Shown in pieces: positions 1 to 64,000 of a stretch of 64,000 nt of DNA. The stretch lies in NCBI GenBank assembly GCA_028282785.1, contig JANQHE010000037.1:62001-126000 (forward strand), read 5' to 3'. Made by a program: the position numbers and the translations under genes. Each line of letters starts with the position of its first letter. Positions within the stretch are counted from its first letter, which is position 1. The DNA comes from Bacteroidales bacterium. GTDB lineage: Bacteria; Bacteroidota; Bacteroidia; Bacteroidales; UBA12077. The notes beneath the pieces were generated by a model. That model saw only the letters and a list, made by a program, of their open reading frames with translations. It was not told the DNA's origin and ran no database searches.

Positions 1-1256
1 CCATCGGATATAACTTCAAATACGGTTTTTTCAGGATCAATTGCTCTATGGGTTTGGTCCACATAACTGATTTTAACTGTTTCACCAATTTCCATATTGC
101 CATTATCAGGTTGCTCTTGTCCCATTATCATTCGGAACAAAGTTGTTTTACCAGCGCCATTTGGGCCAATAATACCTACAATTCCTGCTGGTGGTAAGTT
201 AAAACTTAAATCATTAATTAATATTCTATCATCATAAGCTTTATTTAATCCTTCCACATTAATTACTTTATCACCTAAACGAGGGCCATTAGGAATATAG
301 ATTTCCAAACGTTCTTCTTTTTGTTTTACATCTTCGTTCATCATTTTATCATAAGCAGACAATCGTGCTTTCGACTTGGCATGACGCGCTTTTGGTGCCA
401 TTCGTACCCATTCTAATTCACGCTCTAAAGTTTTTCTTCGTTTAGACGCCACTTTTTCTTCCATTTCAAGTCGTTTGGCTTTCTGCTCCAACCACGATGT
501 ATAGTTACCTTTCCAAGGAATTCCCTCACCACGATCCAATTCCAAGATCCAACCTGCAACATTATCCAAGAAATAACGATCGTGGGTTATGCATATTACC
601 GTACCTTTATATTGTTGAAGATGTTGCTCTAACCATAACATACTTTCTGCATCCAAGTGGTTAGTAGGCTCATCCAATAATAAAACATCAGGTTCCTGTA
701 ATAGCAAGCGACATAAAGCAACTCTACGACGTTCACCTCCTGAAAGCTCCTTTATTGGTTGGTTATCCGGTGGACACTGCAATGCATCCATTGCTCTGTT
801 CAATTTGGTATCAATGTTCCATGCATCGAGCTGATCGATCTTTTCCTGCAGTGTAGCTTGTTCTGCCATTAATTTATCCATTGCATCAGGATTTTCATAA
901 ATTTCCGGCAACTCGAACTTTTTATTTACTTCCTCATATTTTCGAAGAACATCTGCAATCTCCTGAACACCTTCCATTACAACCTCTTTCACTGTTTTAT
1001 CCTCATCTAACTGAGGTTCTTGTTCCAGCAATCCTACCGAATATCCTGGCGAAAATACCAGTTCCCCGTTATAAGATTTGTCTTGTCCTGCAATAATCCT
1101 TAATAAAGTAGATTTTCCACTACCATTTAAACCAATGATACCAATCTTTGCTCCCAAAAAGAAAGAAAGGCTTATATCTTTAATTACAGTTTTATTTGGT
1201 GGGTAAGTCTTGCTTACCTTGTACATCGAAAAAATGATTTGCTTATCTTCTGACAT
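1..1256 (-). CDS. ettA: Energy-dependent translational throttle protein EttA, ABC-F ATPase (C-terminus off the window)
   Basis: This is a soluble ABC-F protein that binds the ribosomal E site and gates translation according to the ATP/ADP state. The first Walker A (GLNGSGKST) is near residue 42, the signature LSGGERRR near 168 and the Walker [12 protein letters not shown] near 189. A charged linker rich in Lys, Arg and Glu follows, and the second Walker A (GPNGAGKTT) is near 362. No membrane segment is present. The ATG is at 1256 (MSEDKQIIF) and the frame stays open to base 1, so about 418 residues are visible of an expected 555-560. The linker [14 protein letters not shown] and the start of the second domain read like EttA rather than Uup or antibiotic-resistance ABC-F proteins. 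Confidence 0.9.
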
Positions 1257-1292
1257 TTTCTTAATTGTTAGATTTGAATAAAACAAAATTAA

Positions 1293-1330
1293 TAAAAAGA
1301 AATGGTGCAAACCTTAATCTGCACCATCTT
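1293..1330 (-). terminator. Rho-independent terminator of the aldehyde oxidoreductase operon
   Basis: Read on the minus strand, a stem GATGGTGCA / TGCACCATTTC closes a ten-base loop and is followed by TTTTTATT. It lies about 25 bases past the stop of the oxidoreductase gene and before the ettA start, so it ends the 4196-1354 transcript. Confidence 0.7.
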
Positions 1331-1353
1331 TCCATATTTACTTAATTTAATTT

Positions 1354-3168
1354 TTAACTAATTGTAAACTCCAGGTCCAAGTCCATTAGAGTTTCATCTT
1401 TAGGTCGCGATGTTTTAATATCCCAACCTCTTTCTTTATAAAAGTTATCTAAATCATTGGCAAAAATATTCTTATCTACAATTGCACCTTTGTGATCGCC
1501 AAATGTAAATTTATTTTCAAAAAATTTTGGAGGTATCGTATCATCTTCCTTTCTAAAACCTTCACGATAATTAAACATCTTTTCCAAAGTAAAAATCCTT
1601 GATCCGGCTTTATCTATTTCATCGTCTGTCCATTCAACTCCTGTAATTGCCGTTAAAAATTTTGCATAGCTATTTTCGTTTCGATACCACCTACTGGCAA
1701 AGCTACATGCGGCTAATGAATCTCTTAATGCAGCGGCATTCTGGTATTGAGGCATACCACCATTCATATGACAAGCTCCTCGATTACTTGTTGCATAACA
1801 AATACTCCAATAACCTGAATTAACCGGAACATTCCATGCGGCCAATTCATGACCTTTTATATGAATTGCAAATTTATGCGAATCCTGACCAATTTCATTT
1901 GCCATAAATTTAACTCCATTACATGCTTTATCGCCAATTCCTTCCCTTTTACAAATTTTATGTAACATTTCTAAAGAAGCAGCTACATCTCCCCATTTAA
2001 GATCTATACCATCCAGGTAAGCTTTATCAATAATTCCTTTTTCATAAGCTTCCATTAAAAATCCAATGGTATTACCTACCGAAATAATATCAATACCATA
2101 ATCATCTGAAACAGCAATTAACTTTTGCAGTCCTGCCAAATCAGAAATTAAAAGGTTTGAACCCAGCATAGTTCCTGTTTCATATTCAGGGCCATCATGA
2201 ACCATTACACTATAAGATCCTTTTGCAATACCGGATTTTTTACAAGCCAACGCACAAGAAAAACATGCAAAATCGCGTTTCCAGACTTTTTCACGATTAG
2301 CTTCTGTTCCTATCTTTTCAATGTCCGCAAAAGTTCCCTCACTATAATTTTTAACAGCCTGTGTCCCATTCCTGCTAGAACTGGCTAAAGCATTTGCAGT
2401 TCCTCCATATCGCCACCATTTTAATGCTTCATTGTTATCCACTTTGAAAGATTTTCTAATTTGAGATAATAGATTAAGATAATCCTTATGGTTTGCAACT
2501 TCTAATGATTTGGTTCCTTTTACGGCAATTGCCTTTAAATTCTTAGATCCCATTACACAACCTGTTCCTCCTCGACCTGCAGCTCTTGCCGCTGTATTTA
2601 AAACACAAGCCATTGGAACCAGGTTTTCTCCTGCCGGCCCAATATAACAAGACTCAAACTTTCTATCACCCAACTCATCTATTAATGCATTATCAAACTC
2701 TTCAGTTCCCATCCCCCAGAATTTGGTTGCATCTAAAATCTCCACCTTATCGTCTTTGATCTTTATATATACAGGTTTTTCTGCTTTACCCGTAACGCAA
2801 ATTCCATCGTAACCGGCAAATCTAATTTCCGGGCCAAAAAAACCGCCCATATTGGAATAGCTTACTGTTGATCCATGATCATATGTTGGATTAACTGCCG
2901 AAGTACGAGGCGATTTAGTAACCACACAAGTTCTTGATGAAGAAGGTATCGGTAAGCCTGAAAACGGACCAGGCATAAACAATAAAGCATTTTCAGGCGA
3001 AAGGGGATCTACTCCCGGATTTGGAAGTTTATCCCATAAAATTTTCGTCCCTAATCCTCGCCCGCCAATGAATCTTTTAATATCTTCTTCCGGTATTTGA
3101 GTATTTTTAATCTCACCAGTTGTAAGATTAATATCTAATATTTTTCCGTAATATCCTTTTATTGCCAT
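1354..3168 (-). CDS. Aldehyde:ferredoxin oxidoreductase family protein (tungsto/molybdopterin enzyme)
   Basis: A 604-residue member of the AOR family, which oxidises aldehydes to acids with a tungsten bis-pterin cofactor and one 4Fe-4S cluster. Typical family features are present: N-terminal GGRGLGTKIL (35-44), ARAAGRGGTGCVMGSKNLKA (194-213), cluster ligands C302-x2-C305-x3-C309 with the fourth Cys at 488 in DSLAACSF, GPEYETG (326-332) and RGACHMNG (463-470). No signal peptide is seen, so the enzyme should be cytoplasmic. A strong Shine-Dalgarno (AGGAGGC, 3174-3180 region) overlaps the stop of the upstream iron-sulfur gene, implying translational coupling. It is the last gene of a three-gene operon. 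The substrate cannot be read from the sequence; WOR5/YdhV-like members with an iron-sulfur partner are the nearest analogy. Confidence 0.88.
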   Translation of the reverse strand: MAIKGYYGKILDINLTTGEIKNTQIPEEDIKRFIGGRGLGTKILWDKLPNPGVDPLSPENALLFMPGPFSGLPIPSSSRTCVVTKSPRTSAVNPTYDHGSTVSYSNMGGFFGPEIRFAGYDGICVTGKAEKPVYIKIKDDKVEILDATKFWGMGTEEFDNALIDELGDRKFESCYIGPAGENLVPMACVLNTAARAAGRGGTGCVMGSKNLKAIAVKGTKSLEVANHKDYLNLLSQIRKSFKVDNNEALKWWRYGGTANALASSSRNGTQAVKNYSEGTFADIEKIGTEANREKVWKRDFACFSCALACKKSGIAKGSYSVMVHDGPEYETGTMLGSNLLISDLAGLQKLIAVSDDYGIDIISVGNTIGFLMEAYEKGIIDKAYLDGIDLKWGDVAASLEMLHKICKREGIGDKACNGVKFMANEIGQDSHKFAIHIKGHELAAWNVPVNSGYWSICYATSNRGACHMNGGMPQYQNAAALRDSLAACSFASRWYRNENSYAKFLTAITGVEWTDDEIDKAGSRIFTLEKMFNYREGFRKEDDTIPPKFFENKFTFGDHKGAIVDKNIFANDLDNFYKERGWDIKTSRPKDETLMDLDLEFTIS

Positions 3169-3177
3169 ATCTGCCTC

Positions 3178-3846
3178 CTAAACATTTAAATTATAAAGTT
3201 GTTCAATTAGCCTTTCTGCTATCTTAGCAGGAGCCAAATTTGCCAATTGTCGATCAATAGGCATTTCTATAAAATCCAATGCTCCGAATGGGCAGTTTTT
3301 AACACATGATGGATTGTCGTCGCATAGGGTACATATGCGTTCTGGCCTATTTGTTTCAGGATTTGGATATATCACTCCACCCCTCATATTTTCACAGGCT
3401 TTAGCACACTGTTTGCAACCTATACAACGTTCAGTATCATTTTTTATAATCATATTTGCCTCCCGATATAAAGCTTTTCTTCCGGTATTCATATCCGGAG
3501 CAACAGGGCAAGCATTTATACAAGGAGGATCAGGGCAAATTGCACACGTAACAGGTACATCCACATCAGGATTAAAGTGATATACTTTTATATTTGAATA
3601 ATAAGGATTACCTAATCCATTCATTTTTTCTCCATTAATAAGTACAGGATGATTGTAGGCTGAACATGCGGTTTCACAGGTTCTGCACCCGGCACATTTA
3701 GTAAAATCAACGCTAATAGCTTTTATTAAATTTCGATCTTTATCTTTAAAAATACGAAAGCCAAAAGTTCCGAGAACAATCAAACCTCCTCCTCCCAATG
3801 CAATATCTTGAAGAAAGTGTCTTCGTGAATATTTCGTTTTATTCAT
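3178..3846 (-). CDS. Tat-targeted 4Fe-4S ferredoxin-type electron-transfer protein
   Basis: A 222-residue protein of the DmsB/HybA/NrfC class that passes electrons between a molybdo- or tungstoenzyme and a membrane partner. The N-terminus has a twin-arginine motif SRRHFL (7-12) followed by a Gly/Leu-rich hydrophobic stretch (15-30). Four cluster motifs follow: C51-C54-C57-C61, C101-C104-C109-C113, C141-C144-C147-C151 and C172-C175-C181-C185, each ending in a CP, CS or CE pair as in four-cluster subunits. It lies between a small membrane protein gene and the AOR gene with gaps of 8-9 bases. Its Tat signal is odd beside an oxidoreductase with no export signal. The signal may act as an uncleaved anchor, or the AOR may be carried along; neither is shown here. 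Confidence 0.87.
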   Translation of the reverse strand: MNKTKYSRRHFLQDIALGGGGLIVLGTFGFRIFKDKDRNLIKAISVDFTKCAGCRTCETACSAYNHPVLINGEKMNGLGNPYYSNIKVYHFNPDVDVPVTCAICPDPPCINACPVAPDMNTGRKALYREANMIIKNDTERCIGCKQCAKACENMRGGVIYPNPETNRPERICTLCDDNPSCVKNCPFGALDFIEMPIDRQLANLAPAKIAERLIEQLYNLNV

Positions 3847-3854
3847 AACTCGAT

Positions 3855-4196
3855 TTATCTTTTATTTCCAACAGTAAAAAAGTAAACGAAAATAGAACCC
3901 AGCACCACATAAACTGCAAAATTATGATCCAGCTTAGATTCTAAATTAAGGAAAGCATGGTATCCTGTAACTAATATCAGGATTAATGATGAAAACACTG
4001 TTAAGCTATCTTTTTGTAAGAAGCCACCAACAAATAACAACATTGAAAACACTACATAAAAAGCAGATACATAAAACATTACGCTCTGAAAATCGAAAAA
4101 GGTAAATGTTTTCCAATATGTTAACAGTACAAAAAATGTCACCGCAAAACGCATTAACCAGTTTGTTATTGGATAAAGTCCTTTAAATGGTCTCAT
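3855..4196 (-). CDS. Small four-helix membrane protein of the AOR operon, unknown function
   Basis: A 113-residue protein, first gene of the AOR operon, with four predicted membrane segments at about residues 13-28, 37-58, 66-83 and 92-108, and a basic N-terminus and C-terminus (NKR). No haem-ligating histidine pattern typical of NrfD or cytochrome b subunits is visible; the only histidines are at loop positions (GYHAF, LDHNF). I do not recognise the family. Its position eight bases before the Tat iron-sulfur gene suggests it anchors or exchanges electrons with that subunit, or is an assembly factor. This is inference from operon structure only. Confidence 0.75.
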   Translation of the reverse strand: MRPFKGLYPITNWLMRFAVTFFVLLTYWKTFTFFDFQSVMFYVSAFYVVFSMLLFVGGFLQKDSLTVFSSLILILVTGYHAFLNLESKLDHNFAVYVVLGSIFVYFFTVGNKR

Positions 4197-4240
4197 AGGT
4201 TTAATTTTTTAGTAATTAGGATTATAAACATTTAATGTCG

Positions 4241-4260
4241 ATATGCACATGGATGCATAT
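4241..4260. promoter_or_regulatory. Inverted repeat upstream of the AOR operon, candidate operator
   Basis: ATATGCA and TGCATAT (4241-4247 and 4254-4260) form a perfect 7-base inverted repeat with a 6-base spacer, 45-65 bases before the start of the first gene of the operon. The spacing suits a dimeric regulator site. No T-run follows, so it is not a terminator. Confidence 0.35.
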
Positions 4261-4390
4261 GGTTATCAATGTGTTAATTTAAAGAAATTTAATAAGAAAT
4301 ACGAAAAAAATAGCTCAGCTACATCCCGAAGCAGACCAAAAGCTTTCCATTGATTATAAATTACATATTCATAATTGTAGAGGGTAAAAA

Positions 4391-5155
4391 TTAAATTGTC
4401 TCTATATCTTCCGATTTAAGCCAACCTTTACTTCCATCGCTTAACTTTATTTCTTTCCAATCAGAGATCTTGTCTTCTATCCGGACTTTGGTTCCTTCAT
4501 GAATAACGAATAAATCCGTACCACTGGCATCCGGTGAACTTTTAACTGTAACAGATGGATTCACAACAATAGCAGAACTTCCTGAAAGTATTTTCTTTTT
4601 TTGCTGATATGAAAATAAGAATGATATTACCGCTATAAAGATCATGATAAAGCTTATCCAAAAGGAAAGTTTTTTAAATCCTAAACCACGACTGTACAGA
4701 TATAAAGAAATAAAGATCAAAGTAAGTATGAATGCTGTAATACTAATTACTGCCCAAATATCTGATTTAAATGCATTTTTCAAATTTCTGATCCATCCTG
4801 TAATAAAGAAAACCGGTAATACTTCAATTTTATCAACTACAAAGCGATTTGCTAATTCAAGATTGTATTTAATATCCTCATCGTTTGGAGCTAAATGAAG
4901 TGCCTTTTCATAATATAAAATAGCTTTGGCAACAACACTTTGTTTATAATATGCATTTCCAAGATTGTAATAGAGTTCGGCTGATTCAAATCCCTGATTT
5001 AAAATATTTTCATAAACAACAGTTGCATCCTGAAAATTCCCTTTGGCATATAAATCGTTTGCTTTAAGTAAACTGTCAGCTTCCCGGGCATTAGTTATTA
5101 CACTAGCCGAAATGTACAGTATTATAAATAAAGCTTTTTTCATATTATGACTCAT
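4391..5155 (-). CDS. batE: BatE, TPR and SH3-like domain protein of the aerotolerance operon
   Basis: The last gene of the Bat operon. The N-terminus is a signal peptide or anchor (KKALFIILYISASVITNA), followed by two to three TPR motifs (about 25-105, including ELYYNLGNAYYKQ), two membrane segments (about 133-155 and 162-182) and a C-terminal bacterial SH3 domain (about 195-254, KGWLKSEDIETI). The ATG at 5155 touches the batD stop codon (TAA at 5158-5156). An in-frame ATG at 5143 starts the signal peptide more directly and is an equally good start. Bat proteins were linked to aerotolerance in Bacteroides; the molecular role is unsettled, and a periplasmic scaffold role for BatE is inference. 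Confidence 0.85.
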   Translation of the reverse strand: MSHNMKKALFIILYISASVITNAREADSLLKANDLYAKGNFQDATVVYENILNQGFESAELYYNLGNAYYKQSVVAKAILYYEKALHLAPNDEDIKYNLELANRFVVDKIEVLPVFFITGWIRNLKNAFKSDIWAVISITAFILTLIFISLYLYSRGLGFKKLSFWISFIMIFIAVISFLFSYQQKKKILSGSSAIVVNPSVTVKSSPDASGTDLFVIHEGTKVRIEDKISDWKEIKLSDGSKGWLKSEDIETI

Positions 5156-6964
5156 TTATCTCAGTTTTTGCTGTAACTTACTAATAACTTTTATGGCATC
5201 GTTATACAAAGTATCCATTTTCGTTTCTTCGGTCACCGGTGCATAACGTGCATACTCACAACGATCGATTATATTTAATATTTGGTCGATATATTTTTCT
5301 TCAACTTGTTTGTCAATCATCTCGGCTCTAGCATTATCTTTTGACAAATTGGCCACAGGAATTCCTAATTTATCACTGATATATCCCCACAGCGCCTTAA
5401 CCAATTCTTCATAAAATGCTTCTTGCCGATTTTGTTTCATAAAACCAGAAGCAGTTTTTAGTCTCTTCTTCGCAAACTTATTTGCTTTCTTATTTTTTAC
5501 AAGCAATACATTCGCATTTTCCTTCATCTTTTTACGACGGAATACATATATGATAATGAATGATATTATACTTATAATATATGATAACCAAAAGGCATTT
5601 GAACCAAATATAAATTGATTTACTTTTCTGAGATTAACATTACTTTTTATAAACCTAATATCCTGCCCAATAAACTTAAGATCTTCCTTTGTAAATGCAG
5701 ATGAAACGGTTACGGTCGTATCACCTTCCGATTTAGCAACATTAATTTTGAACGGACCGGCTTTTTCTGTTGTATATCGATCCGTTTCCGTATTAAAATA
5801 AGTAAAACTAAATTCAGGAATTGTAAAATCACCGGCATGGCGTGGAATCATTAAATACTCAAAACTCTTATTTCCAATTGCACCACCTTCTCCATATTTA
5901 ATATTATCACTAACTTTTGGATCATAAACATCAAAATCGGAAGGAAAATCTATATCTAACGGATTAATAAATTTTAAATTACCATTACCCGAAATTTTTA
6001 CTTTTAGATTTATTGCATCATTTGTTTTAACATTTTGATTATCAACAGATGCGCCTAAATTCAATTTACCAACGGCACCAGAGAAATTAAAAGGTTTGTT
6101 TTCAGGTAATTCTTCTACATCAATGATAACCTTGTTACTTCTCACTCTCTTGCCTTGCACATCAACAGTACCAAAAAAATCTTCAAACATACTTCTGGAT
6201 CTTCTGTTACCCGGTTGTTGATAATACACGTCTAACTCGAATGGTTCAATTTCTATTTTTCCCGATTTTTGCGGATATAAAACATACTTCTTTAGAATAC
6301 CTGTTAAATAAACCTGATCATTAATTCGTTCACGATTTAAGCTTGTAAGGGGCGGAACTTCTAACTCTTCAGCAATGAACCCCTGAAGTGATGGAAGTTT
6401 TGCATTTTCTAATCTGGTAACATTAAGTCTTGAAAATAGTTTAATCGTTGCAACTAAATGTTCCTCTCGATGCACTTTTTGTTTAGTTACAAATATTTTT
6501 ATATATAAATCAGAATTAGATACCTCGCTTTGATTTGGTTGATTGGCCTGAGTTGAAACTGCTGAAGGATTAGTTTGTTGACCGGGGGATCGTTTAATTA
6601 CTTCAATCGTTACATGATTCGATTTATACGATTTATTATCAACAACAACCTCTGCCGGTGGAATAGAGAATTCACCTTCTTTATTTGCTTGCACAACATA
6701 CGTATATCTTAATTCGAAATTCTGGGTTACTTTTCCATTAATAATACTTACATTACTGGATTGAGAAGTACTTGGACCTGCCAATACAGAAAACTCATTT
6801 ATTGCAGGAGCAGAAAACTTTTCTGCCTGGGCATTAATTGTATAGATTAACCTGAATTGCTGACCCAGTTCAACAACCTCAGGTGCTGATGCAGTAAATG
6901 TGACATCCTGTGCGAATGTACATTTTGCAAATATCAGTAAAATAATAAAATACAACCTTTTCAT
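5156..6964 (-). CDS. batD: BatD, large periplasmic protein of the aerotolerance operon
   Basis: A 602-residue protein with signal peptide (MKRLYFIILLIFAKCTFAQ), repeated immunoglobulin-like beta domains (about 20-440) and a single membrane segment near 458-477 (AFWLSYIISIISFIIIYVF), followed by a basic cytoplasmic C-terminus rich in helices (480-602). This is the standard BatD architecture. The N-terminal motif FTASAPEVVELGQQFRL is typical of the family. It is separated from batC by 31 bases and its stop abuts batE. It probably works on the periplasmic side with the BatA/BatB von Willebrand domains; the partner assignment rests on conserved gene order. Confidence 0.9.
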   Translation of the reverse strand: MKRLYFIILLIFAKCTFAQDVTFTASAPEVVELGQQFRLIYTINAQAEKFSAPAINEFSVLAGPSTSQSSNVSIINGKVTQNFELRYTYVVQANKEGEFSIPPAEVVVDNKSYKSNHVTIEVIKRSPGQQTNPSAVSTQANQPNQSEVSNSDLYIKIFVTKQKVHREEHLVATIKLFSRLNVTRLENAKLPSLQGFIAEELEVPPLTSLNRERINDQVYLTGILKKYVLYPQKSGKIEIEPFELDVYYQQPGNRRSRSMFEDFFGTVDVQGKRVRSNKVIIDVEELPENKPFNFSGAVGKLNLGASVDNQNVKTNDAINLKVKISGNGNLKFINPLDIDFPSDFDVYDPKVSDNIKYGEGGAIGNKSFEYLMIPRHAGDFTIPEFSFTYFNTETDRYTTEKAGPFKINVAKSEGDTTVTVSSAFTKEDLKFIGQDIRFIKSNVNLRKVNQFIFGSNAFWLSYIISIISFIIIYVFRRKKMKENANVLLVKNKKANKFAKKRLKTASGFMKQNRQEAFYEELVKALWGYISDKLGIPVANLSKDNARAEMIDKQVEEKYIDQILNIIDRCEYARYAPVTEETKMDTLYNDAIKVISKLQQKLR

Positions 6965-6995
6965 CTGGTTCCTTTTTTCATTTAAAGCTTATAAC

Positions 6996-7703
6996 TTACC
7001 ACTCTTTCTCAGTTTTCACTTTAGCTGCAGCAGCTTTTTGTTCTTTGACTTTCTTTTGTGTTTCTTTTTCGTCATTTGCTAATGCTTGTAATATTCGTTC
7101 AGCATCTTCTTTGGAAATTTCCGGTTGCTGTTGCTGTTGCTGTTGATCCTGATTTTGTTCTTGTTTATCTTGTTGATTTTGATCTTGATTGTCCTGATTT
7201 TTTTGGTCCTGGTTCTGATCCTGATTATCTTGGTTTTGATCCTGATTCTGATCTTGCTGCTGCTGCTGTTCTTCTAATTTCTTTTGAGCATAAGCCAAAT
7301 TATACTTTGTATCCATATCATTCGGATTATTTCTTAAAGCGTTTTTATAGGCTTCAATACTTTCTTGTAATTTATTACTTTGCAATAAAGAATTTCCTAA
7401 GTTATGATATATTTTGGCTTTTTCTTCTTTACTTAATTCATAATCAGTTAAATTATTAAATTGATCAACTGCTTCTTCATATTTTTCTTGTTTATACAAG
7501 GCATCTCCAACATTAAATAATGGTTTGTGTGATTTCTTCTCGTCTAAATCAATTGCCTTTCTGTAATCAATTTCTGATTCTTCAAATTTTTCATTTTCGA
7601 ACTCTCTATTTCCCTGGCGAATATATTTACGTTCTTTCTGAGCAAATACATTTGTTGCAGAAAGAATCAAACCAAAAATAAATATCAATTTAAACCACTT
7701 CAT
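6996..7703 (-). CDS. batC: BatC, TPR protein with a long Gln/Asn/Asp repeat tract
   Basis: A 235-residue exported protein: signal peptide (1-21, ending FAQ), two to three TPR units (about 25-135, including IYHNLGNSLLQ and MDTKYNLAYAQKK), then about 50 residues of Q, N, D and K repeats (QDQNQDNQ-type, about 143-195), and a helical, charged C-terminus. The low-complexity tract corresponds to roughly 7110-7270 on the plus strand and is built from imperfect repeats of the codons for DQNQ, so its length may vary between strains. The gene starts three bases after the batB stop, so the two are probably translationally coupled. An open frame on the opposite strand here is a by-product of the repeat. 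Confidence 0.88.
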   Translation of the reverse strand: MKWFKLIFIFGLILSATNVFAQKERKYIRQGNREFENEKFEESEIDYRKAIDLDEKKSHKPLFNVGDALYKQEKYEEAVDQFNNLTDYELSKEEKAKIYHNLGNSLLQSNKLQESIEAYKNALRNNPNDMDTKYNLAYAQKKLEEQQQQQDQNQDQNQDNQDQNQDQKNQDNQDQNQQDKQEQNQDQQQQQQQPEISKEDAERILQALANDEKETQKKVKEQKAAAAKVKTEKEW

Positions 7704-7706
7704 AAC

Positions 7707-8744
7707 TTATGCATTAATCTTAAATAAATTAAAATTTTTTGACCACTTACTTTTACGTTCTAATACAAAAATATCCAAAAGAATAAAGAAAAGTGCTATA
7801 CCTAACAAATACTGGAAACGATGTTCGAATTCCGTATAGATTTTCTCTTCCATTTCCTTTTTTTCCATTTTATTGATACGCTCGAATAATTTATTCAAAC
7901 CGGTTTGTGTATTGCTAGCGCGAATAAAAACACCTCCACCATTTGTTGCAATTTCTTGTAAAGTTCTTTGGTCTAATTTACTTATTACAGTATTACCATC
8001 TTTATCTTTCTGGAAAACAGTTTGTCCAAATCCTTTTTGTAATGGGATTGGAGCTCCCTGAGGGCTCCCCATTCCAATTGTATGAACTGTTATCCCTTTT
8101 TCCCGGGCTAATTTGGCTGCTTTAATTGCATCATCTTCGTGGTTTTCGCCATCTGTGATAACAATTAAAGCCTTTTCCATTTCACTTTCAGGGGTAAAAG
8201 AGTTCATGGCTAGATCAATAGCAGAGCCAATTGCAGTTCCTTGTTTTGAAACAATATTTGTATTAATTGAGGATAAAAACATTTTAGCTGCGGAAAAATC
8301 TGATGTAACAGGAATCTGAATATATGAGTCGCCAGCAAAAACTATTAAACCGATCCTATCATTTTCCATATTATCAATTAGTTTGGAAATTGCTTGTTTA
8401 GCTCTTTCTAACCGATTTGGTTTGATATCTTCTGCTAACATACTATTAGAAACATCCAATGCAATGATAATCTCTGCACCTTTTCGCTTAACTTTTTCAA
8501 GTTTTGATCCAAACTGGGGATCAGATAAAGCAAATATGATGAATATAATTGCTATACTTAAAAAGATGAATTTAAGAACTGGTTTTGTTTTTGAAACAAA
8601 AGGCATTAATTGTTCGATAACACTCATATCCCCAAATTTTTTGAGTGCCATTTTTTTATAATACTGTCCTAATACAAATAACAATACTAAGACGGGTAGT
8701 ATTAATAATAAATATAAATATTCCGGGTTCCCAAATCTAAACAT
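7707..8744 (-). CDS. batB: BatB, membrane-anchored von Willebrand factor A protein
   Basis: A 345-residue protein with two N-terminal membrane segments (8-27, 57-75), a vWA domain (about 90-290) and a C-terminal membrane segment (about 310-328). The metal-ion site DxSxS is intact at D97, S99 and S101 (ALDVSNSML), with the threonine in SKQGTAIGSA and the aspartate in VITDGENHED. The layout is the usual BatA/BatB plan with the vWA domain between membrane anchors. It follows batA in the same direction, across an 87-base gap containing a REP-like palindrome. Confidence 0.92.
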   Translation of the reverse strand: MFRFGNPEYLYLLLILPVLVLLFVLGQYYKKMALKKFGDMSVIEQLMPFVSKTKPVLKFIFLSIAIIFIIFALSDPQFGSKLEKVKRKGAEIIIALDVSNSMLAEDIKPNRLERAKQAISKLIDNMENDRIGLIVFAGDSYIQIPVTSDFSAAKMFLSSINTNIVSKQGTAIGSAIDLAMNSFTPESEMEKALIVITDGENHEDDAIKAAKLAREKGITVHTIGMGSPQGAPIPLQKGFGQTVFQKDKDGNTVISKLDQRTLQEIATNGGGVFIRASNTQTGLNKLFERINKMEKKEMEEKIYTEFEHRFQYLLGIALFFILLDIFVLERKSKWSKNFNLFKINA

Positions 8745-8753
8745 AGTCTACAG

Positions 8754-8787
8754 TTTTGAGCCTGCCTATCGGCAGACAGGTTTTGAG
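8754..8787. repeat. REP-like palindrome flanked by a 7-base direct repeat
   Basis: A 20-base imperfect palindrome (8761-8780, CCTGCC...GACAGG) sits exactly between two copies of TTTTGAG (8754-8760 and 8781-8787), which looks like a target-site duplication. It lies in the batA-batB gap. Related palindromes occur at 9906-9924 and 49188-49206. Confidence 0.6.
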
Positions 8788-8831
8788 CTTTGAGTTTAAC
8801 TAATAAACTTTTAACTCTAAACTCGTAACTT

Positions 8832-9824
8832 TTATGGTATTTGTCTTAATAATGTATTTCTTAATATCATATCAGATAATAACAACAGAGCAGCTATTAA
8901 AACAAAAATTAGAAATTCCTCATCTTTTTGACTAAACTCTTTTACTTCGATTTTGGACTTCTCTAATTGATCAATTTGTTCATAAATCTGTTTTAATTTG
9001 TCATTATCTGTTGCTCTAAAATATTCTCCTCCTGTATTGTTTGCAATTTCTTGCAATGTTTCTTCATCAATTTCCACAGGCATATTTCTTAACTGCGTTC
9101 CAAATGGAGTTTGTATTGGATATGGTGCCATACCTTCGGTTCCAACCCCAATAGTATATACCCTTATTCCAAATGTCTGTGCTAATTCAGCTGCTGTGGC
9201 AGGAGCAATTGCTCCTTGATTATTTACACCATCAGTTAATAAGATGATTACTTTACTTTTAGCATCACTATCTTTTAACCTGCTAACAGACGTTGCCAAT
9301 CCCATACCAATAGCTGTACCGTCCTCAATCATTCCACTTTGAATATCTCTAAAAAGATTTATTAATACAGAATGATCTGTTGTTAAAGGACATTGCGTAA
9401 AACTCTCACCACTAAACACTACTAATCCAATACGATCATTTCTTCGCCCTGCAATAAACTGTATTGCTAAATCCTTAGCTGCTTCTAATCTATCTGGTTC
9501 AAAATCTCGCGCTAACATACTACTTGAAATATCCAAAGCTAATACAATATCTATTCCCTCCGATTCCTGGTTTTTCCAACTTAATGTTGATTGTGGTCGA
9601 GCAATAGCAATAATAATCAGTGATATTGTCATAAGCCTTAAAGCAAATGCAACATGTCTTAATATATGCTTATATGTTATATGGTTTCTCCCAATTCCCT
9701 TTATTGTTGATACCTGTATACTTGCATGTGTACGTTTATGGTTTATTACGTACCAAGCTATAACCGGAATTATAATTAATAACAGGTATAATAAATTCGG
9801 ATTTGCGAATGTTATATTGTTCAT
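8832..9824 (-). CDS. batA: BatA, membrane-anchored von Willebrand factor A protein
   Basis: A 330-residue paralogue of BatB, with membrane segments at about 9-27 and 58-76, a vWA domain (about 90-290) and a C-terminal hydrophobic helix (about 305-322). The metal site is intact: D98, S100 and S102 (ALDISSSML), the threonine of EDGTAIGMGL, and LLTDGVNNQG. It is smaller than BatB at the C-terminus. The ATG is at 9824, and the 123-base gap to the preceding gene holds a second REP-like palindrome. With MoxR and the DUF58 protein it forms the classical MoxR-DUF58-vWA set thought to act as a chaperone or metal-insertion-like machine at the membrane. Confidence 0.92.
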   Translation of the reverse strand: MNNITFANPNLLYLLLIIIPVIAWYVINHKRTHASIQVSTIKGIGRNHITYKHILRHVAFALRLMTISLIIIAIARPQSTLSWKNQESEGIDIVLALDISSSMLARDFEPDRLEAAKDLAIQFIAGRRNDRIGLVVFSGESFTQCPLTTDHSVLINLFRDIQSGMIEDGTAIGMGLATSVSRLKDSDAKSKVIILLTDGVNNQGAIAPATAAELAQTFGIRVYTIGVGTEGMAPYPIQTPFGTQLRNMPVEIDEETLQEIANNTGGEYFRATDNDKLKQIYEQIDQLEKSKIEVKEFSQKDEEFLIFVLIAALLLLSDMILRNTLLRQIP

Positions 9825-9905
9825 TTCTTATTGTTATTAGGTGCTAAGCGGCTATCTTTCAAACAGTACTATATTCTTATTTTGTATTAAGAACATTAGC
9901 AAATC

Positions 9906-9924
9906 CCTGTCTGCAGCAGGCAGG
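9906..9924. repeat. REP-like palindrome in the Bat operon
   Basis: A 19-base palindrome CCTGTCTGC...GCAGGCAGG variant, bordered by TTAGC (9896-9900 region) and GCTAA, which lengthen the inverted symmetry. It is located between the batA start and the stop of the preceding gene and belongs to the same family as 8761-8780. Confidence 0.55.
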
Positions 9925-9947
9925 CGCTAAGTACCACATTCCAAAAT

Positions 9948-10967
9948 TTATTTGTTATTCTCTACTTTTTCTTTGAGCATATTGGTTTCTTCTCCTTTTT
10001 GCTCCCTGTCTTTTAATTCTTCTTCAGACTCTTTCTTTTCTTCAATAATTAATTTGGTTCTATCCACAAAGTTGTATGCTCCCGATAAACATTTTTCATG
10101 TTCATCGGCAATTGGTTTAAATTTAGCAAACTTTACCAAATCCGATAATTGGAAAATATCTTTTAATGTATCATATGCTTCATCATCATTAAAATCAGAA
10201 ATTTCTAAAGATCCTAATATTTCTTCACTGGTTCTTTCTAACGTCCTGATTGAATAACGATTCCAAAGATATAATCGAAGAACATCAGTAAGATCCGTAT
10301 AATATTCTTTAATCTTGTTTTGTTGCCAAAGCTTATTTTTCTTTAGCTTCTCTAAATCTCTAAAAGCAATAATATGAGCAGGTTCTCTTGGCTTTATCCT
10401 GCGAATAATCGGTTCTTTACGTCTTAATTTTCTTATGATATAAACAAGAATAAAAATTACTATGGCAAGAACAACACCTCCACCTGCCCAGGGAAATACT
10501 TCAGCGAAGCTCAGTGGTGCCCCGTACGGCATTTTAATATCCTTAATTGCCTGTGATGTATCAACAGGAACAGTCTTCACATGAAATAAAATTGGATCGG
10601 TTCTTAACGTATCACTATAATATAAAAACGGAATTGGTGGTAAAGCATAGTAACCCGAATCAAAAGCTGTAACCAACAATCGTTTTTTAATAATATAATG
10701 TCCTGTTTCTAATAAAGTAGTATCATTTTCCGACTGTTCTATTACTTCAAGTTCCTGGTTAACATTCTGCTCAAAAATTGGAATTCCTACAAATTCCCTT
10801 ATAGGCTGTTTAACTTCAAGTTCCAGACCAACCTGATCGCCAATTAGAAATTCGGTAGTATCTAGCTTTGCCTTAACAGTTATATCCTGGGCATTTAATT
10901 TAAATGAAAAGAATATAAAACCAAAAACTACTATATATAGAATATGTAATCTCATTTTTTGCAACAT
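9948..10967 (-). CDS. Bat-operon membrane protein with periplasmic beta domain, unnamed
   Basis: A 339-residue protein always expected between the DUF58 gene and batA in this operon type. The N-terminus is a signal anchor (about 6-26, ending NAQ), a periplasmic beta-rich domain resembling the BatD repeats follows (30-150), then a membrane segment at about 163-184 and a cytoplasmic basic and acidic helical tail (190-339) ending in a Glu/Lys-rich stretch. An in-frame ATG at 10955 is an alternative start. It begins five bases after the DUF58 stop. It likely couples the vWA proteins to the membrane; that function is inferred from position. Confidence 0.78.
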   Translation of the reverse strand: MLQKMRLHILYIVVFGFIFFSFKLNAQDITVKAKLDTTEFLIGDQVGLELEVKQPIREFVGIPIFEQNVNQELEVIEQSENDTTLLETGHYIIKKRLLVTAFDSGYYALPPIPFLYYSDTLRTDPILFHVKTVPVDTSQAIKDIKMPYGAPLSFAEVFPWAGGGVVLAIVIFILVYIIRKLRRKEPIIRRIKPREPAHIIAFRDLEKLKKNKLWQQNKIKEYYTDLTDVLRLYLWNRYSIRTLERTSEEILGSLEISDFNDDEAYDTLKDIFQLSDLVKFAKFKPIADEHEKCLSGAYNFVDRTKLIIEEKKESEEELKDREQKGEETNMLKEKVENNK

Positions 10968-10972
10968 ACTAC

Positions 10973-11851
10973 TTATCTCTTTTTAAAAAGGTTTATTAAA
11001 GGTTTAACATAATCCTCATCTGTTGCAATAGATACAAAATCAATTCCTGCACGAACCAATGTATCATTTACCGAATTCTCCATATTTTTATACCAATTGG
11101 CATAATTTCTTCGAAGTGTAATACTTGTTGTATCAACCCAAGCATATTCACCGGTTTCTGCATCTTTCATTCTTATAATACCTACAGATGGAATCTCCCG
11201 TTCCCGCTTATCAAATATCTTTAAACCAATAATATCATGTTTTCTGTTTGCTATTCGTATAGCTTCATCAAATCGAGGTGTTCCTTCCTCATCATCAATA
11301 AAATCAGAAATTAAGAATGCCGTACTTCTTTTTTTTATGGCATTGGTCAAATACCTTAATGCTTCTGAAATATTTGTTTCATTATTTTCAGGAGTAAACT
11401 CAATTAATTCTCGAATAATTCTTAAAATATGAGTCCTTCCTTTTTTGGGAGGTATGAATTTTTCAACTTTATCACTAAATAGAATAACTCCAATTTTATC
11501 ATTATTCTGGATTGCAGAAAAAGATAAAACTGCAGATATTTCAGTAATAAGGTTTTTCTTTAATTGAGTTTGAGTACCAAACACACGCGAATTACTTATA
11601 TCAACTAACAACATTACGGTTAGTTCACGTTCCTCTTCATATATTTTAATATATGGATGATTAAACCGGGCAGTTACATTCCAATCTATATTTCGAATAT
11701 CATCACCATATTGATATTCTCTAACCTCGCTAAAAGCCATACCACGACCTTTAAATGCACTATGATATTCGCCTGCAAATATGTTTTTTGATAAGCCCCT
11801 GGTTTTAATCTCAATTTTCCGTACTTTCTTAAGCAGTTCTGAAGCTTCCAC
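10973..11851 (-). CDS. DUF58 domain protein of the Bat operon
   Basis: A soluble protein of about 292 residues with the DUF58 core: EYHSAFKGRGMAFSEVREYQ followed by YGDDIRNIDWNVTARF, then a vWA-like fold with VMLLVDISNS. There is no ATG in frame. The most likely start is the GTG at 11851, giving MEASELLKKVRKIEI, which matches the start usual in this family. A TTG at 11857 adds two residues. DUF58 proteins accompany MoxR ATPases and membrane vWA proteins, and are thought to be the cytoplasmic adaptor of the machine. The gene follows a small secreted-protein gene by 25 bases and precedes the membrane protein gene by five. Confidence 0.87.
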   Translation of the reverse strand: MEASELLKKVRKIEIKTRGLSKNIFAGEYHSAFKGRGMAFSEVREYQYGDDIRNIDWNVTARFNHPYIKIYEEERELTVMLLVDISNSRVFGTQTQLKKNLITEISAVLSFSAIQNNDKIGVILFSDKVEKFIPPKKGRTHILRIIRELIEFTPENNETNISEALRYLTNAIKKRSTAFLISDFIDDEEGTPRFDEAIRIANRKHDIIGLKIFDKREREIPSVGIIRMKDAETGEYAWVDTTSITLRRNYANWYKNMENSVNDTLVRAGIDFVSIATDEDYVKPLINLFKKR

Positions 11852-11876
11852 ACCCAATCATTTTATTGGTTATACA

Positions 11877-12293
11877 TCAATCTTTCTCATCGAGCTTCTT
11901 CGTAATAATAGAAAAATACCATTCTTCCTTTTTAATTCTTATAACAAAATTTTCTTTTCCTGATACGTAATCATACCATGTCAAATTCTCTTTGTACTCA
12001 AAGCTTTGGTTTAATGAATCGATCATATGTTTTAATAAACTATAATCGCACATTAACATGTGATATTTACAATATCCGTCTTCATCCAAAACAAATAAGT
12101 ATGTTCGGTATCCATCGGTATCTTCGAATTTGATGAAATTACTTTTCCCCATAACTTCTTTAGAGAAATAAAAATCTTTATGATTTTCTTTCATTTCCTT
12201 TTTGATCTCCAACTTATGTTTACCCACAAAACTTTGTCCAAGAACGTTTAAGCTCGAAACTACAATTAACAGAAGTACAATTATTTTTTTCAT
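11877..12293 (-). CDS. Small exported protein inserted in the Bat operon, unknown
   Basis: A 138-residue protein with a clear signal peptide (MKKIIVLLLIVVSSLNVLGQ) and a mature part of about 118 residues with alternating charged and aromatic residues and three cysteines or fewer. I do not recognise a family. It lies between moxR (17 bases upstream) and the DUF58 gene, where most Bat operons have nothing. Segments such as YLFVLDEDGYCKYHMLMCDYS suggest a small all-beta fold with helices. It is probably co-transcribed with the operon, so it may be an accessory periplasmic factor. Confidence 0.75.
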   Translation of the reverse strand: MKKIIVLLLIVVSSLNVLGQSFVGKHKLEIKKEMKENHKDFYFSKEVMGKSNFIKFEDTDGYRTYLFVLDEDGYCKYHMLMCDYSLLKHMIDSLNQSFEYKENLTWYDYVSGKENFVIRIKKEEWYFSIITKKLDEKD

Positions 12294-12310
12294 TTTTGAG
12301 ATATGTAACT

Positions 12311-13306
12311 TTATGGAACTTCGATAGTATTAAGAATTTCCGTAATAATATCTTCCGTAGTTACATTTTCTGCTTCGGCTTCGTATGTTAATCCTATTCT
12401 ATGTCTTAAAACATCGTGACATACGGCACGTACATCTTCCGGAATAACATAACCTCTTCGTTTAATAAATGCATAAGCTTTCGACGCCATTGCCAAATTG
12501 ATACTTGCACGAGGAGATCCTCCGTAATTAATCAATGCAGAAAATTTATCCAGATTGTATTTTTCCGGAAATCTGGTTGCAAATACTATGTCAAGAATAT
12601 ATCGCTCAATTTTTTCGTCGATATAAACATCCTTTACAACATTTCTTGCATTAACAATGTCTTCAGGTTTAAGAATAGTATTAGCCTTTGGAAATTCTTT
12701 TGCAATATTTTCTCGAACAATTAACTTCTCTTCTTCTAGCTTTGGATAATCGACAACAACTTTTAGCATAAAACGGTCAACCTGTGCTTCCGGTAGAGGA
12801 TAAGTTCCTTCTTGCTCGATCGGATTTTGCGTTGCCATTACTAAAAACGGTTGTGGAAGTTGATATGTTTCTTCTCCAATTGTAACCTGACGTTCCTGCA
12901 TGGCCTCCAATAAAGCACTTTGAACTTTTGCAGGAGAACGGTTAATCTCATCGGCCAAAACAAAATTAGTAAATATGGGTCCTCTTTTAACCTGGAATTC
13001 TTCCTTCTTTTGGCTGTAAATCATTGTACCGATTAAATCTGCCGGTAACAAATCCGGTGTAAATTGCATACGACTAAATTCAGCATCAACAACACTTGCT
13101 AAAGTATTAATTGCTAATGTTTTTGCTAATCCTGGAACACCTTCCAATAAAATATGTCCATCGGAAAGAAGACCAATTAAAAGAGAATCGACAAGGTGTT
13201 TTTGTCCAACAATTACCTTGCCCATTTCCATTTTAATCATATCAACAAATGAACTCTCCTTCTCTATTCGCTCATTCAGTTCTTTAACATCAACTGTTTC
13301 GTTCAT
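12311..13306 (-). CDS. MoxR-family AAA+ ATPase of the Bat operon
   Basis: A 331-residue AAA+ ATPase, first gene of the operon. Walker A is LEGVPGLAKT (about 54-63), Walker B LADEINRSPAKVQ (about 113-125), sensor 1 MATQNP followed by IEQEGTYPLPEAQVDRFM, and sensor 2 lies in GGSPRASINLA. The C-terminal lid domain is complete. MoxR proteins act as chaperones that mature complexes with vWA proteins. The 185-base space upstream contains the operon promoter region, but I could not pick a confident promoter match there. Confidence 0.93.
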   Translation of the reverse strand: MNETVDVKELNERIEKESSFVDMIKMEMGKVIVGQKHLVDSLLIGLLSDGHILLEGVPGLAKTLAINTLASVVDAEFSRMQFTPDLLPADLIGTMIYSQKKEEFQVKRGPIFTNFVLADEINRSPAKVQSALLEAMQERQVTIGEETYQLPQPFLVMATQNPIEQEGTYPLPEAQVDRFMLKVVVDYPKLEEEKLIVRENIAKEFPKANTILKPEDIVNARNVVKDVYIDEKIERYILDIVFATRFPEKYNLDKFSALINYGGSPRASINLAMASKAYAFIKRRGYVIPEDVRAVCHDVLRHRIGLTYEAEAENVTTEDIITEILNTIEVP

Positions 13307-13491
13307 AGTCTAATAATTTTTGAAAAGATACATAAAAAATTTAGGTTAAAAAATAATTGTAATAATTCTACTTCTGTTCGTGTAAAATCAGCACAATAAT
13401 AGTTTATTTAAATGTTAAAAACTGTTAAATCTTTTTAAGAAATTATAAGCTGGCGAAGGTTTCTGCTATAAAAGTAAATGTTATTTACTTC

Positions 13492-15000
13492 TTACTTTGA
13501 AGGTATGGTAAAACTAAATACAGACCCTTTTCCTTTAGATGATTCAACCCATATTCTACCGCCAAGAGCTTCTACGAAACCCTTACTAATAGATAAGCCC
13601 AATCCATTCCCCTGGTTATAATTCAGGAAATCAGTTTTTATTTGCCTGAAACGCTCGAAGATTTTGTTTTGCATTGATTTATCAATTCCAATACCTGTAT
13701 CTTTAATGTTAAATATTAACTGATCTTCTTTTATATCACAGTATAATTCAACTTTTCCTTTATCGGTAAATTTCAGTGCATTATTTATTAAATTGGAAAG
13801 AATTTGGGCTAATTTACTTTTATCTGTTATAATAGTTGTTAAATTTCCAGGATTTAAAACTTTATAGTCGAATGTAATATTTTTTTCATCAAATTTAATT
13901 TTAAAGCGCTGATATATTAGTTCTAAAAATGGAATTATTTTTACCTCTTCTTTAGTAATATCTACCTGTCCGGTTTCTATCATTGAAATATCCAAAATGT
14001 CACTAACTATAGTCAATAATTGATTGGAACAATCATCAATAACCTTAATATAGTTCTTTTTTTCCTCTTTAGTAGTGGAGTCGTGCCCTAGTAGTTTGGA
14101 AAACCCCATTATTCCGTTTAATGGTGTTCTGATTTCGTGGCTAAGGTTTGCAAGAAACGCAGATTTTAAACGGTCAGATTCCTGCGCTTTTTTAAGTGCA
14201 TTTTCCAACTCAGAAATAAATCTTTTTCTTTCTGTAATATCCTTTAAATATGACCTTGTACCAATTATTTTCCCGTTATCATCTAATATGTTGGTAACAG
14301 AGACATTTATATAAATTGTACTGCCATCTTTTTTTATGCCTTTGAAGTCATACTGAGGGGGTTGTTTTTTCCCGGCAATCCTATTTCTGTGAATTTGAAT
14401 TATTTTATTTAAGTCATCCGGATGAATAAATTTCTTTCTGGGTATTTTAACGATTTCTTCTTTTTTATAACCTAGTAAGTTTGCAAAATGTTTATTGAAG
14501 TATTTTATTCTTCCTTTCTCATCATCAGTAACTATTGCAATATTAGATAACTCTACTAAATCTTTATATTTTTTTTCTCTTTTTTCAATCTCTACCAGGT
14601 TATTCTTGCGTTCAGTAATATCGTTTATAATAACTATAATATTTTTGATCTTTTTTTTCTCATCTACAACAGGATCAGCTGTTATTTTCAAATATTTATT
14701 TCCGGCTTTTAGTTCAACAGATTGTCTTCTATGTGTTAGCTCAAGAGCATTAAATAAATTTTCATCAGAAAAAATTCCAACATGCGATACGATCTCAAGT
14801 AATAGTTTTCCAACTATTTCACTTTTAGGCTTTTTAATATACTTTCTCAAAGCATTATTACAATCTATTGCTTCTCCACGGTCATCAAGTATCAATAACA
14901 TTATGCTTAGAGAGTTATATACTTTTCTCCAAAATACTTTAGACATTTCCATTTCCTTATCAACCTCATCAAATCGTTCTATTTTCCTTTGTGCGAGCAT
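13492..15000 (-). CDS. Soluble PAS-PAS sensor histidine kinase
   Basis: A 502-residue kinase without membrane segments. Two PAS domains (about 22-130 and 138-255, the second with a PAC motif ending SYLKDITERKR) are followed by a short coiled coil, a HisKA domain with phospho-His near 288 (NLSHEIRTPLNG), and an HATPase domain with N box NNALKFT, G1 DTGIGI and G2 GNGLGLSISKG. It ends at FTIPSK, with no receiver domain. It lies 240 bases downstream of the chemosensory operon in the same direction. Its HisKA and ATPase segments resemble those of the hybrid kinase before it, so the two probably share an ancestor and may feed one pathway. Confidence 0.9.
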   Translation of the reverse strand: MLAQRKIERFDEVDKEMEMSKVFWRKVYNSLSIMLLILDDRGEAIDCNNALRKYIKKPKSEIVGKLLLEIVSHVGIFSDENLFNALELTHRRQSVELKAGNKYLKITADPVVDEKKKIKNIIVIINDITERKNNLVEIEKREKKYKDLVELSNIAIVTDDEKGRIKYFNKHFANLLGYKKEEIVKIPRKKFIHPDDLNKIIQIHRNRIAGKKQPPQYDFKGIKKDGSTIYINVSVTNILDDNGKIIGTRSYLKDITERKRFISELENALKKAQESDRLKSAFLANLSHEIRTPLNGIMGFSKLLGHDSTTKEEKKNYIKVIDDCSNQLLTIVSDILDISMIETGQVDITKEEVKIIPFLELIYQRFKIKFDEKNITFDYKVLNPGNLTTIITDKSKLAQILSNLINNALKFTDKGKVELYCDIKEDQLIFNIKDTGIGIDKSMQNKIFERFRQIKTDFLNYNQGNGLGLSISKGFVEALGGRIWVESSKGKGSVFSFTIPSK

Positions 15001-15240
15001 AACTCTCTTCTTTTATTAATATTTCAATTTCCCCTAATGCCCTATTATTTAAATGTACGTTTCATTGGAGATTAAGTTAATTTAACTATCAAGATATACT
15101 TCTAATTTTGATAATTAGGTTAATATTGTTTATGAATGAACCTGATTGATGTATGAAGTAGGTTTTTTTACATAGTTCATAGCATAACCAATTACGTTGG
15201 TTGATAAATACAATTCAATGTTATTATCATTTCAGGTATA

Positions 15241-18200
15241 CTATTTATCTTTTTTAATATAATTATCTATCATATTAACCAATTCATCATAAATAATTGG
15301 TTTTGCAATGTAATTGTCACATCCGGCTGCCAATACTTTTTCTTCATCACCAACTAAGGCAAAAGCCGTTTGAGCAATTACTGGTATTTCGGGATGTTTT
15401 AGTTTTATTTCCTTGGTTGCAGTGAAACCATCCATAACAGGCATTTTTATATCCATCAATACCATATCAATATCATTGGTATCGCACATTTCTACCGCAT
15501 CTCTACCGTTTTTTGCCCTAATTACTCTCATTTCTTTTTGCTTTAATATTTCATAAAGATATTCATAGTTCATATCTTCATCTTCGGCGATAAGAACAAC
15601 TTTATCTTTAAAATCATCATTTAAGTCTATTGTATTGTTATCTTCTATGAAATCAGGCTTACTTATTTCTTCCAGTACGTGTGGTAACTTAAAGTAAATT
15701 TCTGTGCCTTTATTTAATTCTGAATGAATCCAAATTGAGCCACCGAGTGCTTCAACATAAGCTTTAACAATTGAAAGACCCAAGCCTGTTCCGCCATATG
15801 TTCGTGTAAGATCGCTTTCAACCTGCCAGAAACGATCGAAAATTCTTTCCTGATTTTCTTTACTAATACCTATTCCGGTATCTTTGACACAAAACTCCAA
15901 ATAACCTGATTTCATATCACAACTTATAACTATGTCTCCATCTTTGCTAAACTTAATTGCATTATTAACCAGGTTATTTATAATTTGACTTAATTTAACT
16001 TTATCGGTATTAACAAATTGCATATTTTCTCTCAAGTTATTATGCAGAGTTAATTTAAGTCCTTTTTCTATACATTTTGGTTCAAACTCATTACAAGTTG
16101 ATTTTAAAATATCATTCAGATAGAAATTTTCCTTTTGAATTTCAAACTGACCTGTTTCAATTCTTGATATATCAAGTATATCATCTATTATCCTGAGTAA
16201 TTGATGGCAGCTACCATTTATAATATCTATATAGCTTTCCTCTTTTTCTTTCGTAAGTTCTGAAACGACCAATAATTTTGAGAATCCTATTATTCCATTT
16301 AATGGAGTTCTAATTTCGTGTGATACATTAGCTAAAAAAGCAGATTTTAATCTATCACTTTCCTCTGCCTTTTGTTTAGCTTTCTCCAGTTCTGTTATAT
16401 CAGTTGAAATACTTGAAATTCCTACTACTTCACCATCCTTAAAAATGGGTTCACAAGTAATGTCTTTATAAATTACTTTATCACCCACTTTAAGCTTAAT
16501 TATTTTGTTTACTCTTTCCTTAGTTTTTAATACCGATTGTTTTAATTGATAAAGAGTATTGGCATCTTCTTTGTCAAAAATATCACTATCTCTTTTTCCA
16601 ATAATTTGTTTATCGTCGATTTTAAGATAGGAATTGTACATCCATGAATACTTTAAATCTAGGTCTTGATTGGAAACTGTTGTTTTTGAATTTTGTAAAC
16701 TAGACCTAAATCGTTGTTCATTTTCCTTAAGTAATATTTCTGTTTGCATTCTTTTATATGCAATTCCGATTGTGGACCCGATTTCCTCGAAAAAGTTAAT
16801 CATTTCAAGATTAAACATATTAGTCCTTTTATCATGAAACTGTAATAACCCTATTGTTTTTTTCCCCGACCGAAGAGGAATTAGAGCTATTGATTCATAA
16901 CCTTTGTTTTGGCATAAATTATTTTCAGGGACATTTAAATCATCATTTAAATATTCAGAAAATAATCTACTATAATTATTTGTCCAGAAACTCCCAATTT
17001 GAGTATAAAATGGTTTGTTATTATTAATACCTCCTGTAATTATTTTACCACATAAACATTTTAAAATAGCTTGTCCTTTTAGATCTCTAACAATTTCATT
17101 ATTCTCACCAATATCACATAGCAGATTATCGGTATTTACAAAATCAGAAGTATAACCTGTTGTATCATAATACGGATAATCTTCACCATCTTGCATCCTG
17201 ATGCCGATAGCCTCCAACCCTGTAAATTCTTTTAATTCCGATAGTATATCTTTAATTAATCTTTGCCATTCGTTTTTTCTATTCAGTATTGATAATATTC
17301 TAGCAGTAAATGCTTGTCTCTCTTCCGCAAGCTTTCGTTGTTCTTCCAAATCAATATTATTTAAAGCAAAAGCAATATCTTCCGCTATTTCTTTAAATAA
17401 ATGTTGTTGTTCACTATCTTCAACTATTTGTGCAGGTAAAGAAACCATTATTACTCCAAAACGCCTATTCTGTAATTTTAAGCACATTGCCAACTCTACA
17501 CCCTCTATTTTTTGCCCCGACTGATATCTTGGACACCCCTCACACACTGTCCTTGGGCTTTCTATTAATATTACATCATCTGCATTAAGCGACCTTTTAA
17601 TACAGTTTGGTACATAATTCTTAAAATCCGTTACACTAAAACCACTGGCATTCTTTTTAATACCATCGTCTACAAAGTCTATTATTTTCCCTTCTTTATC
17701 AGTAAGTGCTATCCATGCGTTATGAAAGACATTAGTTTGAGTAATTATATTACATGCTTCTTTTATTAATTTATGACGGTCCTTTTCCTTTATTGTAAGT
17801 TGATTGATATTTCTAATTGCACGTAAAACAGCGTTTATATCCTTTATATTCTGTGTTCTCTCTACAACTTTCTTCTCCAGGTTTTTATTTAATTTACTAA
17901 GTTCTGATTGTATTGTTTTTAATTCATCATTTGCTTCTTTAAGCTCATTACTTTTCAATACAGCATTTTCATATGTTGAAAAGAGAAGGTCTACAATTTG
18001 TAATCTGGAAGAGGTTATTAAGTATTTTTTTCCCGAAAAGAAAACCTCTAAACCAACATCTGTACTTTGATGTTTTCTCATCCTAAAATTCATTATTAAA
18101 TATTCAATTTTCGAAAGAAGGAATTCTTCACTGTATGGTTTTGTAATAAATGTATCTGCTCCACAATCAAGGCCCTTAATAATATCTACCGGATCCGAGA

Positions 18201-18456
18201 GCGACGTTAAGAGAATAACAGGAACGTCTTTTAAGCTATTATCAGATTTTATTTCCTTACACAACTCATAACCACTTTTCCCGGGCATCACTATATCACT
18301 TATTATTACATTAGGGATATTCTTTTTCAGTAGATTCATTGCTTCATTTGCATCGGCAGCGTGTTTAACAATGTAATCATTATTTTCCAATATATATTTT
18401 AATTTCTCGGCCTGTGTTAGACTGTCTTCTACGATTAATATTTTCATATTTTTCAT
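15241..18456 (-). CDS. REC-GAF-GAF-PAS-HisKA-HATPase-REC hybrid histidine kinase ending the chemosensory operon
   Basis: A soluble protein of about 1071 residues. The order is an N-terminal receiver (ILIVEDSLTQAEKL, phospho-Asp in VIISDIVMPG), a coiled coil (about 165-205), two GAF domains with Cys-rich segments (CEGCPRYQ and CLCGKIITGG), a PAS domain (about 590-690), HisKA with His near 713 (NVSHEIRTPLNG), HATPase (DTGIGI, GTGLGLSIVKAY), and a C-terminal receiver (VLIAEDEDMNYEYL, VLMDIKMPVMDG). The start is the ATG at 18456: it has a strong AAGGAGG six bases upstream, whereas the longer open frame from 18522 would begin inside cheB. It takes the place that the diguanylate cyclase has in Wsp operons, so it is the likely output, with the N-terminal receiver a plausible CheA target. 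That link is inference. Confidence 0.88.
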   Translation of the reverse strand: MKNMKILIVEDSLTQAEKLKYILENNDYIVKHAADANEAMNLLKKNIPNVIISDIVMPGKSGYELCKEIKSDNSLKDVPVILLTSLSDPVDIIKGLDCGADTFITKPYSEEFLLSKIEYLIMNFRMRKHQSTDVGLEVFFSGKKYLITSSRLQIVDLLFSTYENAVLKSNELKEANDELKTIQSELSKLNKNLEKKVVERTQNIKDINAVLRAIRNINQLTIKEKDRHKLIKEACNIITQTNVFHNAWIALTDKEGKIIDFVDDGIKKNASGFSVTDFKNYVPNCIKRSLNADDVILIESPRTVCEGCPRYQSGQKIEGVELAMCLKLQNRRFGVIMVSLPAQIVEDSEQQHLFKEIAEDIAFALNNIDLEEQRKLAEERQAFTARILSILNRKNEWQRLIKDILSELKEFTGLEAIGIRMQDGEDYPYYDTTGYTSDFVNTDNLLCDIGENNEIVRDLKGQAILKCLCGKIITGGINNNKPFYTQIGSFWTNNYSRLFSEYLNDDLNVPENNLCQNKGYESIALIPLRSGKKTIGLLQFHDKRTNMFNLEMINFFEEIGSTIGIAYKRMQTEILLKENEQRFRSSLQNSKTTVSNQDLDLKYSWMYNSYLKIDDKQIIGKRDSDIFDKEDANTLYQLKQSVLKTKERVNKIIKLKVGDKVIYKDITCEPIFKDGEVVGISSISTDITELEKAKQKAEESDRLKSAFLANVSHEIRTPLNGIIGFSKLLVVSELTKEKEESYIDIINGSCHQLLRIIDDILDISRIETGQFEIQKENFYLNDILKSTCNEFEPKCIEKGLKLTLHNNLRENMQFVNTDKVKLSQIINNLVNNAIKFSKDGDIVISCDMKSGYLEFCVKDTGIGISKENQERIFDRFWQVESDLTRTYGGTGLGLSIVKAYVEALGGSIWIHSELNKGTEIYFKLPHVLEEISKPDFIEDNNTIDLNDDFKDKVVLIAEDEDMNYEYLYEILKQKEMRVIRAKNGRDAVEMCDTNDIDMVLMDIKMPVMDGFTATKEIKLKHPEIPVIAQTAFALVGDEEKVLAAGCDNYIAKPIIYDELVNMIDNYIKKDK

Positions 18457-18462
18457 AATCAT

Positions 18463-18469
18463 CCTCCTT
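18463..18469 (-). promoter_or_regulatory. Strong Shine-Dalgarno that fixes the hybrid kinase start
   Basis: AAGGAGG on the minus strand starts directly after the cheB stop codon (TAA at 18472-18470) and is six bases before the ATG at 18456. ATGs at 18462 and 18447 are less well placed. Such a complete site is uncommon in this AT-rich genome. Confidence 0.7.
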
Positions 18470-19567
18470 TTATTTATTTTCTTTAACAGGTATTTCAACA
18501 CCAGCATAGCAATGCTCAACATTCTGCAAAACTTCAGCTATTTCCATAGGGTTCATGATATAATCCACTGCATTTAATTTTATAGCTGCGCCAGGCATTC
18601 CGTGTACAATAGAACTTTCCTTATCCTGGGCAATTGTTATAGAACCTGCTTCTTTTAACATTTTGAGTTCGTTTGCTCCATCTCTGCCCATGCCCGTAAG
18701 AATAATTCCTATTGCGTATTTTCCATATTCCTGAGCAATACTTTCAAAAAGGTGAGATACAGAAGGGCACAATCCATTGTGATTACTATCATGATCATAG
18801 TACTTATATAATTTTACTTTACCGGATTTATTCACTCCCATTTGATGACCATCAGGTGCAAAATAGATATTTCCGGGTTTTAATTGTAAGTTATCGGATG
18901 CCACGTGAACAGGAATCAATAATGAATTTTCCAACCACCCTAAAAAGCCATCGAGAAAACCTTCTGCGATATGCTGAACAACTAAAATTGGGTAAGGAAA
19001 TTTATGTGAGATTTTAGAAAATAATTTTTGAAGCACAAGAGGGCCTCCTGATGAAGAACCTATTGCAACTATTTTCTTTTTGTCGAAATCGCATTTTGAA
19101 GACTTAAATATTTTTGAAGTTAACGCTTTACATGGTTCATTAATCATTTTATATTTACGGGTAATAACCTTAACTTCAGACATTAGCTTAACTATTCTTA
19201 TCAAGTTTTTAGTTTGTCTTGCTTCATCGGGATGGCCTATACCTCTTGGTTTTTCTACAATCGAAAGCGCACCTGCTGCTAAAGCTTCCATTGATACTTT
19301 TACCTCGTTTGCATTTCTGCTGGCTGTAACAACAATAATAGGTATGGGAATTGTTGACATTATTACTCTTGTAGCTTCAAGCCCATCCATTATAGGCATA
19401 TCAATATCCATTGTTATAACATCGGGCCTATTCGTTTTTAGAAATTCAACTGCCTGCCTGCCATTACCTACATTTCCAACTACCTGAATTTCCGGGTCCG
19501 CACTTAATATGTATTGCAAATACTCGCTTACAACTTTTGAATCTTCAACAATTAAAACTTTTATCAT
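18470..19567 (-). CDS. cheB: CheB, receptor protein-glutamate methylesterase with receiver domain
   Basis: A 365-residue CheB. The N-terminal receiver has the acidic pair in VEDSKVV and phospho-Asp 54 (ITMDIDMP). The methylesterase domain has the triad S172 (GSSSGGP), H199 (VVQHIAEGF) and D296 (TGMGRDGANE). It would demethylate or deamidate the receptor encoded in the same operon, with activity raised by phosphorylation from CheA, giving the adaptation arm. It corresponds to WspF by position. The gene lies 15 bases after cheA. Confidence 0.95.
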   Translation of the reverse strand: MIKVLIVEDSKVVSEYLQYILSADPEIQVVGNVGNGRQAVEFLKTNRPDVITMDIDMPIMDGLEATRVIMSTIPIPIIVVTASRNANEVKVSMEALAAGALSIVEKPRGIGHPDEARQTKNLIRIVKLMSEVKVITRKYKMINEPCKALTSKIFKSSKCDFDKKKIVAIGSSSGGPLVLQKLFSKISHKFPYPILVVQHIAEGFLDGFLGWLENSLLIPVHVASDNLQLKPGNIYFAPDGHQMGVNKSGKVKLYKYYDHDSNHNGLCPSVSHLFESIAQEYGKYAIGIILTGMGRDGANELKMLKEAGSITIAQDKESSIVHGMPGAAIKLNAVDYIMNPMEIAEVLQNVEHCYAGVEIPVKENK

Positions 19568-19582
19568 TTGTTTTATGTTTTA

Positions 19583-21859
19583 TTAAACTAATTTTTCAAT
19601 AACTTCCAATAAATTACCCTGGTCAAAACTACTTTTGACTATATAAGCATTTGCACCAACTTCCATACCTCGCTCTCTGTCCTCACGGTTGGAAAGAGAT
19701 GTTACTAAAACAATAGGTTTTTCCAATAAAACCTCATCAGCGCGGATTTTTGACGTAAGATCGAAACCGTTCATACGCGGCATATCCACATCAGAAAGAA
19801 CTAAATCAAAATTTTCTTCTTTTAATTTGGTAAGTCCCTCAACACCATCAATTGCTGTTTTAACCTGATAACCCGCGGTTTCTAATATATTTTTCAAAAG
19901 CATTCTTGAAGTAATTGAATCTTCTACAACTAATACAGATTTTTTTCTATCTTCTTTTTCTGTTTCTGTTTGTTTTATAACAATTGAAGTTTCTTTTATT
20001 GCAGATTTTAAAAGGTCGGATACATTGAGAATGGGAATTATTTTTCCGGAACCCAATACTGTGGCTCCCGAAATATTTCTGACACGTTTTAAATGTGTAT
20101 TGAAGTTTTTAACTAAAACTTCCTCTTCATCTATAATTTCATCAATTGCAAAAGCAATTTGATTCTCTTGCTTTCCTAAAATCATAGCTAAAATGTAGTT
20201 CCCTTCGGTTTCCTGATAAGGAACCTCCAGGACATCAGTTAAATAAACCAATGGAATTACACCCTTATTAAAAGGAATAGTTGCCTTATTTTTAACAGTT
20301 TTTATATCTGACTTTTGTAATCTTATTACTCTTTCGATTTTTGAAGTAGGAATCATATAATTCAGGTCACCTGCCTTTATTTGCACTCCCCTGAAAGTTA
20401 CAACCGATAATGGAATTTGAATTTTAAATTCCGTGCCCTTGTCTTTTTCCGTATTCACGGTAATAGCACCACCCAGCTGTTCAATTTTTTCGTGCACAAT
20501 AGCTAACCCTAACCCTCTACCGGAAATATCAGTAATAATGTTACTTGTAGAAATTCCTGATTTAAAGATATATGATAAAAGGTTGTTAACGGTAATCTTT
20601 GAAGTTGCTTTCGATGTATTTTTTTTCTGCTTTACATATTTTGCTTTAAGATTTTCAAGGTCAATTCCTGCACCATCGTCTGAAATATTTAATTCAACAT
20701 TATTATTTTCAAGTCTCTCTATATTTATCCTAATTATTCCTGCTTCTGTTTTATTCTTTTGTTTTCGAATCTCCGGCTTTTCAATACCATGGTCGACACA
20801 ATTTCTAATGAGATGCATTAAAGGATTTCGCATTTCTTCCAGAATTCTTCTATCAATTTCAATGTCATCGCCCTGAACAACCAGATCGATTTTTTTACCT
20901 TTATCTCTTGATAAATCTCTTACTGCTTTTGGGAAAACATCAAGTATAGCAGAAAAAGGAATTGATATTATTTTTTTTATATTTTCAAGAAGAATTTCAA
21001 TTTTTAACCCGGTATCATAAGATTCCTGTACAGAGAGCTTCTTCAACTCGGTTAATTCATTTTCAAGAGTTTTAAAAAAAGGGGTCGACCATTCGAAAAA
21101 GCGGATGAGGTTTTTAACATTCTCTTCTTCTTTAGTAAGTTTTTCGTTTTTTTGCTTTTTTTCCAGTTTTTGCAGAATATCTCTGACTGCCGGAAATACT
21201 TTTGAAAATTCTCTTTTCCAATCAGCCATTTTTTGAAGAGTCGATTTTAAATCTTCACTATGCTGAATTGCTGTAAGTTTTAATGAAAGCATCTCTTCTA
21301 CCTGAACTAATAAATCGTCTAATTTTCCTATATTAACACGTATTGTCTCGCTTGATACTTTTTTGGTTGCTACAAAATTTTCTGATTTGGCAGATTTGGA
21401 TTTCAAGTCTTTCTTTTCATTCAAACCGAAATCCTTAATTTCATCTGTTACCCCTTGTTCAACCTTTCGCAGATTCATACTTATCCCGGAAATCTTTTGA
21501 TTTAATTCATCCGTAATTTTCGCATCAGGCACAACCAATATTTCACTGAGAATATTTACAGCTAAATGAAGTATATCAAAAACACCTGGAATCAATTTTA
21601 TCTTCTTATTTTTTAATGCTGAAAAAACGTTTTCCACATCTTGACAAATGGATTCTATATCATTTATATTTACAGCACGCGAGGCACCTTTAAGACTATG
21701 TGCTTCTCTGAACATAGCTTCAATTAGTTCCTTTTCTCGAGATTCTGACTGGCCTTTCTCCAATTCAATTAGATTATAAGCCATATGTTGAACTGCCTCT
21801 TCGGCCTCAATCTTAAAAGTCTCTAATATCCGTTTCCTAAATTTCTCCCTTTCATTCAT
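19583..21859 (-). CDS. cheA: CheA-type kinase with fused C-terminal receiver (WspE-like)
   Basis: A 758-residue hybrid CheA. The HPt domain carries phospho-His 54 (REAHSLKGASR). A linker, a dimerisation helix pair and the HATPase domain follow, with LMHLIRNCVDHGIEKPE, DDGAGIDLENL and GRGLGLAIVHEKIEQLGG. A CheW-like regulatory domain (about 490-620) and a C-terminal receiver with D690 (VLSDVDMPRMNG) complete it. There is only one HPt domain and no separate P2 domain. The ATG overlaps the receptor stop (ATGA at 21859-21856). A fused receiver is the hallmark of the WspE/FrzE/PilL-type kinases in alternative (non-flagellar) chemosensory systems; it may act as a phosphate sink or relay. Confidence 0.94.
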   Translation of the reverse strand: MNEREKFRKRILETFKIEAEEAVQHMAYNLIELEKGQSESREKELIEAMFREAHSLKGASRAVNINDIESICQDVENVFSALKNKKIKLIPGVFDILHLAVNILSEILVVPDAKITDELNQKISGISMNLRKVEQGVTDEIKDFGLNEKKDLKSKSAKSENFVATKKVSSETIRVNIGKLDDLLVQVEEMLSLKLTAIQHSEDLKSTLQKMADWKREFSKVFPAVRDILQKLEKKQKNEKLTKEEENVKNLIRFFEWSTPFFKTLENELTELKKLSVQESYDTGLKIEILLENIKKIISIPFSAILDVFPKAVRDLSRDKGKKIDLVVQGDDIEIDRRILEEMRNPLMHLIRNCVDHGIEKPEIRKQKNKTEAGIIRINIERLENNNVELNISDDGAGIDLENLKAKYVKQKKNTSKATSKITVNNLLSYIFKSGISTSNIITDISGRGLGLAIVHEKIEQLGGAITVNTEKDKGTEFKIQIPLSVVTFRGVQIKAGDLNYMIPTSKIERVIRLQKSDIKTVKNKATIPFNKGVIPLVYLTDVLEVPYQETEGNYILAMILGKQENQIAFAIDEIIDEEEVLVKNFNTHLKRVRNISGATVLGSGKIIPILNVSDLLKSAIKETSIVIKQTETEKEDRKKSVLVVEDSITSRMLLKNILETAGYQVKTAIDGVEGLTKLKEENFDLVLSDVDMPRMNGFDLTSKIRADEVLLEKPIVLVTSLSNREDRERGMEVGANAYIVKSSFDQGNLLEVIEKLV

Positions 21860-23592
21860 CTTGCCACCTCATACTGATCCATTAATTCTTTTAATTTATT
21901 ACCTAACTTCTTTAATTCATCAACAGAGTTAACTGATTGCTGAGTACTTGCAGCAGCCTGTACGCTGGCATCTTTAATATTTTCCATTGCAGAAACCATT
22001 TGATCCATGCCTTCTAGCTGCTGTTGGCTGGATGCTGCTATTTGGATCATTACATTAGCAGCTTCATCAACACTATCGGAAAGAGTTTTAATTGTTTCAC
22101 CTGAAATAGAGGTAAGTTTCAATCCCTCCTCAACTGCTTTACCTCCCTCTTCAGTAGCCATTACTGCTGCACTAACGGATTTCTGAATATCCTTTAATAT
22201 ATTACCTACCTGAGCTGTTGCTTCTTTGGAACGTTCGGCCAAATTTTTAATTTCCTGAGCTACCACCGTAAATCCTTTTCCCTGTTCCCCTGCCTTTGCC
22301 GATTCAATAGCAGCATTCACAGCTAACAAATTTGACTGTTCAGCAAGATCATTCACTGTTGCTGTTATCTCTCCAACAGCCTGGCTCTGTTCACTTAAGT
22401 TTACAACCATATTTGCTATGGATTCCATTTGCTGTTTTACCCTATGCATACCTTCAATGGTGTTATTTATGGCTTTTGCTCCTTCTTTTGAAATTTCCGT
22501 TGTTTTAATGGCACTTTCAGATATTTCTTTTGCTTTATGGTTAGAAACTTCGGCTGTTTGTTTTACTTCTTCAACTGTGGTGGTTGTTTCGCTTACAGAT
22601 GTTGCAGTTTCGGAAGCACTGGAAGCCATTTGAGTTACAGATGCCATAATTTCACTTGTTGAAGAAGCCAAGACATTTACACCTTCGGTAATTTCACTAA
22701 TCTGGCTGCGTAACCGTTCAACCATGATTTTAAATGCAATGCCCATAGTATCTTCATCAGAAAGAGGATTAACCGATATTTTAAGGTTCCCGTCAGCAAT
22801 TGCCTTTGCCTGTTCAGCTTTTTCACGCATGCTTTTTTGCATAATTTTAAAAGACTCTGCCAATTTCCCTACTTCATCCTTTTGGTTTATTGTAATCTCC
22901 TGGCTTAAATCTCCCAATGAAATCCTACTTGCTATCTCTGAAATTTTCCCGATAGGATAAGCTATAATTCTTGTTAAATAAACAGTTAAAAAAACAACGA
23001 ACAAAAATGCTATGACAACAATCCAGATAATTTCAACCTTTGCTACTTGTGTATCTCTTATACTTAGTGAAGATCGCTCTTCAAGTAACCTATTTTCTTC
23101 CTTTGTCATTTCACCCATCACATCACGAATTTCATCCATTGCTTTTTTACCTACATCTGTAACAACAATTCTATGTGCCGCGTCAAATCCATCATTCCTG
23201 CGAAGATTAATTGTTTGGTCAAGTTCATTAAGTTTTTCCGAAACCAAGGATTTAAGCTTTATGATATGCTGTTGCTGAACGATGTTATCGCTGGTTAACT
23301 TTTTAAGGTGATCAATATCTTTTTCAAGATTATTAAGTGCATTATTATATGGCTCAAGATAATTCTCCATCCCTGTTATCAAATAACCACGTTGCCCTGT
23401 TTCTGCATCTTTCAAATCTCCAAGAACCAGTTCAATATTCCGTAAAACCTCATGTGTATGAGCAACCCAGTCTGCCTCTTTTTTTAAACGATTCAAATTT
23501 TGATAAGATATTATACCAATAATTAATAAGAGCAATAGGACTATTCCAAAACTTATTGCTATTTTGAATGCTATAGATAATTTTTTCATCAT
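21856..23592 (-). CDS. Methyl-accepting receptor with CHASE3 periplasmic domain (WspA-like)
   Basis: A 578-residue receptor. TM1 is at about 10-29. The periplasmic CHASE3 domain has the diagnostic DAETGQRGYLITG near 62-74. TM2 is at about 188-210, followed by HAMP (PIGKISEIASRISLGDL) and a second HAMP-like stretch (about 260-300). The cytoplasmic signalling hairpin has the conserved tip EQSNLLAVNAAIESAKAGEQG. There is no C-terminal CheR-tethering pentapeptide. The start is the ATG at 23592, five bases after GGAGG (23598-23602); the TTG at 23595 is unlikely. It is the only receptor gene here, in the middle of the operon, so it is probably dedicated to this pathway. The stimulus is unknown; CHASE3 domains sense extracellular or envelope signals. 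Confidence 0.93.
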   Translation of the reverse strand: MMKKLSIAFKIAISFGIVLLLLLIIGIISYQNLNRLKKEADWVAHTHEVLRNIELVLGDLKDAETGQRGYLITGMENYLEPYNNALNNLEKDIDHLKKLTSDNIVQQQHIIKLKSLVSEKLNELDQTINLRRNDGFDAAHRIVVTDVGKKAMDEIRDVMGEMTKEENRLLEERSSLSIRDTQVAKVEIIWIVVIAFLFVVFLTVYLTRIIAYPIGKISEIASRISLGDLSQEITINQKDEVGKLAESFKIMQKSMREKAEQAKAIADGNLKISVNPLSDEDTMGIAFKIMVERLRSQISEITEGVNVLASSTSEIMASVTQMASSASETATSVSETTTTVEEVKQTAEVSNHKAKEISESAIKTTEISKEGAKAINNTIEGMHRVKQQMESIANMVVNLSEQSQAVGEITATVNDLAEQSNLLAVNAAIESAKAGEQGKGFTVVAQEIKNLAERSKEATAQVGNILKDIQKSVSAAVMATEEGGKAVEEGLKLTSISGETIKTLSDSVDEAANVMIQIAASSQQQLEGMDQMVSAMENIKDASVQAAASTQQSVNSVDELKKLGNKLKELMDQYEVAR

Positions 23593-23607
23593 CAATTCCT
23601 CCGGATT

Positions 23608-24186
23608 TTATACTTCATCATTTATAATGATCATATCATCAGTTAAGATTTTTTTTATATTTAATAATATCGATCGATTTTCGGTGATACCCTCCAGGTA
23701 GTCATTTTTTTCCCCTTTAAGCGTAGAAATAGTTGCCTGAAGTTTATCGGTATATATATATGTACTACCAATTATTTCATCTGCTAAAATTCCGAGTTCA
23801 ATATTCTGATATTTTAATAATATCACCTTGTTAAGATTTGTTATAGCCTTTTCCGAAAGGTTTAAAAATTCTTTTATATTGATAACAGCTAATATTCTTC
23901 CGTTAATATTAATTATTCCTAAAATAAATTCCGGAGTACAGGGTAGAGGGGTTAATTCTTTTAAAGAAATCACAGAAGTAATATAGTTCGAATCAATCGC
24001 ATAGCTTTCGTTTGCAAGTTTAAACTCCAATACTTCCAGTTGAGCTCCCTTTATTTCTTCTTCCGTAATACTAATTTTTAAAAGTTCAGCTCTTTGTTTA
24101 AGTATTTCTCTTGCTTTATCCTCATCTTTATATACTATCTCTTTGACCATTGTTTCCTTAATATCGATTTTATTTTGATTTGCCAT
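23608..24186 (-). CDS. cheW: CheW-type adaptor, second copy
   Basis: A protein of about 192 residues: an N-terminal charged helical extension (1-50) and a CheW domain (about 50-185) with LEFKLANESYAIDSNYITSVI, PEFILGIININGRILAVINI and VILLKYQNIELGILADEIIG. It links the receptor to CheA. The ATG at 24186 is preferred. A TTG at 24201 would overlap the cheR stop codon (TTGA) and add five residues. The N-terminal extension distinguishes it from the first cheW of the operon. Two CheW proteins flanking a CheR repeats the WspB-WspC-WspD arrangement. Confidence 0.9.
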   Translation of the reverse strand: MANQNKIDIKETMVKEIVYKDEDKAREILKQRAELLKISITEEEIKGAQLEVLEFKLANESYAIDSNYITSVISLKELTPLPCTPEFILGIININGRILAVINIKEFLNLSEKAITNLNKVILLKYQNIELGILADEIIGSTYIYTDKLQATISTLKGEKNDYLEGITENRSILLNIKKILTDDMIIINDEV

Positions 24187-24197
24187 TACTACTTTTT

Positions 24198-25679
24198 TCA
24201 AGTTTTAATTGCAGATATAATTTCTGTGAATCTTCCAACAGTTAACCCGTCCGATTCAGGAACTATCTCATCGGGATTATAATGTGAAAGAATATTTATC
24301 GCGTTATTAAAGTATTTTTTACCGGTGCTGTTATGTCCCCTTTTAACATTAATGTTTCCGAGTAAAAAATGTGCCAGGGCAAAATTATGATCGAGATAAA
24401 TTGCTTTTTTTAAGGATGATATAGCTTCTTCGTCGTTTCCCTGTTCCTGCAATATGGTTGCTATCAGGTAGTATAAGCTATAATCCGATTTATCTAATGC
24501 CAATCCTTTTTCGCATAAAAGCCTTGCTTCATCTAATTTCCCTATATTTGCCTTTGTTTTTGCCAAAAGGATAACTATTTGTTTCTGATTTTTTTTATCA
24601 TGAATTAATAAACTTGTTAAAAGCTTTTCTGCCTGCTCAAACAATCCTTGCTTAAATAAAGCAACAGCTTGCTCGTAATTTGAAACCTGCTTTATTTTAT
24701 TATCTATTGGCAATTTCTCTGGAATATTATCTTTTATAACTACATTTTTATTTGCTGTATCTTTAACTATTTCGTCGGTATGAGAAAATTCGGGTACAAA
24801 CCGGTTATAAGTTTTCACTTTAACTTGTTCTATTATTTCTTTCTGATATATTGTTTGTCCGCAATAATCAATTTTAGAAAACTTTTTTGATAAAACGTTT
24901 GATGTTTCTACCGGGCTAACAATGAGTATTCCTCCCGGTAAAAGAGATTTATATAATCGATTAACAACTTCCTTAATTCCTGTCTGCGAGAAATATATCA
25001 TTACATTTCGACAAAAAATAATATCCATTGCGTTTGTATTATTAATTAATGAAGGATACATATCTTTTACCAAGTTAAGCGGAGCAAACGTTACCATATT
25101 CTTTACTTTTGGTAAAATCTGGTATCGGCTATCTCCTACTTTTTTAAAATAACCGGAAAAGAACCAGCCTGGATTATTACGAAACGACCATTTTGAATAT
25201 ATTCCCTTTTCGGCTTTTTTTAATAGAACCGGATTTATATCTGTAGCCAGAATTGTTATGTTCCAATCTTTAATATTCGGAATAGTTCTAAGAAGAGTTA
25301 TTGCTATGGTATAAGGCTCTTCCCCTGATGCACAACCTGCACTCCATATTCTAAGTTGCTTGCCGTCTCTACCTTTATTTTGTAATAAATTAGGGATAAA
25401 TGTTCGTTCTAAAAATTCAAAGCTTTTCTGTACGCGTAAAAAGTAAGTTTCGCCAATAGTCAAATAACTTGCTAAAACCTCAATTTGCTTATTGGTTGCT
25501 TTATTTTTCAAAAGCCACTCAACAAATTTAAACGTATCTTTAAATTCGAATTCTTTTGCTGCCGGTTCAATCCTTTGTATTAATTCCCTTTCCTGCTTCT
25601 CAGAAAAATTTAATCCTAAATGAGTTAACAGGTACTTCCTTAATTCGAATAATACAGGTTTATTAAGTTTATCGTTCAT
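24198..25679 (-). CDS. cheR: CheR methyltransferase with C-terminal TPR repeats (WspC-like)
   Basis: A 493-residue protein. An N-terminal CheR helical domain (1-75) is followed by the SAM-dependent methyltransferase domain (about 80-275) with IGETYFLR, the SAM-binding motif RIWSAGCASGEEPYTIA (110-126), and FCRNVMIYF. A linker precedes three to four TPR units (about 330-470, including YSLYYLIATILQEQGNDEEAI). It methylates glutamates of the receptor, opposing CheB. The TPR extension is the feature that sets WspC/FrzF-type CheR apart from the flagellar enzyme. It starts 76 bases after the first cheW. Confidence 0.94.
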   Translation of the reverse strand: MNDKLNKPVLFELRKYLLTHLGLNFSEKQERELIQRIEPAAKEFEFKDTFKFVEWLLKNKATNKQIEVLASYLTIGETYFLRVQKSFEFLERTFIPNLLQNKGRDGKQLRIWSAGCASGEEPYTIAITLLRTIPNIKDWNITILATDINPVLLKKAEKGIYSKWSFRNNPGWFFSGYFKKVGDSRYQILPKVKNMVTFAPLNLVKDMYPSLINNTNAMDIIFCRNVMIYFSQTGIKEVVNRLYKSLLPGGILIVSPVETSNVLSKKFSKIDYCGQTIYQKEIIEQVKVKTYNRFVPEFSHTDEIVKDTANKNVVIKDNIPEKLPIDNKIKQVSNYEQAVALFKQGLFEQAEKLLTSLLIHDKKNQKQIVILLAKTKANIGKLDEARLLCEKGLALDKSDYSLYYLIATILQEQGNDEEAISSLKKAIYLDHNFALAHFLLGNINVKRGHNSTGKKYFNNAINILSHYNPDEIVPESDGLTVGRFTEIISAIKT

Positions 25680-25755
25680 AATCTTTTATTATTAAAAGAC
25701 TCATAATACTTATTGACCATAATCAGCTTATGGGTTTACAATAATTATATCGTTG

Positions 25756-26241
25756 CTATGTCTTGCTGGTAACTTTCTTTTTGATTTTAACCCGTTCAAT
25801 TGCTTTTTCATTTTGTTCAAAGAATGTTTCAAGATCATGGATTATGACTATTTCGTCATTAAACTTAATAGATCCTTCAACATATTCTGAATTCAGCAAT
25901 ATTTTATCTGTTTTAATGATTTCATTATCATCCCTTTCAATAATACCACTAACAAAGTCGACCCATAAGGCAACTTTTTTTGAAGATATGGTCGCTATTA
26001 TTAACTGATCGCTTAGGCTTATTTCTTTCCCGATTAGGTCAAATAATATTCTAAGGTTTATTACAGGTAAAAACTCTCCTTTAAAATTGATAGTTCCTAA
26101 TATAAATTTAGGAGCTTTTGACAATGGAGTGACCTCTACAATGCGCACAACTCTGTCAACATTTGAAAGGTGAAGTGCGAATTTCCGGTTTTCTACCCTA
26201 AAGACTACATATTTCTTTTTCTTTAACATTAAGCATTTCAT
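25756..26241 (-). CDS. cheW: CheW-type adaptor, first gene of the chemosensory operon
   Basis: A 161-residue single-domain CheW: YVVFRVENRKFALHLSNVD, APKFILGTINFKGEFLPVI and VALWVDFVSGIIERDD are the expected strands. The C-terminus is a short basic tail (KIKKKVTSKT). Starts at 26241 or 26229 are both ATG; the first is used here. Its divergence from the second CheW in this operon suggests non-equivalent roles, as for WspB and WspD. Confidence 0.9.
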   Translation of the reverse strand: MKCLMLKKKKYVVFRVENRKFALHLSNVDRVVRIVEVTPLSKAPKFILGTINFKGEFLPVINLRILFDLIGKEISLSDQLIIATISSKKVALWVDFVSGIIERDDNEIIKTDKILLNSEYVEGSIKFNDEIVIIHDLETFFEQNEKAIERVKIKKKVTSKT

Positions 26242-26485
26242 TAATAATTTGTAACATTACTCTCATCTTTATTACAAATACCAGATCAATTCACTCTTAA
26301 TGTTAAGATGGTTTAATTACTTTAAAATCTGTGATTTAGCACTAGTTACAAACCAATCGGTTTGTCCAGTTATCATAAACACCCAATAATCTGTAAGTTA
26401 TATTAATTCATACAATATAGCTATAGGATAAACTCTTATAATCTTGTAGGAAAATTCCTATAATAATTTAAATGATGTTAGATAT
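26242..26485. other. Intergenic region before the chemosensory operon, with two short inverted repeats
   Basis: The 244-base gap contains ACAAACC-4-GGTTTGT (26348-26365) and TAGGAA-2-TTCCTA (26447-26460), both perfect. Either could be an operator. The promoter of the chemosensory operon is expected here, but no convincing promoter consensus was identified. Confidence 0.4.
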
Positions 26486-27136
26486 TCAATCAACCAGATT
26501 CTCCTTAATTGCATACCTGATTATTTCAGCAGTACTTTTTAAATTCATCTTATCCATAATACGTTCACGATAAGTGCTAATAGTTTTAGGACTAAGAGAA
26601 AGTTCAACAGCAATATTCTGATTTGATTTACCTCTTGCTAACATACACATTACCTCCAATTCTCTATCCGAGAGGATTTCATGAACCGGCTTATCAGATG
26701 CATTTCCTATTTCATGGACTATTTTTTCAGCAAGAGTTGTTGTTATATATTTTTTTCCAATAGCAACTTTTCGAATAGCTATAATTAATTCGTCCGGTGT
26801 ACTTGATTTTGTCAAGTAACCGGAAGCACCTAGCTTTAATGATCTCAAAGCATACTGTTCTTCAGGGTGAATACTTAGCATAAGCACAGCCACTTTAGGT
26901 TTTATATTCTTTATTTCTTTGAGAAGACTTAATCCGTTTCTATCCGGCATAGATATATCCAGCAAGATTACATCAATTTTTTGTTTAATTAGTTCATTTA
27001 GTAATTCATGGCCATTACTGGCTTCGTATATAACTTTAATGCCAGGACAATCATCGAGTATTTGTTTTAATCCCTTTCGGACTATCGGATGATCATCTGT
27101 AATTAATACTTTAATTATTTCAGCTTCTTTAATCAT
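26486..27136 (-). CDS. NarL/FixJ-type response regulator
   Basis: A 216-residue regulator: receiver domain (about 8-125) with acidic pair TDD (13-15), phospho-Asp 60 (VILLDISMPDRNG), Ser/Thr and Lys switches (MLSIH, LTKSS), and a LuxR-type helix-turn-helix (about 148-212: LSDRELEVMCMLARGKSNQNIA). It overlaps the partner kinase stop by eight bases, so the two are co-translated. It lies next to the chemosensory operon in the same direction, so shared transcription is possible but not shown. Confidence 0.94.
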   Translation of the reverse strand: MIKEAEIIKVLITDDHPIVRKGLKQILDDCPGIKVIYEASNGHELLNELIKQKIDVILLDISMPDRNGLSLLKEIKNIKPKVAVLMLSIHPEEQYALRSLKLGASGYLTKSSTPDELIIAIRKVAIGKKYITTTLAEKIVHEIGNASDKPVHEILSDRELEVMCMLARGKSNQNIAVELSLSPKTISTYRERIMDKMNLKSTAEIIRYAIKENLVD

Positions 27137-28532
27137 ATGGTATTTTCACCAATAATTTTGTTCCTTTATTTAATTCTCCGGTAATTTTTACTTTTCCTTT
27201 AAAAACACTGGCTCTTTCCTTTATTCCCATTAATCCAAATGATTTAGAACCTTCAATATTGCTTTTTGTAATTCCTTTACCATTATCTTCAATCATTACA
27301 TTTAATAAATTGCTCTCTTTTTCAATGCTTACTTTTACTATGGTTGCATTTGCATGTCTTACCACGTTTGTAAGTGCTTCCTGTATAATTCTAAATATTG
27401 CCACTGTTAATTGTTTATTAATTTTTATTCCTTCCGGAGATACATCAAATTGATATTCAATATTTGATTTTCGCATATATTCTTCCAAAAGCCACTCAAC
27501 TGCAGATATTAATCCTAAGTTATCCAATATAGAGGGTCTAAGTTCAGTAGCAATTTCCTGTACATTTTTCATAGATAAATTTAGCAATTCAGCCATATCA
27601 TTTAACTTATCTGACAAATGAGGTAAGTCTTTTATAATTCTAGTTTTAAGCCACGATAAATCCATATGTAGTGCTGTTAGCTTCTGGCCTAAATCATCAT
27701 GCAAATCAAGGGCAATTTTCTTTTTTTCGTTCTCAATTACCTCTTGCATATGTAATGTTAATTCGTGAAGTTTTTTGTTGGATTTATTTAATTCAATTTC
27801 GGTATTCTTTCGTTTCGTTATATCAGAACAATTAACAGTATAGCCCATTATTTCATCGTATTCTATAATTGGGGCAATACGGGCATCATACCACACAACC
27901 TTGTCATCAGGAAAAACGAATTTGGTTTCATATATTTTCGCCTTTTTTGTTTTCCTTACATCTTTCAGGCTTTCCTTAACTCTTTCTACAAACTGAGAAG
28001 GTATTATATTATAAATGGAATTATTAACTATATCTTCCTTTTTTAATCCCGATGTTACCCAATTAATAAACCTAACTTTACCATGCAAATCGAGAATCAA
28101 AATATGGTTGGGAGAATTCATTGTTAATGAATGCCAGCTTTCTTCACTTTTATTTAAGTCATTTTCAGTTTTCTTTTGTTTGTAAATATCCCTAAAAGTA
28201 AATGTTAATATATTTTCTTGGTTTATACTAAGTTTATTAACAATGACTTCTACCAGAACAATCTTCCTATTTTTCGTAGGTATCGGAAGTTCTAAATTGA
28301 ACGGAAGATTTAGTTTTGATATATTAAAGAAACTATCTTTACTTTCTAAGATATTTTGGAATAACCGTACTTCCCAAACTACTTTTTCCGTTAACTCATA
28401 GTTTTGATATCCAAAGAATAAGTAAACTGAAGAATTTACATCTAATATCACACCTGTATTTGCGTCAACAAGGATTATTGCTTCCTGTGATGTTTTAAAT
28501 AATTGTTGATATACTATTTCGTTAACTTTCAT
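27129..28532 (-). CDS. PAS-PAS sensor kinase of the NarX/DegS (HisKA_3) type
   Basis: A 467-residue soluble kinase with two PAS domains (about 5-118 and 130-243, the latter with a PAC motif ending NCSDITKRK). A coiled coil, a HisKA_3 domain with phospho-His 278 (IALDLHDDLGQKLTALH) and an HATPase domain (EALTNVVRHANA, EDNGKGI, GLMGIKERA) follow. No membrane segment is seen, so it senses an internal signal such as redox or a ligand. It is paired with the overlapping NarL-type regulator. It is transcribed divergently from truA across 182 bases. Confidence 0.93.
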   Translation of the reverse strand: MKVNEIVYQQLFKTSQEAIILVDANTGVILDVNSSVYLFFGYQNYELTEKVVWEVRLFQNILESKDSFFNISKLNLPFNLELPIPTKNRKIVLVEVIVNKLSINQENILTFTFRDIYKQKKTENDLNKSEESWHSLTMNSPNHILILDLHGKVRFINWVTSGLKKEDIVNNSIYNIIPSQFVERVKESLKDVRKTKKAKIYETKFVFPDDKVVWYDARIAPIIEYDEIMGYTVNCSDITKRKNTEIELNKSNKKLHELTLHMQEVIENEKKKIALDLHDDLGQKLTALHMDLSWLKTRIIKDLPHLSDKLNDMAELLNLSMKNVQEIATELRPSILDNLGLISAVEWLLEEYMRKSNIEYQFDVSPEGIKINKQLTVAIFRIIQEALTNVVRHANATIVKVSIEKESNLLNVMIEDNGKGITKSNIEGSKSFGLMGIKERASVFKGKVKITGELNKGTKLLVKIPYD

Positions 28533-28664
28533 TATTTAGTATTAAACTTTACTCTTAAATTTTAGGATACACTATATATTTGAACCTAAATATTTTGTCG
28601 TAAAATTCTAAATAAACTCAAGTTAATAATTTTTTTTGCATTCTTATTCAAATAGTTCATTATT

Positions 28665-28695
28665 ATTGACTATGGTGATAATATATTTAAATTTG
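28665..28695 (+). promoter_or_regulatory. Bacteroidetes-type promoter of truA
   Basis: ATTG (28665-28668; consensus TTTG) is followed by exactly 19 bases and then TAAATTTG (28688-28695), an exact match to TAnnTTTG. It lies 20 bases before the GTG start codon, giving a very short leader. Confidence 0.5.
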
Positions 28696-28714
28696 CAATA
28701 AATAATACAAATCT

Positions 28715-29473
28715 GTGAAAAAAAGGTATTTTATACAGCTTAGTTACAATGGGAGAAATTATCATGGTTGGCAAATCCAACCAAATGCATTAACGGTTCA
28801 AGAAATTTTAACTAAAGCTCTATCAACAATTTTAAGGGAGGAAATTGAAATAACCGGTGCAGGGAGGACAGATACAGGAGTTCATGCCAGTTGCTTTGTT
28901 GCACATTTTGATTCGAAATGTGATGATTTAGATAAGGATAAAAAGTTCATATATAAAATCAATGGATTTTTACCCCAGGATATAGCTATCCATAAAGTAT
29001 TTAAAGTAAATAGCGAAGCGCATGCCCGGTTCGATGCAACCAGCAGGACATACCATTATTATATACATCAACAAAAAGATCCATTTTTAATTGAATCTTC
29101 TTATTATTTACCACATAAATTAGATGTTGATTTGATGAACAAAGCATGTGAATTGTTACTTCAGTTCACAGATTTTACAAGTTTTAGTAAATTACATACC
29201 GATGTTAAAACGAATAACTGCAGAATTGAAAGTGCTCTATGGGAACAGGATAACTATAAACTAACTTTTACCATAACAGCAGATCGTTTTTTAAGGAACA
29301 TGGTTCGAGCTATTGTAGGCACTTTAATTGATATAGGAAAACACAAAATTTCCTTAGAAGACTTTATTCAAATAATTGAAAATAAGAATCGATCTGATGC
29401 AGGAACTTCAGCACCTGCTCATGGATTATTTTTAACAAATATTACATATGATCGTAATATATTTATTGAATAG
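28715..29473 (+). CDS. truA: tRNA pseudouridine(38-40) synthase TruA
   Basis: A 252-residue TruA, which isomerises uridines 38-40 in the tRNA anticodon stem. The catalytic Asp is D53 in GAGRTDTGVHA; other family motifs are SYNGRNYHGWQ (10-20), ARFDATSRTYHY and FLRNMVRAIVG. The start codon is GTG (MKKRYFIQLSYNG), the correct length for the family. It is a single gene with its own promoter. The strongly palindromic 264-base region downstream probably contains its terminator. Confidence 0.96.
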   Translation: MKKRYFIQLSYNGRNYHGWQIQPNALTVQEILTKALSTILREEIEITGAGRTDTGVHASCFVAHFDSKCDDLDKDKKFIYKINGFLPQDIAIHKVFKVNSEAHARFDATSRTYHYYIHQQKDPFLIESSYYLPHKLDVDLMNKACELLLQFTDFTSFSKLHTDVKTNNCRIESALWEQDNYKLTFTITADRFLRNMVRAIVGTLIDIGKHKISLEDFIQIIENKNRSDAGTSAPAHGLFLTNITYDRNIFIE

Positions 29474-29524
29474 ATTATATACATTCGTAGCCTGAACTAA
29501 TAAAATATGGTTTAAATGAACCTA

Positions 29525-29579
29525 AACCTGGCGTATTCATAAATATTATAATTTTCAAATATTTATGAAAGTACAGGTT
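29525..29579. repeat. Long AT-rich inverted repeat after truA
   Basis: TTCATAAATATT (29536-29547) and AATATTTATGAA (29558-29569) form a perfect 12-base stem. AACCTG (29525-29530) and CAGGTT (29574-29579) form an outer stem. No T-run follows directly. It may end truA or be a protein-binding site. Confidence 0.55.
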
Positions 29580-29645
29580 AACCGTAAAAAGAAATAATAT
29601 ATAATTAAAAAAATAAACAACCTATTTATTATTTCTTCGTTACAA

Positions 29646-29675
29646 GATTAATTCATTAAACTTTATGAATTAATC
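29646..29675. repeat. Perfect 11-base inverted repeat upstream of the HAMP-GAF gene
   Basis: GATTAATTCAT (29646-29656) and ATGAATTAATC (29665-29675) are exact reverse complements around an eight-base loop, 62 bases before the ATG at 29738. It is a candidate operator. Confidence 0.5.
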
Positions 29676-29737
29676 GGGCTAACTTAAAATTAATTATTAT
29701 CTTAGAAACTCTTAAAATTTAATACAAATAGCAAGAT

Positions 29738-31489
29738 ATGAAATTCAAATTTACCATTGCAAAAAAACTAATTCTTGGATTTGGTATAGTTACTGCGGCC
29801 ATATTCGGAAATATTTATCTTGTAAATAATACTTTAAATAAAAGCATTGAAAAGAACGAAGAAATTATTACTGTTCACATTCCTTCTTCCGACCTTGTTC
29901 GTGAATTATCGAACGCTATAATTTCATCAAAGATGTTAATTAAAAATTGGGTTTATATCGAGAAACAAGCTGATACTCCAGATAAAAAAAAGTTAATTAA
30001 TCTGCACCAAACAGAAATTCCTAATTTAAATGATAGAATCCTGAAGATATCAGAAGGTTGGGACTCTCAAGAAGTTGAGGCTTATGAAAAAATATATGTT
30101 TCCATTACAGACACATTATTTCCAATGCATCAGGATATAATGAATAAGTTAAGTACGATGGAAAGTTATGATGACTTTTTTCTGCTAATGACGGATGTAT
30201 ATACTAAAGTTGAAAAAGGTGGTGATATCATTGTTCTAAGTGAAAAATTAATTGAGGATCTGGATAATTTAATTAGGATGCATGAGACAAAAATTGCAGA
30301 GGCCAGCAGCCAAATGGAAGATTCATTCAAAAATCTTGAAGATTTTATTCTTATGGCAGGTATTATGGTAATTATTATCTCAGTTATAATAGCACTGGTT
30401 TTAGCTCAACTAATCATTAAACCAATTGTAAAAATCAAGAATAATTTAATTCAGATGGGTTTAGGCGTAATGCCTAATAAACAAATCAAGGAACGAAACG
30501 ATGAAGTTGGAGAAATGGCTGCTGCATTAAATGCCTTAATCAGAGGATTGAAGGAAACAACTGATTTCTCAATCGAAATTGGGAAAGGAAATTTTGATAG
30601 CCCGTTTGTACCGTTAAGTGAACAAGATGATCTTGGAAATGCCTTATTGGAAATGCGCACTAATCTTAAGCATGCCACTGAAGAAGAAAAAAGAAGAAAA
30701 AAAGAAGACAATCAAAGAAACTGGGCTTCGCAAGGTATTGCTAAATTCAGTGATATTTTAAGACAGAATAATGATAATATGGAGAAACTTTCATATGACG
30801 TTATAAGCAACCTGGTAAAATATTGTGATGCTAATCAAGGAGGTTTATTTGTTATAAATGACGATGATGAAAATAATAAATTCATTGAAATGGCGTCTGC
30901 ATATGCTTTTAACCGAAAAAAGTTTCTTGAGAAAAAGATAGAAATGGGGGTTGGTTTAGTAGGACGAGCCATACAAGAAGCGGAAAGTATTTATATTACT
31001 GATATTCCTAACAACTATATAACCATTACTTCGGGTTTGGGTGATGATAATCCTAAAAGTATTTTGATTGTTCCGTTAGTAGTAAACGATGAAGTGTATG
31101 GAGTTATAGAAATGGCTTCTTTCAGAGAATTTGAAAAATATCAAATTGAATTTGTTGAAAAGATTGGCGAAAACATCGCTTCTACATTATCTACTGTAAA
31201 AGTAAATATCAGAACATCAGAACTTCTTGAAAGAACCAGACAACAAGCGGAAGAAATGCGTGCTCAAGAAGAAGAGATGCGTCAAAATATGGAGGAATTA
31301 CAAGCAACACAAGAAGAGTCAGCACGTCGTGAATCTGAACTAGAGAAAAAAGTAGAAGAATACGAACGTTTGAAACAACAACAGGAAAATTTTATTAAAA
31401 AGATGGATGGTAAATTAACAGGTGGTTTGGTTTCTGCTCTGGATGATGATGAAGAAGAAACTGAGGAAAGTGAAGAAAAAACAAAGTAA
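29738..31489 (+). CDS. Membrane HAMP-GAF protein with coiled coil and acidic tail, no catalytic output domain
   Basis: A 583-residue protein: basic N-terminus, TM1 (about 10-30), a helical periplasmic domain (31-200), TM2 (about 203-225), a HAMP domain (226-280, ending in NDEVGEMAAALNALIRG), a linker with a second HAMP-like repeat (280-330), a GAF domain (about 345-490: GVGLVGRAIQEAESIYITDIP), a long coiled coil rich in Glu and Gln (about 490-560) and an acidic tail. Receptor-like in front, it lacks a kinase, cyclase, phosphatase or methyl-accepting hairpin. Such coiled-coil ends usually join kinases in this phylum, so this may be a truncated relative or a scaffold that signals by protein contact. 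It is followed by a terminator and is a single-gene unit. Confidence 0.85.
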   Translation: MKFKFTIAKKLILGFGIVTAAIFGNIYLVNNTLNKSIEKNEEIITVHIPSSDLVRELSNAIISSKMLIKNWVYIEKQADTPDKKKLINLHQTEIPNLNDRILKISEGWDSQEVEAYEKIYVSITDTLFPMHQDIMNKLSTMESYDDFFLLMTDVYTKVEKGGDIIVLSEKLIEDLDNLIRMHETKIAEASSQMEDSFKNLEDFILMAGIMVIIISVIIALVLAQLIIKPIVKIKNNLIQMGLGVMPNKQIKERNDEVGEMAAALNALIRGLKETTDFSIEIGKGNFDSPFVPLSEQDDLGNALLEMRTNLKHATEEEKRRKKEDNQRNWASQGIAKFSDILRQNNDNMEKLSYDVISNLVKYCDANQGGLFVINDDDENNKFIEMASAYAFNRKKFLEKKIEMGVGLVGRAIQEAESIYITDIPNNYITITSGLGDDNPKSILIVPLVVNDEVYGVIEMASFREFEKYQIEFVEKIGENIASTLSTVKVNIRTSELLERTRQQAEEMRAQEEEMRQNMEELQATQEESARRESELEKKVEEYERLKQQQENFIKKMDGKLTGGLVSALDDDEEETEESEEKTK

Positions 31490-31510
31490 ACTACTATAAT
31501 TATAAAATCA

Positions 31511-31538
31511 AAAAGGAGCTAAATAAGCTCCTTTTTTT
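31511..31538 (+). terminator. Rho-independent terminator after the HAMP-GAF gene
   Basis: AAGGAGC and GCTCCTT form the stem, with a loop of about seven bases and a T-run (31532-31538). The convergent minus-strand gene ends inside it (stop at 31521-31519), and the A-run on the other side makes it bidirectional. Confidence 0.8.
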
Positions 31539-31860
31539 GATCTATTATATCTATTAAGAAATTTAACTCATCTCCTATATCATCATGTTTCGGTATTCTT
31601 TTCTTTATTCCAATTTTGCTTATATCTGATTTGGAAATGACAATATCCAATTTTTCTTCCGTAATCAATTGAGCCAGATTATCTTGAAATTTCCCTTCCG
31701 CTAATAAATCTGTAACTTTTATTGTACCTGCTAACTGATAACTTCTGTTACTAATGTTATACATTAAATAATACTGAACTTCATCCAATTTATTCTTAGA
31801 AATGGTAACTCCATCTTCTGTAGGAATCAAAACTTTAACGTCAAATCCTTTTTCAGCCAT
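31519..31860 (-). CDS. Small protein resembling the NifX/NifB C-terminal fold, tentative
   Basis: A 113-residue soluble protein. It opens with KVLIPTEDGVTIS and YYLMYNISNRSYQ, then DIVISKSD and a C-terminal helix. This strand order resembles the dinitrogenase iron-molybdenum cofactor-binding fold (NifX/NifB C-terminus), but the usual Cys/His metal ligands are missing. The ATG at 31860 overlaps the aminotransferase stop by eight bases, so the two are translationally coupled and probably functionally linked. A metal or cofactor role is a weak suggestion only. Confidence 0.6.
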   Translation of the reverse strand: MAEKGFDVKVLIPTEDGVTISKNKLDEVQYYLMYNISNRSYQLAGTIKVTDLLAEGKFQDNLAQLITEEKLDIVISKSDISKIGIKKRIPKHDDIGDELNFLIDIIDQKKELI

Positions 31861-33034
31861 TTGAATTATGATTATTAATTGCTTTCTCTAAACGAATTAA
31901 AGCATCTAAAACAATTTGTTTTGGGCACGCGATATTCATTCGCATAAACCCCTCGCCACCTGTACCAAACATTCTTCCATCATTAAAACCCAACCCTGCA
32001 TCTTCGATCATAAAATTTTTCAGATCTTTGCCTTTTAAATCTAAATCAGAGCAATCAAGCCAAACTAAATAAGTTCCTTCCGGGCGAATCATTTTTATTT
32101 GTGGTATTTTTGCTTTTGTATAATCTTCTACCAGGTTCAGATTTTTTTCGAGATATTCCATCAATTGATCAAGCCATTCATCTCCGTGTGTATATGCAGC
32201 CTCGGATGCTACTGTTCCAAACACGTTTCCCATTCCAATATGAATAGCATCCAGAACTTTATCATATTTTTCCTTTAATTCTTTGTTTGACGAAATAACG
32301 GAAGATGTAGCTAAAGCAGCCATATTAAAAGTCTTGCTGGGTGCAATAAATGTAACTGTATAATTTGCAATTTCATTTGATATTGAAGCTAGCGGAGTAT
32401 AAGCGTAATTCTTGTAAACCAAATCAGCATGAATCTCGTCAGACATTACTAATACATTGTTCTTAACACATAGCTCTCCCAGTTTTTCCAACTCTTCTTT
32501 TGTCCAAACAGAACCTCCGGGATTATGAGGGTTAGAAAGTATTAACATCTTTGCATCCTTTAGTTTATACTCTAAATCTTGAAAGTTGATAAAATATCTA
32601 CCGTTTCTAAGATTTAAAGGATTTTCAACTAATTCCCGATCATTATTTTTAATTGCATAAAAAAAAGGATGATATACTGGCGGTTGTATTATAATTTTAT
32701 CTCCCGGATATGTATATGCCAGAACAGCCATATTAATAGCAGGTACAATTCCGGGACTAAATGAAATCCATTCTTTTTTTATTTCCCAATTATGCCTGCG
32801 TTTTACCCAGTCTATAATAGACTGATAATAAGATTTAGGCCTGATACTATACCCAAATACTTCGTGATTTAATCTTTTCTTAATTGCCTTGATTATAAAA
32901 TCAGGTGTCTTAAAATCCATATCAGCAACCCACATTGGGATCACATCTTCTTTCTCAAATATCTCCTTACGTAAATCATATTTAACAGAAGCGGTACTCT
33001 CTCTGTTAACGAACTCATCAAAATTGTATTTCAT
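31853..33034 (-). CDS. MalY/PatB-family PLP aminotransferase (cystathionine beta-lyase-like)
   Basis: A 393-residue fold-type I PLP enzyme. The PatB hallmark IPMWVADMDFKTPD (32-45) is present, with the Schiff-base lysine K234 in FIAPSKTFNMA, SNPHNPGG (167-174) and SDEIHADLV (198-206). C-terminal Arg binding of the carboxylate is in GFMRMNIACP. Family members are C-S lyases that release sulfide, ammonia and pyruvate from cysteine conjugates or cystathionine, and some are aminotransferases. Which reaction applies here cannot be decided from sequence. The gene is upstream of and overlaps the small NifX-like gene. Confidence 0.9.
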   Translation of the reverse strand: MKYNFDEFVNRESTASVKYDLRKEIFEKEDVIPMWVADMDFKTPDFIIKAIKKRLNHEVFGYSIRPKSYYQSIIDWVKRRHNWEIKKEWISFSPGIVPAINMAVLAYTYPGDKIIIQPPVYHPFFYAIKNNDRELVENPLNLRNGRYFINFQDLEYKLKDAKMLILSNPHNPGGSVWTKEELEKLGELCVKNNVLVMSDEIHADLVYKNYAYTPLASISNEIANYTVTFIAPSKTFNMAALATSSVISSNKELKEKYDKVLDAIHIGMGNVFGTVASEAAYTHGDEWLDQLMEYLEKNLNLVEDYTKAKIPQIKMIRPEGTYLVWLDCSDLDLKGKDLKNFMIEDAGLGFNDGRMFGTGGEGFMRMNIACPKQIVLDALIRLEKAINNHNSNG

Positions 33035-33075
33035 AATGGCTATTAGCCTTTCTTTGTGAACAAATTCAATTTACA

Positions 33076-33711
33076 TTATTTCGAGTAACCGACAGTTTGG
33101 CTATAGATTACCTCAAAACCCTCCGGTAATTTCAAAACTTCCGCTATCTTATCTTTATCAATCCATGCCCTGAACACAGAAATTAATCCTTCCGATGCAC
33201 AGTACAAATATACGTTCTGTCCAATAAATCCACAATGTGTTGCAGCTGTTATCCGTTTAACTTCTAACGGACTATTTCCTAACTTATTTAAATTAGAAAC
33301 ATAAATAAGGTTCAGAGGAGCCACTTTAACGAAATCCTGTTTTCCCGATACTTCTCTAAAATCTTTATCAGATTTTTTTTCCAAAGCATGTTCCTCTGCT
33401 TTGTAAAGAAATAATCCGTTCTTTGTTGTTAAATAAATTTCAATATCCTGATTATTACGAGAAGTAGGTGCAGTGCGTTTTTTTATATCTTCTCTATTAA
33501 TTCCAAATGCTGCCCATAATAAATTCGACAGTTGTTGTTCTGTCAAATCTTTATCTATGAAATCTCGACTTGAGCTTCTTTCGTTTAAAGCCTGCATTAA
33601 AGGCATTCCTCCTATTTTTTGAGGAGCAGGAAGCTTTATTAATTCTTGAGCCATTAAGAAGTTACTTACAACAAATAAAATGGAAAGGATAAGGATTAAT
33701 TTTCGTGTCAT
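33076..33711 (-). CDS. Exported SagB/ThcOx-type nitroreductase-fold protein
   Basis: A 211-residue protein with signal peptide (1-21, MAQ end). The mature part fits the SagB-type nitroreductase family: LMQALNERSSSRDFIDKDLT (38-57), LSNLLWAAFGINR, RTAPTSRNNQDIEIYL, GQNVYLYCASEGL, and a C-terminal TVGYSK. The FMN-binding arginine/serine motif RSSSR is present. A periplasmic flavin oxidoreductase of unknown substrate is the likely role; the exported form is common in Bacteroidota. The gene starts just after the thioesterase gene, five bases away. Confidence 0.85.
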   Translation of the reverse strand: MTRKLILILSILFVVSNFLMAQELIKLPAPQKIGGMPLMQALNERSSSRDFIDKDLTEQQLSNLLWAAFGINREDIKKRTAPTSRNNQDIEIYLTTKNGLFLYKAEEHALEKKSDKDFREVSGKQDFVKVAPLNLIYVSNLNKLGNSPLEVKRITAATHCGFIGQNVYLYCASEGLISVFRAWIDKDKIAEVLKLPEGFEVIYSQTVGYSK

Positions 33712-33716
33712 AATCT

Positions 33717-34106
33717 TTATTTTTGATTTAGTTTGTTCATGAATTTCTTTGAGTTGATTATATAACGTATGTGTGTACCTTCTCCTATTTTACCCTCTTC
33801 ATCATTCGCTACTACAGAAAATACCAGCTTTTTTCCATCAACCTCTATTAAAGTTGCGGTACATTCAACCTTCATTCCAACCGGTGTCGGTTTTAAATGT
33901 CTGATATTAACTTCAAATCCAACAGTATTATGTTCATTACCTAAATATGGTAATACTGTTTTTAAGGCTGCATTTTCCATAAGAGTAATCATTGCAGGGG
34001 TTGCAAAGACTTCAACCAAGCCCGATCCATACTCTGCTGCAGTATCCTTTTTTTCAACTACTTGTGTTGCAGTATATGTTATTCCTGTTTTAATATTAAA
34101 ATCCAT
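33717..34106 (-). CDS. FlK-like hotdog thioesterase
   Basis: A 129-residue hotdog-fold enzyme. The catalytic set of fluoroacetyl-CoA thioesterase FlK (Thr, Glu, His) is reproduced with exact spacing: T36 (FATPAM), E44 (MENAA) and H70 (NIRHLKP), with 8 and 26 residues between. The Bacteroidota homologues probably hydrolyse small acyl-CoA esters rather than fluoroacetyl-CoA. It is soluble and starts from the ATG at 34106. It may be cotranscribed with the nitroreductase-like gene that follows. The substrate is unknown. Confidence 0.85.
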   Translation of the reverse strand: MDFNIKTGITYTATQVVEKKDTAAEYGSGLVEVFATPAMITLMENAALKTVLPYLGNEHNTVGFEVNIRHLKPTPVGMKVECTATLIEVDGKKLVFSVVANDEEGKIGEGTHIRYIINSKKFMNKLNQK

Positions 34107-34150
34107 ACGTATTATTTTTTATTGCCAATAAAAATAAAGAATCTTCTTAA

Positions 34151-34186
34151 ACAAAAAAAAGGGCATTGATTAATTTCATGCCCTTA
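34151..34186 (-). terminator. Rho-independent terminator of the flavodiiron gene
   Basis: On the minus strand AAGGGCAT and AATGCCCTT form a stem with a ten-base loop, followed by eight T residues. It begins 22 bases past the flavodiiron stop codon. Confidence 0.85.
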
Positions 34187-34207
34187 CCAAATTAATATGT
34201 TATTACT

Positions 34208-35401
34208 CTATGCTTTTAGTTTTTCTGCCATTGATTTAGCAATAGTCTCACATCGTTCGAATGATTCGTTTCCTGGAATTCCTTTAGTATCAACAGGGTC
34301 AGCAACTAAATCCCAATTCATATTTTCCTTGAATTTAAATAGAGCTTTAGCACCACCACCATTCCAGCTATAAGAACCAAATACACCCAAGTAGCGGTTC
34401 TTTAATCCAATATGCTCTAGGTTTCTTGTTAAATTTTCCATTGTTGGTAACATTCCTGAATTATATGCACAGCTACCTAAAATAACTCCTTTATACTGCC
34501 ATATTTCATTGATTAAATATGACAAATGAGTTTTGGATGCATCATAGATTCTTATCTTCCTGATCCCTTCCTCAGATATTTTACGCGCGATACAATCCGC
34601 AAGTTTAGCCGTATTTCCATACATTGAACCATAAATGATCACAACTCCGTCTTCTGCTTCGAATTTACTCCATCTATCATATAATGATAAAACCTTATTT
34701 ACATCAGTTCTCCAAATAGGACCATGTGTAGCACAAATATACTTTATATCAACTCCCTCTAGTTTTTTAAATGCCTTTTGAACCATGTTGCTATACTTTC
34801 CAACAATATTTGAGAAATACCTGCGCATTTCAACCTGGTAGTATTCTTCAAATTCAATTTCATCATCAAATATTCCACCATCCAAAGAACCAAAAGTACC
34901 AAAAGCATCACCCGAGAATAAAACTTTCTCCGTTAAATCATATGTCATCATAGTTTCCGGCCAATGTACCCAGGGAGTCATCACAAACTTTAATTTATGG
35001 TATCCCAAATCAAGTTCATCTCCGTCTTCCACCTGATACTGCTTTTCTTTATATCCAAAATATGAATCAACGATTTTGAATGTCTTTAAATTACCTACTA
35101 ACTTAATATCAGGATATTTTTCGACAATGGTTTTAATAGCTCCCGAATGATCCGGTTCCATATGATTAATAATTAGATAATCAATAGGTTTACCATTTAT
35201 AAGGCTTTCGATTTTTTCAAGATAATCGTCGGAAGAGCCAAACTCTAATGTATCGATCAAAGCAATCTTTTCGTCAATAATTAAATATGAGTTATAAGAA
35301 ACACCATTAGGTAGCGGCCACATATTCTCGAACATTTCAGTTCTTCTGTCATTAACTCCAATCCAATGAATTTTATCTGTAATCTTAACTGTATTATTCA
35401 T
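34208..35401 (-). CDS. A-type flavodiiron protein (oxygen or NO reductase)
   Basis: A 397-residue protein of two domains. The metallo-beta-lactamase-like diiron domain has ligands H80, E82, D84 and H85 (NHMEPDHSG), H146 (TPWVHWPE), D165 (SGDAFG) and H226 (THGPIW). The flavodoxin domain (about 250-395) starts with IYGSMYGNTAKLA, the FMN phosphate loop. All metal ligands are conserved. It reduces oxygen to water, or NO to nitrous oxide, using electrons from rubredoxin, and protects anaerobes. A rubredoxin gene is present at 62453. A TATTTTTG match (35452-35445, minus strand) about 45 bases upstream could be the -7 element, but the -33 box is poor. Confidence 0.93.
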   Translation of the reverse strand: MNNTVKITDKIHWIGVNDRRTEMFENMWPLPNGVSYNSYLIIDEKIALIDTLEFGSSDDYLEKIESLINGKPIDYLIINHMEPDHSGAIKTIVEKYPDIKLVGNLKTFKIVDSYFGYKEKQYQVEDGDELDLGYHKLKFVMTPWVHWPETMMTYDLTEKVLFSGDAFGTFGSLDGGIFDDEIEFEEYYQVEMRRYFSNIVGKYSNMVQKAFKKLEGVDIKYICATHGPIWRTDVNKVLSLYDRWSKFEAEDGVVIIYGSMYGNTAKLADCIARKISEEGIRKIRIYDASKTHLSYLINEIWQYKGVILGSCAYNSGMLPTMENLTRNLEHIGLKNRYLGVFGSYSWNGGGAKALFKFKENMNWDLVADPVDTKGIPGNESFERCETIAKSMAEKLKA

Positions 35402-35565
35402 TATTAACTATTTTAGATATGAATTACTGTTATTAAATTTTCGGCAAAAATACTATAAAATTTATGAACTTCGGAATTATAGCATGGGATTTCCGTTTGA
35501 TTTATAATTTCTTTTAAGCTTAGATAGATTGAAAGATTAAGAGGATTGTGTAGATTGAATACTAA

Positions 35566-35934
35566 TTATTTATTTCCAACAGTTTTTCTTAGGTGAGATA
35601 GAATTTTTAATAATTCGAAGCTTTCTTCATGTAGTCTTATAGTTTCCTGATCATTAGATATTTCGGACTCAATTAATATTTCTAACCACATTTCACTTTC
35701 ATCTGCTTCTTCAACTGAAATAGATAATTTACTAAAGAATTCTGCTTTTGACCGTCCTCTCAAAGCCGCTCTATAATTTGCATAAGTCGAAGTTCCTGAT
35801 TTTAATAACTGATTACCTATAGTTTTTGCTTCAGAAGTTTTTGGTAAGTTCTGAACTAACTTAATAATCTCCAGAGCGAATCTCTTTAATCTTTCTCTTA
35901 GTTCTTTTTTAAATTTTATTCAATCACCTTCCAT
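35566..35934 (-). pseudogene. Four-helix-bundle protein gene interrupted by an in-frame TGA at codon 5
   Basis: From the ATG at 35934 the frame reads MEGD, then TGA (35922-35920), then IKFKKELRERLKRFALEIIK and on without a stop to the TAA at 35566. The rest is a complete four-helix-bundle protein of the S23/IVP type: NLPKTSEAKTIGNQLLKSGT, STYANYRAALRGRSKAEFF, VEEADESEMWLEILIES. Only an internal TTG (35763) would give a truncated 65-residue product, lacking the first two helices. The gene is therefore broken, or uses an unusual start such as ATA or ATT after the stop. A sequencing error at one base would restore it. Function of the family is unknown; these genes are often found in 23S rRNA insertions or alone. 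Confidence 0.7.
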
Positions 35935-36043
35935 TGCTATATTAAAAGTTATTATAGTTATATAAAGATATCATTTTGAAATTTAACAAGCAGTTTTAAT
36001 CATTACAATCTTTACTATCATTTCAATCCAATTATTTAATATA

Positions 36044-36871
36044 TTATTCCTGAACTATTTCTGAAGAAAGCGGAAACTTCTGATTTTCTATTCCAACTAA
36101 TGTAGCTTTTACAGAACCGATTAATATTTTAGCCTCAACAAGTATTGGAATTCGATTTAAATCATCGCTTACCCAGACATATAAATCCTCTCCCCCTTTG
36201 AATATGGTTCCTTCAACTAAAAGAGCAGAAAATTTTATGGTATTGAACTTTCGCTTGTCATGAGTTTTCAATACTTCTTTCCCTAAATACCTGATATATA
36301 AATCAAATATTTCGTTATCGATAATCAAACGAACGGGAATGGTATCATTAATTTCATATTTATCAAAATCGAGATTTCTTACATAATATACTCCTGAAAT
36401 AACATCATACATATCTTTTTGCATTTCAAGCGTATCCTCGGAGTATGGCTTATTAGAATTTTGCGTTTGAGTATAAATCAGACTATCTTTATAATTAAAT
36501 GTAAACTGATTATGGACAGAGTAGCCACCTTCATAAGTGTTTCTATCAAAATATAATGGAGCTAAATTGTCGGTTCTTACATAGGACTGAAAATAATCAC
36601 GAACTTTAAATAACCAATCATAAGATGGAATACTTGTTCCAAAGGCATTTAAATGATATGCTTCGTTATCTTTATAGTTGGTTTTCGTTACTTTAAATTC
36701 AACTGTTCCTGCTTTCAGCCATATAAATCCCCAATTATACACAGCAGAATAGGTTATTCGTTCACCAGGCTGAAATACAGGAAATTGTGAAATTATTGTT
36801 TGCGATTTTACGGATAAACCAATAATTACAAGAACTGTAATTAAATAAATATTTTTCTTAAACCAGGCCAT
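36044..36871 (-). CDS. DUF3108 exported protein
   Basis: A 275-residue protein with a signal or anchor segment (7-24), followed by the DUF3108 beta-rich fold: FQPGERITYSAVYNWGFIWLKAGTVEF is typical (read in two parts, 33-44 and 45-59), as are SYDWLFKVRDYFQSYV and APLYFDRNTYEGGY. The family is common in Gram-negative bacteria, periplasmic or outer-membrane linked, with no known activity. It is probably co-transcribed with the upstream gene, whose stop codon abuts its ATG (36872/36871). Confidence 0.85.
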   Translation of the reverse strand: MAWFKKNIYLITVLVIIGLSVKSQTIISQFPVFQPGERITYSAVYNWGFIWLKAGTVEFKVTKTNYKDNEAYHLNAFGTSIPSYDWLFKVRDYFQSYVRTDNLAPLYFDRNTYEGGYSVHNQFTFNYKDSLIYTQTQNSNKPYSEDTLEMQKDMYDVISGVYYVRNLDFDKYEINDTIPVRLIIDNEIFDLYIRYLGKEVLKTHDKRKFNTIKFSALLVEGTIFKGGEDLYVWVSDDLNRIPILVEAKILIGSVKATLVGIENQKFPLSSEIVQE

Positions 36872-37549
36872 TTAATAATCCCAAATGCCGAAATTAGATC
36901 TATAGGGATTATATGTTCTATTGTAAAAAGGTGAATTATAATTATATGATGGATTTAACCCATTCGAATACCTGTATTGAATATGAAACTGAACTTTATC
37001 ATTTAGTTTATATCCAACTCCCAGAGAAACGGTTTTATAATCAGTATCATAAACTTCTGCCCGATAATCATTAAAAATAGATTGATTCTCAAGATAAGCT
37101 CCATCACCCCAAACACTCCATTTATCATTTAATTGATAATACGCCGTTCCTGAGATACCATAATTTGAAGTGTTTGAACTATATGAATAGCCAGGATCAT
37201 TACCATAAAATTGCTCCAAACCATTGAAGTTGTTTTGCATTACAATACCTGTTACCGTAACATTAAGTTTAGAATTTACCTGATAATCGATGGTTGGCGC
37301 AATATAAGAATTCATCATTGAGAGATCATTACCAAAACTTGAAAATCCTGTTCCCATGGCAACAGAATATAAAACTTTTTCATGGCGTTTCAATAAAGTT
37401 TCCTTTTTCTCTTGTTCTTCCTCATTTTCATTACCTAAAACCGTGGAATCCAAAGGTTGGTAATATTTTGGCAATAAAGGAAAAACCTGTGAAAAACCGG
37501 ATAAACTAAAAGCAATTAAAAATAATGTTATGATTAATTTAAATTTCAT
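36872..37549 (-). CDS. Exported outer-membrane beta-barrel-like protein, unknown
   Basis: The start is the ATG at 37549 (MKFKLIITLFLIAFSLSGFSQ, a clear signal peptide); the longer frame starts at a TTG. The mature protein of about 200 residues has a Glu-rich stretch (ENEEEQEKKE) followed by strands of alternating hydrophobic and polar residues: YSVAMGTGFSSFG, APTIDYQVNSKLNVTV, WSVWGDGAYLENQ, YKTVSLGVGYKLNDKVQFHIQYRYSNG. This pattern suits a small outer-membrane beta-barrel. The C-terminus is Tyr-, Asn- and Pro-rich. No family was recognised. It is coupled to the DUF3108 gene that follows. Confidence 0.75.
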   Translation of the reverse strand: MKFKLIITLFLIAFSLSGFSQVFPLLPKYYQPLDSTVLGNENEEEQEKKETLLKRHEKVLYSVAMGTGFSSFGNDLSMMNSYIAPTIDYQVNSKLNVTVTGIVMQNNFNGLEQFYGNDPGYSYSSNTSNYGISGTAYYQLNDKWSVWGDGAYLENQSIFNDYRAEVYDTDYKTVSLGVGYKLNDKVQFHIQYRYSNGLNPSYNYNSPFYNRTYNPYRSNFGIWDY

Positions 37550-37735
37550 ATTGCCCTGTTTTAACAATTAAACCAACGATAATGGTAATTTGTTTATTGT
37601 ATACAAATTTATTAATTATTATTAATTTGTGAAATAGTAAAATAGTGAATTGGTAATATTGAAAGATTATAACGTGCATTCGCTTTTATCTTATTATACA
37701 AATTCACCTATTTACCATTTAGGAGTTTACTTTTA

Positions 37736-39973
37736 TTAATTCTCTTCCGAATCGACACGCATAACTTTTAAAATCCCTTTTTCCCGTTTTAGTTTGGACA
37801 TTAACATATCAAGATGCTTTGCACTGTCCACAAATAGTTTTAGTTTGCCATCAAACATTCCTTCGTTCGAGTCCATCGAAATGGACCTCATTCTAACTCT
37901 TAGATCTTTTGAAATTATATCTGTGATCTTATTTAACATTCCAATTTCATCAACCCCTGAAACTTTAATCATTGCTTGAAATGATTGTTTTGCAGCCGAT
38001 TTTGTCCACTCTGCTTTAATTATTCTATAATTATACCTTTCAACCATTTGCCGTGCATTTGGGCAATTTGTTCTATGTATTTTTATTCCTTCACTCACAG
38101 TAACAAAACCGAAAATAGAGTCTCCAAAAATTGGATTACAACATTTTGCCAATTTATAATCAACATTTTCAATCTTATTATCAATAATTAGAAAATCACT
38201 CTGGTATGATGATTTTTTATCAGTTTCTTGCTCCTCTACTTTTTCTTCCATTTCCGTAGCCGGAAATTCTTCTTTTTTTGATTCAGCTAGCAAATCTTTT
38301 ATTGCTGAAATATCAATTTTATCAGTTGCAATAGCATAATATAAATCAACAGGAGCCTTTAGTTTATAATGCTTAACTAATTTATCTATTAAAGCATCTT
38401 CGAATTTTATTTTCCAGTTTTTAAGCCTTCGTTTTAATAATTCTTTTCCAGATTCGGCTTCCTTATACCTTTCCTCACGTAAAGTCGATTTAATCTTGGT
38501 TTTAGCTTTAGATGTAACTACAAAGTTTAACCAATCCGATTTCGGTTTCTGTGTTTTTGAAGTTACAATACTAATCTGGTCACCATTTTGTAACTGTTGC
38601 TTAATGGTAACATTTTTATGATTGATCATGGCTCCGACACATTGATTACCAACATCCGTGTGAATATCGTAAGCAAAATCCAAAACCGTCGCACCAGCCG
38701 GTAACTTTTTTAGATCTCCATTTGGAGTAAATACAAATACTTCTTTGTTATAAAGGTTTAATTTAAGATCATCTATTGTTTCACAGTTCTCAGAACCATT
38801 AGTGTCAATTACATCTCTTACCTTTTGCATCCACTGATCGATTCCTTTTTCGGCTTTTACTCCTTTATAACGCCAATGTGCAGCATATCCTTTTTCTGCA
38901 ATTTCATCCATACGTTTGGTTCTTATTTGAACTTCTACCCACTTACTTTCCGGGCCAACCACCGTAGTATGTAATGATTCATAACCATTGGATTTTGGTA
39001 TGGAGATCCAATCCCGTAATCGCTTCGGGTTAGGCTGATAAAAATCTGTAACAACAGAGTAAACTCTCCAACAATCTGCTTTTTCTTTGGATGGCTTTGA
39101 ATTTAAAATAATACGTATTGCAAATATGTCGTAAACTTCCTCAAATTCAACATTTTGCTTTTTCATTTTTTGCCAGATCGAATATATTGATTTTGGCCGT
39201 CCTTTTATCTCATAATTATATCCTTCATCCTTTAAAACCTTTTCTATAGGCGAAACAAATTTCTTTATAAAACGCTCTCGTTTAGCAGTAGTGTTTTTAA
39301 GCTTTTTTATGATCTCCTTATACTTCTCTTTTTCAGTATATTTCATTGATAAGTTTTCCAATTCGGATTTTATATTATATAATCCTAATCGGTGTGCCAA
39401 AGGAGCATAAAGTGAAAAAGTTTCTAAAGATGTTTTAATCTGGTAATCTTCAGGCATATTATTTAAACTTCTCATCTGGTTTAATAATACAGCCAATTTA
39501 ATCAAGATTACCCTTACATCCTCAGCAAGCGTTAATAGCATCTGCCTGAAGTTTTCTGCTTGGTTTGCAGATGTTTTTGTATTTATATCTGATATTTTTA
39601 CCAAACCATCAACAATGATCCGAATTGTTTTATCAAATTCTTTCTCTACTCCATCTAAAGTGATTTTTCCATCTAAAACCGAGTGATATAGCAATGAAGA
39701 AACAACTGACCTGGTTCCAAGGCCAATTTGACTAACAATAATAATAGCCACCTCCAAGGTGTCCAGAATTTCCGGATCTCCGGATGGCAAACGTTTCTCT
39801 TCCGATGCATCAAAAGCCACATCAAAAGCTTTTCGAATAAGCTCAACTTCTTTCTTTTTGGTAAAATCTTCCGATAACCGGAGTAATTCCCTATATTTAT
39901 TTATAATCTTCTTTCGCTCTCTATCGGTAATCTTTCCTTCCGTTTTTTTATCGAAATTTATTTTAGGTAACAT
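37736..39973 (-). CDS. relA: RelA-type (p)ppGpp synthetase with degenerate hydrolase domain
   Basis: A 745-residue long RSH protein. The N-terminal HD hydrolase domain has lost its metal ligands: where SpoT has HD and ED, this reads YHSVLDGKITL (96-106), and the earlier His position is DTLEVA. The synthetase domain is intact: KGRPKSIYSIWQKM, YDIFAIRIIL, PKSNGYESLHTTV, VEVQIRTKRMDEIAEKGYAAHW. TGS (VFVFTPNGDLKKLPAGATV), a Cys-rich CCNPIFGD and HRTNCPNA region, and an ACT domain follow. It should therefore only make ppGpp in response to uncharged tRNA; a bifunctional SpoT is expected elsewhere. It overlaps no neighbour, but the amidase gene upstream ends two bases before it. Confidence 0.93.
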   Translation of the reverse strand: MLPKINFDKKTEGKITDRERKKIINKYRELLRLSEDFTKKKEVELIRKAFDVAFDASEEKRLPSGDPEILDTLEVAIIIVSQIGLGTRSVVSSLLYHSVLDGKITLDGVEKEFDKTIRIIVDGLVKISDINTKTSANQAENFRQMLLTLAEDVRVILIKLAVLLNQMRSLNNMPEDYQIKTSLETFSLYAPLAHRLGLYNIKSELENLSMKYTEKEKYKEIIKKLKNTTAKRERFIKKFVSPIEKVLKDEGYNYEIKGRPKSIYSIWQKMKKQNVEFEEVYDIFAIRIILNSKPSKEKADCWRVYSVVTDFYQPNPKRLRDWISIPKSNGYESLHTTVVGPESKWVEVQIRTKRMDEIAEKGYAAHWRYKGVKAEKGIDQWMQKVRDVIDTNGSENCETIDDLKLNLYNKEVFVFTPNGDLKKLPAGATVLDFAYDIHTDVGNQCVGAMINHKNVTIKQQLQNGDQISIVTSKTQKPKSDWLNFVVTSKAKTKIKSTLREERYKEAESGKELLKRRLKNWKIKFEDALIDKLVKHYKLKAPVDLYYAIATDKIDISAIKDLLAESKKEEFPATEMEEKVEEQETDKKSSYQSDFLIIDNKIENVDYKLAKCCNPIFGDSIFGFVTVSEGIKIHRTNCPNARQMVERYNYRIIKAEWTKSAAKQSFQAMIKVSGVDEIGMLNKITDIISKDLRVRMRSISMDSNEGMFDGKLKLFVDSAKHLDMLMSKLKREKGILKVMRVDSEEN

Positions 39974-39975
39974 TA

Positions 39976-40755
39976 TTACAACAATTTAAAATCATCAGCA
40001 TCCAAAAATACCGGAAACTTTTCTCTAAATAAATTTAACTCGTCCAGTGATAATTCAGCGTTTATTACTTCCTCTTTATAATCGGTTGCTTTTTTTATAA
40101 TCTGCCCCTTTGGATTAATAATAACCGTATCTCCCGAGTATGTTATTTCTTCACCATCTTTTCCGATTCGGTTTACCCCAACTACATAAGCCTGATTTTC
40201 AATCGCTCTGGCTTTTAATAAGGTATTCCATACTTCTCTTCTGCTTTCGGGCCAACTAGCGATATAAATTAACATATCATAATCATTCCGGTTTCTGCTC
40301 CATACCGGAAAACGCAAATCATAACATATTAAGGTACAAATTCGCCATCCGTTATGTTTAAAAATGGTTTTACTCTCACCTTTTGTATAACCTTGATCTT
40401 CTTTTTCCATACGAAACAGATGTCCCTTATCATAGGTATAATATTCTCCATTTGGAAACATGGTTATACACCTGTTATAAAAATTGCCATTTTCTTTTAG
40501 TATGGCACTTCCCAGTATTATTTTATTTATGCGTTTAGCCTGATTTTTCATCCATTGAAAGGTTTTACCATCCATTGGTTCAGCTAACCTGGTCGAATTC
40601 ATAGAGAATCCGGTGGTAAACATTTCAGGCAGAATGACTATTTCTGATTCTGAAGGTAATGATTGAAACTTTTGTTCGAAGTATTTTAAATTCTGATCGA
40701 TGTTTTCCCAGGCTAAGTCCGCCTGTATACAGGATATATTAAGTTTATCCGACAT
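39976..40755 (-). CDS. Nitrilase-superfamily amidohydrolase (omega-amidase-like)
   Basis: A 259-residue carbon-nitrogen hydrolase. The catalytic triad is E44 (ILPEMFTTGFSMN), K110 (YDKGHLFRMEKED) and C144 (TLICYDLRFPVWSRN). The family branch looks like YafV/omega-amidase, which deamidates alpha-ketoglutaramate and alpha-ketosuccinamate. The start is the ATG at 40755 (MSDKLNISCIQADLAWEN). The TTG at 40776 is unlikely. It is directly before relA on the same strand and likely shares its transcript. Confidence 0.9.
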   Translation of the reverse strand: MSDKLNISCIQADLAWENIDQNLKYFEQKFQSLPSESEIVILPEMFTTGFSMNSTRLAEPMDGKTFQWMKNQAKRINKIILGSAILKENGNFYNRCITMFPNGEYYTYDKGHLFRMEKEDQGYTKGESKTIFKHNGWRICTLICYDLRFPVWSRNRNDYDMLIYIASWPESRREVWNTLLKARAIENQAYVVGVNRIGKDGEEITYSGDTVIINPKGQIIKKATDYKEEVINAELSLDELNLFREKFPVFLDADDFKLL

Positions 40756-40782
40756 ATTTTTAAGTTTTATTTCCAAAGATAA

Positions 40783-40816
40783 AAGAAAAGCTTCAATTGT
40801 TATTGAAGCTCTTTCT
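40783..40816 (-). terminator. Terminator of the phosphate acyltransferase gene
   Basis: On the minus strand AGAGCTTCAAT and ATTGAAGCTTTT make an 8-10 base stem with a four-base loop, followed by TCTTTTA. It separates the phosphate acyltransferase gene from the amidase gene. Confidence 0.7.
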
Positions 40817-40841
40817 TAAATTATGTTAATTATTGGAACTT

Positions 40842-41750
40842 CTACGCCATTAAGCAGGATAAAGCAATACAATAAAATTTGGACTTTTGACTTTCACTAC
40901 GTGACATTACAATTACGGGTTTAATAGTACCCTGAATAAGTCCTGCCAGTTCGCCTCCTCCAAATAACATCAAACCCTTATAAAAACTATTTGCCGATTC
41001 AAGTGAAGGAAATATCAAAGCATCTGCCTCTCCGTTTATTGGAGTCGGAACACCTTTAATTCGTACGCTTTCAATATCGCATGCCAGAAATACATCTAAA
41101 GGTCCGTCTATTGTACACTTTGGAATTTGTCCACGATCAACCATTTTGCAGATCTGTGTATAATCCGTACTATAGTGAAATTTATCATTTACCTTTTCTG
41201 ATGCTCCAATTAAAGCAATTTTAGGGTTTTCTATTCCAAACTTCTTAGTCATCTGGATAGTATATTTTACCATCGCAATTTTTTCTGATAAATCAGGGTA
41301 TGGTAAAACAGCAGTATCCGACACAAATAAAAGTTTATCATATTGAGGAAGGTCCAGTGCACATACATAGCTCATTATTCCTTTTTTGGGCAGTAATCCT
41401 TTCTCTTTATCTAAAACAGCACGTAAAAATTTGTCTGTGCTAATTAAACCTTTCATTAACACATCGGCTTTGCCATCATGAACCATCTTTACAGCTAACT
41501 TTGCTGCTGCCAAATGATCCTGTACATCGATAATTTGAAAATGCTTTGGTTTAGCATTTTCCTCAATCAATACATCTTTAATTTTATGTTTATCACCAAT
41601 TAATATTGGTGTGGCAAATCCTCTTTCCTGGGCTTCAATTAAAGCTCCGATTGTATTTTCGTCTTCAGCTACGGTTACGGCAATTTTTCGATTAATTTTT
41701 AGTTCGCATATATGCTCAACCATCTGATCTAACGAAGTAATTGTATCCAT
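40842..41750 (-). CDS. Phosphate acetyl/butyryltransferase family enzyme
   Basis: A 302-residue enzyme of the Pta/Ptb family, which converts acyl-CoA and phosphate to acyl phosphate and CoA. Family segments include GALIEAQERGFATPILIGDKHKI (read in two parts), DVLMKGLISTDKFLRAVLDKE, SYVCALDLPQYDKLLFVSDTAV, and SRSESQKSKFYCIALSC near the end. The short length and these motifs suit the phosphate butyryltransferase branch. No butyrate or acetate kinase gene is adjacent. Substrate chain length is not determined. It is a single gene with its own terminator. Confidence 0.85.
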   Translation of the reverse strand: MDTITSLDQMVEHICELKINRKIAVTVAEDENTIGALIEAQERGFATPILIGDKHKIKDVLIEENAKPKHFQIIDVQDHLAAAKLAVKMVHDGKADVLMKGLISTDKFLRAVLDKEKGLLPKKGIMSYVCALDLPQYDKLLFVSDTAVLPYPDLSEKIAMVKYTIQMTKKFGIENPKIALIGASEKVNDKFHYSTDYTQICKMVDRGQIPKCTIDGPLDVFLACDIESVRIKGVPTPINGEADALIFPSLESANSFYKGLMLFGGGELAGLIQGTIKPVIVMSRSESQKSKFYCIALSCLMA

Positions 41751-41941
41751 TTTATATATGAAGATTTGAAATTCATAAAATCATTCTAAACTAATGATTT
41801 ATAAATAAATTACAAAATTTATACATGTACATAAGACTAATTTATAGCTATTTAAGGGAGAAACAACATGAAGAACCTTTATAATAAGCGTTCTCCAAAT
41901 ATTAAGTTTTAATTAATTTTAAGTTATAAGAATTATATCAA

Positions 41942-42078
41942 TTACCCAAATACCTTTTTAAGTATCTCCGTCACTCTCGCAACAGGATCTTTTCTTATTT
42001 CCATTTCTTCTTTTTCTATTTGTACAAATAATCCGTCAATTGCTTTATTTGTTACACAATCATCAAGATCGGGGTTTA
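41942..42078 (-). pseudogene. Remnant of the C-terminal end of a DUF4197 gene
   Basis: The minus strand encodes NPDLDDCVTNKAIDGLFVQI, EKEEMEIRKDPVARVTEILK and KVFG, then a stop at 41942. This matches the last 46 or so residues of the complete DUF4197 protein at 46764. The block 41983-42078 is identical to 46805-46900 in 95 of 96 bases, while the last 41 bases match in only 29. No start codon or upstream homology is present; upstream of 42078 the sequence is unrelated. The rest of this 565-base gap (41751-42315) shows no other gene. It is a decayed duplicate with a recently converted or duplicated core. Confidence 0.8.
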
Positions 42079-42315
42079 TTGGTTGTAAAAAAAGAAATTA
42101 ATCCAAGCAAGATAAGGCTGGCATTTAAACGCAATTTGTTTCAATTTAAATATAATTATAGGTAAATATGTACTATAACATTCTTCAACAAAGTATGCAA
42201 ATTTAGAAGTATACAAACTTTACTCAACAACATAATCAGTTGTTGTATATCATGAACTATTTAAAAGCTAAGGTTGAAAAACATAAGCGGTAAGATTTAT
42301 CTTCTAAATGGTAGT

Positions 42316-43080
42316 TTATTTATTTAGAACTTTTTCCAAAACGTTTTTAAATTCCTCTTTTCGACGGCGTGCTAACTGTACCGTTGAGTTGTTACTCATT
42401 ACAATTTGGTTTTTATCCGAATCATAGCGCTTTACATACTGTATATTTATTAAAAATGACCGGTGTGCCCGAAAAAAAACCGATGAATTTATCTGATTTT
42501 CAATATGTTTTAGTGGTTTAGTAATTAACATATTCTCTCCACATTTTAAATTTATTTCGGAGTACATGCTTTGCGCCTCAATAAAAATAATATCATTAAT
42601 ATTTATAAGCTCAAATCCGGCACTGGAATTAATTTTTAGTTTCCTGTCATCAGGATTACCAGCCTCATTTATTAATTTTTTATAGTCTACACTACTTTCT
42701 TTATTATTTAGTATTTTGTGCTTAACTTTTAAAAGCGCATCATTTATTTCAGATACGGAAACTGGTTTTAGAATATAGTCGGCAGCATTGTTTTTTATTG
42801 CCTGGATAGCATAATTTTCATATGCAGTTGCAAAAATGATTTCAAATTTTATTTCAGGAATACTTTCAAGTAGCTCAAAACCTGTTAATTCAGGCATTTC
42901 AATATCAAGAAAAACCACCTGTGGGCTATATTTTAAAATTAATCCAATACCTTCGAGTGGATTTGTGGTAACAGCCAAAACTTCGCATTTAACCTGACTA
43001 AGCTTAATTGAATTTTCAATAGCTTCTATGGCATGTTTTTCATCATCTATAATTACTACACCAAGTTTCATATTATCCAT
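42316..43080 (-). CDS. LytTR-family response regulator
   Basis: A 254-residue regulator. The receiver domain has acidic residues IDDEKHA (11-17), phospho-Asp 59 (VVFLDIEMPELTG) and the Lys switch in YILKPV. The LytTR DNA-binding domain (about 148-250) has NINDIIFIEAQSMYSEINL and FFRAHRSFLINIQYVKRYD. The ATG at 43080 (MDNMKLGVVIIDD) is preferred over the TTG at 43110. It is ten bases after the kinase gene, so the pair is co-expressed. LytTR regulators bind pairs of direct repeats upstream of target promoters; the targets are unknown. Confidence 0.93.
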   Translation of the reverse strand: MDNMKLGVVIIDDEKHAIEAIENSIKLSQVKCEVLAVTTNPLEGIGLILKYSPQVVFLDIEMPELTGFELLESIPEIKFEIIFATAYENYAIQAIKNNAADYILKPVSVSEINDALLKVKHKILNNKESSVDYKKLINEAGNPDDRKLKINSSAGFELININDIIFIEAQSMYSEINLKCGENMLITKPLKHIENQINSSVFFRAHRSFLINIQYVKRYDSDKNQIVMSNNSTVQLARRRKEEFKNVLEKVLNK

Positions 43081-43090
43081 TAGGTTTAGG

Positions 43091-45979
43091 TTATAAGCCA
43101 GTAAACTCAATTTCTATTCTCGTTCCAGTACTTGTATTGCCGGAATTGTTTAAATCTACAATATTTACTTTGATTTCGTTTTTATATAAATCGCTATAAA
43201 TTTTTAAACGTTTATTAGTAATTTCCGTTCCGTATGACCTGTGTTCTTTATTCTTTCTAAGTGTATTTTCGCGCCCTACACCATTATCTTCTATATGAAT
43301 GTTTATAAGGTTATTCTTTCTAAAAATATTAATTTTCAGCTGTTTATTATCTTTTTTTAATCGCAATCCATGATGAATAGCATTTTCAACAAAGGGTTGC
43401 ATAATTAAAGGAGGGACTTTTATTTTCTCTAAATTGATATCTTCACTAACATATAAATTATATTGAAAAGCATCCTGAAAACGAATCAGTTCTAAATCAA
43501 TATATAACTTTAATGCCTCTAGTTCCTCTTTTAGGCTTATTGATGAACTTTGTGAATTATTTAGAACTCTTCTCATTAAATTACCAAACATGGATAAATA
43601 CTCACTTGATTTTAATACATCATTACTTAAAATATAGTTTTGTGCAGAATTTAGTGAGTTATATATAAAATGAGGATTCATTTGAGCACTAAGAGCTCTT
43701 TGTCTGAATTTATTTAGCTCCATTTCCAATCTATTGCGTTTTTTTAATTCACGAAGCTTTAACCTAAAAATAAAAAGCAGTATTAAAGAGATTAAAGTAA
43801 TTAAGCTAACCACCAGCCCAATTTTAAATAACACAGTTTGATAGTACGCTTTATTTATTTTAAAAGATAAACTAGCCGGATAAATTGATTCCTTTCCATA
43901 ACTGTTAACACATTTTACTTTAAACTTATAATTACCTGGCGGCAACATTGAAAAGCGAACTATATTCTCCTCTGTTTTTTTCCAAGCTTTGTCAATTCCC
44001 TCTAATTTATACAGGTATTTAAGCGGTTTATTTCTCTGATAATTGATTCCGACGAATGAAATTTCAATATAATTTTGATCATGACTCAAATTATAGTTTT
44101 CCATTAATGGCATTTCCTTATCAGATACTTTATATTTAGTAATATAAATAGGTGAATTAGCTGAGGAAAATTTTTTATTAAAATAAGATAAACCCTTTCT
44201 TGTAGCTACAAATATATTATCCTTGAACAATTTAATTTCCTCAATTTCATTCGTAATTAAACCATGCCCAGAACTAATAAATAAGATATCTTTTAATGAA
44301 TCAGTAGAATTATCTAAAGTAAGTTTTGATATCCCATGGTTTGTTCCTAACCAGATTATAGAATCCTCCTTAATAATAGAATAAACAGAGTTCCCTGAAA
44401 TACCTTCCGATATAGATAAGCGAGTAACTTTTTTATCATTTATTTTAAATAAGCCTGCTCCTTTTGTTCCTACCCATATATCATTGCCATCCTTTAACAA
44501 AGATATTACCTTGTTATTAAATACATTGTGCCAGTCTATTTTTCTTATCTTCTGGCTATAGATATTAAATTCGTATAGTCCCTTATCTGTTCCTATCCAA
44601 ATTAAAGCGTTATTAACCTGGATAGCATCATAAATATTTGAAATTCCATCCAAATTGATAAAATATTTTTCTACACCTTTATATATAAGTTTAATATGTT
44701 GTCTATAAAAACAGAGTAAGCTATCTTTTCCTCTCATTATTACTTTTTGGAAACAGCTTCCGGTTGAATGTATTATTTTATTTTCATAGATAAATTGTGT
44801 CCCGGAATCGTTATTTCCTACTAACAAGGTATCTCCAATAAATTGCATTATCCTGCATTCTCTAGGGTTTCTTTCAATTTGATAACGATACCCTATTATT
44901 GTATCTAAGTCATATTCGTAAATATTTAACCGATCGCCTCCAAAATAAATTTTATCCTTATTAACAGCTAATTGATTGATAATATTACTATACAATCCGT
45001 CCTTTGTTGTAACTGATTTAATTTCCAATGAAGGTGAATAATACACTCCATTCTCTAGTGTTGTAAACCAGTAACCACCTTCAAAATCATTTATAACAGA
45101 ACTAATAGAATTACCCCTTAACAATTCGTATATTGGCTTTTTAAAGTTTAAATCTTTATAAGCTACAACTCCATCTTTTAGTAAACCAATCCATAAAATA
45201 CACTGATTATCTTTCGATAGCCAAATAATTTCGTTTGAAAATTCATAAGAATTAATTTTTCCCAGTGTATCTATTTCAAATAAAGTTCGATCGTTAGAGT
45301 ATAGTATTTTTCCATCATAAAACATTGCTTTCGCCCTATTTCCCTTAAATCGCTTCTTTAACTGCTTTTTAATTATATGCTCTTTATTGTTTTCAATTTC
45401 TAGTTGAATTGGATTTGTATTTAGATAGGACGAATAAACAAATATACTATCATTCAAGAATTTTATTAGTTGGTGGTTTTTTGTTTTAGACTTAAACTCT
45501 GTAATTTCACCCTTTGAATTTATATGAATAAGGTTTCTTCTATAAAATCCTACGTATACATTTAGGGCTGAGTCGACAAAAAAACTATTTTTTATAGGAA
45601 AATCTCTACCTACCTTAAAATTCTCTATGCTATCATTAAATTGGTATTGGTAAACAGAATCGTCCTGAAACCACGATAATTTACCAGAAATAGAGATAAA
45701 CCATAAACGGTTAATTTCATCTTCAAAAATTTCAAGTATGGTGTTTTCCGGAAGTCCCTCATCGTTGGTAAAGTTTGTAAACTGATAACCATCAAAACGG
45801 CTTACTCCTTCGTTTGTAGCAAACCATATAAAACCTTTATTATCTTGTACCACCTGATATACTTCAGAACTAGGTAATCCATTGTCAACCGTGTAACGTT
45901 TAAAATTAAATGATTGAGTGTAACCGGAAAAACAATAAAAACAGAAAATTAAATTAATAAATAGAGTTCTTATCCCCAT
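43091..45979 (-). CDS. Propeller-type membrane sensor histidine kinase (LytS-like kinase domain)
   Basis: A 962-residue kinase. A signal peptide (1-21) is followed by two-component-regulator propeller repeats forming two seven-bladed propellers (about 25-610: DNKGFIWFATNEGVSRFDGYQ, INRLWFISISGK, NALIWIGTDKGLYEF and others), a Y_Y_Y domain (about 625-715), a membrane segment (about 722-745) and a coiled coil. The histidine-kinase domain has His near 768 (SAQMNPHFIYNSLNSAQNY), and the ATPase part has FVENAIHHGLR and EDNGVGREN. The cytoplasmic part is the LytS/His_kinase type that pairs with LytTR regulators, as here. It differs from polysaccharide-utilisation hybrids by lacking a receiver and AraC domain. 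The ligand is unknown. Confidence 0.93.
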   Translation of the reverse strand: MGIRTLFINLIFCFYCFSGYTQSFNFKRYTVDNGLPSSEVYQVVQDNKGFIWFATNEGVSRFDGYQFTNFTNDEGLPENTILEIFEDEINRLWFISISGKLSWFQDDSVYQYQFNDSIENFKVGRDFPIKNSFFVDSALNVYVGFYRRNLIHINSKGEITEFKSKTKNHQLIKFLNDSIFVYSSYLNTNPIQLEIENNKEHIIKKQLKKRFKGNRAKAMFYDGKILYSNDRTLFEIDTLGKINSYEFSNEIIWLSKDNQCILWIGLLKDGVVAYKDLNFKKPIYELLRGNSISSVINDFEGGYWFTTLENGVYYSPSLEIKSVTTKDGLYSNIINQLAVNKDKIYFGGDRLNIYEYDLDTIIGYRYQIERNPRECRIMQFIGDTLLVGNNDSGTQFIYENKIIHSTGSCFQKVIMRGKDSLLCFYRQHIKLIYKGVEKYFINLDGISNIYDAIQVNNALIWIGTDKGLYEFNIYSQKIRKIDWHNVFNNKVISLLKDGNDIWVGTKGAGLFKINDKKVTRLSISEGISGNSVYSIIKEDSIIWLGTNHGISKLTLDNSTDSLKDILFISSGHGLITNEIEEIKLFKDNIFVATRKGLSYFNKKFSSANSPIYITKYKVSDKEMPLMENYNLSHDQNYIEISFVGINYQRNKPLKYLYKLEGIDKAWKKTEENIVRFSMLPPGNYKFKVKCVNSYGKESIYPASLSFKINKAYYQTVLFKIGLVVSLITLISLILLFIFRLKLRELKKRNRLEMELNKFRQRALSAQMNPHFIYNSLNSAQNYILSNDVLKSSEYLSMFGNLMRRVLNNSQSSSISLKEELEALKLYIDLELIRFQDAFQYNLYVSEDINLEKIKVPPLIMQPFVENAIHHGLRLKKDNKQLKINIFRKNNLINIHIEDNGVGRENTLRKNKEHRSYGTEITNKRLKIYSDLYKNEIKVNIVDLNNSGNTSTGTRIEIEFTGL

Positions 45980-46208
45980 AACAAAATGTAGGTGACAAAA
46001 TTATAAAATTCCATGAAAGTATAAAAGGGTAAAATTTAATTGGTCAAGTAGAAATTATAAACCGTTAAAAAAATAAAAAACACCAATCAGAAACACAAAC
46101 CCACCATACGATAAATTATTCATTATGTTCACTTTTAGCTTCATATTTGCATTAAATAAATCCTTTAATTTGCACTAATTGAATTAATTCAGTTTCTCAC
46201 AATCCTCA

Positions 46209-46234
46209 TACCGACAGAGGCTAAGTTGCCGGTA
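46209..46234 (+). promoter_or_regulatory. Hairpin in the leader of the small exported protein gene
   Basis: TACCGACA (46209-46216) and TTGCCGGTA (46226-46234) pair with one mismatch, followed by seven A residues and the ATG at 46251. A near-promoter TTTG at 46146-46149 and TTAATTTG at 46165-46172 with 15-base spacing lies upstream. Function is unknown. Confidence 0.35.
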
Positions 46235-46250
46235 AAAAAAATCTAAAATT

Positions 46251-46652
46251 ATGAAAAAGTTATTAATTATTGTTATTGGATTAGTATTAACAGCAAATTG
46301 TTTTGCACAAGAATTAAACTCAAAGCGTGCTCATAAAGATGTTCATACACAGTTTTTTAACATGCCTACGAGTTTTTCTCAATATAGTTTTATTGTAGTT
46401 GCTAATTATGGTCAAGGTTCTAATAATAATCTGATTATTGATGGTGATTGGTTTTTTGAGAATCCTAATGCAACCAGGAATTTAATAGGTGAAGTTCAGT
46501 GGAGAGATCATAATCATAAAGTTTTTGCTATTCAACGATTTTACAAAAAAAATGTAAACTATTTTGATTTACATGATTGTGGATCTTTTAAAGAAGTGGA
46601 TATAGAGCTTGGCCAATTAGAATATCTGCAAGTTGTAGGGCCAGTTGAATAA
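46251..46652 (+). CDS. Small exported protein, unknown
   Basis: A 133-residue protein with signal peptide (MKKLLIIVIGLVLTANCFAQ) and a mature domain of 113 residues rich in aromatics and His: SQYSFIVVANYGQG, GDWFFENPNATRN, VQWRDHNHKVFAIQRFYKKN, DLHDCGSFKEVDIELGQLEY. One Cys remains after cleavage. No family was recognised. It is the only plus-strand gene in this part and is bracketed by its own leader hairpin and terminator, so it is transcribed alone. Confidence 0.75.
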   Translation: MKKLLIIVIGLVLTANCFAQELNSKRAHKDVHTQFFNMPTSFSQYSFIVVANYGQGSNNNLIIDGDWFFENPNATRNLIGEVQWRDHNHKVFAIQRFYKKNVNYFDLHDCGSFKEVDIELGQLEYLQVVGPVE

Positions 46653-46663
46653 TAATAATGAAT

Positions 46664-46703
46664 ACGGGGCTGTCCAATACCTACTAGACAGCCCGTTTTA
46701 TTT
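46664..46703 (+). terminator. Strong terminator, 3' of the small exported protein gene
   Basis: ACGGGGCTGTC and GACAGCCCGT pair around a loop of about twelve bases, followed by TTTTATTT. It lies between two convergent genes. Confidence 0.8.
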
Positions 46704-46763
46704 AAAATATATTATGCAATTCAATCATTATCAATAAGTTAATCTTCAAAATAGTTTCTTAAT

Positions 46764-47483
46764 TTACCCAAAAACTTTCTTTAGTAAGTCTGTTACACGA
46801 GCTGCAGGATCTTTTCTTATTTCCATTTCTTCTTTTTCTATTTGTACAAATAATCCGTCAATTGCTTTATTTGTTACATAATCATCAAGATCGGGGTTTA
46901 CTTTCTTTACAAATGGAAGTTTATTGTAATAACTAAAAACAGTATTCCAATGCTTTGTTGCACCTACTTTTTCAAGTGAGGCCTTTATTATTGGTTTAAA
47001 TTTTTCTACTAACTCATTACGTGTATGATCTTCCAAATACCTGGTGGCCGCATTATCTTCGCCATTCAAAATATTCATAACATCCTGCAAAGTCAGTTCT
47101 TTTATTGCAACAATAAAAATATCCTTTGCAGCTGTAGCCGCATCTTCGGCTGCCCTGTTCATTGATTCTATAGCATCATCTACCAACTTATCCTGCCCCA
47201 ACATACGAAGTTTTTCTTCAACAGCTTTTGCTTCATCTGGCATTATAATTTTAATCTCAGGGTCCTTAAAATAACCATCTACTTTTGATACACGATCTAC
47301 TCCTTTTTCGATTCCGATTGTCAACGCTTCTTTTAAAGCTCTCCCTACTTCCTCTTCCGTGATTTCCTGATCACTAGTTTCCTCAATTGCCTCTTCAGCC
47401 GCTTTTTTCAAATCTTTCCAGAATTGTGCATTTAAGTTTGTAGTTATTAACAGACTTAGTATTAAAATATATATTCCTTTCAT
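46764..47483 (-). CDS. DUF4197 exported protein
   Basis: A 239-residue protein with signal peptide (1-19, NLNAQ end) and a mostly helical mature part, the DUF4197 family: ITEEEVGRALKEALTIGIEK, DGYFKDPEIKIIMPDEAKAV, LRMLGQDKLVDDAIESMNRA, AAEDAATAAKDIFIVAIKEL, NPDLDDYVTNKAIDGLFVQI, ARVTDLLKKVFG. It is predicted periplasmic, of unknown function. Its 3' end is the source or sister of the fragment at 41942-42078. The family has no known enzyme signature. Confidence 0.87.
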   Translation of the reverse strand: MKGIYILILSLLITTNLNAQFWKDLKKAAEEAIEETSDQEITEEEVGRALKEALTIGIEKGVDRVSKVDGYFKDPEIKIIMPDEAKAVEEKLRMLGQDKLVDDAIESMNRAAEDAATAAKDIFIVAIKELTLQDVMNILNGEDNAATRYLEDHTRNELVEKFKPIIKASLEKVGATKHWNTVFSYYNKLPFVKKVNPDLDDYVTNKAIDGLFVQIEKEEMEIRKDPAARVTDLLKKVFG

Positions 47484-47533
47484 GGTTTATTATATTTATT
47501 AATTTGTAATTTAATAACGTTATATAATTAATA

Positions 47534-47567
47534 AACAAAAAAAGCGCAGAAAAATTATCCGCGCTTA
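47534..47567 (-). terminator. Terminator of the WG-repeat gene
   Basis: On the minus strand AAGCGCGGA and TCTGCGCTT pair around a short AT-rich loop, followed by seven T residues. It lies between the WG-repeat gene and the DUF4197 gene. Confidence 0.85.
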
Positions 47568-47582
47568 AACATCATACAATTA

Positions 47583-48635
47583 TTAAATTATTTTCTCCAC
47601 ATCCTTTAAAGCTGAATAAATGGGTTCTATTATCCAATTACCTTGTTTATCAATAATACCCCATTTATCTCCCTGCTTAACAGCAGCATAACCATTTTTA
47701 AAGTTTCTTACACCATCATATTTTGGTGCAATTACCCATTCCATATTGGAATTATAAAATCCGAACTTATTAAATTTCTTACCTTTCGCCAGGCCTTCAT
47801 AAAATTCCGAAATAACATCTGATTCATTAAATTCGATAATATCTCCATCAAGCGTAAGATACACCCATTTTTCTCCTTGTTTAATTTTAGCTAACTTGGT
47901 TTCAGGATCAAAATCATTTACAGTAAAAAATTGAGGTTGTATAACCCATTCACCTGAGGTATTCAAATAACCTATAGTTTCATATTTTGTCTTTGCCCAC
48001 GCAACTCCTAATTTAAAATAACCTACACTTAAATATTGAGCCTCAATTCTTATATTGCCATCTATTCCGATAAATCCGTAGTAACCATCCTTAGTTTTAT
48101 AAGGTGCCATTCCTTCAGAAAAAACCCTAACATCAACTACTCCGGGAGCCTGAATTAAAATTTCATTTCCAGGTTTATCAACTATAAAGAATTGTTCTCC
48201 TATTTTAGCAATTGAATGTCCTTCTTCAAATCTTGAAACTTTATCATATTTAGGTTCAATTACAAGTTTTCCCATTTCATTTAAAAATCCCCATTTTTCA
48301 TTAACAAGAACCGGAACCATTCCCTCTTTGAATCCTTGAGTACCAAAACCAAACATTTGTTTTAATTTAAAGTTTGATATTTCAGTAGGTAATTTCTCTC
48401 CGTTAATATTTATAAAGTAGTATCCATTCTTTTTTTCATAAATTGGTGCGTATCCACTTTCCGAAAACTCATAGCACTTCCTAAATTGCGGAGGAATTAA
48501 ATATTCTCCATCTAAATTAATGTATCCCCACTCTTTTGAATCCCATGGCCTGGCTTGAATAACATAAGTTTGTGCAATGGAGGCCGTTGTAATTAATAGC
48601 AATAGAATTAATGTTAATAAATTAAGCTTTTTCAT
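47583..48635 (-). CDS. WG-repeat exported protein
   Basis: A 350-residue protein with signal peptide (1-21) followed by about seven to eight WG (KWG) repeats of 35-45 residues: KEWGYINLDGEYLIPPQF, EKWGFLNEMGKLVIEPKYDK, YYGFIGIDGNIRIEAQY, IGYLNTSGEWVIQPQF, KFGFYNSNMEWVIAPKYDG, DKWGIIDKQGNWIIEPIY. The last repeats are the most regular. WG repeats form beta-rich, probably propeller-like or solenoid protein-binding surfaces. The role is unknown. It is the second gene after the small lipoprotein (34-base gap). Confidence 0.87.
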   Translation of the reverse strand: MKKLNLLTLILLLLITTASIAQTYVIQARPWDSKEWGYINLDGEYLIPPQFRKCYEFSESGYAPIYEKKNGYYFININGEKLPTEISNFKLKQMFGFGTQGFKEGMVPVLVNEKWGFLNEMGKLVIEPKYDKVSRFEEGHSIAKIGEQFFIVDKPGNEILIQAPGVVDVRVFSEGMAPYKTKDGYYGFIGIDGNIRIEAQYLSVGYFKLGVAWAKTKYETIGYLNTSGEWVIQPQFFTVNDFDPETKLAKIKQGEKWVYLTLDGDIIEFNESDVISEFYEGLAKGKKFNKFGFYNSNMEWVIAPKYDGVRNFKNGYAAVKQGDKWGIIDKQGNWIIEPIYSALKDVEKII

Positions 48636-48669
48636 AGAAATTTTGGTTTTAATAATGTTAGTATTTTAA

Positions 48670-48981
48670 TTATTCGTCAAATTCTTTATTTCTGCGCTTC
48701 TTTCCTTTACAAGTACTTTTACTTCCTAATATTCCCCAGCCGCCACTGCCCAGGATAAATCCAAATGCGTACCATGCTCCATTATTATTTTGAGCGTAAA
48801 CAGTTACATCATCTCGGAATAATGAAATAACTAAATCAATTGGGGCAATAATTCCATGCCATAATCCTCCCCAAAAGCCATAGGTATATCCGTCAAGACA
48901 AGCTTCTACTGATTCCTTATTTGCACATGAGGCAAATATTACTAAAGTAAATAACGCAAAATAAATTAAAGCATTTTTCAT
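48670..48981 (-). CDS. Small lipoprotein with WGGLWHGIIAP motif, unknown
   Basis: A 103-residue protein with a lipoprotein signal (LFTLVIFASCANKES; lipidation Cys at position 19). The mature part has two hydrophobic helices: YGFWGGLWHGIIAPIDLVIS (34-53) and a Gly-rich one AFGFILGSGGWGILGS (72-87), with a basic C-terminus (GKKRRNKEFDE). The motif with W, G and H is shared by a widespread family of small membrane proteins of unknown function. It precedes the WG-repeat gene and probably shares its transcript. Confidence 0.78.
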   Translation of the reverse strand: MKNALIYFALFTLVIFASCANKESVEACLDGYTYGFWGGLWHGIIAPIDLVISLFRDDVTVYAQNNNGAWYAFGFILGSGGWGILGSKSTCKGKKRRNKEFDE

Positions 48982-49069
48982 ATTTCCTAGTTTTAAGTAA
49001 ATTTTGAAGCAAATATCAAACCCAAATTAATTAAAATTAGGTTTTAATAGAAATAAATTTTATAAAAAA

Positions 49070-49242
49070 GAGGCTTCCAAAAAGAACTGAAAATAAAAAT
49101 TTGCCACTAAAACACCAAGACTCGAAAATCCACAAAAACTTATTAATCAATGCATTATAATTTTGTGAGATTTTGTGTTTTTGTGCCCCTGCCTGCCGGC
49201 GGCAGGTTTGTGGCGAAAACCAACCTTTTTGGACAGCTTTCT
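49070..49242. repeat. Large imperfect inverted-repeat intergenic element with a nested REP-like palindrome
   Basis: Outer arms GAGGCTTCCAAAAAG (49070-49084) and CTTTTTGGACAGCTTTC (49225-49241) are complementary. Inner arms at 49100-49139 and 49161-49219 carry TTGCCAC... and ...GTGGCGAAA. In the right arm a CCTGCC...GGCAGG palindrome (49188-49206) interrupts the repeat. No coding frame is seen. It may be a non-autonomous mobile relic; this gap (48982-49258) has nothing else. Confidence 0.55.
49188..49206. repeat. REP-like palindrome, third copy
   Basis: CCTGCCTGCCGGCGGCAGG, the most GC-rich copy of the family seen at 8761 and 9906. It sits within the right arm of the larger inverted-repeat element. 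Confidence 0.6.
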
Positions 49243-49258
49243 CATAAAAGTTTACAAT

Positions 49259-50413
49259 TTACTTTTCCAGACTTTTATAATAATCTTCTAAAATTTGAGT
49301 CATCATAGGAACATAAAACTGCCAGTAAAATTTATCTGTATACTTATAATTTTCACCTTTGAGAACAGATACAAGATTAGGATATCCTTCGAAAAATGCA
49401 GTTTTACTATTCACCTTGTTTTCAGCAAAATCACCTCCAAAATAATAAAATAAATGATCACTTTTACTTTCAATTACAGCAGGAAATACAGGTTTCAGAT
49501 TGTATTTCCTCAAAATAGAATCACCACTTGAATTTACATGCATCTTAAAGTTGGCTAACACATTATTTTGATCTTCGGAAAAAGTAATATCAAACCATTG
49601 AGGATAATGTACCTTTTCCGGCAAACCAAACCTTTCTTGAGTTTCTTGCTTTGTAAGAATATAAGGAACTTCCTGTGTGAGATGTGTTTCTTGTTCAAGG
49701 ACAGCAATAGTTCCAAATTTATGAACTAAAACAATACCGGCATTTCTAAATGGCCACTGGTTATTGTTTTGTTCCATATATAGGTTTACTATCCATCGTG
49801 GAAATTTACCATTTAAGGTATCTAAACTATGATAATATTTACCTGTCCAACCGCTCCATTTCAAACCAAATAAATTTTCAACTTTTTCACGAATTAATCC
49901 ATTTGTCGGAGCATTATATAAATTAAATTCAGTTATTATAAGCTTATTTTGCTCCTTCATTTCCCTAAGTAACAAATAATCATTCTGATTTAACCCTCCA
50001 TAAACTTTTTGAGTGTGCTTTACATCTTTAGCTCCTTTTTTATACCATTCATTATAATAAACTCCATATGTATCAGTATAATATAGCATATCAGTATTGT
50101 TTGCAATTTCTTCAATCTCATGTATTCGAATACTTTTAAAGTCGAATTCTTGTGTTTTGCTATTTAATGGAAAAAATCCATAATAATCGGCATTTATATC
50201 ATATAAATCACCATTTGGTTTTGTATAACGATTATGATTTAGTATCCAGTTAAAAGATTTATGTTCAGTTCTTTCGAAAGTCGGAACAGTTTTGTCAAGT
50301 ATATATACATTCAGAGGCTTTTTATCTTTTAAGGACCATAAAAGCCAACTTCCTAACAATGTAAGCAATACTAATCCAACCAAAATGATTGGGATAAGAA
50401 TCTTTTTATTCAT
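49259..50413 (-). CDS. Membrane-anchored exported protein, unknown
   Basis: A 384-residue protein: one N-terminal membrane anchor (5-28, IPIILVGLVLLTLLGSWLL) and a large periplasmic domain. Early features are NVYILDKTVPTFERTEHKSF and LNHNRYTKP, then DMLYYTDTYGVYYNEWY, KIHVLKFG-like strands (GIVLVHKFGTIAVLEQET), YPQWFDITFSEDQ, HLFYYFGGDFAEN and a C-terminal KFYWQFYVPMMTQILEDYY. I do not recognise the family. No catalytic motif is evident. It is a single gene, bounded by the repeat element and a long empty gap. Confidence 0.7.
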   Translation of the reverse strand: MNKKILIPIILVGLVLLTLLGSWLLWSLKDKKPLNVYILDKTVPTFERTEHKSFNWILNHNRYTKPNGDLYDINADYYGFFPLNSKTQEFDFKSIRIHEIEEIANNTDMLYYTDTYGVYYNEWYKKGAKDVKHTQKVYGGLNQNDYLLLREMKEQNKLIITEFNLYNAPTNGLIREKVENLFGLKWSGWTGKYYHSLDTLNGKFPRWIVNLYMEQNNNQWPFRNAGIVLVHKFGTIAVLEQETHLTQEVPYILTKQETQERFGLPEKVHYPQWFDITFSEDQNNVLANFKMHVNSSGDSILRKYNLKPVFPAVIESKSDHLFYYFGGDFAENKVNSKTAFFEGYPNLVSVLKGENYKYTDKFYWQFYVPMMTQILEDYYKSLEK

Positions 50414-50745
50414 CTTTATTTAAGTAATTTAGGGTTCAAATCTTGCAAACAATGAACTTTAAATATACTAATTCTTGGGTTAATTTCAAATTACAGTCGA
50501 ATGTAGCTGATTAATTAGAAATTAGCTCCAAAACTTGTTTCTTAGATTTTACCGGTCTGTTACAAATATTGTTCTCTCAAACATAAATGATTTTCTTTCA
50601 GAATATCTATTTTCTAATACCTGTGCTCATGTTACTGCTGGTAGGCGTTAATTTCATTTATTAATCTATTTCGGTTTCATATTAAACGGTATTGTATCAC
50701 TTCAACAAGAGATACTAAATATTGTGCAGAATTAAAAAAACAACT
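50414..50745. other. Gap with no recognised feature
   Basis: These 332 bases contain no convincing gene, RNA or repeat. The base composition is like the rest of the window. Confidence 0.5.
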
Positions 50746-52086
50746 TTAAAATTTTATAATCGCGTCTACGGAACGATGGCGAAGATAAGTTCGAATTATT
50801 TGTTGAATATCTTTATTGTCAGGGTAAGATTTTATAACATTTGAGAGGTTTTCAAGATCATTGCCAATACATTCTGCATCTATATATCCAAAACCAAAAT
50901 ATTTTCCGTTTTCAATTTTTACGACTGATTTTTCATCATCATTTCTACCTTTATCTATAACGTAAAAATTCTGCCAATTATAGGATAAATCATCCAACAT
51001 TTCTTGAACCCTCTTATTGTAGTCGGTAACCGGTTCTTTCCCAACACAAGCTCCTTTACATTGTTTTATCTGATAATAAAAGCATGCCCCGGAAGCTTCG
51101 TATAATCCGCATAATTTTTGGCACAAACCATATTTTTCCGATAATTGGTACAGTCTCTCACGTGTTTCTTTTGCTGAGTTAAAACAAACTATTGGCATTT
51201 CGCCTTTAACTCCTTCCGCCTTAAAGCAAATATATCCCAATTCATCAATATACCGATATATTCCATAGTGACTCGCAACTCTTCTTTGTCTACGATTATA
51301 TTTGGGTTTCTGAACTTTTATTTCATTCGACTCCAGTAAGAGAGCAATTAATTCACTTCCTGTTAACTCATATGATATATCATGTATTTCATCAACCATT
51401 TTAAGGGCACGTTCAGATTTTTCATTACTAAAATGTGAAAATACCCTGGTTTTAATATCTTTACTTTTACCTATGTAAATAATATTACCGTCCTTATTGT
51501 AAAAATAGTAGACTCCAGCTTCTTCCGGTAATTTTTTTATAATATCAGCGCTGATATTATAAAATCGGCTTGATTCCATTTGTCCCAAGGTTGGATTTAT
51601 CTTTAATAAATGCTCAAATAGTTTTACCGTAGCAAATGCATCTCCGGCAGCGCGGTGTCTTCCATCAATATCAATTCCTAAATCCTGACACAGTTTACCT
51701 AAACTATAGGACCTATGGTTAGGAATTATTTTACGACTTAATTTTACAGTACATAGCCTATCTCTTTTGAAGCTATATCCTAAATTTTTAAATTCATTTC
51801 TAATAAAATTATAATCAAATGAGGCATTATGGGCAACTATGGATTTTCCTTCAGTAAGTAAAACGATATCTTTAGCAATTTCCCAAAACTTCGGAGCATT
51901 TTCAACCATTTCGTTCGTAATTCCGGTTAAACGGGTTATGTTATAAGGTATTTTTCGCTCCGGATTAATTAATGTAATATACTCTTCAACTACCTTTTTA
52001 CCATCATGAATAAAAATGGCAATTTCAATAATTTTTTCATTCGAAGGACTTAGTCCTGTAGTTTCAATATCAAGAATGGCATACAT
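50746..52086 (-). CDS. Exonuclease (DnaQ type) fused to a GIY-YIG nuclease
   Basis: A 446-residue fusion. The N-terminal DEDDh exonuclease (1-170) has D6 and E8 (ILDIETTGLSP), HNASFDYNFI and HRAAGDAFATV. The GIY-YIG domain (about 185-265) has AGVYYFYNKDGNIIYIGKSK, then the UvrC-like Cys-containing segment CGLYEASGACFYYQIKQCKG. Similar DnaQ/GIY-YIG fusions are found in Bacteroidota and some proteobacteria (cf. Cho) and act in DNA repair, probably cutting near lesions like UvrC. The Cys motif may bind an iron-sulfur cluster or zinc. The ATG is at 52086. Confidence 0.9.
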   Translation of the reverse strand: MYAILDIETTGLSPSNEKIIEIAIFIHDGKKVVEEYITLINPERKIPYNITRLTGITNEMVENAPKFWEIAKDIVLLTEGKSIVAHNASFDYNFIRNEFKNLGYSFKRDRLCTVKLSRKIIPNHRSYSLGKLCQDLGIDIDGRHRAAGDAFATVKLFEHLLKINPTLGQMESSRFYNISADIIKKLPEEAGVYYFYNKDGNIIYIGKSKDIKTRVFSHFSNEKSERALKMVDEIHDISYELTGSELIALLLESNEIKVQKPKYNRRQRRVASHYGIYRYIDELGYICFKAEGVKGEMPIVCFNSAKETRERLYQLSEKYGLCQKLCGLYEASGACFYYQIKQCKGACVGKEPVTDYNKRVQEMLDDLSYNWQNFYVIDKGRNDDEKSVVKIENGKYFGFGYIDAECIGNDLENLSNVIKSYPDNKDIQQIIRTYLRHRSVDAIIKF

Positions 52087-52130
52087 ATTTACAAAAATGC
52101 AAATAATGCTTCAAATTCTTATTATATAAC

Positions 52131-52155
52131 AAAAAAAAGCCCGCAGAAGCAGGCT
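52131..52155 (-). terminator. Terminator of the DHOD-like gene
   Basis: On the minus strand AGCCTGC and GCGGGCT form a stem with a four-base loop, followed by a run of eight T residues. It is 22 bases past the stop codon. Confidence 0.85.
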
Positions 52156-52176
52156 TCAACTCTAATTATCTTACGC

Positions 52177-53169
52177 TTACAACCCTTTCCCCGAAAAATA
52201 TTTCATAAATTGCATTCTTTCATAAGCTGCCGGATTCTTAGCTTTTTCATTACTCATTTTTCCTCTGAAATCTGCAAGAGATTTAAACCCCTTAGAGTCC
52301 ATCCATGTTGAAAGATCATTGAGCATGTCTTTAATGATTCCTTTTCCATTCTTATAAAATGCCGAAGCGATCTGAACAACGTTTGCACCTGCCAGAACCT
52401 GCTTAACAATTGCCGTACCATCATGAATTCCCGTTGATGCGGCTAAATCACATTCTACTCTATTATACATAATACCAATCCAACGTAAAGATATAGGTAA
52501 CTCTAATGGTGTACTTGTTACGTTTGTTGATAATAGATCTAATTTATTAATATCAATATCAGGACTATAAAAACGATTAAATAATACCAATCCATCAACT
52601 TCTGTTTTAGACAATTTTTGTATGAATGATCCCAGGCTTGATGAATAATAGCTAATTTTTAGAGATACAGGTATTTTAACTAATTTTTTAACTTCCTTTA
52701 CGATATCAAAATATACTTTTTCATTTTCATCACTAGTTTTTTCAAAATCAGAAGGCATCACAAAAACGTTTAATTCCAAAGCATCAGCTCCAGCGTCCTG
52801 TAAGGTCTCAGCATAATATGGCCACTTATCTGCAGTTACGCAATTTATACTTGCAATTATTGGAATATTAACAACCTGTTTTGCTTCACGTATCAGTCGA
52901 AGATAATTTGTAAGCGTATCATCTTCTGCATAATTATCATAATAATCCATTGTTTCGGGATACGTGAAAGTATCCATTTGCATGTCTCCCAGATTTTTTT
53001 CAAGCTCTCTTCTTATCTCTTCTTCGAAAATAGATTTGAGAACCACGGCACCTGCTCCGTTTTGTTCAAATTCTTTTATATCATCAACCGAATTTGTTAA
53101 TCCTGAACTTGCTGCAATAATTGGATTACGGAGCTTAAGCCCCAAATAGCTAGTCGATAAGTCTGCCAT
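52177..53169 (-). CDS. Dihydroorotate dehydrogenase-like flavoprotein
   Basis: A 330-residue TIM-barrel flavoprotein of the DHOD superfamily. Motifs are STSYLGLKLRNPIIAASSGLT (read in two parts), NGAGAVVLKSIFEEEI, IIASINCVTADKWPY, DALELNVF, GLVLFNRFYSPDID, IHDGTAIVKQVLAGANVVQIASAF. It lacks a classical PyrD signature around a catalytic Cys or Ser base (the region reads LVLFNRFYSP), and resembles PreA-like or unassigned Bacteroidota proteins. A true role in pyrimidine biosynthesis is uncertain. It has its own terminator, and the neighbouring hybrid kinase gene is divergent. Confidence 0.87.
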   Translation of the reverse strand: MADLSTSYLGLKLRNPIIAASSGLTNSVDDIKEFEQNGAGAVVLKSIFEEEIRRELEKNLGDMQMDTFTYPETMDYYDNYAEDDTLTNYLRLIREAKQVVNIPIIASINCVTADKWPYYAETLQDAGADALELNVFVMPSDFEKTSDENEKVYFDIVKEVKKLVKIPVSLKISYYSSSLGSFIQKLSKTEVDGLVLFNRFYSPDIDINKLDLLSTNVTSTPLELPISLRWIGIMYNRVECDLAASTGIHDGTAIVKQVLAGANVVQIASAFYKNGKGIIKDMLNDLSTWMDSKGFKSLADFRGKMSNEKAKNPAAYERMQFMKYFSGKGL

Positions 53170-53355
53170 AATTTTAATTTTTAGTTAGGTTTTATAAAGT
53201 TATTATGAAATTCATCGAATGTCAATTAATTGTATGCGTTTATAACTGTTTATTGATTAACATTAAGTCCTGAAAATTGTTCATCAACATAAATACTTAA
53301 ATAAAAGTAGAGATCATACCATTAGTCAAAATACCATTCATTAAACACTGATTTT

Positions 53356-53411
53356 TTTGTACTTATTTAAAATTATCAGGAATTTTGATTCTGATAAATT
53401 CCTGATAAATT
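53356..53411 (+). promoter_or_regulatory. Promoter-like sequence and nested repeats before the hybrid kinase
   Basis: TTTG (53356-53359), 20 bases, and GAATTTTG (53380-53387) resemble the Bacteroidetes promoter. A perfect inverted repeat ATCAGGAATTT (53375-53385) and AAATTCCTGAT (53396-53406) spans the -7 element. CTGATAAATT is repeated directly at 53391 and 53402. It ends a few bases before the ATG at 53415. Candidate operator or leader hairpin. Confidence 0.5.
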
Positions 53412-53414
53412 TTA

Positions 53415-55052
53415 ATGGGCTATTCTGATTTAAACATATCTAAAGAAAAACTGGAGGATGAGATTCTTCATCTAAAACAAGAGATTTTTAATTTAAAGAA
53501 AGAGCAAGAAAGACTAAAATCACAAGAGAATATTAGTGAAAAAGAAAGGTTGTTCGAATTAATGTTTAAGGAAGCCGGTATTGGAATCGGAATAATTGAT
53601 AAAGACCTAAGAATTTGTAAATATAATAAGAGTTTCTACGATTTATTCGGATATAAACCAGTTGATCTAAAAGATAAAACATATCTCGATTTAATTCCGA
53701 AAAATAGCGGTGAAAATGCCATAAAAATAATTCGTGATATGTTTGATTCTAAGTTAGATAAATATATAACCGAAGCTGTTTATTTAACAAAGGATCAAAA
53801 AAAAATATGGCTTAAACTTGTTGCTACGGTAATAAAGGACCAAAACGGGAATCCTGAATTTATACTGGGAATGGGTGAAGATATTACTGAAAGGATCGAA
53901 TCCAGAAATAAGCTTGAGGAAGCCAAAGCTAAAATAGAAGAGTCAGATAAATTAAAGTCAGCATTTCTGACAAACATGTCACATGAGATTCGTACTCCAT
54001 TGAATGCTATAATTGGATTTTCTGAACTAATTGCCGAACCGACAATTGATCAACAATCGCGTAAAGAATTTGCTGAGCAGGTATCTGAAAGCAGTAATAT
54101 GTTACTTAAGCTTATTGACGATATTATTGATATGTCTCAACTTGATAGTGGTAATCTAAAAATAAATAATAGAAAATTCAATATTTCTAAAGTTTTAAAT
54201 AATTTGTATGAACAATTTATTAAAGAACAAGCCAGAAGTAAAAAAAATATTGAATTACTACTACACAATCCTTTTGGAGATTCCATTGCCTATATTGAAA
54301 CAGATGAATTCAGGTTTAATCAAATCTTTAATCATTTATTAAATAATGCACTAAAATACACACACAAAGGATTTATTGAATTTGGTTTTGATAGTAACCA
54401 ACATGATGAACCTGTTTTTTATGTTCGAGATACTGGAATTGGTATACCGAATGAAAAGTTAGATACAATATTTAATCATTTTACTAAAATAGAAGACCGA
54501 ACAACTTTGTATAGAGGAACAGGTATAGGTCTAACTATTACTAAAAAACTGGTAAATTTGTTAGGTGGTAAAATCTGGGTTGAATCAAACTTAGGAATCG
54601 GTTCAATATTCTATTTTTCTTTACCAAACAAAGTAATGTTTCTGGATATTGGAAATAAAAATGGGCAAAAAATAAATAATTGGATAGGAAAGAAGGTTTT
54701 AGTTGCAGAGGATGAAGTATCAAATTACGAAGTAATTAAAGCCTCACTAGCCCGAACACATATATGTTTAGACTGGGTTAAAAATGGTAAAGATGCTGTA
54801 CAAAAGTGTTTGGAAATAGATTACGATCTGGTTTTAATGGATATTAAGATGCCTGTACTGGATGGCATTGATGCAACCAGGAAAATAAAAGCATTTAAGC
54901 CAGATTTACCAATAATTGCACAATCTGCATTTGTTTTAAAAAACGAACGAGATTTATGTATTGATGCAGGGTGCGATGAATACATACCCAAACCAATAAA
55001 ATCATATGCCTTACTTGAGATGATAGAAAAATTCTTTGCTAACGATAAGTAA
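53415..55052 (+). CDS. PAS hybrid histidine kinase with receiver domain
   Basis: A 545-residue soluble protein: coiled coil (about 10-45, hydrophobic heptads), PAS domain (about 48-165, PAC ending GEDITERIESR), HisKA with His near 189 (NMSHEIRTPLNAI), HATPase (NNALKYTHKG, DTGIGIP, GTGIGLTITKKL), and a C-terminal receiver (VLVAEDEVSNYEV, VLMDIKMPVLDG). The output must be another protein, since there is no HPt or DNA-binding domain. Its last 14 bases overlap the convergent sulfatase gene's end. Confidence 0.9.
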   Translation: MGYSDLNISKEKLEDEILHLKQEIFNLKKEQERLKSQENISEKERLFELMFKEAGIGIGIIDKDLRICKYNKSFYDLFGYKPVDLKDKTYLDLIPKNSGENAIKIIRDMFDSKLDKYITEAVYLTKDQKKIWLKLVATVIKDQNGNPEFILGMGEDITERIESRNKLEEAKAKIEESDKLKSAFLTNMSHEIRTPLNAIIGFSELIAEPTIDQQSRKEFAEQVSESSNMLLKLIDDIIDMSQLDSGNLKINNRKFNISKVLNNLYEQFIKEQARSKKNIELLLHNPFGDSIAYIETDEFRFNQIFNHLLNNALKYTHKGFIEFGFDSNQHDEPVFYVRDTGIGIPNEKLDTIFNHFTKIEDRTTLYRGTGIGLTITKKLVNLLGGKIWVESNLGIGSIFYFSLPNKVMFLDIGNKNGQKINNWIGKKVLVAEDEVSNYEVIKASLARTHICLDWVKNGKDAVQKCLEIDYDLVLMDIKMPVLDGIDATRKIKAFKPDLPIIAQSAFVLKNERDLCIDAGCDEYIPKPIKSYALLEMIEKFFANDK

Positions 55053-56868
55053 AATCATTCATTACAGTCTGTAAAAATGCTTTTCCTTTTTCCAAATCCT
55101 GATTTATGTTACCTTCCGAATAAATTAATTCCTTTGCCACATTATCAAAGATTACTTTAGATGTGTCTGTTATAAAAGTAAAACCGTCGTTATAAGCATA
55201 ATATGCAAACTCATGACTTTCAGAAGAAAACAAATCTTTACTAAATTCAAATTCGCTATGAGATATTCCTAATTGATTAAGCAAGGTTGCCGGGATATCC
55301 ATTTGAGAACTAACTTTATCAACTACTTTAATGGAATCATTTAGAACACCTCCTAACCACAACATTGGAATCTGAAATTTATCCAAATCATGATTTTGAG
55401 AGTTTCCCGGGCGGCTACTTCCATGATCAGCTACAAGAATAAATAACGTGTTATCCCAGGCTTCTGTTCCCTTTATGTGATCAAAGAACTTACCAAGGCA
55501 ACTATCGGTATAATAAATGGAATTTAAGTATTGCGTCGCCCTATCTTTACCTTCAAAAACCGGATCCATAGGTACTTCAAATGGATCATGACTACTTAAA
55601 GTAAATACTACTTTAAAATATGGTGCTTTATGATTAACTACATCTTTATGAAGAATATCAAAAATATATTCATCGTGTACCCCCCATTTTGAATTATTTA
55701 ATTTTGAATCAAAATCTTCAACGCTTATAATTCTCTGTACTCCCGTATTTAATAAATATGATCGCATGTTTGCAAAATCGATATCACCACCATAATAAAA
55801 ATATGTTTTATAATCGTTCTCATTTAAGTTATTAAAAAGAGAAGGCAGCGTTTCTGTCTTGTTAGGGATCTTCATTATTGAAGTTGTAGGTTGCGCAGGA
55901 TAGCCACTAAGAATTGAAACTAATCCTTTATCACTTCGACTTCCATTTGCATAAAAGTTATTAAAAGAAACTCCTTCATTGATCAATTCATTCAATCTTG
56001 GTGCAGCATTCCATTTTCCTCCCAGGTTTTTAATAACTTTTGATGAAAAGCTTTCTAAAATTATTAAAACTACGTTTGGATTTTCTTTTTTAAGTATTTT
56101 TATTCCCTTGCCTTGCTTCTGAATTAGTTTATTAGTTAATTGTTCCGCTATTTCATCATTCATAAAGTCATAAGTCTTTATGTTTTTATCTTTATAAACT
56201 AGGGAATTCATAAAGTTCCAAACAACATTTATCGCTGCGTGATTTGCAAATTTCTTATCACTAAAGTATACCATTCCCGAATTCATAGGAGCAATTCCGA
56301 AACTTCCGCGGATTGGAATTATCATACTCCCTGTTAATATCAAAAGAAATAACGGAACAAATATATTTGATTTCTCAATGGCTAATACTCTATTCTTTAT
56401 TTTCCTATTATAGATATATAAACCAAATAAAATATAAGCGATAGTTAATAGAACAAGAAAGAATTCCAGCCAAAATTTAGTTGAAGCCATAGCATCTTTC
56501 GGATTGGCCAGATACATAAGTGGAGTTGAATCCATTCTGTAACCCCAGTTATTATATAACTCCAAATCAACAATAACTATTATGGAAGTTAATGTTAATA
56601 CAATAATTGTGAATGGTTTTAAAATTTTATTTATTACTCTTCCATTTGTGAAACTTGTTATTACCAATAAAACACCAACTACTGCAAGTATATAGCCAGT
56701 AGCAGAAACGTCCATTCTAATACCGTGAGTAAACGATAAAATCCAATCTTTGATCGGAATGTTAAAAGAATATGAATATTCGTATAGTAAAAATAATAAT
56801 CGTGCAAAAAGAAAATATCCTATCCAATAAATTGCGTAGCTTCCAAAAAAAATAAGTCTCTGCTTCAT
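55039..56868 (-). CDS. LTA synthase-like membrane sulfatase/phosphotransferase
   Basis: A 609-residue protein of the alkaline-phosphatase superfamily, LtaS/OpgB-type. About five N-terminal membrane segments (residues 5-190) are followed by a periplasmic catalytic domain (about 260-590). Expected metal-site segments are VVLIILESFSSKVI (Glu ligand), ANGSRSDKGLVSIL (nucleophile region) and FILVADHGSSRPG (Asp-His). The nucleophile position, usually Thr, appears to be Ser in GSRSDKG; this is a tentative reading. It would transfer phosphoglycerol or phosphoethanolamine groups to envelope glycans or lipids. The donor and acceptor are unknown. It is a single gene, opposite to its two neighbours. Confidence 0.88.
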   Translation of the reverse strand: MKQRLIFFGSYAIYWIGYFLFARLLFLLYEYSYSFNIPIKDWILSFTHGIRMDVSATGYILAVVGVLLVITSFTNGRVINKILKPFTIIVLTLTSIIVIVDLELYNNWGYRMDSTPLMYLANPKDAMASTKFWLEFFLVLLTIAYILFGLYIYNRKIKNRVLAIEKSNIFVPLFLLILTGSMIIPIRGSFGIAPMNSGMVYFSDKKFANHAAINVVWNFMNSLVYKDKNIKTYDFMNDEIAEQLTNKLIQKQGKGIKILKKENPNVVLIILESFSSKVIKNLGGKWNAAPRLNELINEGVSFNNFYANGSRSDKGLVSILSGYPAQPTTSIMKIPNKTETLPSLFNNLNENDYKTYFYYGGDIDFANMRSYLLNTGVQRIISVEDFDSKLNNSKWGVHDEYIFDILHKDVVNHKAPYFKVVFTLSSHDPFEVPMDPVFEGKDRATQYLNSIYYTDSCLGKFFDHIKGTEAWDNTLFILVADHGSSRPGNSQNHDLDKFQIPMLWLGGVLNDSIKVVDKVSSQMDIPATLLNQLGISHSEFEFSKDLFSSESHEFAYYAYNDGFTFITDTSKVIFDNVAKELIYSEGNINQDLEKGKAFLQTVMNDFTYR

Positions 56869-56973
56869 CCTCTAAGTAACATTTAATTAAGATTAATTTA
56901 ACGGTAAGGTAATTTTATGCAAATGTAAAATATTATTTGGTATATCATAATTTTTTTTGTGTAAATGAGCCAA

Positions 56974-57004
56974 TTTGAAGAATGAATTTCATTTCATATC
57001 TTTA
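56974..57004 (+). promoter_or_regulatory. Bacteroidetes-type promoter of the asparaginase gene
   Basis: TTTG (56974-56977), exactly 19 bases, then TATCTTTA (56997-57004), one mismatch to TAnnTTTG. The start codon is 60 bases downstream. Confidence 0.55.
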
Positions 57005-57063
57005 GGGTCAATTATTAAAATTCTATAAAGATTTTTTAACTGTTTTACCAAATAATATATCAA

Positions 57064-58041
57064 ATGAAAACTAGCGTAACTCAAACAATCCTATTATTTA
57101 TTTTATCAGTTCTTGCTGTAAGTTGTTCTACACAGGGTCCTTCATCTAAGCCTGAATATGTAATTGTTATACATGGCGGTGCAGGAAATGCAAGCAACAG
57201 AGATATAAACGAAGAAAAACAAAAAGAATATAAAGAAAAGTTAAACGAGGCATTAGCCATTGGAGAAAATATACTTAAAAACGGTGGAACTTGCATTGAA
57301 GCAATAGAAAAAACGATAAATTATTTAGAAGATTGCCCATTATTTAATGCTGGCAAAGGAGCTGTTTTTACTCATGATGGAAGAAATGAACTGGATGCTT
57401 CGGTAATGCAAGGTTGGGATTTAAATGCGGGTGCTGTGGCAGGAGTTGGCGATGTAAAAAATCCAATTTCACTAGCGATAGAAGTAATGCTAAACTCTGA
57501 GCACGTTCTGCTTTCCGGAAGTGGAGCTTCTCAATTTGCTGAGGAACAGGAATTGGAAATCGTTGATTCTTCTTACTTCTTTACCGAAAAAAGATGGGAA
57601 AGCTTACAAAATATGTTAAAATCAGAAAAACATGGCACTGTTGGTTGTGTGGTTCTTGATAAATATGGTAATTTGGCTGCCGGAACATCAACAGGTGGCA
57701 GAACCAATAAAAAATACGGTAGAATTGGCGATTCTCCAATTATAGGTGCAGGAAATTATGCTAACAATAATACTTGTGCTGTTTCTGCTACGGGACATGG
57801 TGAGTTCTTTATTAGATATGCGGTAGCGCATGATATCTCTACTTTAATGGAATATAAGGGTATGAGCCTAAAGGAGGCATCAAATCTGGTAATAAATACA
57901 AAGCTTGCTGAAGTCGGCGGCTTAGGTGGGATTATTGCCGTGGATAAAGATGGGAATGTTGCTATGCCATTTAATACAAATATGATGTTCAGGGCCTATG
58001 CAAAGTCAACCGGTGAAAAAGAAGTTGCAATATTCAAATAA
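57064..58041 (+). CDS. Lipoprotein isoaspartyl peptidase/L-asparaginase (Ntn hydrolase)
   Basis: A 325-residue type III asparaginase with a lipoprotein signal (ILSVLAVSC; lipidation Cys 21). The Ntn-hydrolase precursor is cleaved before the nucleophile T192 (KHGTVGCVVLD). Other markers are VIHGGAGNAS (35-44), FNAGKGAVFTHDG (94-106), STGGRTNKKYGRIGDSPIIG (a match to the family) and ATGHGEFF. It removes isoaspartyl dipeptides or deamidates asparagine, here probably in the periplasm or on the outer membrane. Bacteroidota enzymes of this family are often exported. The gene has its own promoter and terminator. Confidence 0.92.
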   Translation: MKTSVTQTILLFILSVLAVSCSTQGPSSKPEYVIVIHGGAGNASNRDINEEKQKEYKEKLNEALAIGENILKNGGTCIEAIEKTINYLEDCPLFNAGKGAVFTHDGRNELDASVMQGWDLNAGAVAGVGDVKNPISLAIEVMLNSEHVLLSGSGASQFAEEQELEIVDSSYFFTEKRWESLQNMLKSEKHGTVGCVVLDKYGNLAAGTSTGGRTNKKYGRIGDSPIIGAGNYANNNTCAVSATGHGEFFIRYAVAHDISTLMEYKGMSLKEASNLVINTKLAEVGGLGGIIAVDKDGNVAMPFNTNMMFRAYAKSTGEKEVAIFK

Positions 58042-58061
58042 ATTTATCAACTTTGCCCATA

Positions 58062-58092
58062 AGAAAGAGAAAGTAAACCTTTCTCTTTTTTT
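58062..58092 (+). terminator. Terminator after the asparaginase gene
   Basis: AGAAAGAGAAAG and CTTTCTCTTT form a stem with a five-base loop, followed by a T-run. Confidence 0.75.
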
Positions 58093-58124
58093 GTTGTCTG
58101 AGAGTAGAAATATTTTTATAAAAG

Positions 58125-59738
58125 ATGAAAAAGACACTTGTATTTATAGCCATATGTTTATTTACTGCTAATTATTTATTTGCACAAAATAAAAATAACA
58201 CGAATGGTAATAAATTAACAAAAGATATATATTTTGATTGGTTCAATAAATCACCTATTGATGATTTTATATATGGAGCAGAGGTAAATAAAGCATATGA
58301 GCAACTTTTGCCAGGTAAAAAATCTACAACAATTATTGTAGCTGTTATTGATGGAGGAATAGATATAAATCATGAAGACTTAAAGGATAATATTTGGGTA
58401 AATGAAGACGAAATTCCAGAAAATGGAATTGATGATGATAACAATGGATACGTTGATGATATAAATGGCTGGAATTTTATTGGAAACTCAAATGGAGAAA
58501 ATATCTCATATGAAAACCTTGAGATTACTCGAATTTACAAACAAAATAAAGATAGGTTTGAAAATATTAAAAGCCGGCAATTAAATGATTCGGAAAAACA
58601 AACATATACACTCTACCTTGAAGCAAAAAAAAGATATGAAAAGGCTTTAAAGGAAGCTAACAAAAACAAAGAATATCTCGAAAATTTCAAAAAGAATTAC
58701 TATTCGTCATACGATAATATTGCCAGAGCAGCTAATAAAGAAGTTATAACTCTTCGGGATCTTGATAGCCTAAAGATCTATAATAAAGACTTGAAAAAAG
58801 ATATTAAGTTCCAATACAATTTTGTTAAATACGGTTTTAACGAAGAAGTATTTGATGAATTTGAAGTATATAGCAACGAAGAATTGAATTACCATTTAAA
58901 TATTGATTTTAATCCTCGTGATATTATTGGCGACAACCCAACTGATATGAAGGAAAGTTACGGGAACAACAATGTTTATGGCCCGGAAGCAGATCATGGA
59001 ACTTTTGTAGCTGGTATAATAGCTGCCAATAGAAACAATGGGATAGGAATTAAAGGTATTGCAGAAAACGTAAAAATCATTGCTTTGAAAGCTGTTCCGA
59101 ATGGTGACGAAAGAGATAAAGACATTGCAAAAGCTATTCGTTATGCTGTTGATAATGGAGCCAGAATAATAAATATGAGTTTTGGAAAAGAAATGTCTCC
59201 TTTTAAATATTTAGTTGATGATGCCGTTCGGTATGCACAAAAAAAGGGAGTTTTAATAATACATGCGGCAGGAAATGATGGTTATGATATTGATAAAGTA
59301 AAGCAATACCCAACTCCTAATATTAATGATGAATTAAAAATTGACAACTATATTTCTGTTGGCGCTTCTGACATGAACCATAATTTAAGGTTTGCTGCAA
59401 ATTTCTCTAACTATGGAAAAGAAATGGTTGATATTTTTGCTCCTGGGGTAAGAATTAAATCTTTAGCACCTGAAAATAATTATGATACGGCAGATGGAAC
59501 CAGTTTCTCAAGCCCGGTTGTATCAGGTATAGCAGCTCTTGTATTATCATATTATCCCGATTTGAATTATAAAGAACTTAAAGACATTTTGCTAAAATCC
59601 GCGATAAGCTATTCTGATCATCCCGTTTATAAACCCGGAACCAAAAAGAAGAAAGTAAAATTTGGAGAATTATCCGTTACAGGTGGTATTATAAGTGCTT
59701 ACCAAGCTTTAAACCTGGCAGAAAAATTAAGTGAATAA
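58125..59738 (+). CDS. Exported subtilisin-like (S8) serine protease
   Basis: A 537-residue protease with a signal peptide (1-21). The catalytic triad is D76 (AVIDGGIDINHEDL), H291 (DHGTFVAGIIAANR) and S460 (DGTSFSSPVVSG), with oxyanion N384 (AAGNDG). Between D76 and H291 is a large insert of about 170 residues (120-285), rich in Lys, Glu and Asn and predicted helical, which includes the Bacteroidota-type segment GIDDDNNGYVDDINGWNFIG. There is no C-terminal sorting domain. It is likely periplasmic. A TATTTTTA sequence lies before the start but is too close to be a certain promoter; the transcript may continue past the asparaginase terminator. Confidence 0.93.
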   Translation: MKKTLVFIAICLFTANYLFAQNKNNTNGNKLTKDIYFDWFNKSPIDDFIYGAEVNKAYEQLLPGKKSTTIIVAVIDGGIDINHEDLKDNIWVNEDEIPENGIDDDNNGYVDDINGWNFIGNSNGENISYENLEITRIYKQNKDRFENIKSRQLNDSEKQTYTLYLEAKKRYEKALKEANKNKEYLENFKKNYYSSYDNIARAANKEVITLRDLDSLKIYNKDLKKDIKFQYNFVKYGFNEEVFDEFEVYSNEELNYHLNIDFNPRDIIGDNPTDMKESYGNNNVYGPEADHGTFVAGIIAANRNNGIGIKGIAENVKIIALKAVPNGDERDKDIAKAIRYAVDNGARIINMSFGKEMSPFKYLVDDAVRYAQKKGVLIIHAAGNDGYDIDKVKQYPTPNINDELKIDNYISVGASDMNHNLRFAANFSNYGKEMVDIFAPGVRIKSLAPENNYDTADGTSFSSPVVSGIAALVLSYYPDLNYKELKDILLKSAISYSDHPVYKPGTKKKKVKFGELSVTGGIISAYQALNLAEKLSE

Positions 59739-59740
59739 TT

Positions 59741-59766
59741 AAGGTGGAGCACCACCTTTTTTATTT
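59741..59766 (+). terminator. Terminator after the subtilase gene
   Basis: AAGGTGG and CCACCTT form a seven-base stem with a four-base loop, followed by TTTTATTT. The convergent kinase gene stops at 59767. Confidence 0.85.
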
Positions 59767-61725
59767 CTATTGAGGTAAAATAATTGTAAAAGTAGTTCCC
59801 TTTCCCACTTCGCTTTCCAAAGCGATTTTTCCTTTATGTAATTCAATGAATTCCTTACATATGATCAAGCCTAATCCGGTTCCTTTTTCATCATCAGTAC
59901 CTGGTGTTGTGTAATTATTTTTTATATCAAATAATTTACTTATATCACTTTCGTTAATTCCGACTCCGGAATCTTTAAACTTAATCTCAATATGTTTTAT
60001 TTTTTTTTGTGCAGAAATAATTACTTCTCCTAAAGGTGGTGTAAATTTTATAGCATTAGTCAACAAATTAGTGAAAACAATCCTTAAGATCTTTTTATCA
60101 GCATAAATACTCAACTGTTTATCCATATCTATTGCAACAATTATATTCTTTTTCTGTGCAGAAACAATGTGAATATCATATATTTCTTTGACTAAATTAT
60201 ACAGATTGAACCGTTCTTCATGAATTTTTAAAACTCCTCTTTGCGATGTTGACCAGCTGGTGAGGTTAGTTATTAAATTAACGGTCTGTTTAGATAGCAG
60301 ATTAATATAGTTTGCATATTTACCAGTATTTTCCAGTTTATCTTCCTTTACACTTTTAACTAATAATTCACTAAATCCAAGTATCGAGTTAAACGGGCTT
60401 TTTAAATCGTGCGAAACAATTGAAAATAATTTATCCTTCGAATCATTTATTGACTTCAACCTCCTATTTAACTTCAAATTAGACATATATTTCCATACCA
60501 AAGCTAAACCCAGCGTAATGAATATGATAATCGTAAAAACCAGAATAAATGTTTCTTTCTTTTTTATCTCCAAGTCATTATTTAGCTCATACAAATTTTG
60601 TGTTATTAAAAAATTATGCTGCATTTCTGCTAATGTTTCCTGTTGTTCAACAGTAAACAATGAATCATAAATTGTTACGTACTTAAGATAGTTTTTATTA
60701 GCTAGTTTATAATCGCCAACGTTCGCATAAAATTCAGCGCGTGTTTTATAAGCTTCTAATATGTTTGAAGGATAACCTATTTCTTTAGCCAAATCAAGAG
60801 CCATAGTTAATGCAGCTTCTCCATCATTCCTTTTTCCTATTTTCGAAAACACTAAAGCCCTTCCCAAATGATTCTGAATCATTCCGGTTTTACGGTTACC
60901 TTCTTTATTACACTTGAGCGCTTTATTATATTTCTTAAGTGCATTTTCATAGTTTTCTTCAGCAAAACAAATATCTCCAAGCCCATTAAGACACAAAGCT
61001 ATGTACATTTTATTATCCAGTTCTTTATGTAAGCCAAATGATTCATCATAGTGTAATCTCGCTTGTTTATAGTCAGATTTTTCAAAATAACTTTGGGCAA
61101 TCTCATAAATCCCTGATGCAATTCCCACATGATCATTTATATTTTTCCTTAACTTAACTGCTTCTTTAAAATATTCTATTGATTTATCATATTTTTTGTC
61201 GGCTCTATTTGCTAATCCCAGGTTAATATAGCTATATGCTATTCCCTGTACATTATTTAATTCATTAAAATAATAACGCGAATTTTCTCCATATTCCAAT
61301 GCTAATTGTATGTTTCCGGTTAAATAAAAAGCATCGCCAAGATTATTATATGCATAAGCAATTTGTAATGTGTCCCTAACCTGAAGAGCAGTTGCCAAAG
61401 CATTATGGAAATAGGAAATAGAGGAATGTATATCATGGATATAATGTAAATAAATTACGCCAATAAAATTATTAACTTTTGCTAATTGGTTATATAATGC
61501 AAGACTATCTGCTAGCTTAATTGCATACTTACCATAGATTAAGGCAGAATCTGTCTCTTTTTCTCGATTATTCCAACATAGCTTACTTAAGTATTCAATT
61601 TTTTGTTTATTGCCTAAAACCGAAATATCACTTCTAATTTTTTGAGGTAAATTTTGCCCGGTTAAAGATAAAGTGGTTAGTACAAATGCAATAATAACTA
61701 CATGGCTAATATATTTTAAGTTCAT
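59767..61725 (-). CDS. TPR sensor histidine kinase
   Basis: A 652-residue kinase: signal peptide (1-23), a TPR domain with about seven repeats (about 70-345: YAYNNLGDAFYLTGNIQLAL, YSYINLGLANRADKKYDKSI, LCLNGLGDICFAEENYENAL), a membrane segment (about 394-415), a coiled coil, HisKA with His near 437 (SIVSHDLKSPFNSILGFS), and HATPase (TNAIKFTPP, DSGVGINES, GTGLGLIICKEF). No receiver domain. The TPR sensor is typical of Bacteroidota. The TetR gene is divergent (130-base gap). No partner regulator is adjacent. Confidence 0.93.
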   Translation of the reverse strand: MNLKYISHVVIIAFVLTTLSLTGQNLPQKIRSDISVLGNKQKIEYLSKLCWNNREKETDSALIYGKYAIKLADSLALYNQLAKVNNFIGVIYLHYIHDIHSSISYFHNALATALQVRDTLQIAYAYNNLGDAFYLTGNIQLALEYGENSRYYFNELNNVQGIAYSYINLGLANRADKKYDKSIEYFKEAVKLRKNINDHVGIASGIYEIAQSYFEKSDYKQARLHYDESFGLHKELDNKMYIALCLNGLGDICFAEENYENALKKYNKALKCNKEGNRKTGMIQNHLGRALVFSKIGKRNDGEAALTMALDLAKEIGYPSNILEAYKTRAEFYANVGDYKLANKNYLKYVTIYDSLFTVEQQETLAEMQHNFLITQNLYELNNDLEIKKKETFILVFTIIIFITLGLALVWKYMSNLKLNRRLKSINDSKDKLFSIVSHDLKSPFNSILGFSELLVKSVKEDKLENTGKYANYINLLSKQTVNLITNLTSWSTSQRGVLKIHEERFNLYNLVKEIYDIHIVSAQKKNIIVAIDMDKQLSIYADKKILRIVFTNLLTNAIKFTPPLGEVIISAQKKIKHIEIKFKDSGVGINESDISKLFDIKNNYTTPGTDDEKGTGLGLIICKEFIELHKGKIALESEVGKGTTFTIILPQ

Positions 61726-61855
61726 CCTATATTATTTAATGAATGTTGTTTTAAAGTTATAAGATATTTTGTGATTTTCAAACTGCATTTTTAACCCTCT
61801 TTTAATAGAATTCAGACTTATTGTATAGATTTGTATTTAAGATAATAATTGAATT

Positions 61856-62416
61856 ATGAGTAAGAGGGAAATTATTTTAGCAACTACGTTAGATTTAATT
61901 GCAGATGTGGGAATCCAAGGAACTTCATTACCCGATATAATCAAAAAATCAGGTGTTGCAGCCGGTACAATTTATTATTACTTTGAAGGCAAAGAGGACT
62001 TAATTGATACGTTATATTTGGAAATAAAACAAGAAGCCAGTAAAGCTTTTACAGAAGGCATTGAGCAGGATATAAGCTTTAAAGAAAAGTTCTTTTTAAT
62101 ATGGAAAAACCTATGTTCATTTTATATTAATAATCCTAAAAAGTTTGAGTTACTTGAAGATTATGCTAACTCTCCGTTAGTAAAAAACGAAATAAAGGCT
62201 GTAACCAGAACTTATTATCAATCTGCAATTGATTTATTTGAATCAGGAATTAAGTTTGGAATACTTCGTGACTTGCCGGTAAATCTTATAATTAATATGT
62301 TTACCGGGAACATATCTACTTTTGCACGAATGATTTTTTTAGAAGAATTAAATCCGTCGGATCAACTGCTTGAAAAAACTATTCAAGCTAGCTGGGATAG
62401 TATTAAAATCAATTAA
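61856..62416 (+). CDS. TetR-family transcriptional regulator
   Basis: A 186-residue regulator. The N-terminal TetR helix-turn-helix (about 1-55) has LIADVGIQGTSLPDIIKKSGVAAGTIYYYF. The C-terminal domain is helical (55-186) and binds the inducer, with no strong match to a known subfamily. A TAGATTTG element (61826-61833) lies 23 bases before the ATG, close to the -7 consensus. Target candidates are the divergent TPR kinase gene or the neighbouring redox and citrate genes, by position only. Confidence 0.92.
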   Translation: MSKREIILATTLDLIADVGIQGTSLPDIIKKSGVAAGTIYYYFEGKEDLIDTLYLEIKQEASKAFTEGIEQDISFKEKFFLIWKNLCSFYINNPKKFELLEDYANSPLVKNEIKAVTRTYYQSAIDLFESGIKFGILRDLPVNLIINMFTGNISTFARMIFLEELNPSDQLLEKTIQASWDSIKIN

Positions 62417-62450
62417 AAAAAGAAGCAACCAATCCGGTTGCTTCTTAATT
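62415..62450. terminator. Bidirectional terminator between tetR and the rubredoxin gene
   Basis: AAGAAGCAACC and GGTTGCTTCTT form an 11-base perfect stem with a five-base loop, with A- and T-rich flanks on both sides. It serves the convergent TetR and rubredoxin genes. Confidence 0.85.
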
Positions 62451-62452
62451 TA

Positions 62453-62608
62453 TTATAATGGTTCATAATCTTTCTTAGTTACACCACAGATTGGACACTT
62501 CCAATCATCCGGTATATCTTCGAATGGAGTTCCCGGAGCTATTCCGCCATCCGGATCTCCAATTTCCGGATCATAAATATGACCACAAATTTTACATTTA
62601 TATTTCAT
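62453..62608 (-). CDS. Rubredoxin
   Basis: A complete 51-residue rubredoxin. The iron is held by C5, C8, C38 and C41 ([11 protein letters not shown] and [13 protein letters not shown]), and [19 protein letters not shown] is typical. It is a small soluble electron carrier, and the likely electron donor to the flavodiiron protein at 34208. The ATG is at 62608, nine bases after the citF stop. The link to oxygen or NO reduction is inferred from the family. Confidence 0.96.
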
Positions 62609-62617
62609 ACTACTTTA

Positions 62618-64000
62618 TTATGATTTTACTTTTTTTACTGCATCAATAATTGTTCCGTCCACCCATTTAATAACTGCTACCAACTCATCATCGAATTTCG
62701 GTTTTGCAGGTTTTCCGCAAATCTTTTCTGCTTCTTCTTTCAGTTCCTGTATTGTTTTAATTGGTAGATCAGAATCTTTTAAAGCTTCAATTAAATCCGT
62801 TCGTTTTGGATTAATTGCTATACCACGCTCCGTAACGATGACATCTATTAATTCTCCCGGGCCACAAATAGTTGTAACTTCATCCAAAATAACCGGGATT
62901 CTATCTCTGAATAGTGGAATTGGAAGAATTACAGTTTTAGAGAACAAACAATTTTGCCACCCTCCTATTCCATGTAACATCAAACCATCTGAATGAGTAA
63001 CCACATTTGCATTGAAATTTACATCAACTTCTGTTGCTCCAAGAATTACAACATCAACCAAACCGGCAAAATTTCCTTTTCCATGATAGTTGTAACTAGT
63101 AAATGGACTTGTCCAAACATGATTCGGATTATCGGCCATAGACTGCACCCCCTTTAAATCAAAAGTTTGTCCATCCAATATATAATCTACCAGACCTTCT
63201 TCAAGCATACTAACTAAATACTTATTGCTACCGCCACGTGCAAAACGAGCTTTAATATTTTTCTCACGCATAATTTTAGCAAAATAATCCCCCACCGCTA
63301 ATGATGTTCCTCCCGCTCCAGACTGAAATGAAAATCCATCTTTTATAATACCGGCCTCTAAACAAAGCTGTGCAGTCATTTCTGCCAGCAATAAACGGTC
63401 CGGACTTTTAGTAATTTGAGTTGTTCCGGAAACAATTTTTTCAGGAACACCTACTTGTTCAACTTCAACAGTATAATCCACATAATTACCCTGGATTTGC
63501 CAAGGACTACAAGGAAATGGTACCATATTATCTGTAACAACAATTACCTTATCTGCATATTGTGAATCTGCTAAAGCAAACCCTAATAATCCACTTGCCG
63601 AAGGTCCATACAAACCATTTGCATTTCCAAACGGATCAGCGCAAGCTGCACCAATTATAGTGATATCAACTTTTACCTCTCCATCCTGAATAGCCTGGTA
63701 ACGGCCACCATGTGAACGTAGTACTCCCATTCCTTTCATTTTGCCATGTGAAGCAAATCTTCCTAAAGGCCCGTTCATACTTCCTTCAATATGATGAATA
63801 GTACCGTCTTCTAAATATTGAATTAAATGTTCATGACAAGGAAATGAAGCAGAAGGTACCCAGCGTAAGTCTTTTACGCCTAGCTCTTTCGCAATATCAA
63901 AAATCTGATTAGCTAATAAATCACCGTTTCTAAAATGATGATGCGTTGAAATCGTCATTCCATCTTTTAAACCTGCTTTTATTAATGCCTCTTTTAAAGA
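62618..64000 (-). CDS. citF: Citrate lyase alpha subunit (citrate CoA-transferase), N-terminus off the window
   Basis: At least 460 residues, continuing beyond base 64000: the frame is open upstream of Met at 63958 (KAGLKDGMTISTHHHFRNGD), so that Met is internal. CitF motifs are THHHFRNGD, SMNGPLGRFASHGKM, GRYQAIQDGEVKVDITIIGAACADPFGNANG (read in pieces), GASGTSLAVG-like SGAGGTSLAVGDY, and VVTHSDGLMLHGIGGWQNC. CitF transfers the acyl-carrier thioester to citrate as part of citrate fermentation to acetate and oxaloacetate. The other citrate lyase genes (citC, citD, citE) are expected just beyond the right edge. The stop is followed in nine bases by the rubredoxin start codon. Confidence 0.93.
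   Translation of the reverse strand, partial: SLKEALIKAGLKDGMTISTHHHFRNGDLLANQIFDIAKELGVKDLRWVPSASFPCHEHLIQYLEDGTIHHIEGSMNGPLGRFASHGKMKGMGVLRSHGGRYQAIQDGEVKVDITIIGAACADPFGNANGLYGPSASGLLGFALADSQYADKVIVVTDNMVPFPCSPWQIQGNYVDYTVEVEQVGVPEKIVSGTTQITKSPDRLLLAEMTAQLCLEAGIIKDGFSFQSGAGGTSLAVGDYFAKIMREKNIKARFARGGSNKYLVSMLEEGLVDYILDGQTFDLKGVQSMADNPNHVWTSPFTSYNYHGKGNFAGLVDVVILGATEVDVNFNANVVTHSDGLMLHGIGGWQNCLFSKTVILPIPLFRDRIPVILDEVTTICGPGELIDVIVTERGIAINPKRTDLIEALKDSDLPIKTIQELKEEAEKICGKPAKPKFDDELVAVIKWVDGTIIDAVKKVKS

Follow-up and report, generated by a model that had tools for sequence, protein, structure and literature searches.

A Bacteroidota chemosensory operon whose CheA most likely signals to a receiver-linked histidine kinase

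Described systems with receiver-kinase regulators

The Wsp gene set of Pseudomonas comprises WspA-F together with WspR. WspR is a REC-GGDEF protein (PMC3447774, PMC6391922). In the portions of PMC3447774 drawn on here, about 40% of the response regulators in cheR-TPR clusters contain a kinase module, and there too REC-HK regulators are read as a case of kinase gating; its discussion names Chloroflexi, Cyanobacteria and Alpha- to Deltaproteobacteria as CheR-TPR hosts, and no word beginning with "bacteroid" occurs in its main text. For the Che3 system of Rhodospirillum centenum, the part of PMC3868531 considered here reports that CheA3 without its own receiver Asp phosphorylates REC1 of CheS3, and that REC1 and His mutants of CheS3 have opposite phenotypes. 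The wiring from CheA through REC1 to a kinase thus has a tested precedent elsewhere, and the gene set described below is common to distant relatives of the same phylum. Given the kinase modules of cheR-TPR clusters and the CheA3-to-CheS3 transfer, which controls a second kinase, such an output is not uncharted, as the original prediction had it. Comamonas FlmD was dropped as a further precedent, being a single-domain receiver in the description taken from PMC6391922. No account of the present Bacteroidota system was found in the open-licence PMC literature, among the matches listed.

Gene content of the operon and its genome

The window, a 64,000-nucleotide stretch of Bacteroidales DNA, holds seven genes of one operon on its minus strand between 26241 and 15241, all with the domains predicted for them (Pfam). 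They are, in order, a first cheW (25756..26241; PF01584, E 3.4e-25), a cheR methyltransferase gene with C-terminal TPR repeats (24198..25679; PF01739, E 5.8e-49; PF07719, E 1.6e-11), a second cheW (23608..24201; PF01584, E 4.7e-25), a chemoreceptor gene encoding CHASE3, HAMP and MCP signal domains (21856..23595; PF05227, E 1.9e-47; PF00672; PF00015), cheA (19583..21859) with Hpt, dimer, HATPase, CheW and REC domains in Pfam and no P2 match, cheB for a methylesterase with REC (18470..19567; PF01339, E 2.4e-54; NF001965 above cut-off), and a last gene (15241..18456) whose product, a soluble protein, reads REC1-linker-GAF-GAF-PAS-HisKA-HATPase-REC2 in Pfam. AAAGGAGG precedes the ATG at 18456, 13 bp past the end of cheB, and this start, which yields a product of 1071 aa, appears more likely than 18522. 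The junctions measure, in gene order, 76 bp, a 4-bp overlap with a TTG start, 12 bp, a 4-bp ATGA overlap, 15 bp and 13 bp; only one of them is a true ATGA, which corrects the several ATGA or near-zero junctions of the original prediction. Promoter and terminator scans gave a signal no higher than in shuffles. That the genes are clustered by more than chance follows from the gene order kept in orthologous operons.

The phospho-sites are intact. H54 (Hpt) and D690 (REC) of CheA are invariant in all eight aligned proteins, and the output kinase has D54 in REC1, H713, and D1002 in REC2. Receptors of 40 heptads are a trait of ACF chemosensory systems; the receptor encoded here has 142 residues past the hairpin glutamate, fitting 20 heptads by residue count. 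The ACF traits that are present are a multidomain response regulator in the cluster (a trait in the text used from PMC3447774), a CheR fused to TPR (an association in the same text), and a CheA with a C-terminal receiver and no P2 (a trend in the part of PMC10782961 consulted).

Like Wsp, the operon encodes two CheW, CheR-TPR, a receptor, CheA-REC and CheB, followed by a protein with an N-terminal receiver. With this WspA-F-like set in place, the predicted replacement of the diguanylate cyclase by a hybrid kinase is borne out, as the output is REC-HK and not REC-GGDEF. Likewise, the combination of CheR-TPR and a multidomain receiver-kinase regulator is that of the cheR-TPR/ACF clusters, as far as PMC3447774 is cited here. 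The likeness to Che3, in the features taken from PMC3868531, covers a CheA with a C-terminal receiver, two CheW, CheR, CheB, one receptor and an in-cluster second histidine kinase with a phosphorylatable N-terminal receiver, CheS3 there and the output kinase here. However, CheS3 is described as REC-REC(no Asp)-PAS-HWE kinase and the R. centenum cluster includes CheY3, whereas the window kinase is of the HisKA type (PF00512) with GAF-GAF-PAS and a C-terminal receiver, in an operon without CheY. The Alteromonas macleodii plasmid pMIT1002 (NZ_OX359242) carries cheW-cheR-cheW-mcp-cheA(REC)-cheB with a REC1-linker-HisKA-HATPase protein nearby, which has two receiver matches; unlike in the window, this kinase gene is divergent and one gene (an EAL regulator) away, its CheR has no TPR match, and a separate Hpt protein lies in its cluster.

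Does CheA nevertheless reach a separate CheY? As predicted, the operon has no GGDEF gene, and a phmmer search of the 64 kb for stand-alone receivers (operon-derived queries, ORFs of at least 60 aa) gave none; the window also holds another hybrid kinase (53415-55052) and a 264-aa receiver-bearing protein (42316-43110), and the single GGDEF match in the genome lies outside the operon, on contig C42. A separate CheY was what the original prediction had set against its own reading: none was found in the window operon, but a stand-alone receiver does lie beside the che genes in 5 of 21 genomes compared (G228, G181, G150, G031, G220) and could be the true CheA target there. A separate chemotaxis cluster of the same genome, on contig C54, has stand-alone receivers, and the window system might act on motility through a CheY of that cluster, the last gene merely tuning it. 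Yet the C54 cluster has its own CheA, CheW, CheR, CheB and receptors, its CheA and that of the window branch far from each other in the tree, REC1 is specific to the window CheA type, and FliG_C has no match in the genome, which makes this route highly improbable. Most likely, then, it is a second signalling enzyme and not a motor that receives the signal.

Conservation of the receiver-kinase gene with one CheA type

We compared 21 Bacteroidota genomes chosen by this CheA type, the window genome and 20 others; the window-type CheA occurs in 7 of 146 other relatives and, at E <= 1e-190, in 13 of 394 other members of the phylum. REC1, the proposed CheA target (18073..18456, minus strand), is carried in all 21 by the gene after cheB, or after cheA in G330 and G517, where no cheB was found. 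This che-adjacent gene includes a kinase in 20 genomes, the exception being G224, whose copy consists of REC and linker, and in 20 of the 21 it is the best REC1 match of the whole genome. REC1 scores are at least 112 bits beside che genes and at most 83.3 bits elsewhere, in a comparison made without the tandem copies of G031 and G505 or the additional G224 locus. The last gene is therefore part of the system, as had been proposed, and a preset search for orthologous operons without the kinase did not refute it. The comparison shows that in one Bacteroidota CheA lineage a REC1-kinase output is the norm and no isolated curiosity. Residues E10, D11, D54, T84 and K106 of REC1 are present in 28 of 28 aligned proteins. 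The linker that follows (17902..18090, minus strand; 63 aa) is conserved and has no Pfam match; against solved structures it gave nothing credible, and REC1 plus linker matched 3gt7 best, over the receiver only. The first GAF domain contains a CxxCP cysteine pair; this was rejected as a shared cofactor site, since the window protein alone has it (1/28).

In a quick tree the 21 CheA proteins form one group (SH-aLRT 99) together with the CheA of a Niveispirillum plasmid, which sits on a long branch and is unsurely placed; there, cheB is followed by a 388-aa gene without Pfam match that is not REC1. A Sinorhizobium plasmid cluster has no gene of the REC1-kinase kind after cheB. Two clusters were examined among CheA matches in 338 plasmid records, none of which covers 80% of CheA, and NZ_OX359242 is the only one of 72,556 plasmid records matching the linker of G165 at E <= 1e-3. 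Regulators vary in those CheA clusters of the phylum that are more distant, including REC-SpoIIE (G262) and REC-GAF-cyclase (G147). G517 and G330 each have a second, distant CheA cluster in which a REC-HK without linker follows cheB; kinase outputs are therefore not confined to this CheA group. A single-protein scan of genome contigs returned 12 loci: one (L040) is the sole ortholog among those examined, four WOR-3/Stahlbacteria loci differ in gene order, and the remaining seven, six of them matching little beyond the receiver, stood outside the comparison.

Proposed signal flow and neighbouring regulators

We favour, at a probability of roughly two in three, an ACF-type chemosensory system in which CheA phosphorylates REC1, gating the attached kinase, which in turn phosphorylates a further target; the direction of phosphate flow, the gating and the final target are what we infer here. 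The CHASE3 receptor would sense something extracytoplasmic, possibly an envelope or surface signal by analogy with Wsp, and would be coupled to CheA by the two CheW, its methylation being tuned by CheR-TPR and CheB. The Hpt domain of CheA would hand phosphate to CheB, to REC1 of the last gene product and to the C-terminal receiver of CheA itself, which probably serves as a sink or brake. Once phosphorylated, REC1 would act via the conserved linker to raise or lower the activity of the attached histidine kinase, with GAF and PAS as extra cytoplasmic inputs in the window lineage, and the kinase would phosphorylate its target directly or via its own C-terminal receiver.

That last receiver was detected in 7 of the 21 che-adjacent proteins and in none of the other 14, and 10 of the 21 are short REC-kinases of 417-426 aa; the three scanned with Pfam (G123, G302, G505) are REC-HisKA-HATPase alone. 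The shared part therefore appears to be kinase gating rather than a relay via the last receiver, which weakens the phosphorelay of the original prediction and leaves its interpretation as a whole partly supported. The conserved core (REC1, linker, kinase) can thus be told apart from lineage additions (GAF, PAS, last receiver), and the short forms are small enough to lend themselves to phosphotransfer assays and structural studies. The same short forms, in which REC1 and kinase persist, argue against a reverse or two-way flow, from the kinase, driven by its GAF and PAS inputs, through its own C-terminal receiver to the Hpt of CheA, with the last gene as a second input to the che system and not its output. 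In favour of such a flow, the window protein combines sensor domains of its own with a C-terminal receiver that retains its Asp; Hpt, the usual phosphate acceptor from a hybrid-kinase receiver, is scarce, the genome giving three matches, of which two fall in CheA proteins. In R. centenum, however, CheS3 gave the CheA3 receiver no phosphate (PMC3868531, in the part cited; the acceptor tested was not Hpt), and we consider reverse flow unlikely.

Directly upstream of the operon, on the same strand (28532-26486), lies a pair of genes absent from the first reading, a PAS-PAS-HisKA_3 sensor kinase (27129..28532; PF07730, PF02518, PAS), possibly an associated module, and a LuxR/NarL-type response regulator (26486..27136; PF00072, PF00196), possibly a transcriptional output. 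The pair may belong to the output. Of the 18 operons with upstream sequence, 6 have it there (rearranged in G031, with LuxR on the other strand), namely 6 of 8 with expanded kinases versus 0 of 9 with minimal kinases; the one-sided p of 0.0023, with the kinase-less G224 omitted, ignores kinship, and the two kinase kinds are largely separate in the CheA tree. CheA might report mainly to this LuxR-type regulator, directly or with the HisKA_3 kinase, the last gene being accessory, and the same pair does occur in this genome at three cheW-mcp loci that lack cheA. Its absence from the minimal-kinase operons speaks against this, as do the best LuxR matches of G228 and G150, located elsewhere, for which the regulator was also rejected as a strict partner of the operon; moreover, the adjacent HisKA_3 kinase is presumably the phosphate donor of the regulator. 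We judge this arrangement distinctly unlikely. Unlikely, too, is an extension of the favoured reading in which REC1 and the linker form a docking and gating unit reserved for one CheA lineage, REC1 reading CheA and the linker turning this into control of the kinase, and the window kinase feeds the HisKA_3/LuxR pair, the array controlling transcription; if true, a chemoreceptor array would act through two stacked two-component systems.

The linker matches at E <= 0.001 in 40 of 395 genomes, 24 of them weakly and 16 at E <= 1e-18; of the 16, 14 have this CheA, and strong matches in G471 and G396, which do not, led us to reject a linker exclusive to che operons. No che genes were seen, with operon-derived queries, near 11 linker loci without this CheA (2 strong, 9 weak). 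REC1-linker kinases lie away from che genes in G471, G396 and G201, and G224 has two extra REC1 genes; other donors are therefore possible for REC1. The linker can serve as a sequence tag for finding REC1-kinase outputs, and among five linker proteins scanned with Pfam, those of G442, G337 and G435 are REC-guanylate cyclases, that of G471 is a REC-kinase and that of G396 a REC-PAS-kinase-REC.

The operon and its phospho-site residues

Pfam analysis reveals seven proteins encoded in one direction on the minus strand (26241-15241): CheW, CheR-TPR, CheW, a CHASE3-HAMP receptor, CheA (Hpt, ATPase, CheW and REC domains), CheB and a large kinase with the domains REC, GAF, GAF, PAS, HisKA, HATPase and REC, as the original prediction had it. 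The successive junctions measure 76, -4, 12, -4, 15 and 13 bp, and the ATG of the last gene, at 18456, is preceded by a good ribosome site. Pfam gives no match to a P2 domain in CheA and a weak one to the dimerisation domain (E 0.0054, under the curated cut-off). H54 and D690 of CheA are intact and invariant in 8/8 aligned sequences. Likewise, E10, D11, D54, T84 and K106 of the N-terminal receiver of the last-gene kinase (REC1) are intact and kept in all 28 aligned proteins, an alignment that takes in tandem copies, an Alteromonas protein and the distant second copy of genome G517. H713 of the kinase and D1002 of its C-terminal receiver are both intact.

CheA and the REC1-linker-kinase across Bacteroidota

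A CheA search of 147 genomes, the window's own included, yielded 55 with a match at E <= 1e-20, eight of which carry the long hybrid type; the other 47 match more weakly, mostly over residues 290-620. A CheA profile run against 395 genomes of the phylum (own included) matched 46 at E <= 1e-100; tightening the cut-off to E <= 1e-190 left 14. Gene order was read in 21 genomes, the eight plus 13 more; at G019, G505 and G165 the contig ends before the upstream genes. We find that the part common to the Bacteroidota loci is CheA together with a kinase carrying REC1 and a linker, the 63 residues after REC1 that have no Pfam match. REC1 is encoded after cheB in 21/21, counting two genomes, G330 and G517, that gave no cheB and have the gene after cheA, and it is fused to a kinase in 20. 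The exception is G224, whose che-adjacent gene encodes REC and linker only; two further REC1 genes on another of its contigs, one encoding a REC-kinase, are each transcribed away from a HisKA_3-like kinase/LuxR pair, near a cheW. In 10 of the 21 the che-adjacent protein is a REC-kinase of 417-426 aa. REC1 kinases also occur in tandem, two in G505, where a larger copy lies behind a REC-kinase of this length, and three in G031, where they follow one cheB (L055:348-9083) and are perhaps parallel outputs of one CheA. In two genomes a gene for a PF05635 (23S rRNA intervening-sequence-type) protein lies between cheA and cheB (L096:4063-4422, L097:8593-8952).

A further 32 genomes fall between E 1e-100 and 1e-190. 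Eight of them were examined, together with a second cluster in each of G330 and G517, and the regulators of these more distant clusters are variable: a REC-GAF-cyclase (G147), a protein in which Pfam finds a receiver and nothing else (G152), single receivers (G497, G197), a receiver protein of 395-403 aa (G370, G533, G342) and, in the second cluster of G517, a REC-HK without the linker. In a related chemosensory cluster of G262 a REC-SpoIIE phosphatase follows cheB (L112:6757-7962).

The best match of the window REC1 is che-adjacent in 20 of the 21 genomes, the exception being G224. Of the 26 matches to the linker in these genomes, the che operon accounts for 24 and the extra G224 locus for two; the linker profile derives from these same proteins, and the informative part is that no other match appears in the 21 at E <= 0.001. 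Over the 395 genomes the linker matches 40, 16 at E <= 1e-18 and 24 more weakly, and this CheA is present in 14 of the 16. Searched against 72,556 plasmid records, the G165 linker found one match, which lies in a che cluster of Alteromonas that includes a REC1-linker-kinase. Against the pattern, cheB is not followed by a REC1 gene in a Sinorhizobium plasmid che cluster or in Niveispirillum; the Niveispirillum CheA falls with those of the 21 genomes in the tree, on a long branch. The linker protein comes after a hybrid kinase in G396 and G201; given that the G396 hybrid kinase ends in Hpt, an Hpt donor can adjoin the linker protein there too, in this small sample. At L151, L157 and L158, REC and a weak form of the linker are fused to a guanylate/adenylate cyclase domain, and queries from the window operon revealed no che genes nearby.

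Proposed mechanism and known systems

In the simplest reading, CheA would phosphorylate REC1 and thereby set the activity of the attached kinase. According to PMC3868531, such control has been shown for CheA3 and the second kinase CheS3 of Rhodospirillum centenum, where the receiver of CheA3 is proposed as a sink and REC1 phosphorylation is proposed to inhibit CheS3. In the window system REC1 may either activate or inhibit its kinase. The original prediction had the signal continue by phosphorelay. The last receiver is detected in only 7 of the 21 che-adjacent genes and, with the GAF/PAS domains, occurs in one part of the CheA tree; therefore a relay through it cannot be the general mechanism.

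The output had also been called uncharted. In PMC3447774, a HisKA-HATPase module, likely modulated by REC phosphorylation, is reported for about 40% of the regulators found in cheR-TPR clusters. This places the window system within an already known kind, as does the kinase output of CheA3/CheS3 (PMC3868531). The comparison with the Pseudomonas Wsp system was correct as regards the gene set, and mistaken in treating GGDEF as the output to expect. The word start 'bacteroid' is absent from the main text of PMC3447774, and literature searches of open-licence papers gave no paper on this system in Bacteroidota among the matches listed; thus, the Bacteroidota system may slightly widen the range over which REC-HK outputs are known.

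Neighbouring genes and other chemosensory loci

The same minus strand carries, upstream, two genes that overlap by 8 bp (26486-28532) and encode a LuxR-type regulator and a PAS-PAS-HisKA_3 kinase; 244 bp separate them from the first cheW. The regulator is a candidate end point of the pathway. A PAS-PAS-HisKA kinase is encoded downstream (13492-15000). Three cheW-mcp loci without cheA in the same genome (L059, L060 and L061, on contigs C55, C36 and C63) each likewise follow a PAS-HisKA_3-like kinase and a LuxR-type regulator, and also have a receiver of ~135 aa ahead of cheW; Pfam identifies the L060 kinase, regulator and receiver and the L061 receiver, and phmmer the remainder. The window operon and the three loci repeat one chemoreceptor and transcription-regulator cassette. 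A search of the genome for FliG_C gave no match. Contig C54 holds a full chemotaxis cluster, and the genome has one GGDEF match and three Hpt matches, two within CheA proteins; the third is a 120-aa protein adjoining a STAS-domain protein on contig C9 (L116:7724-8451).
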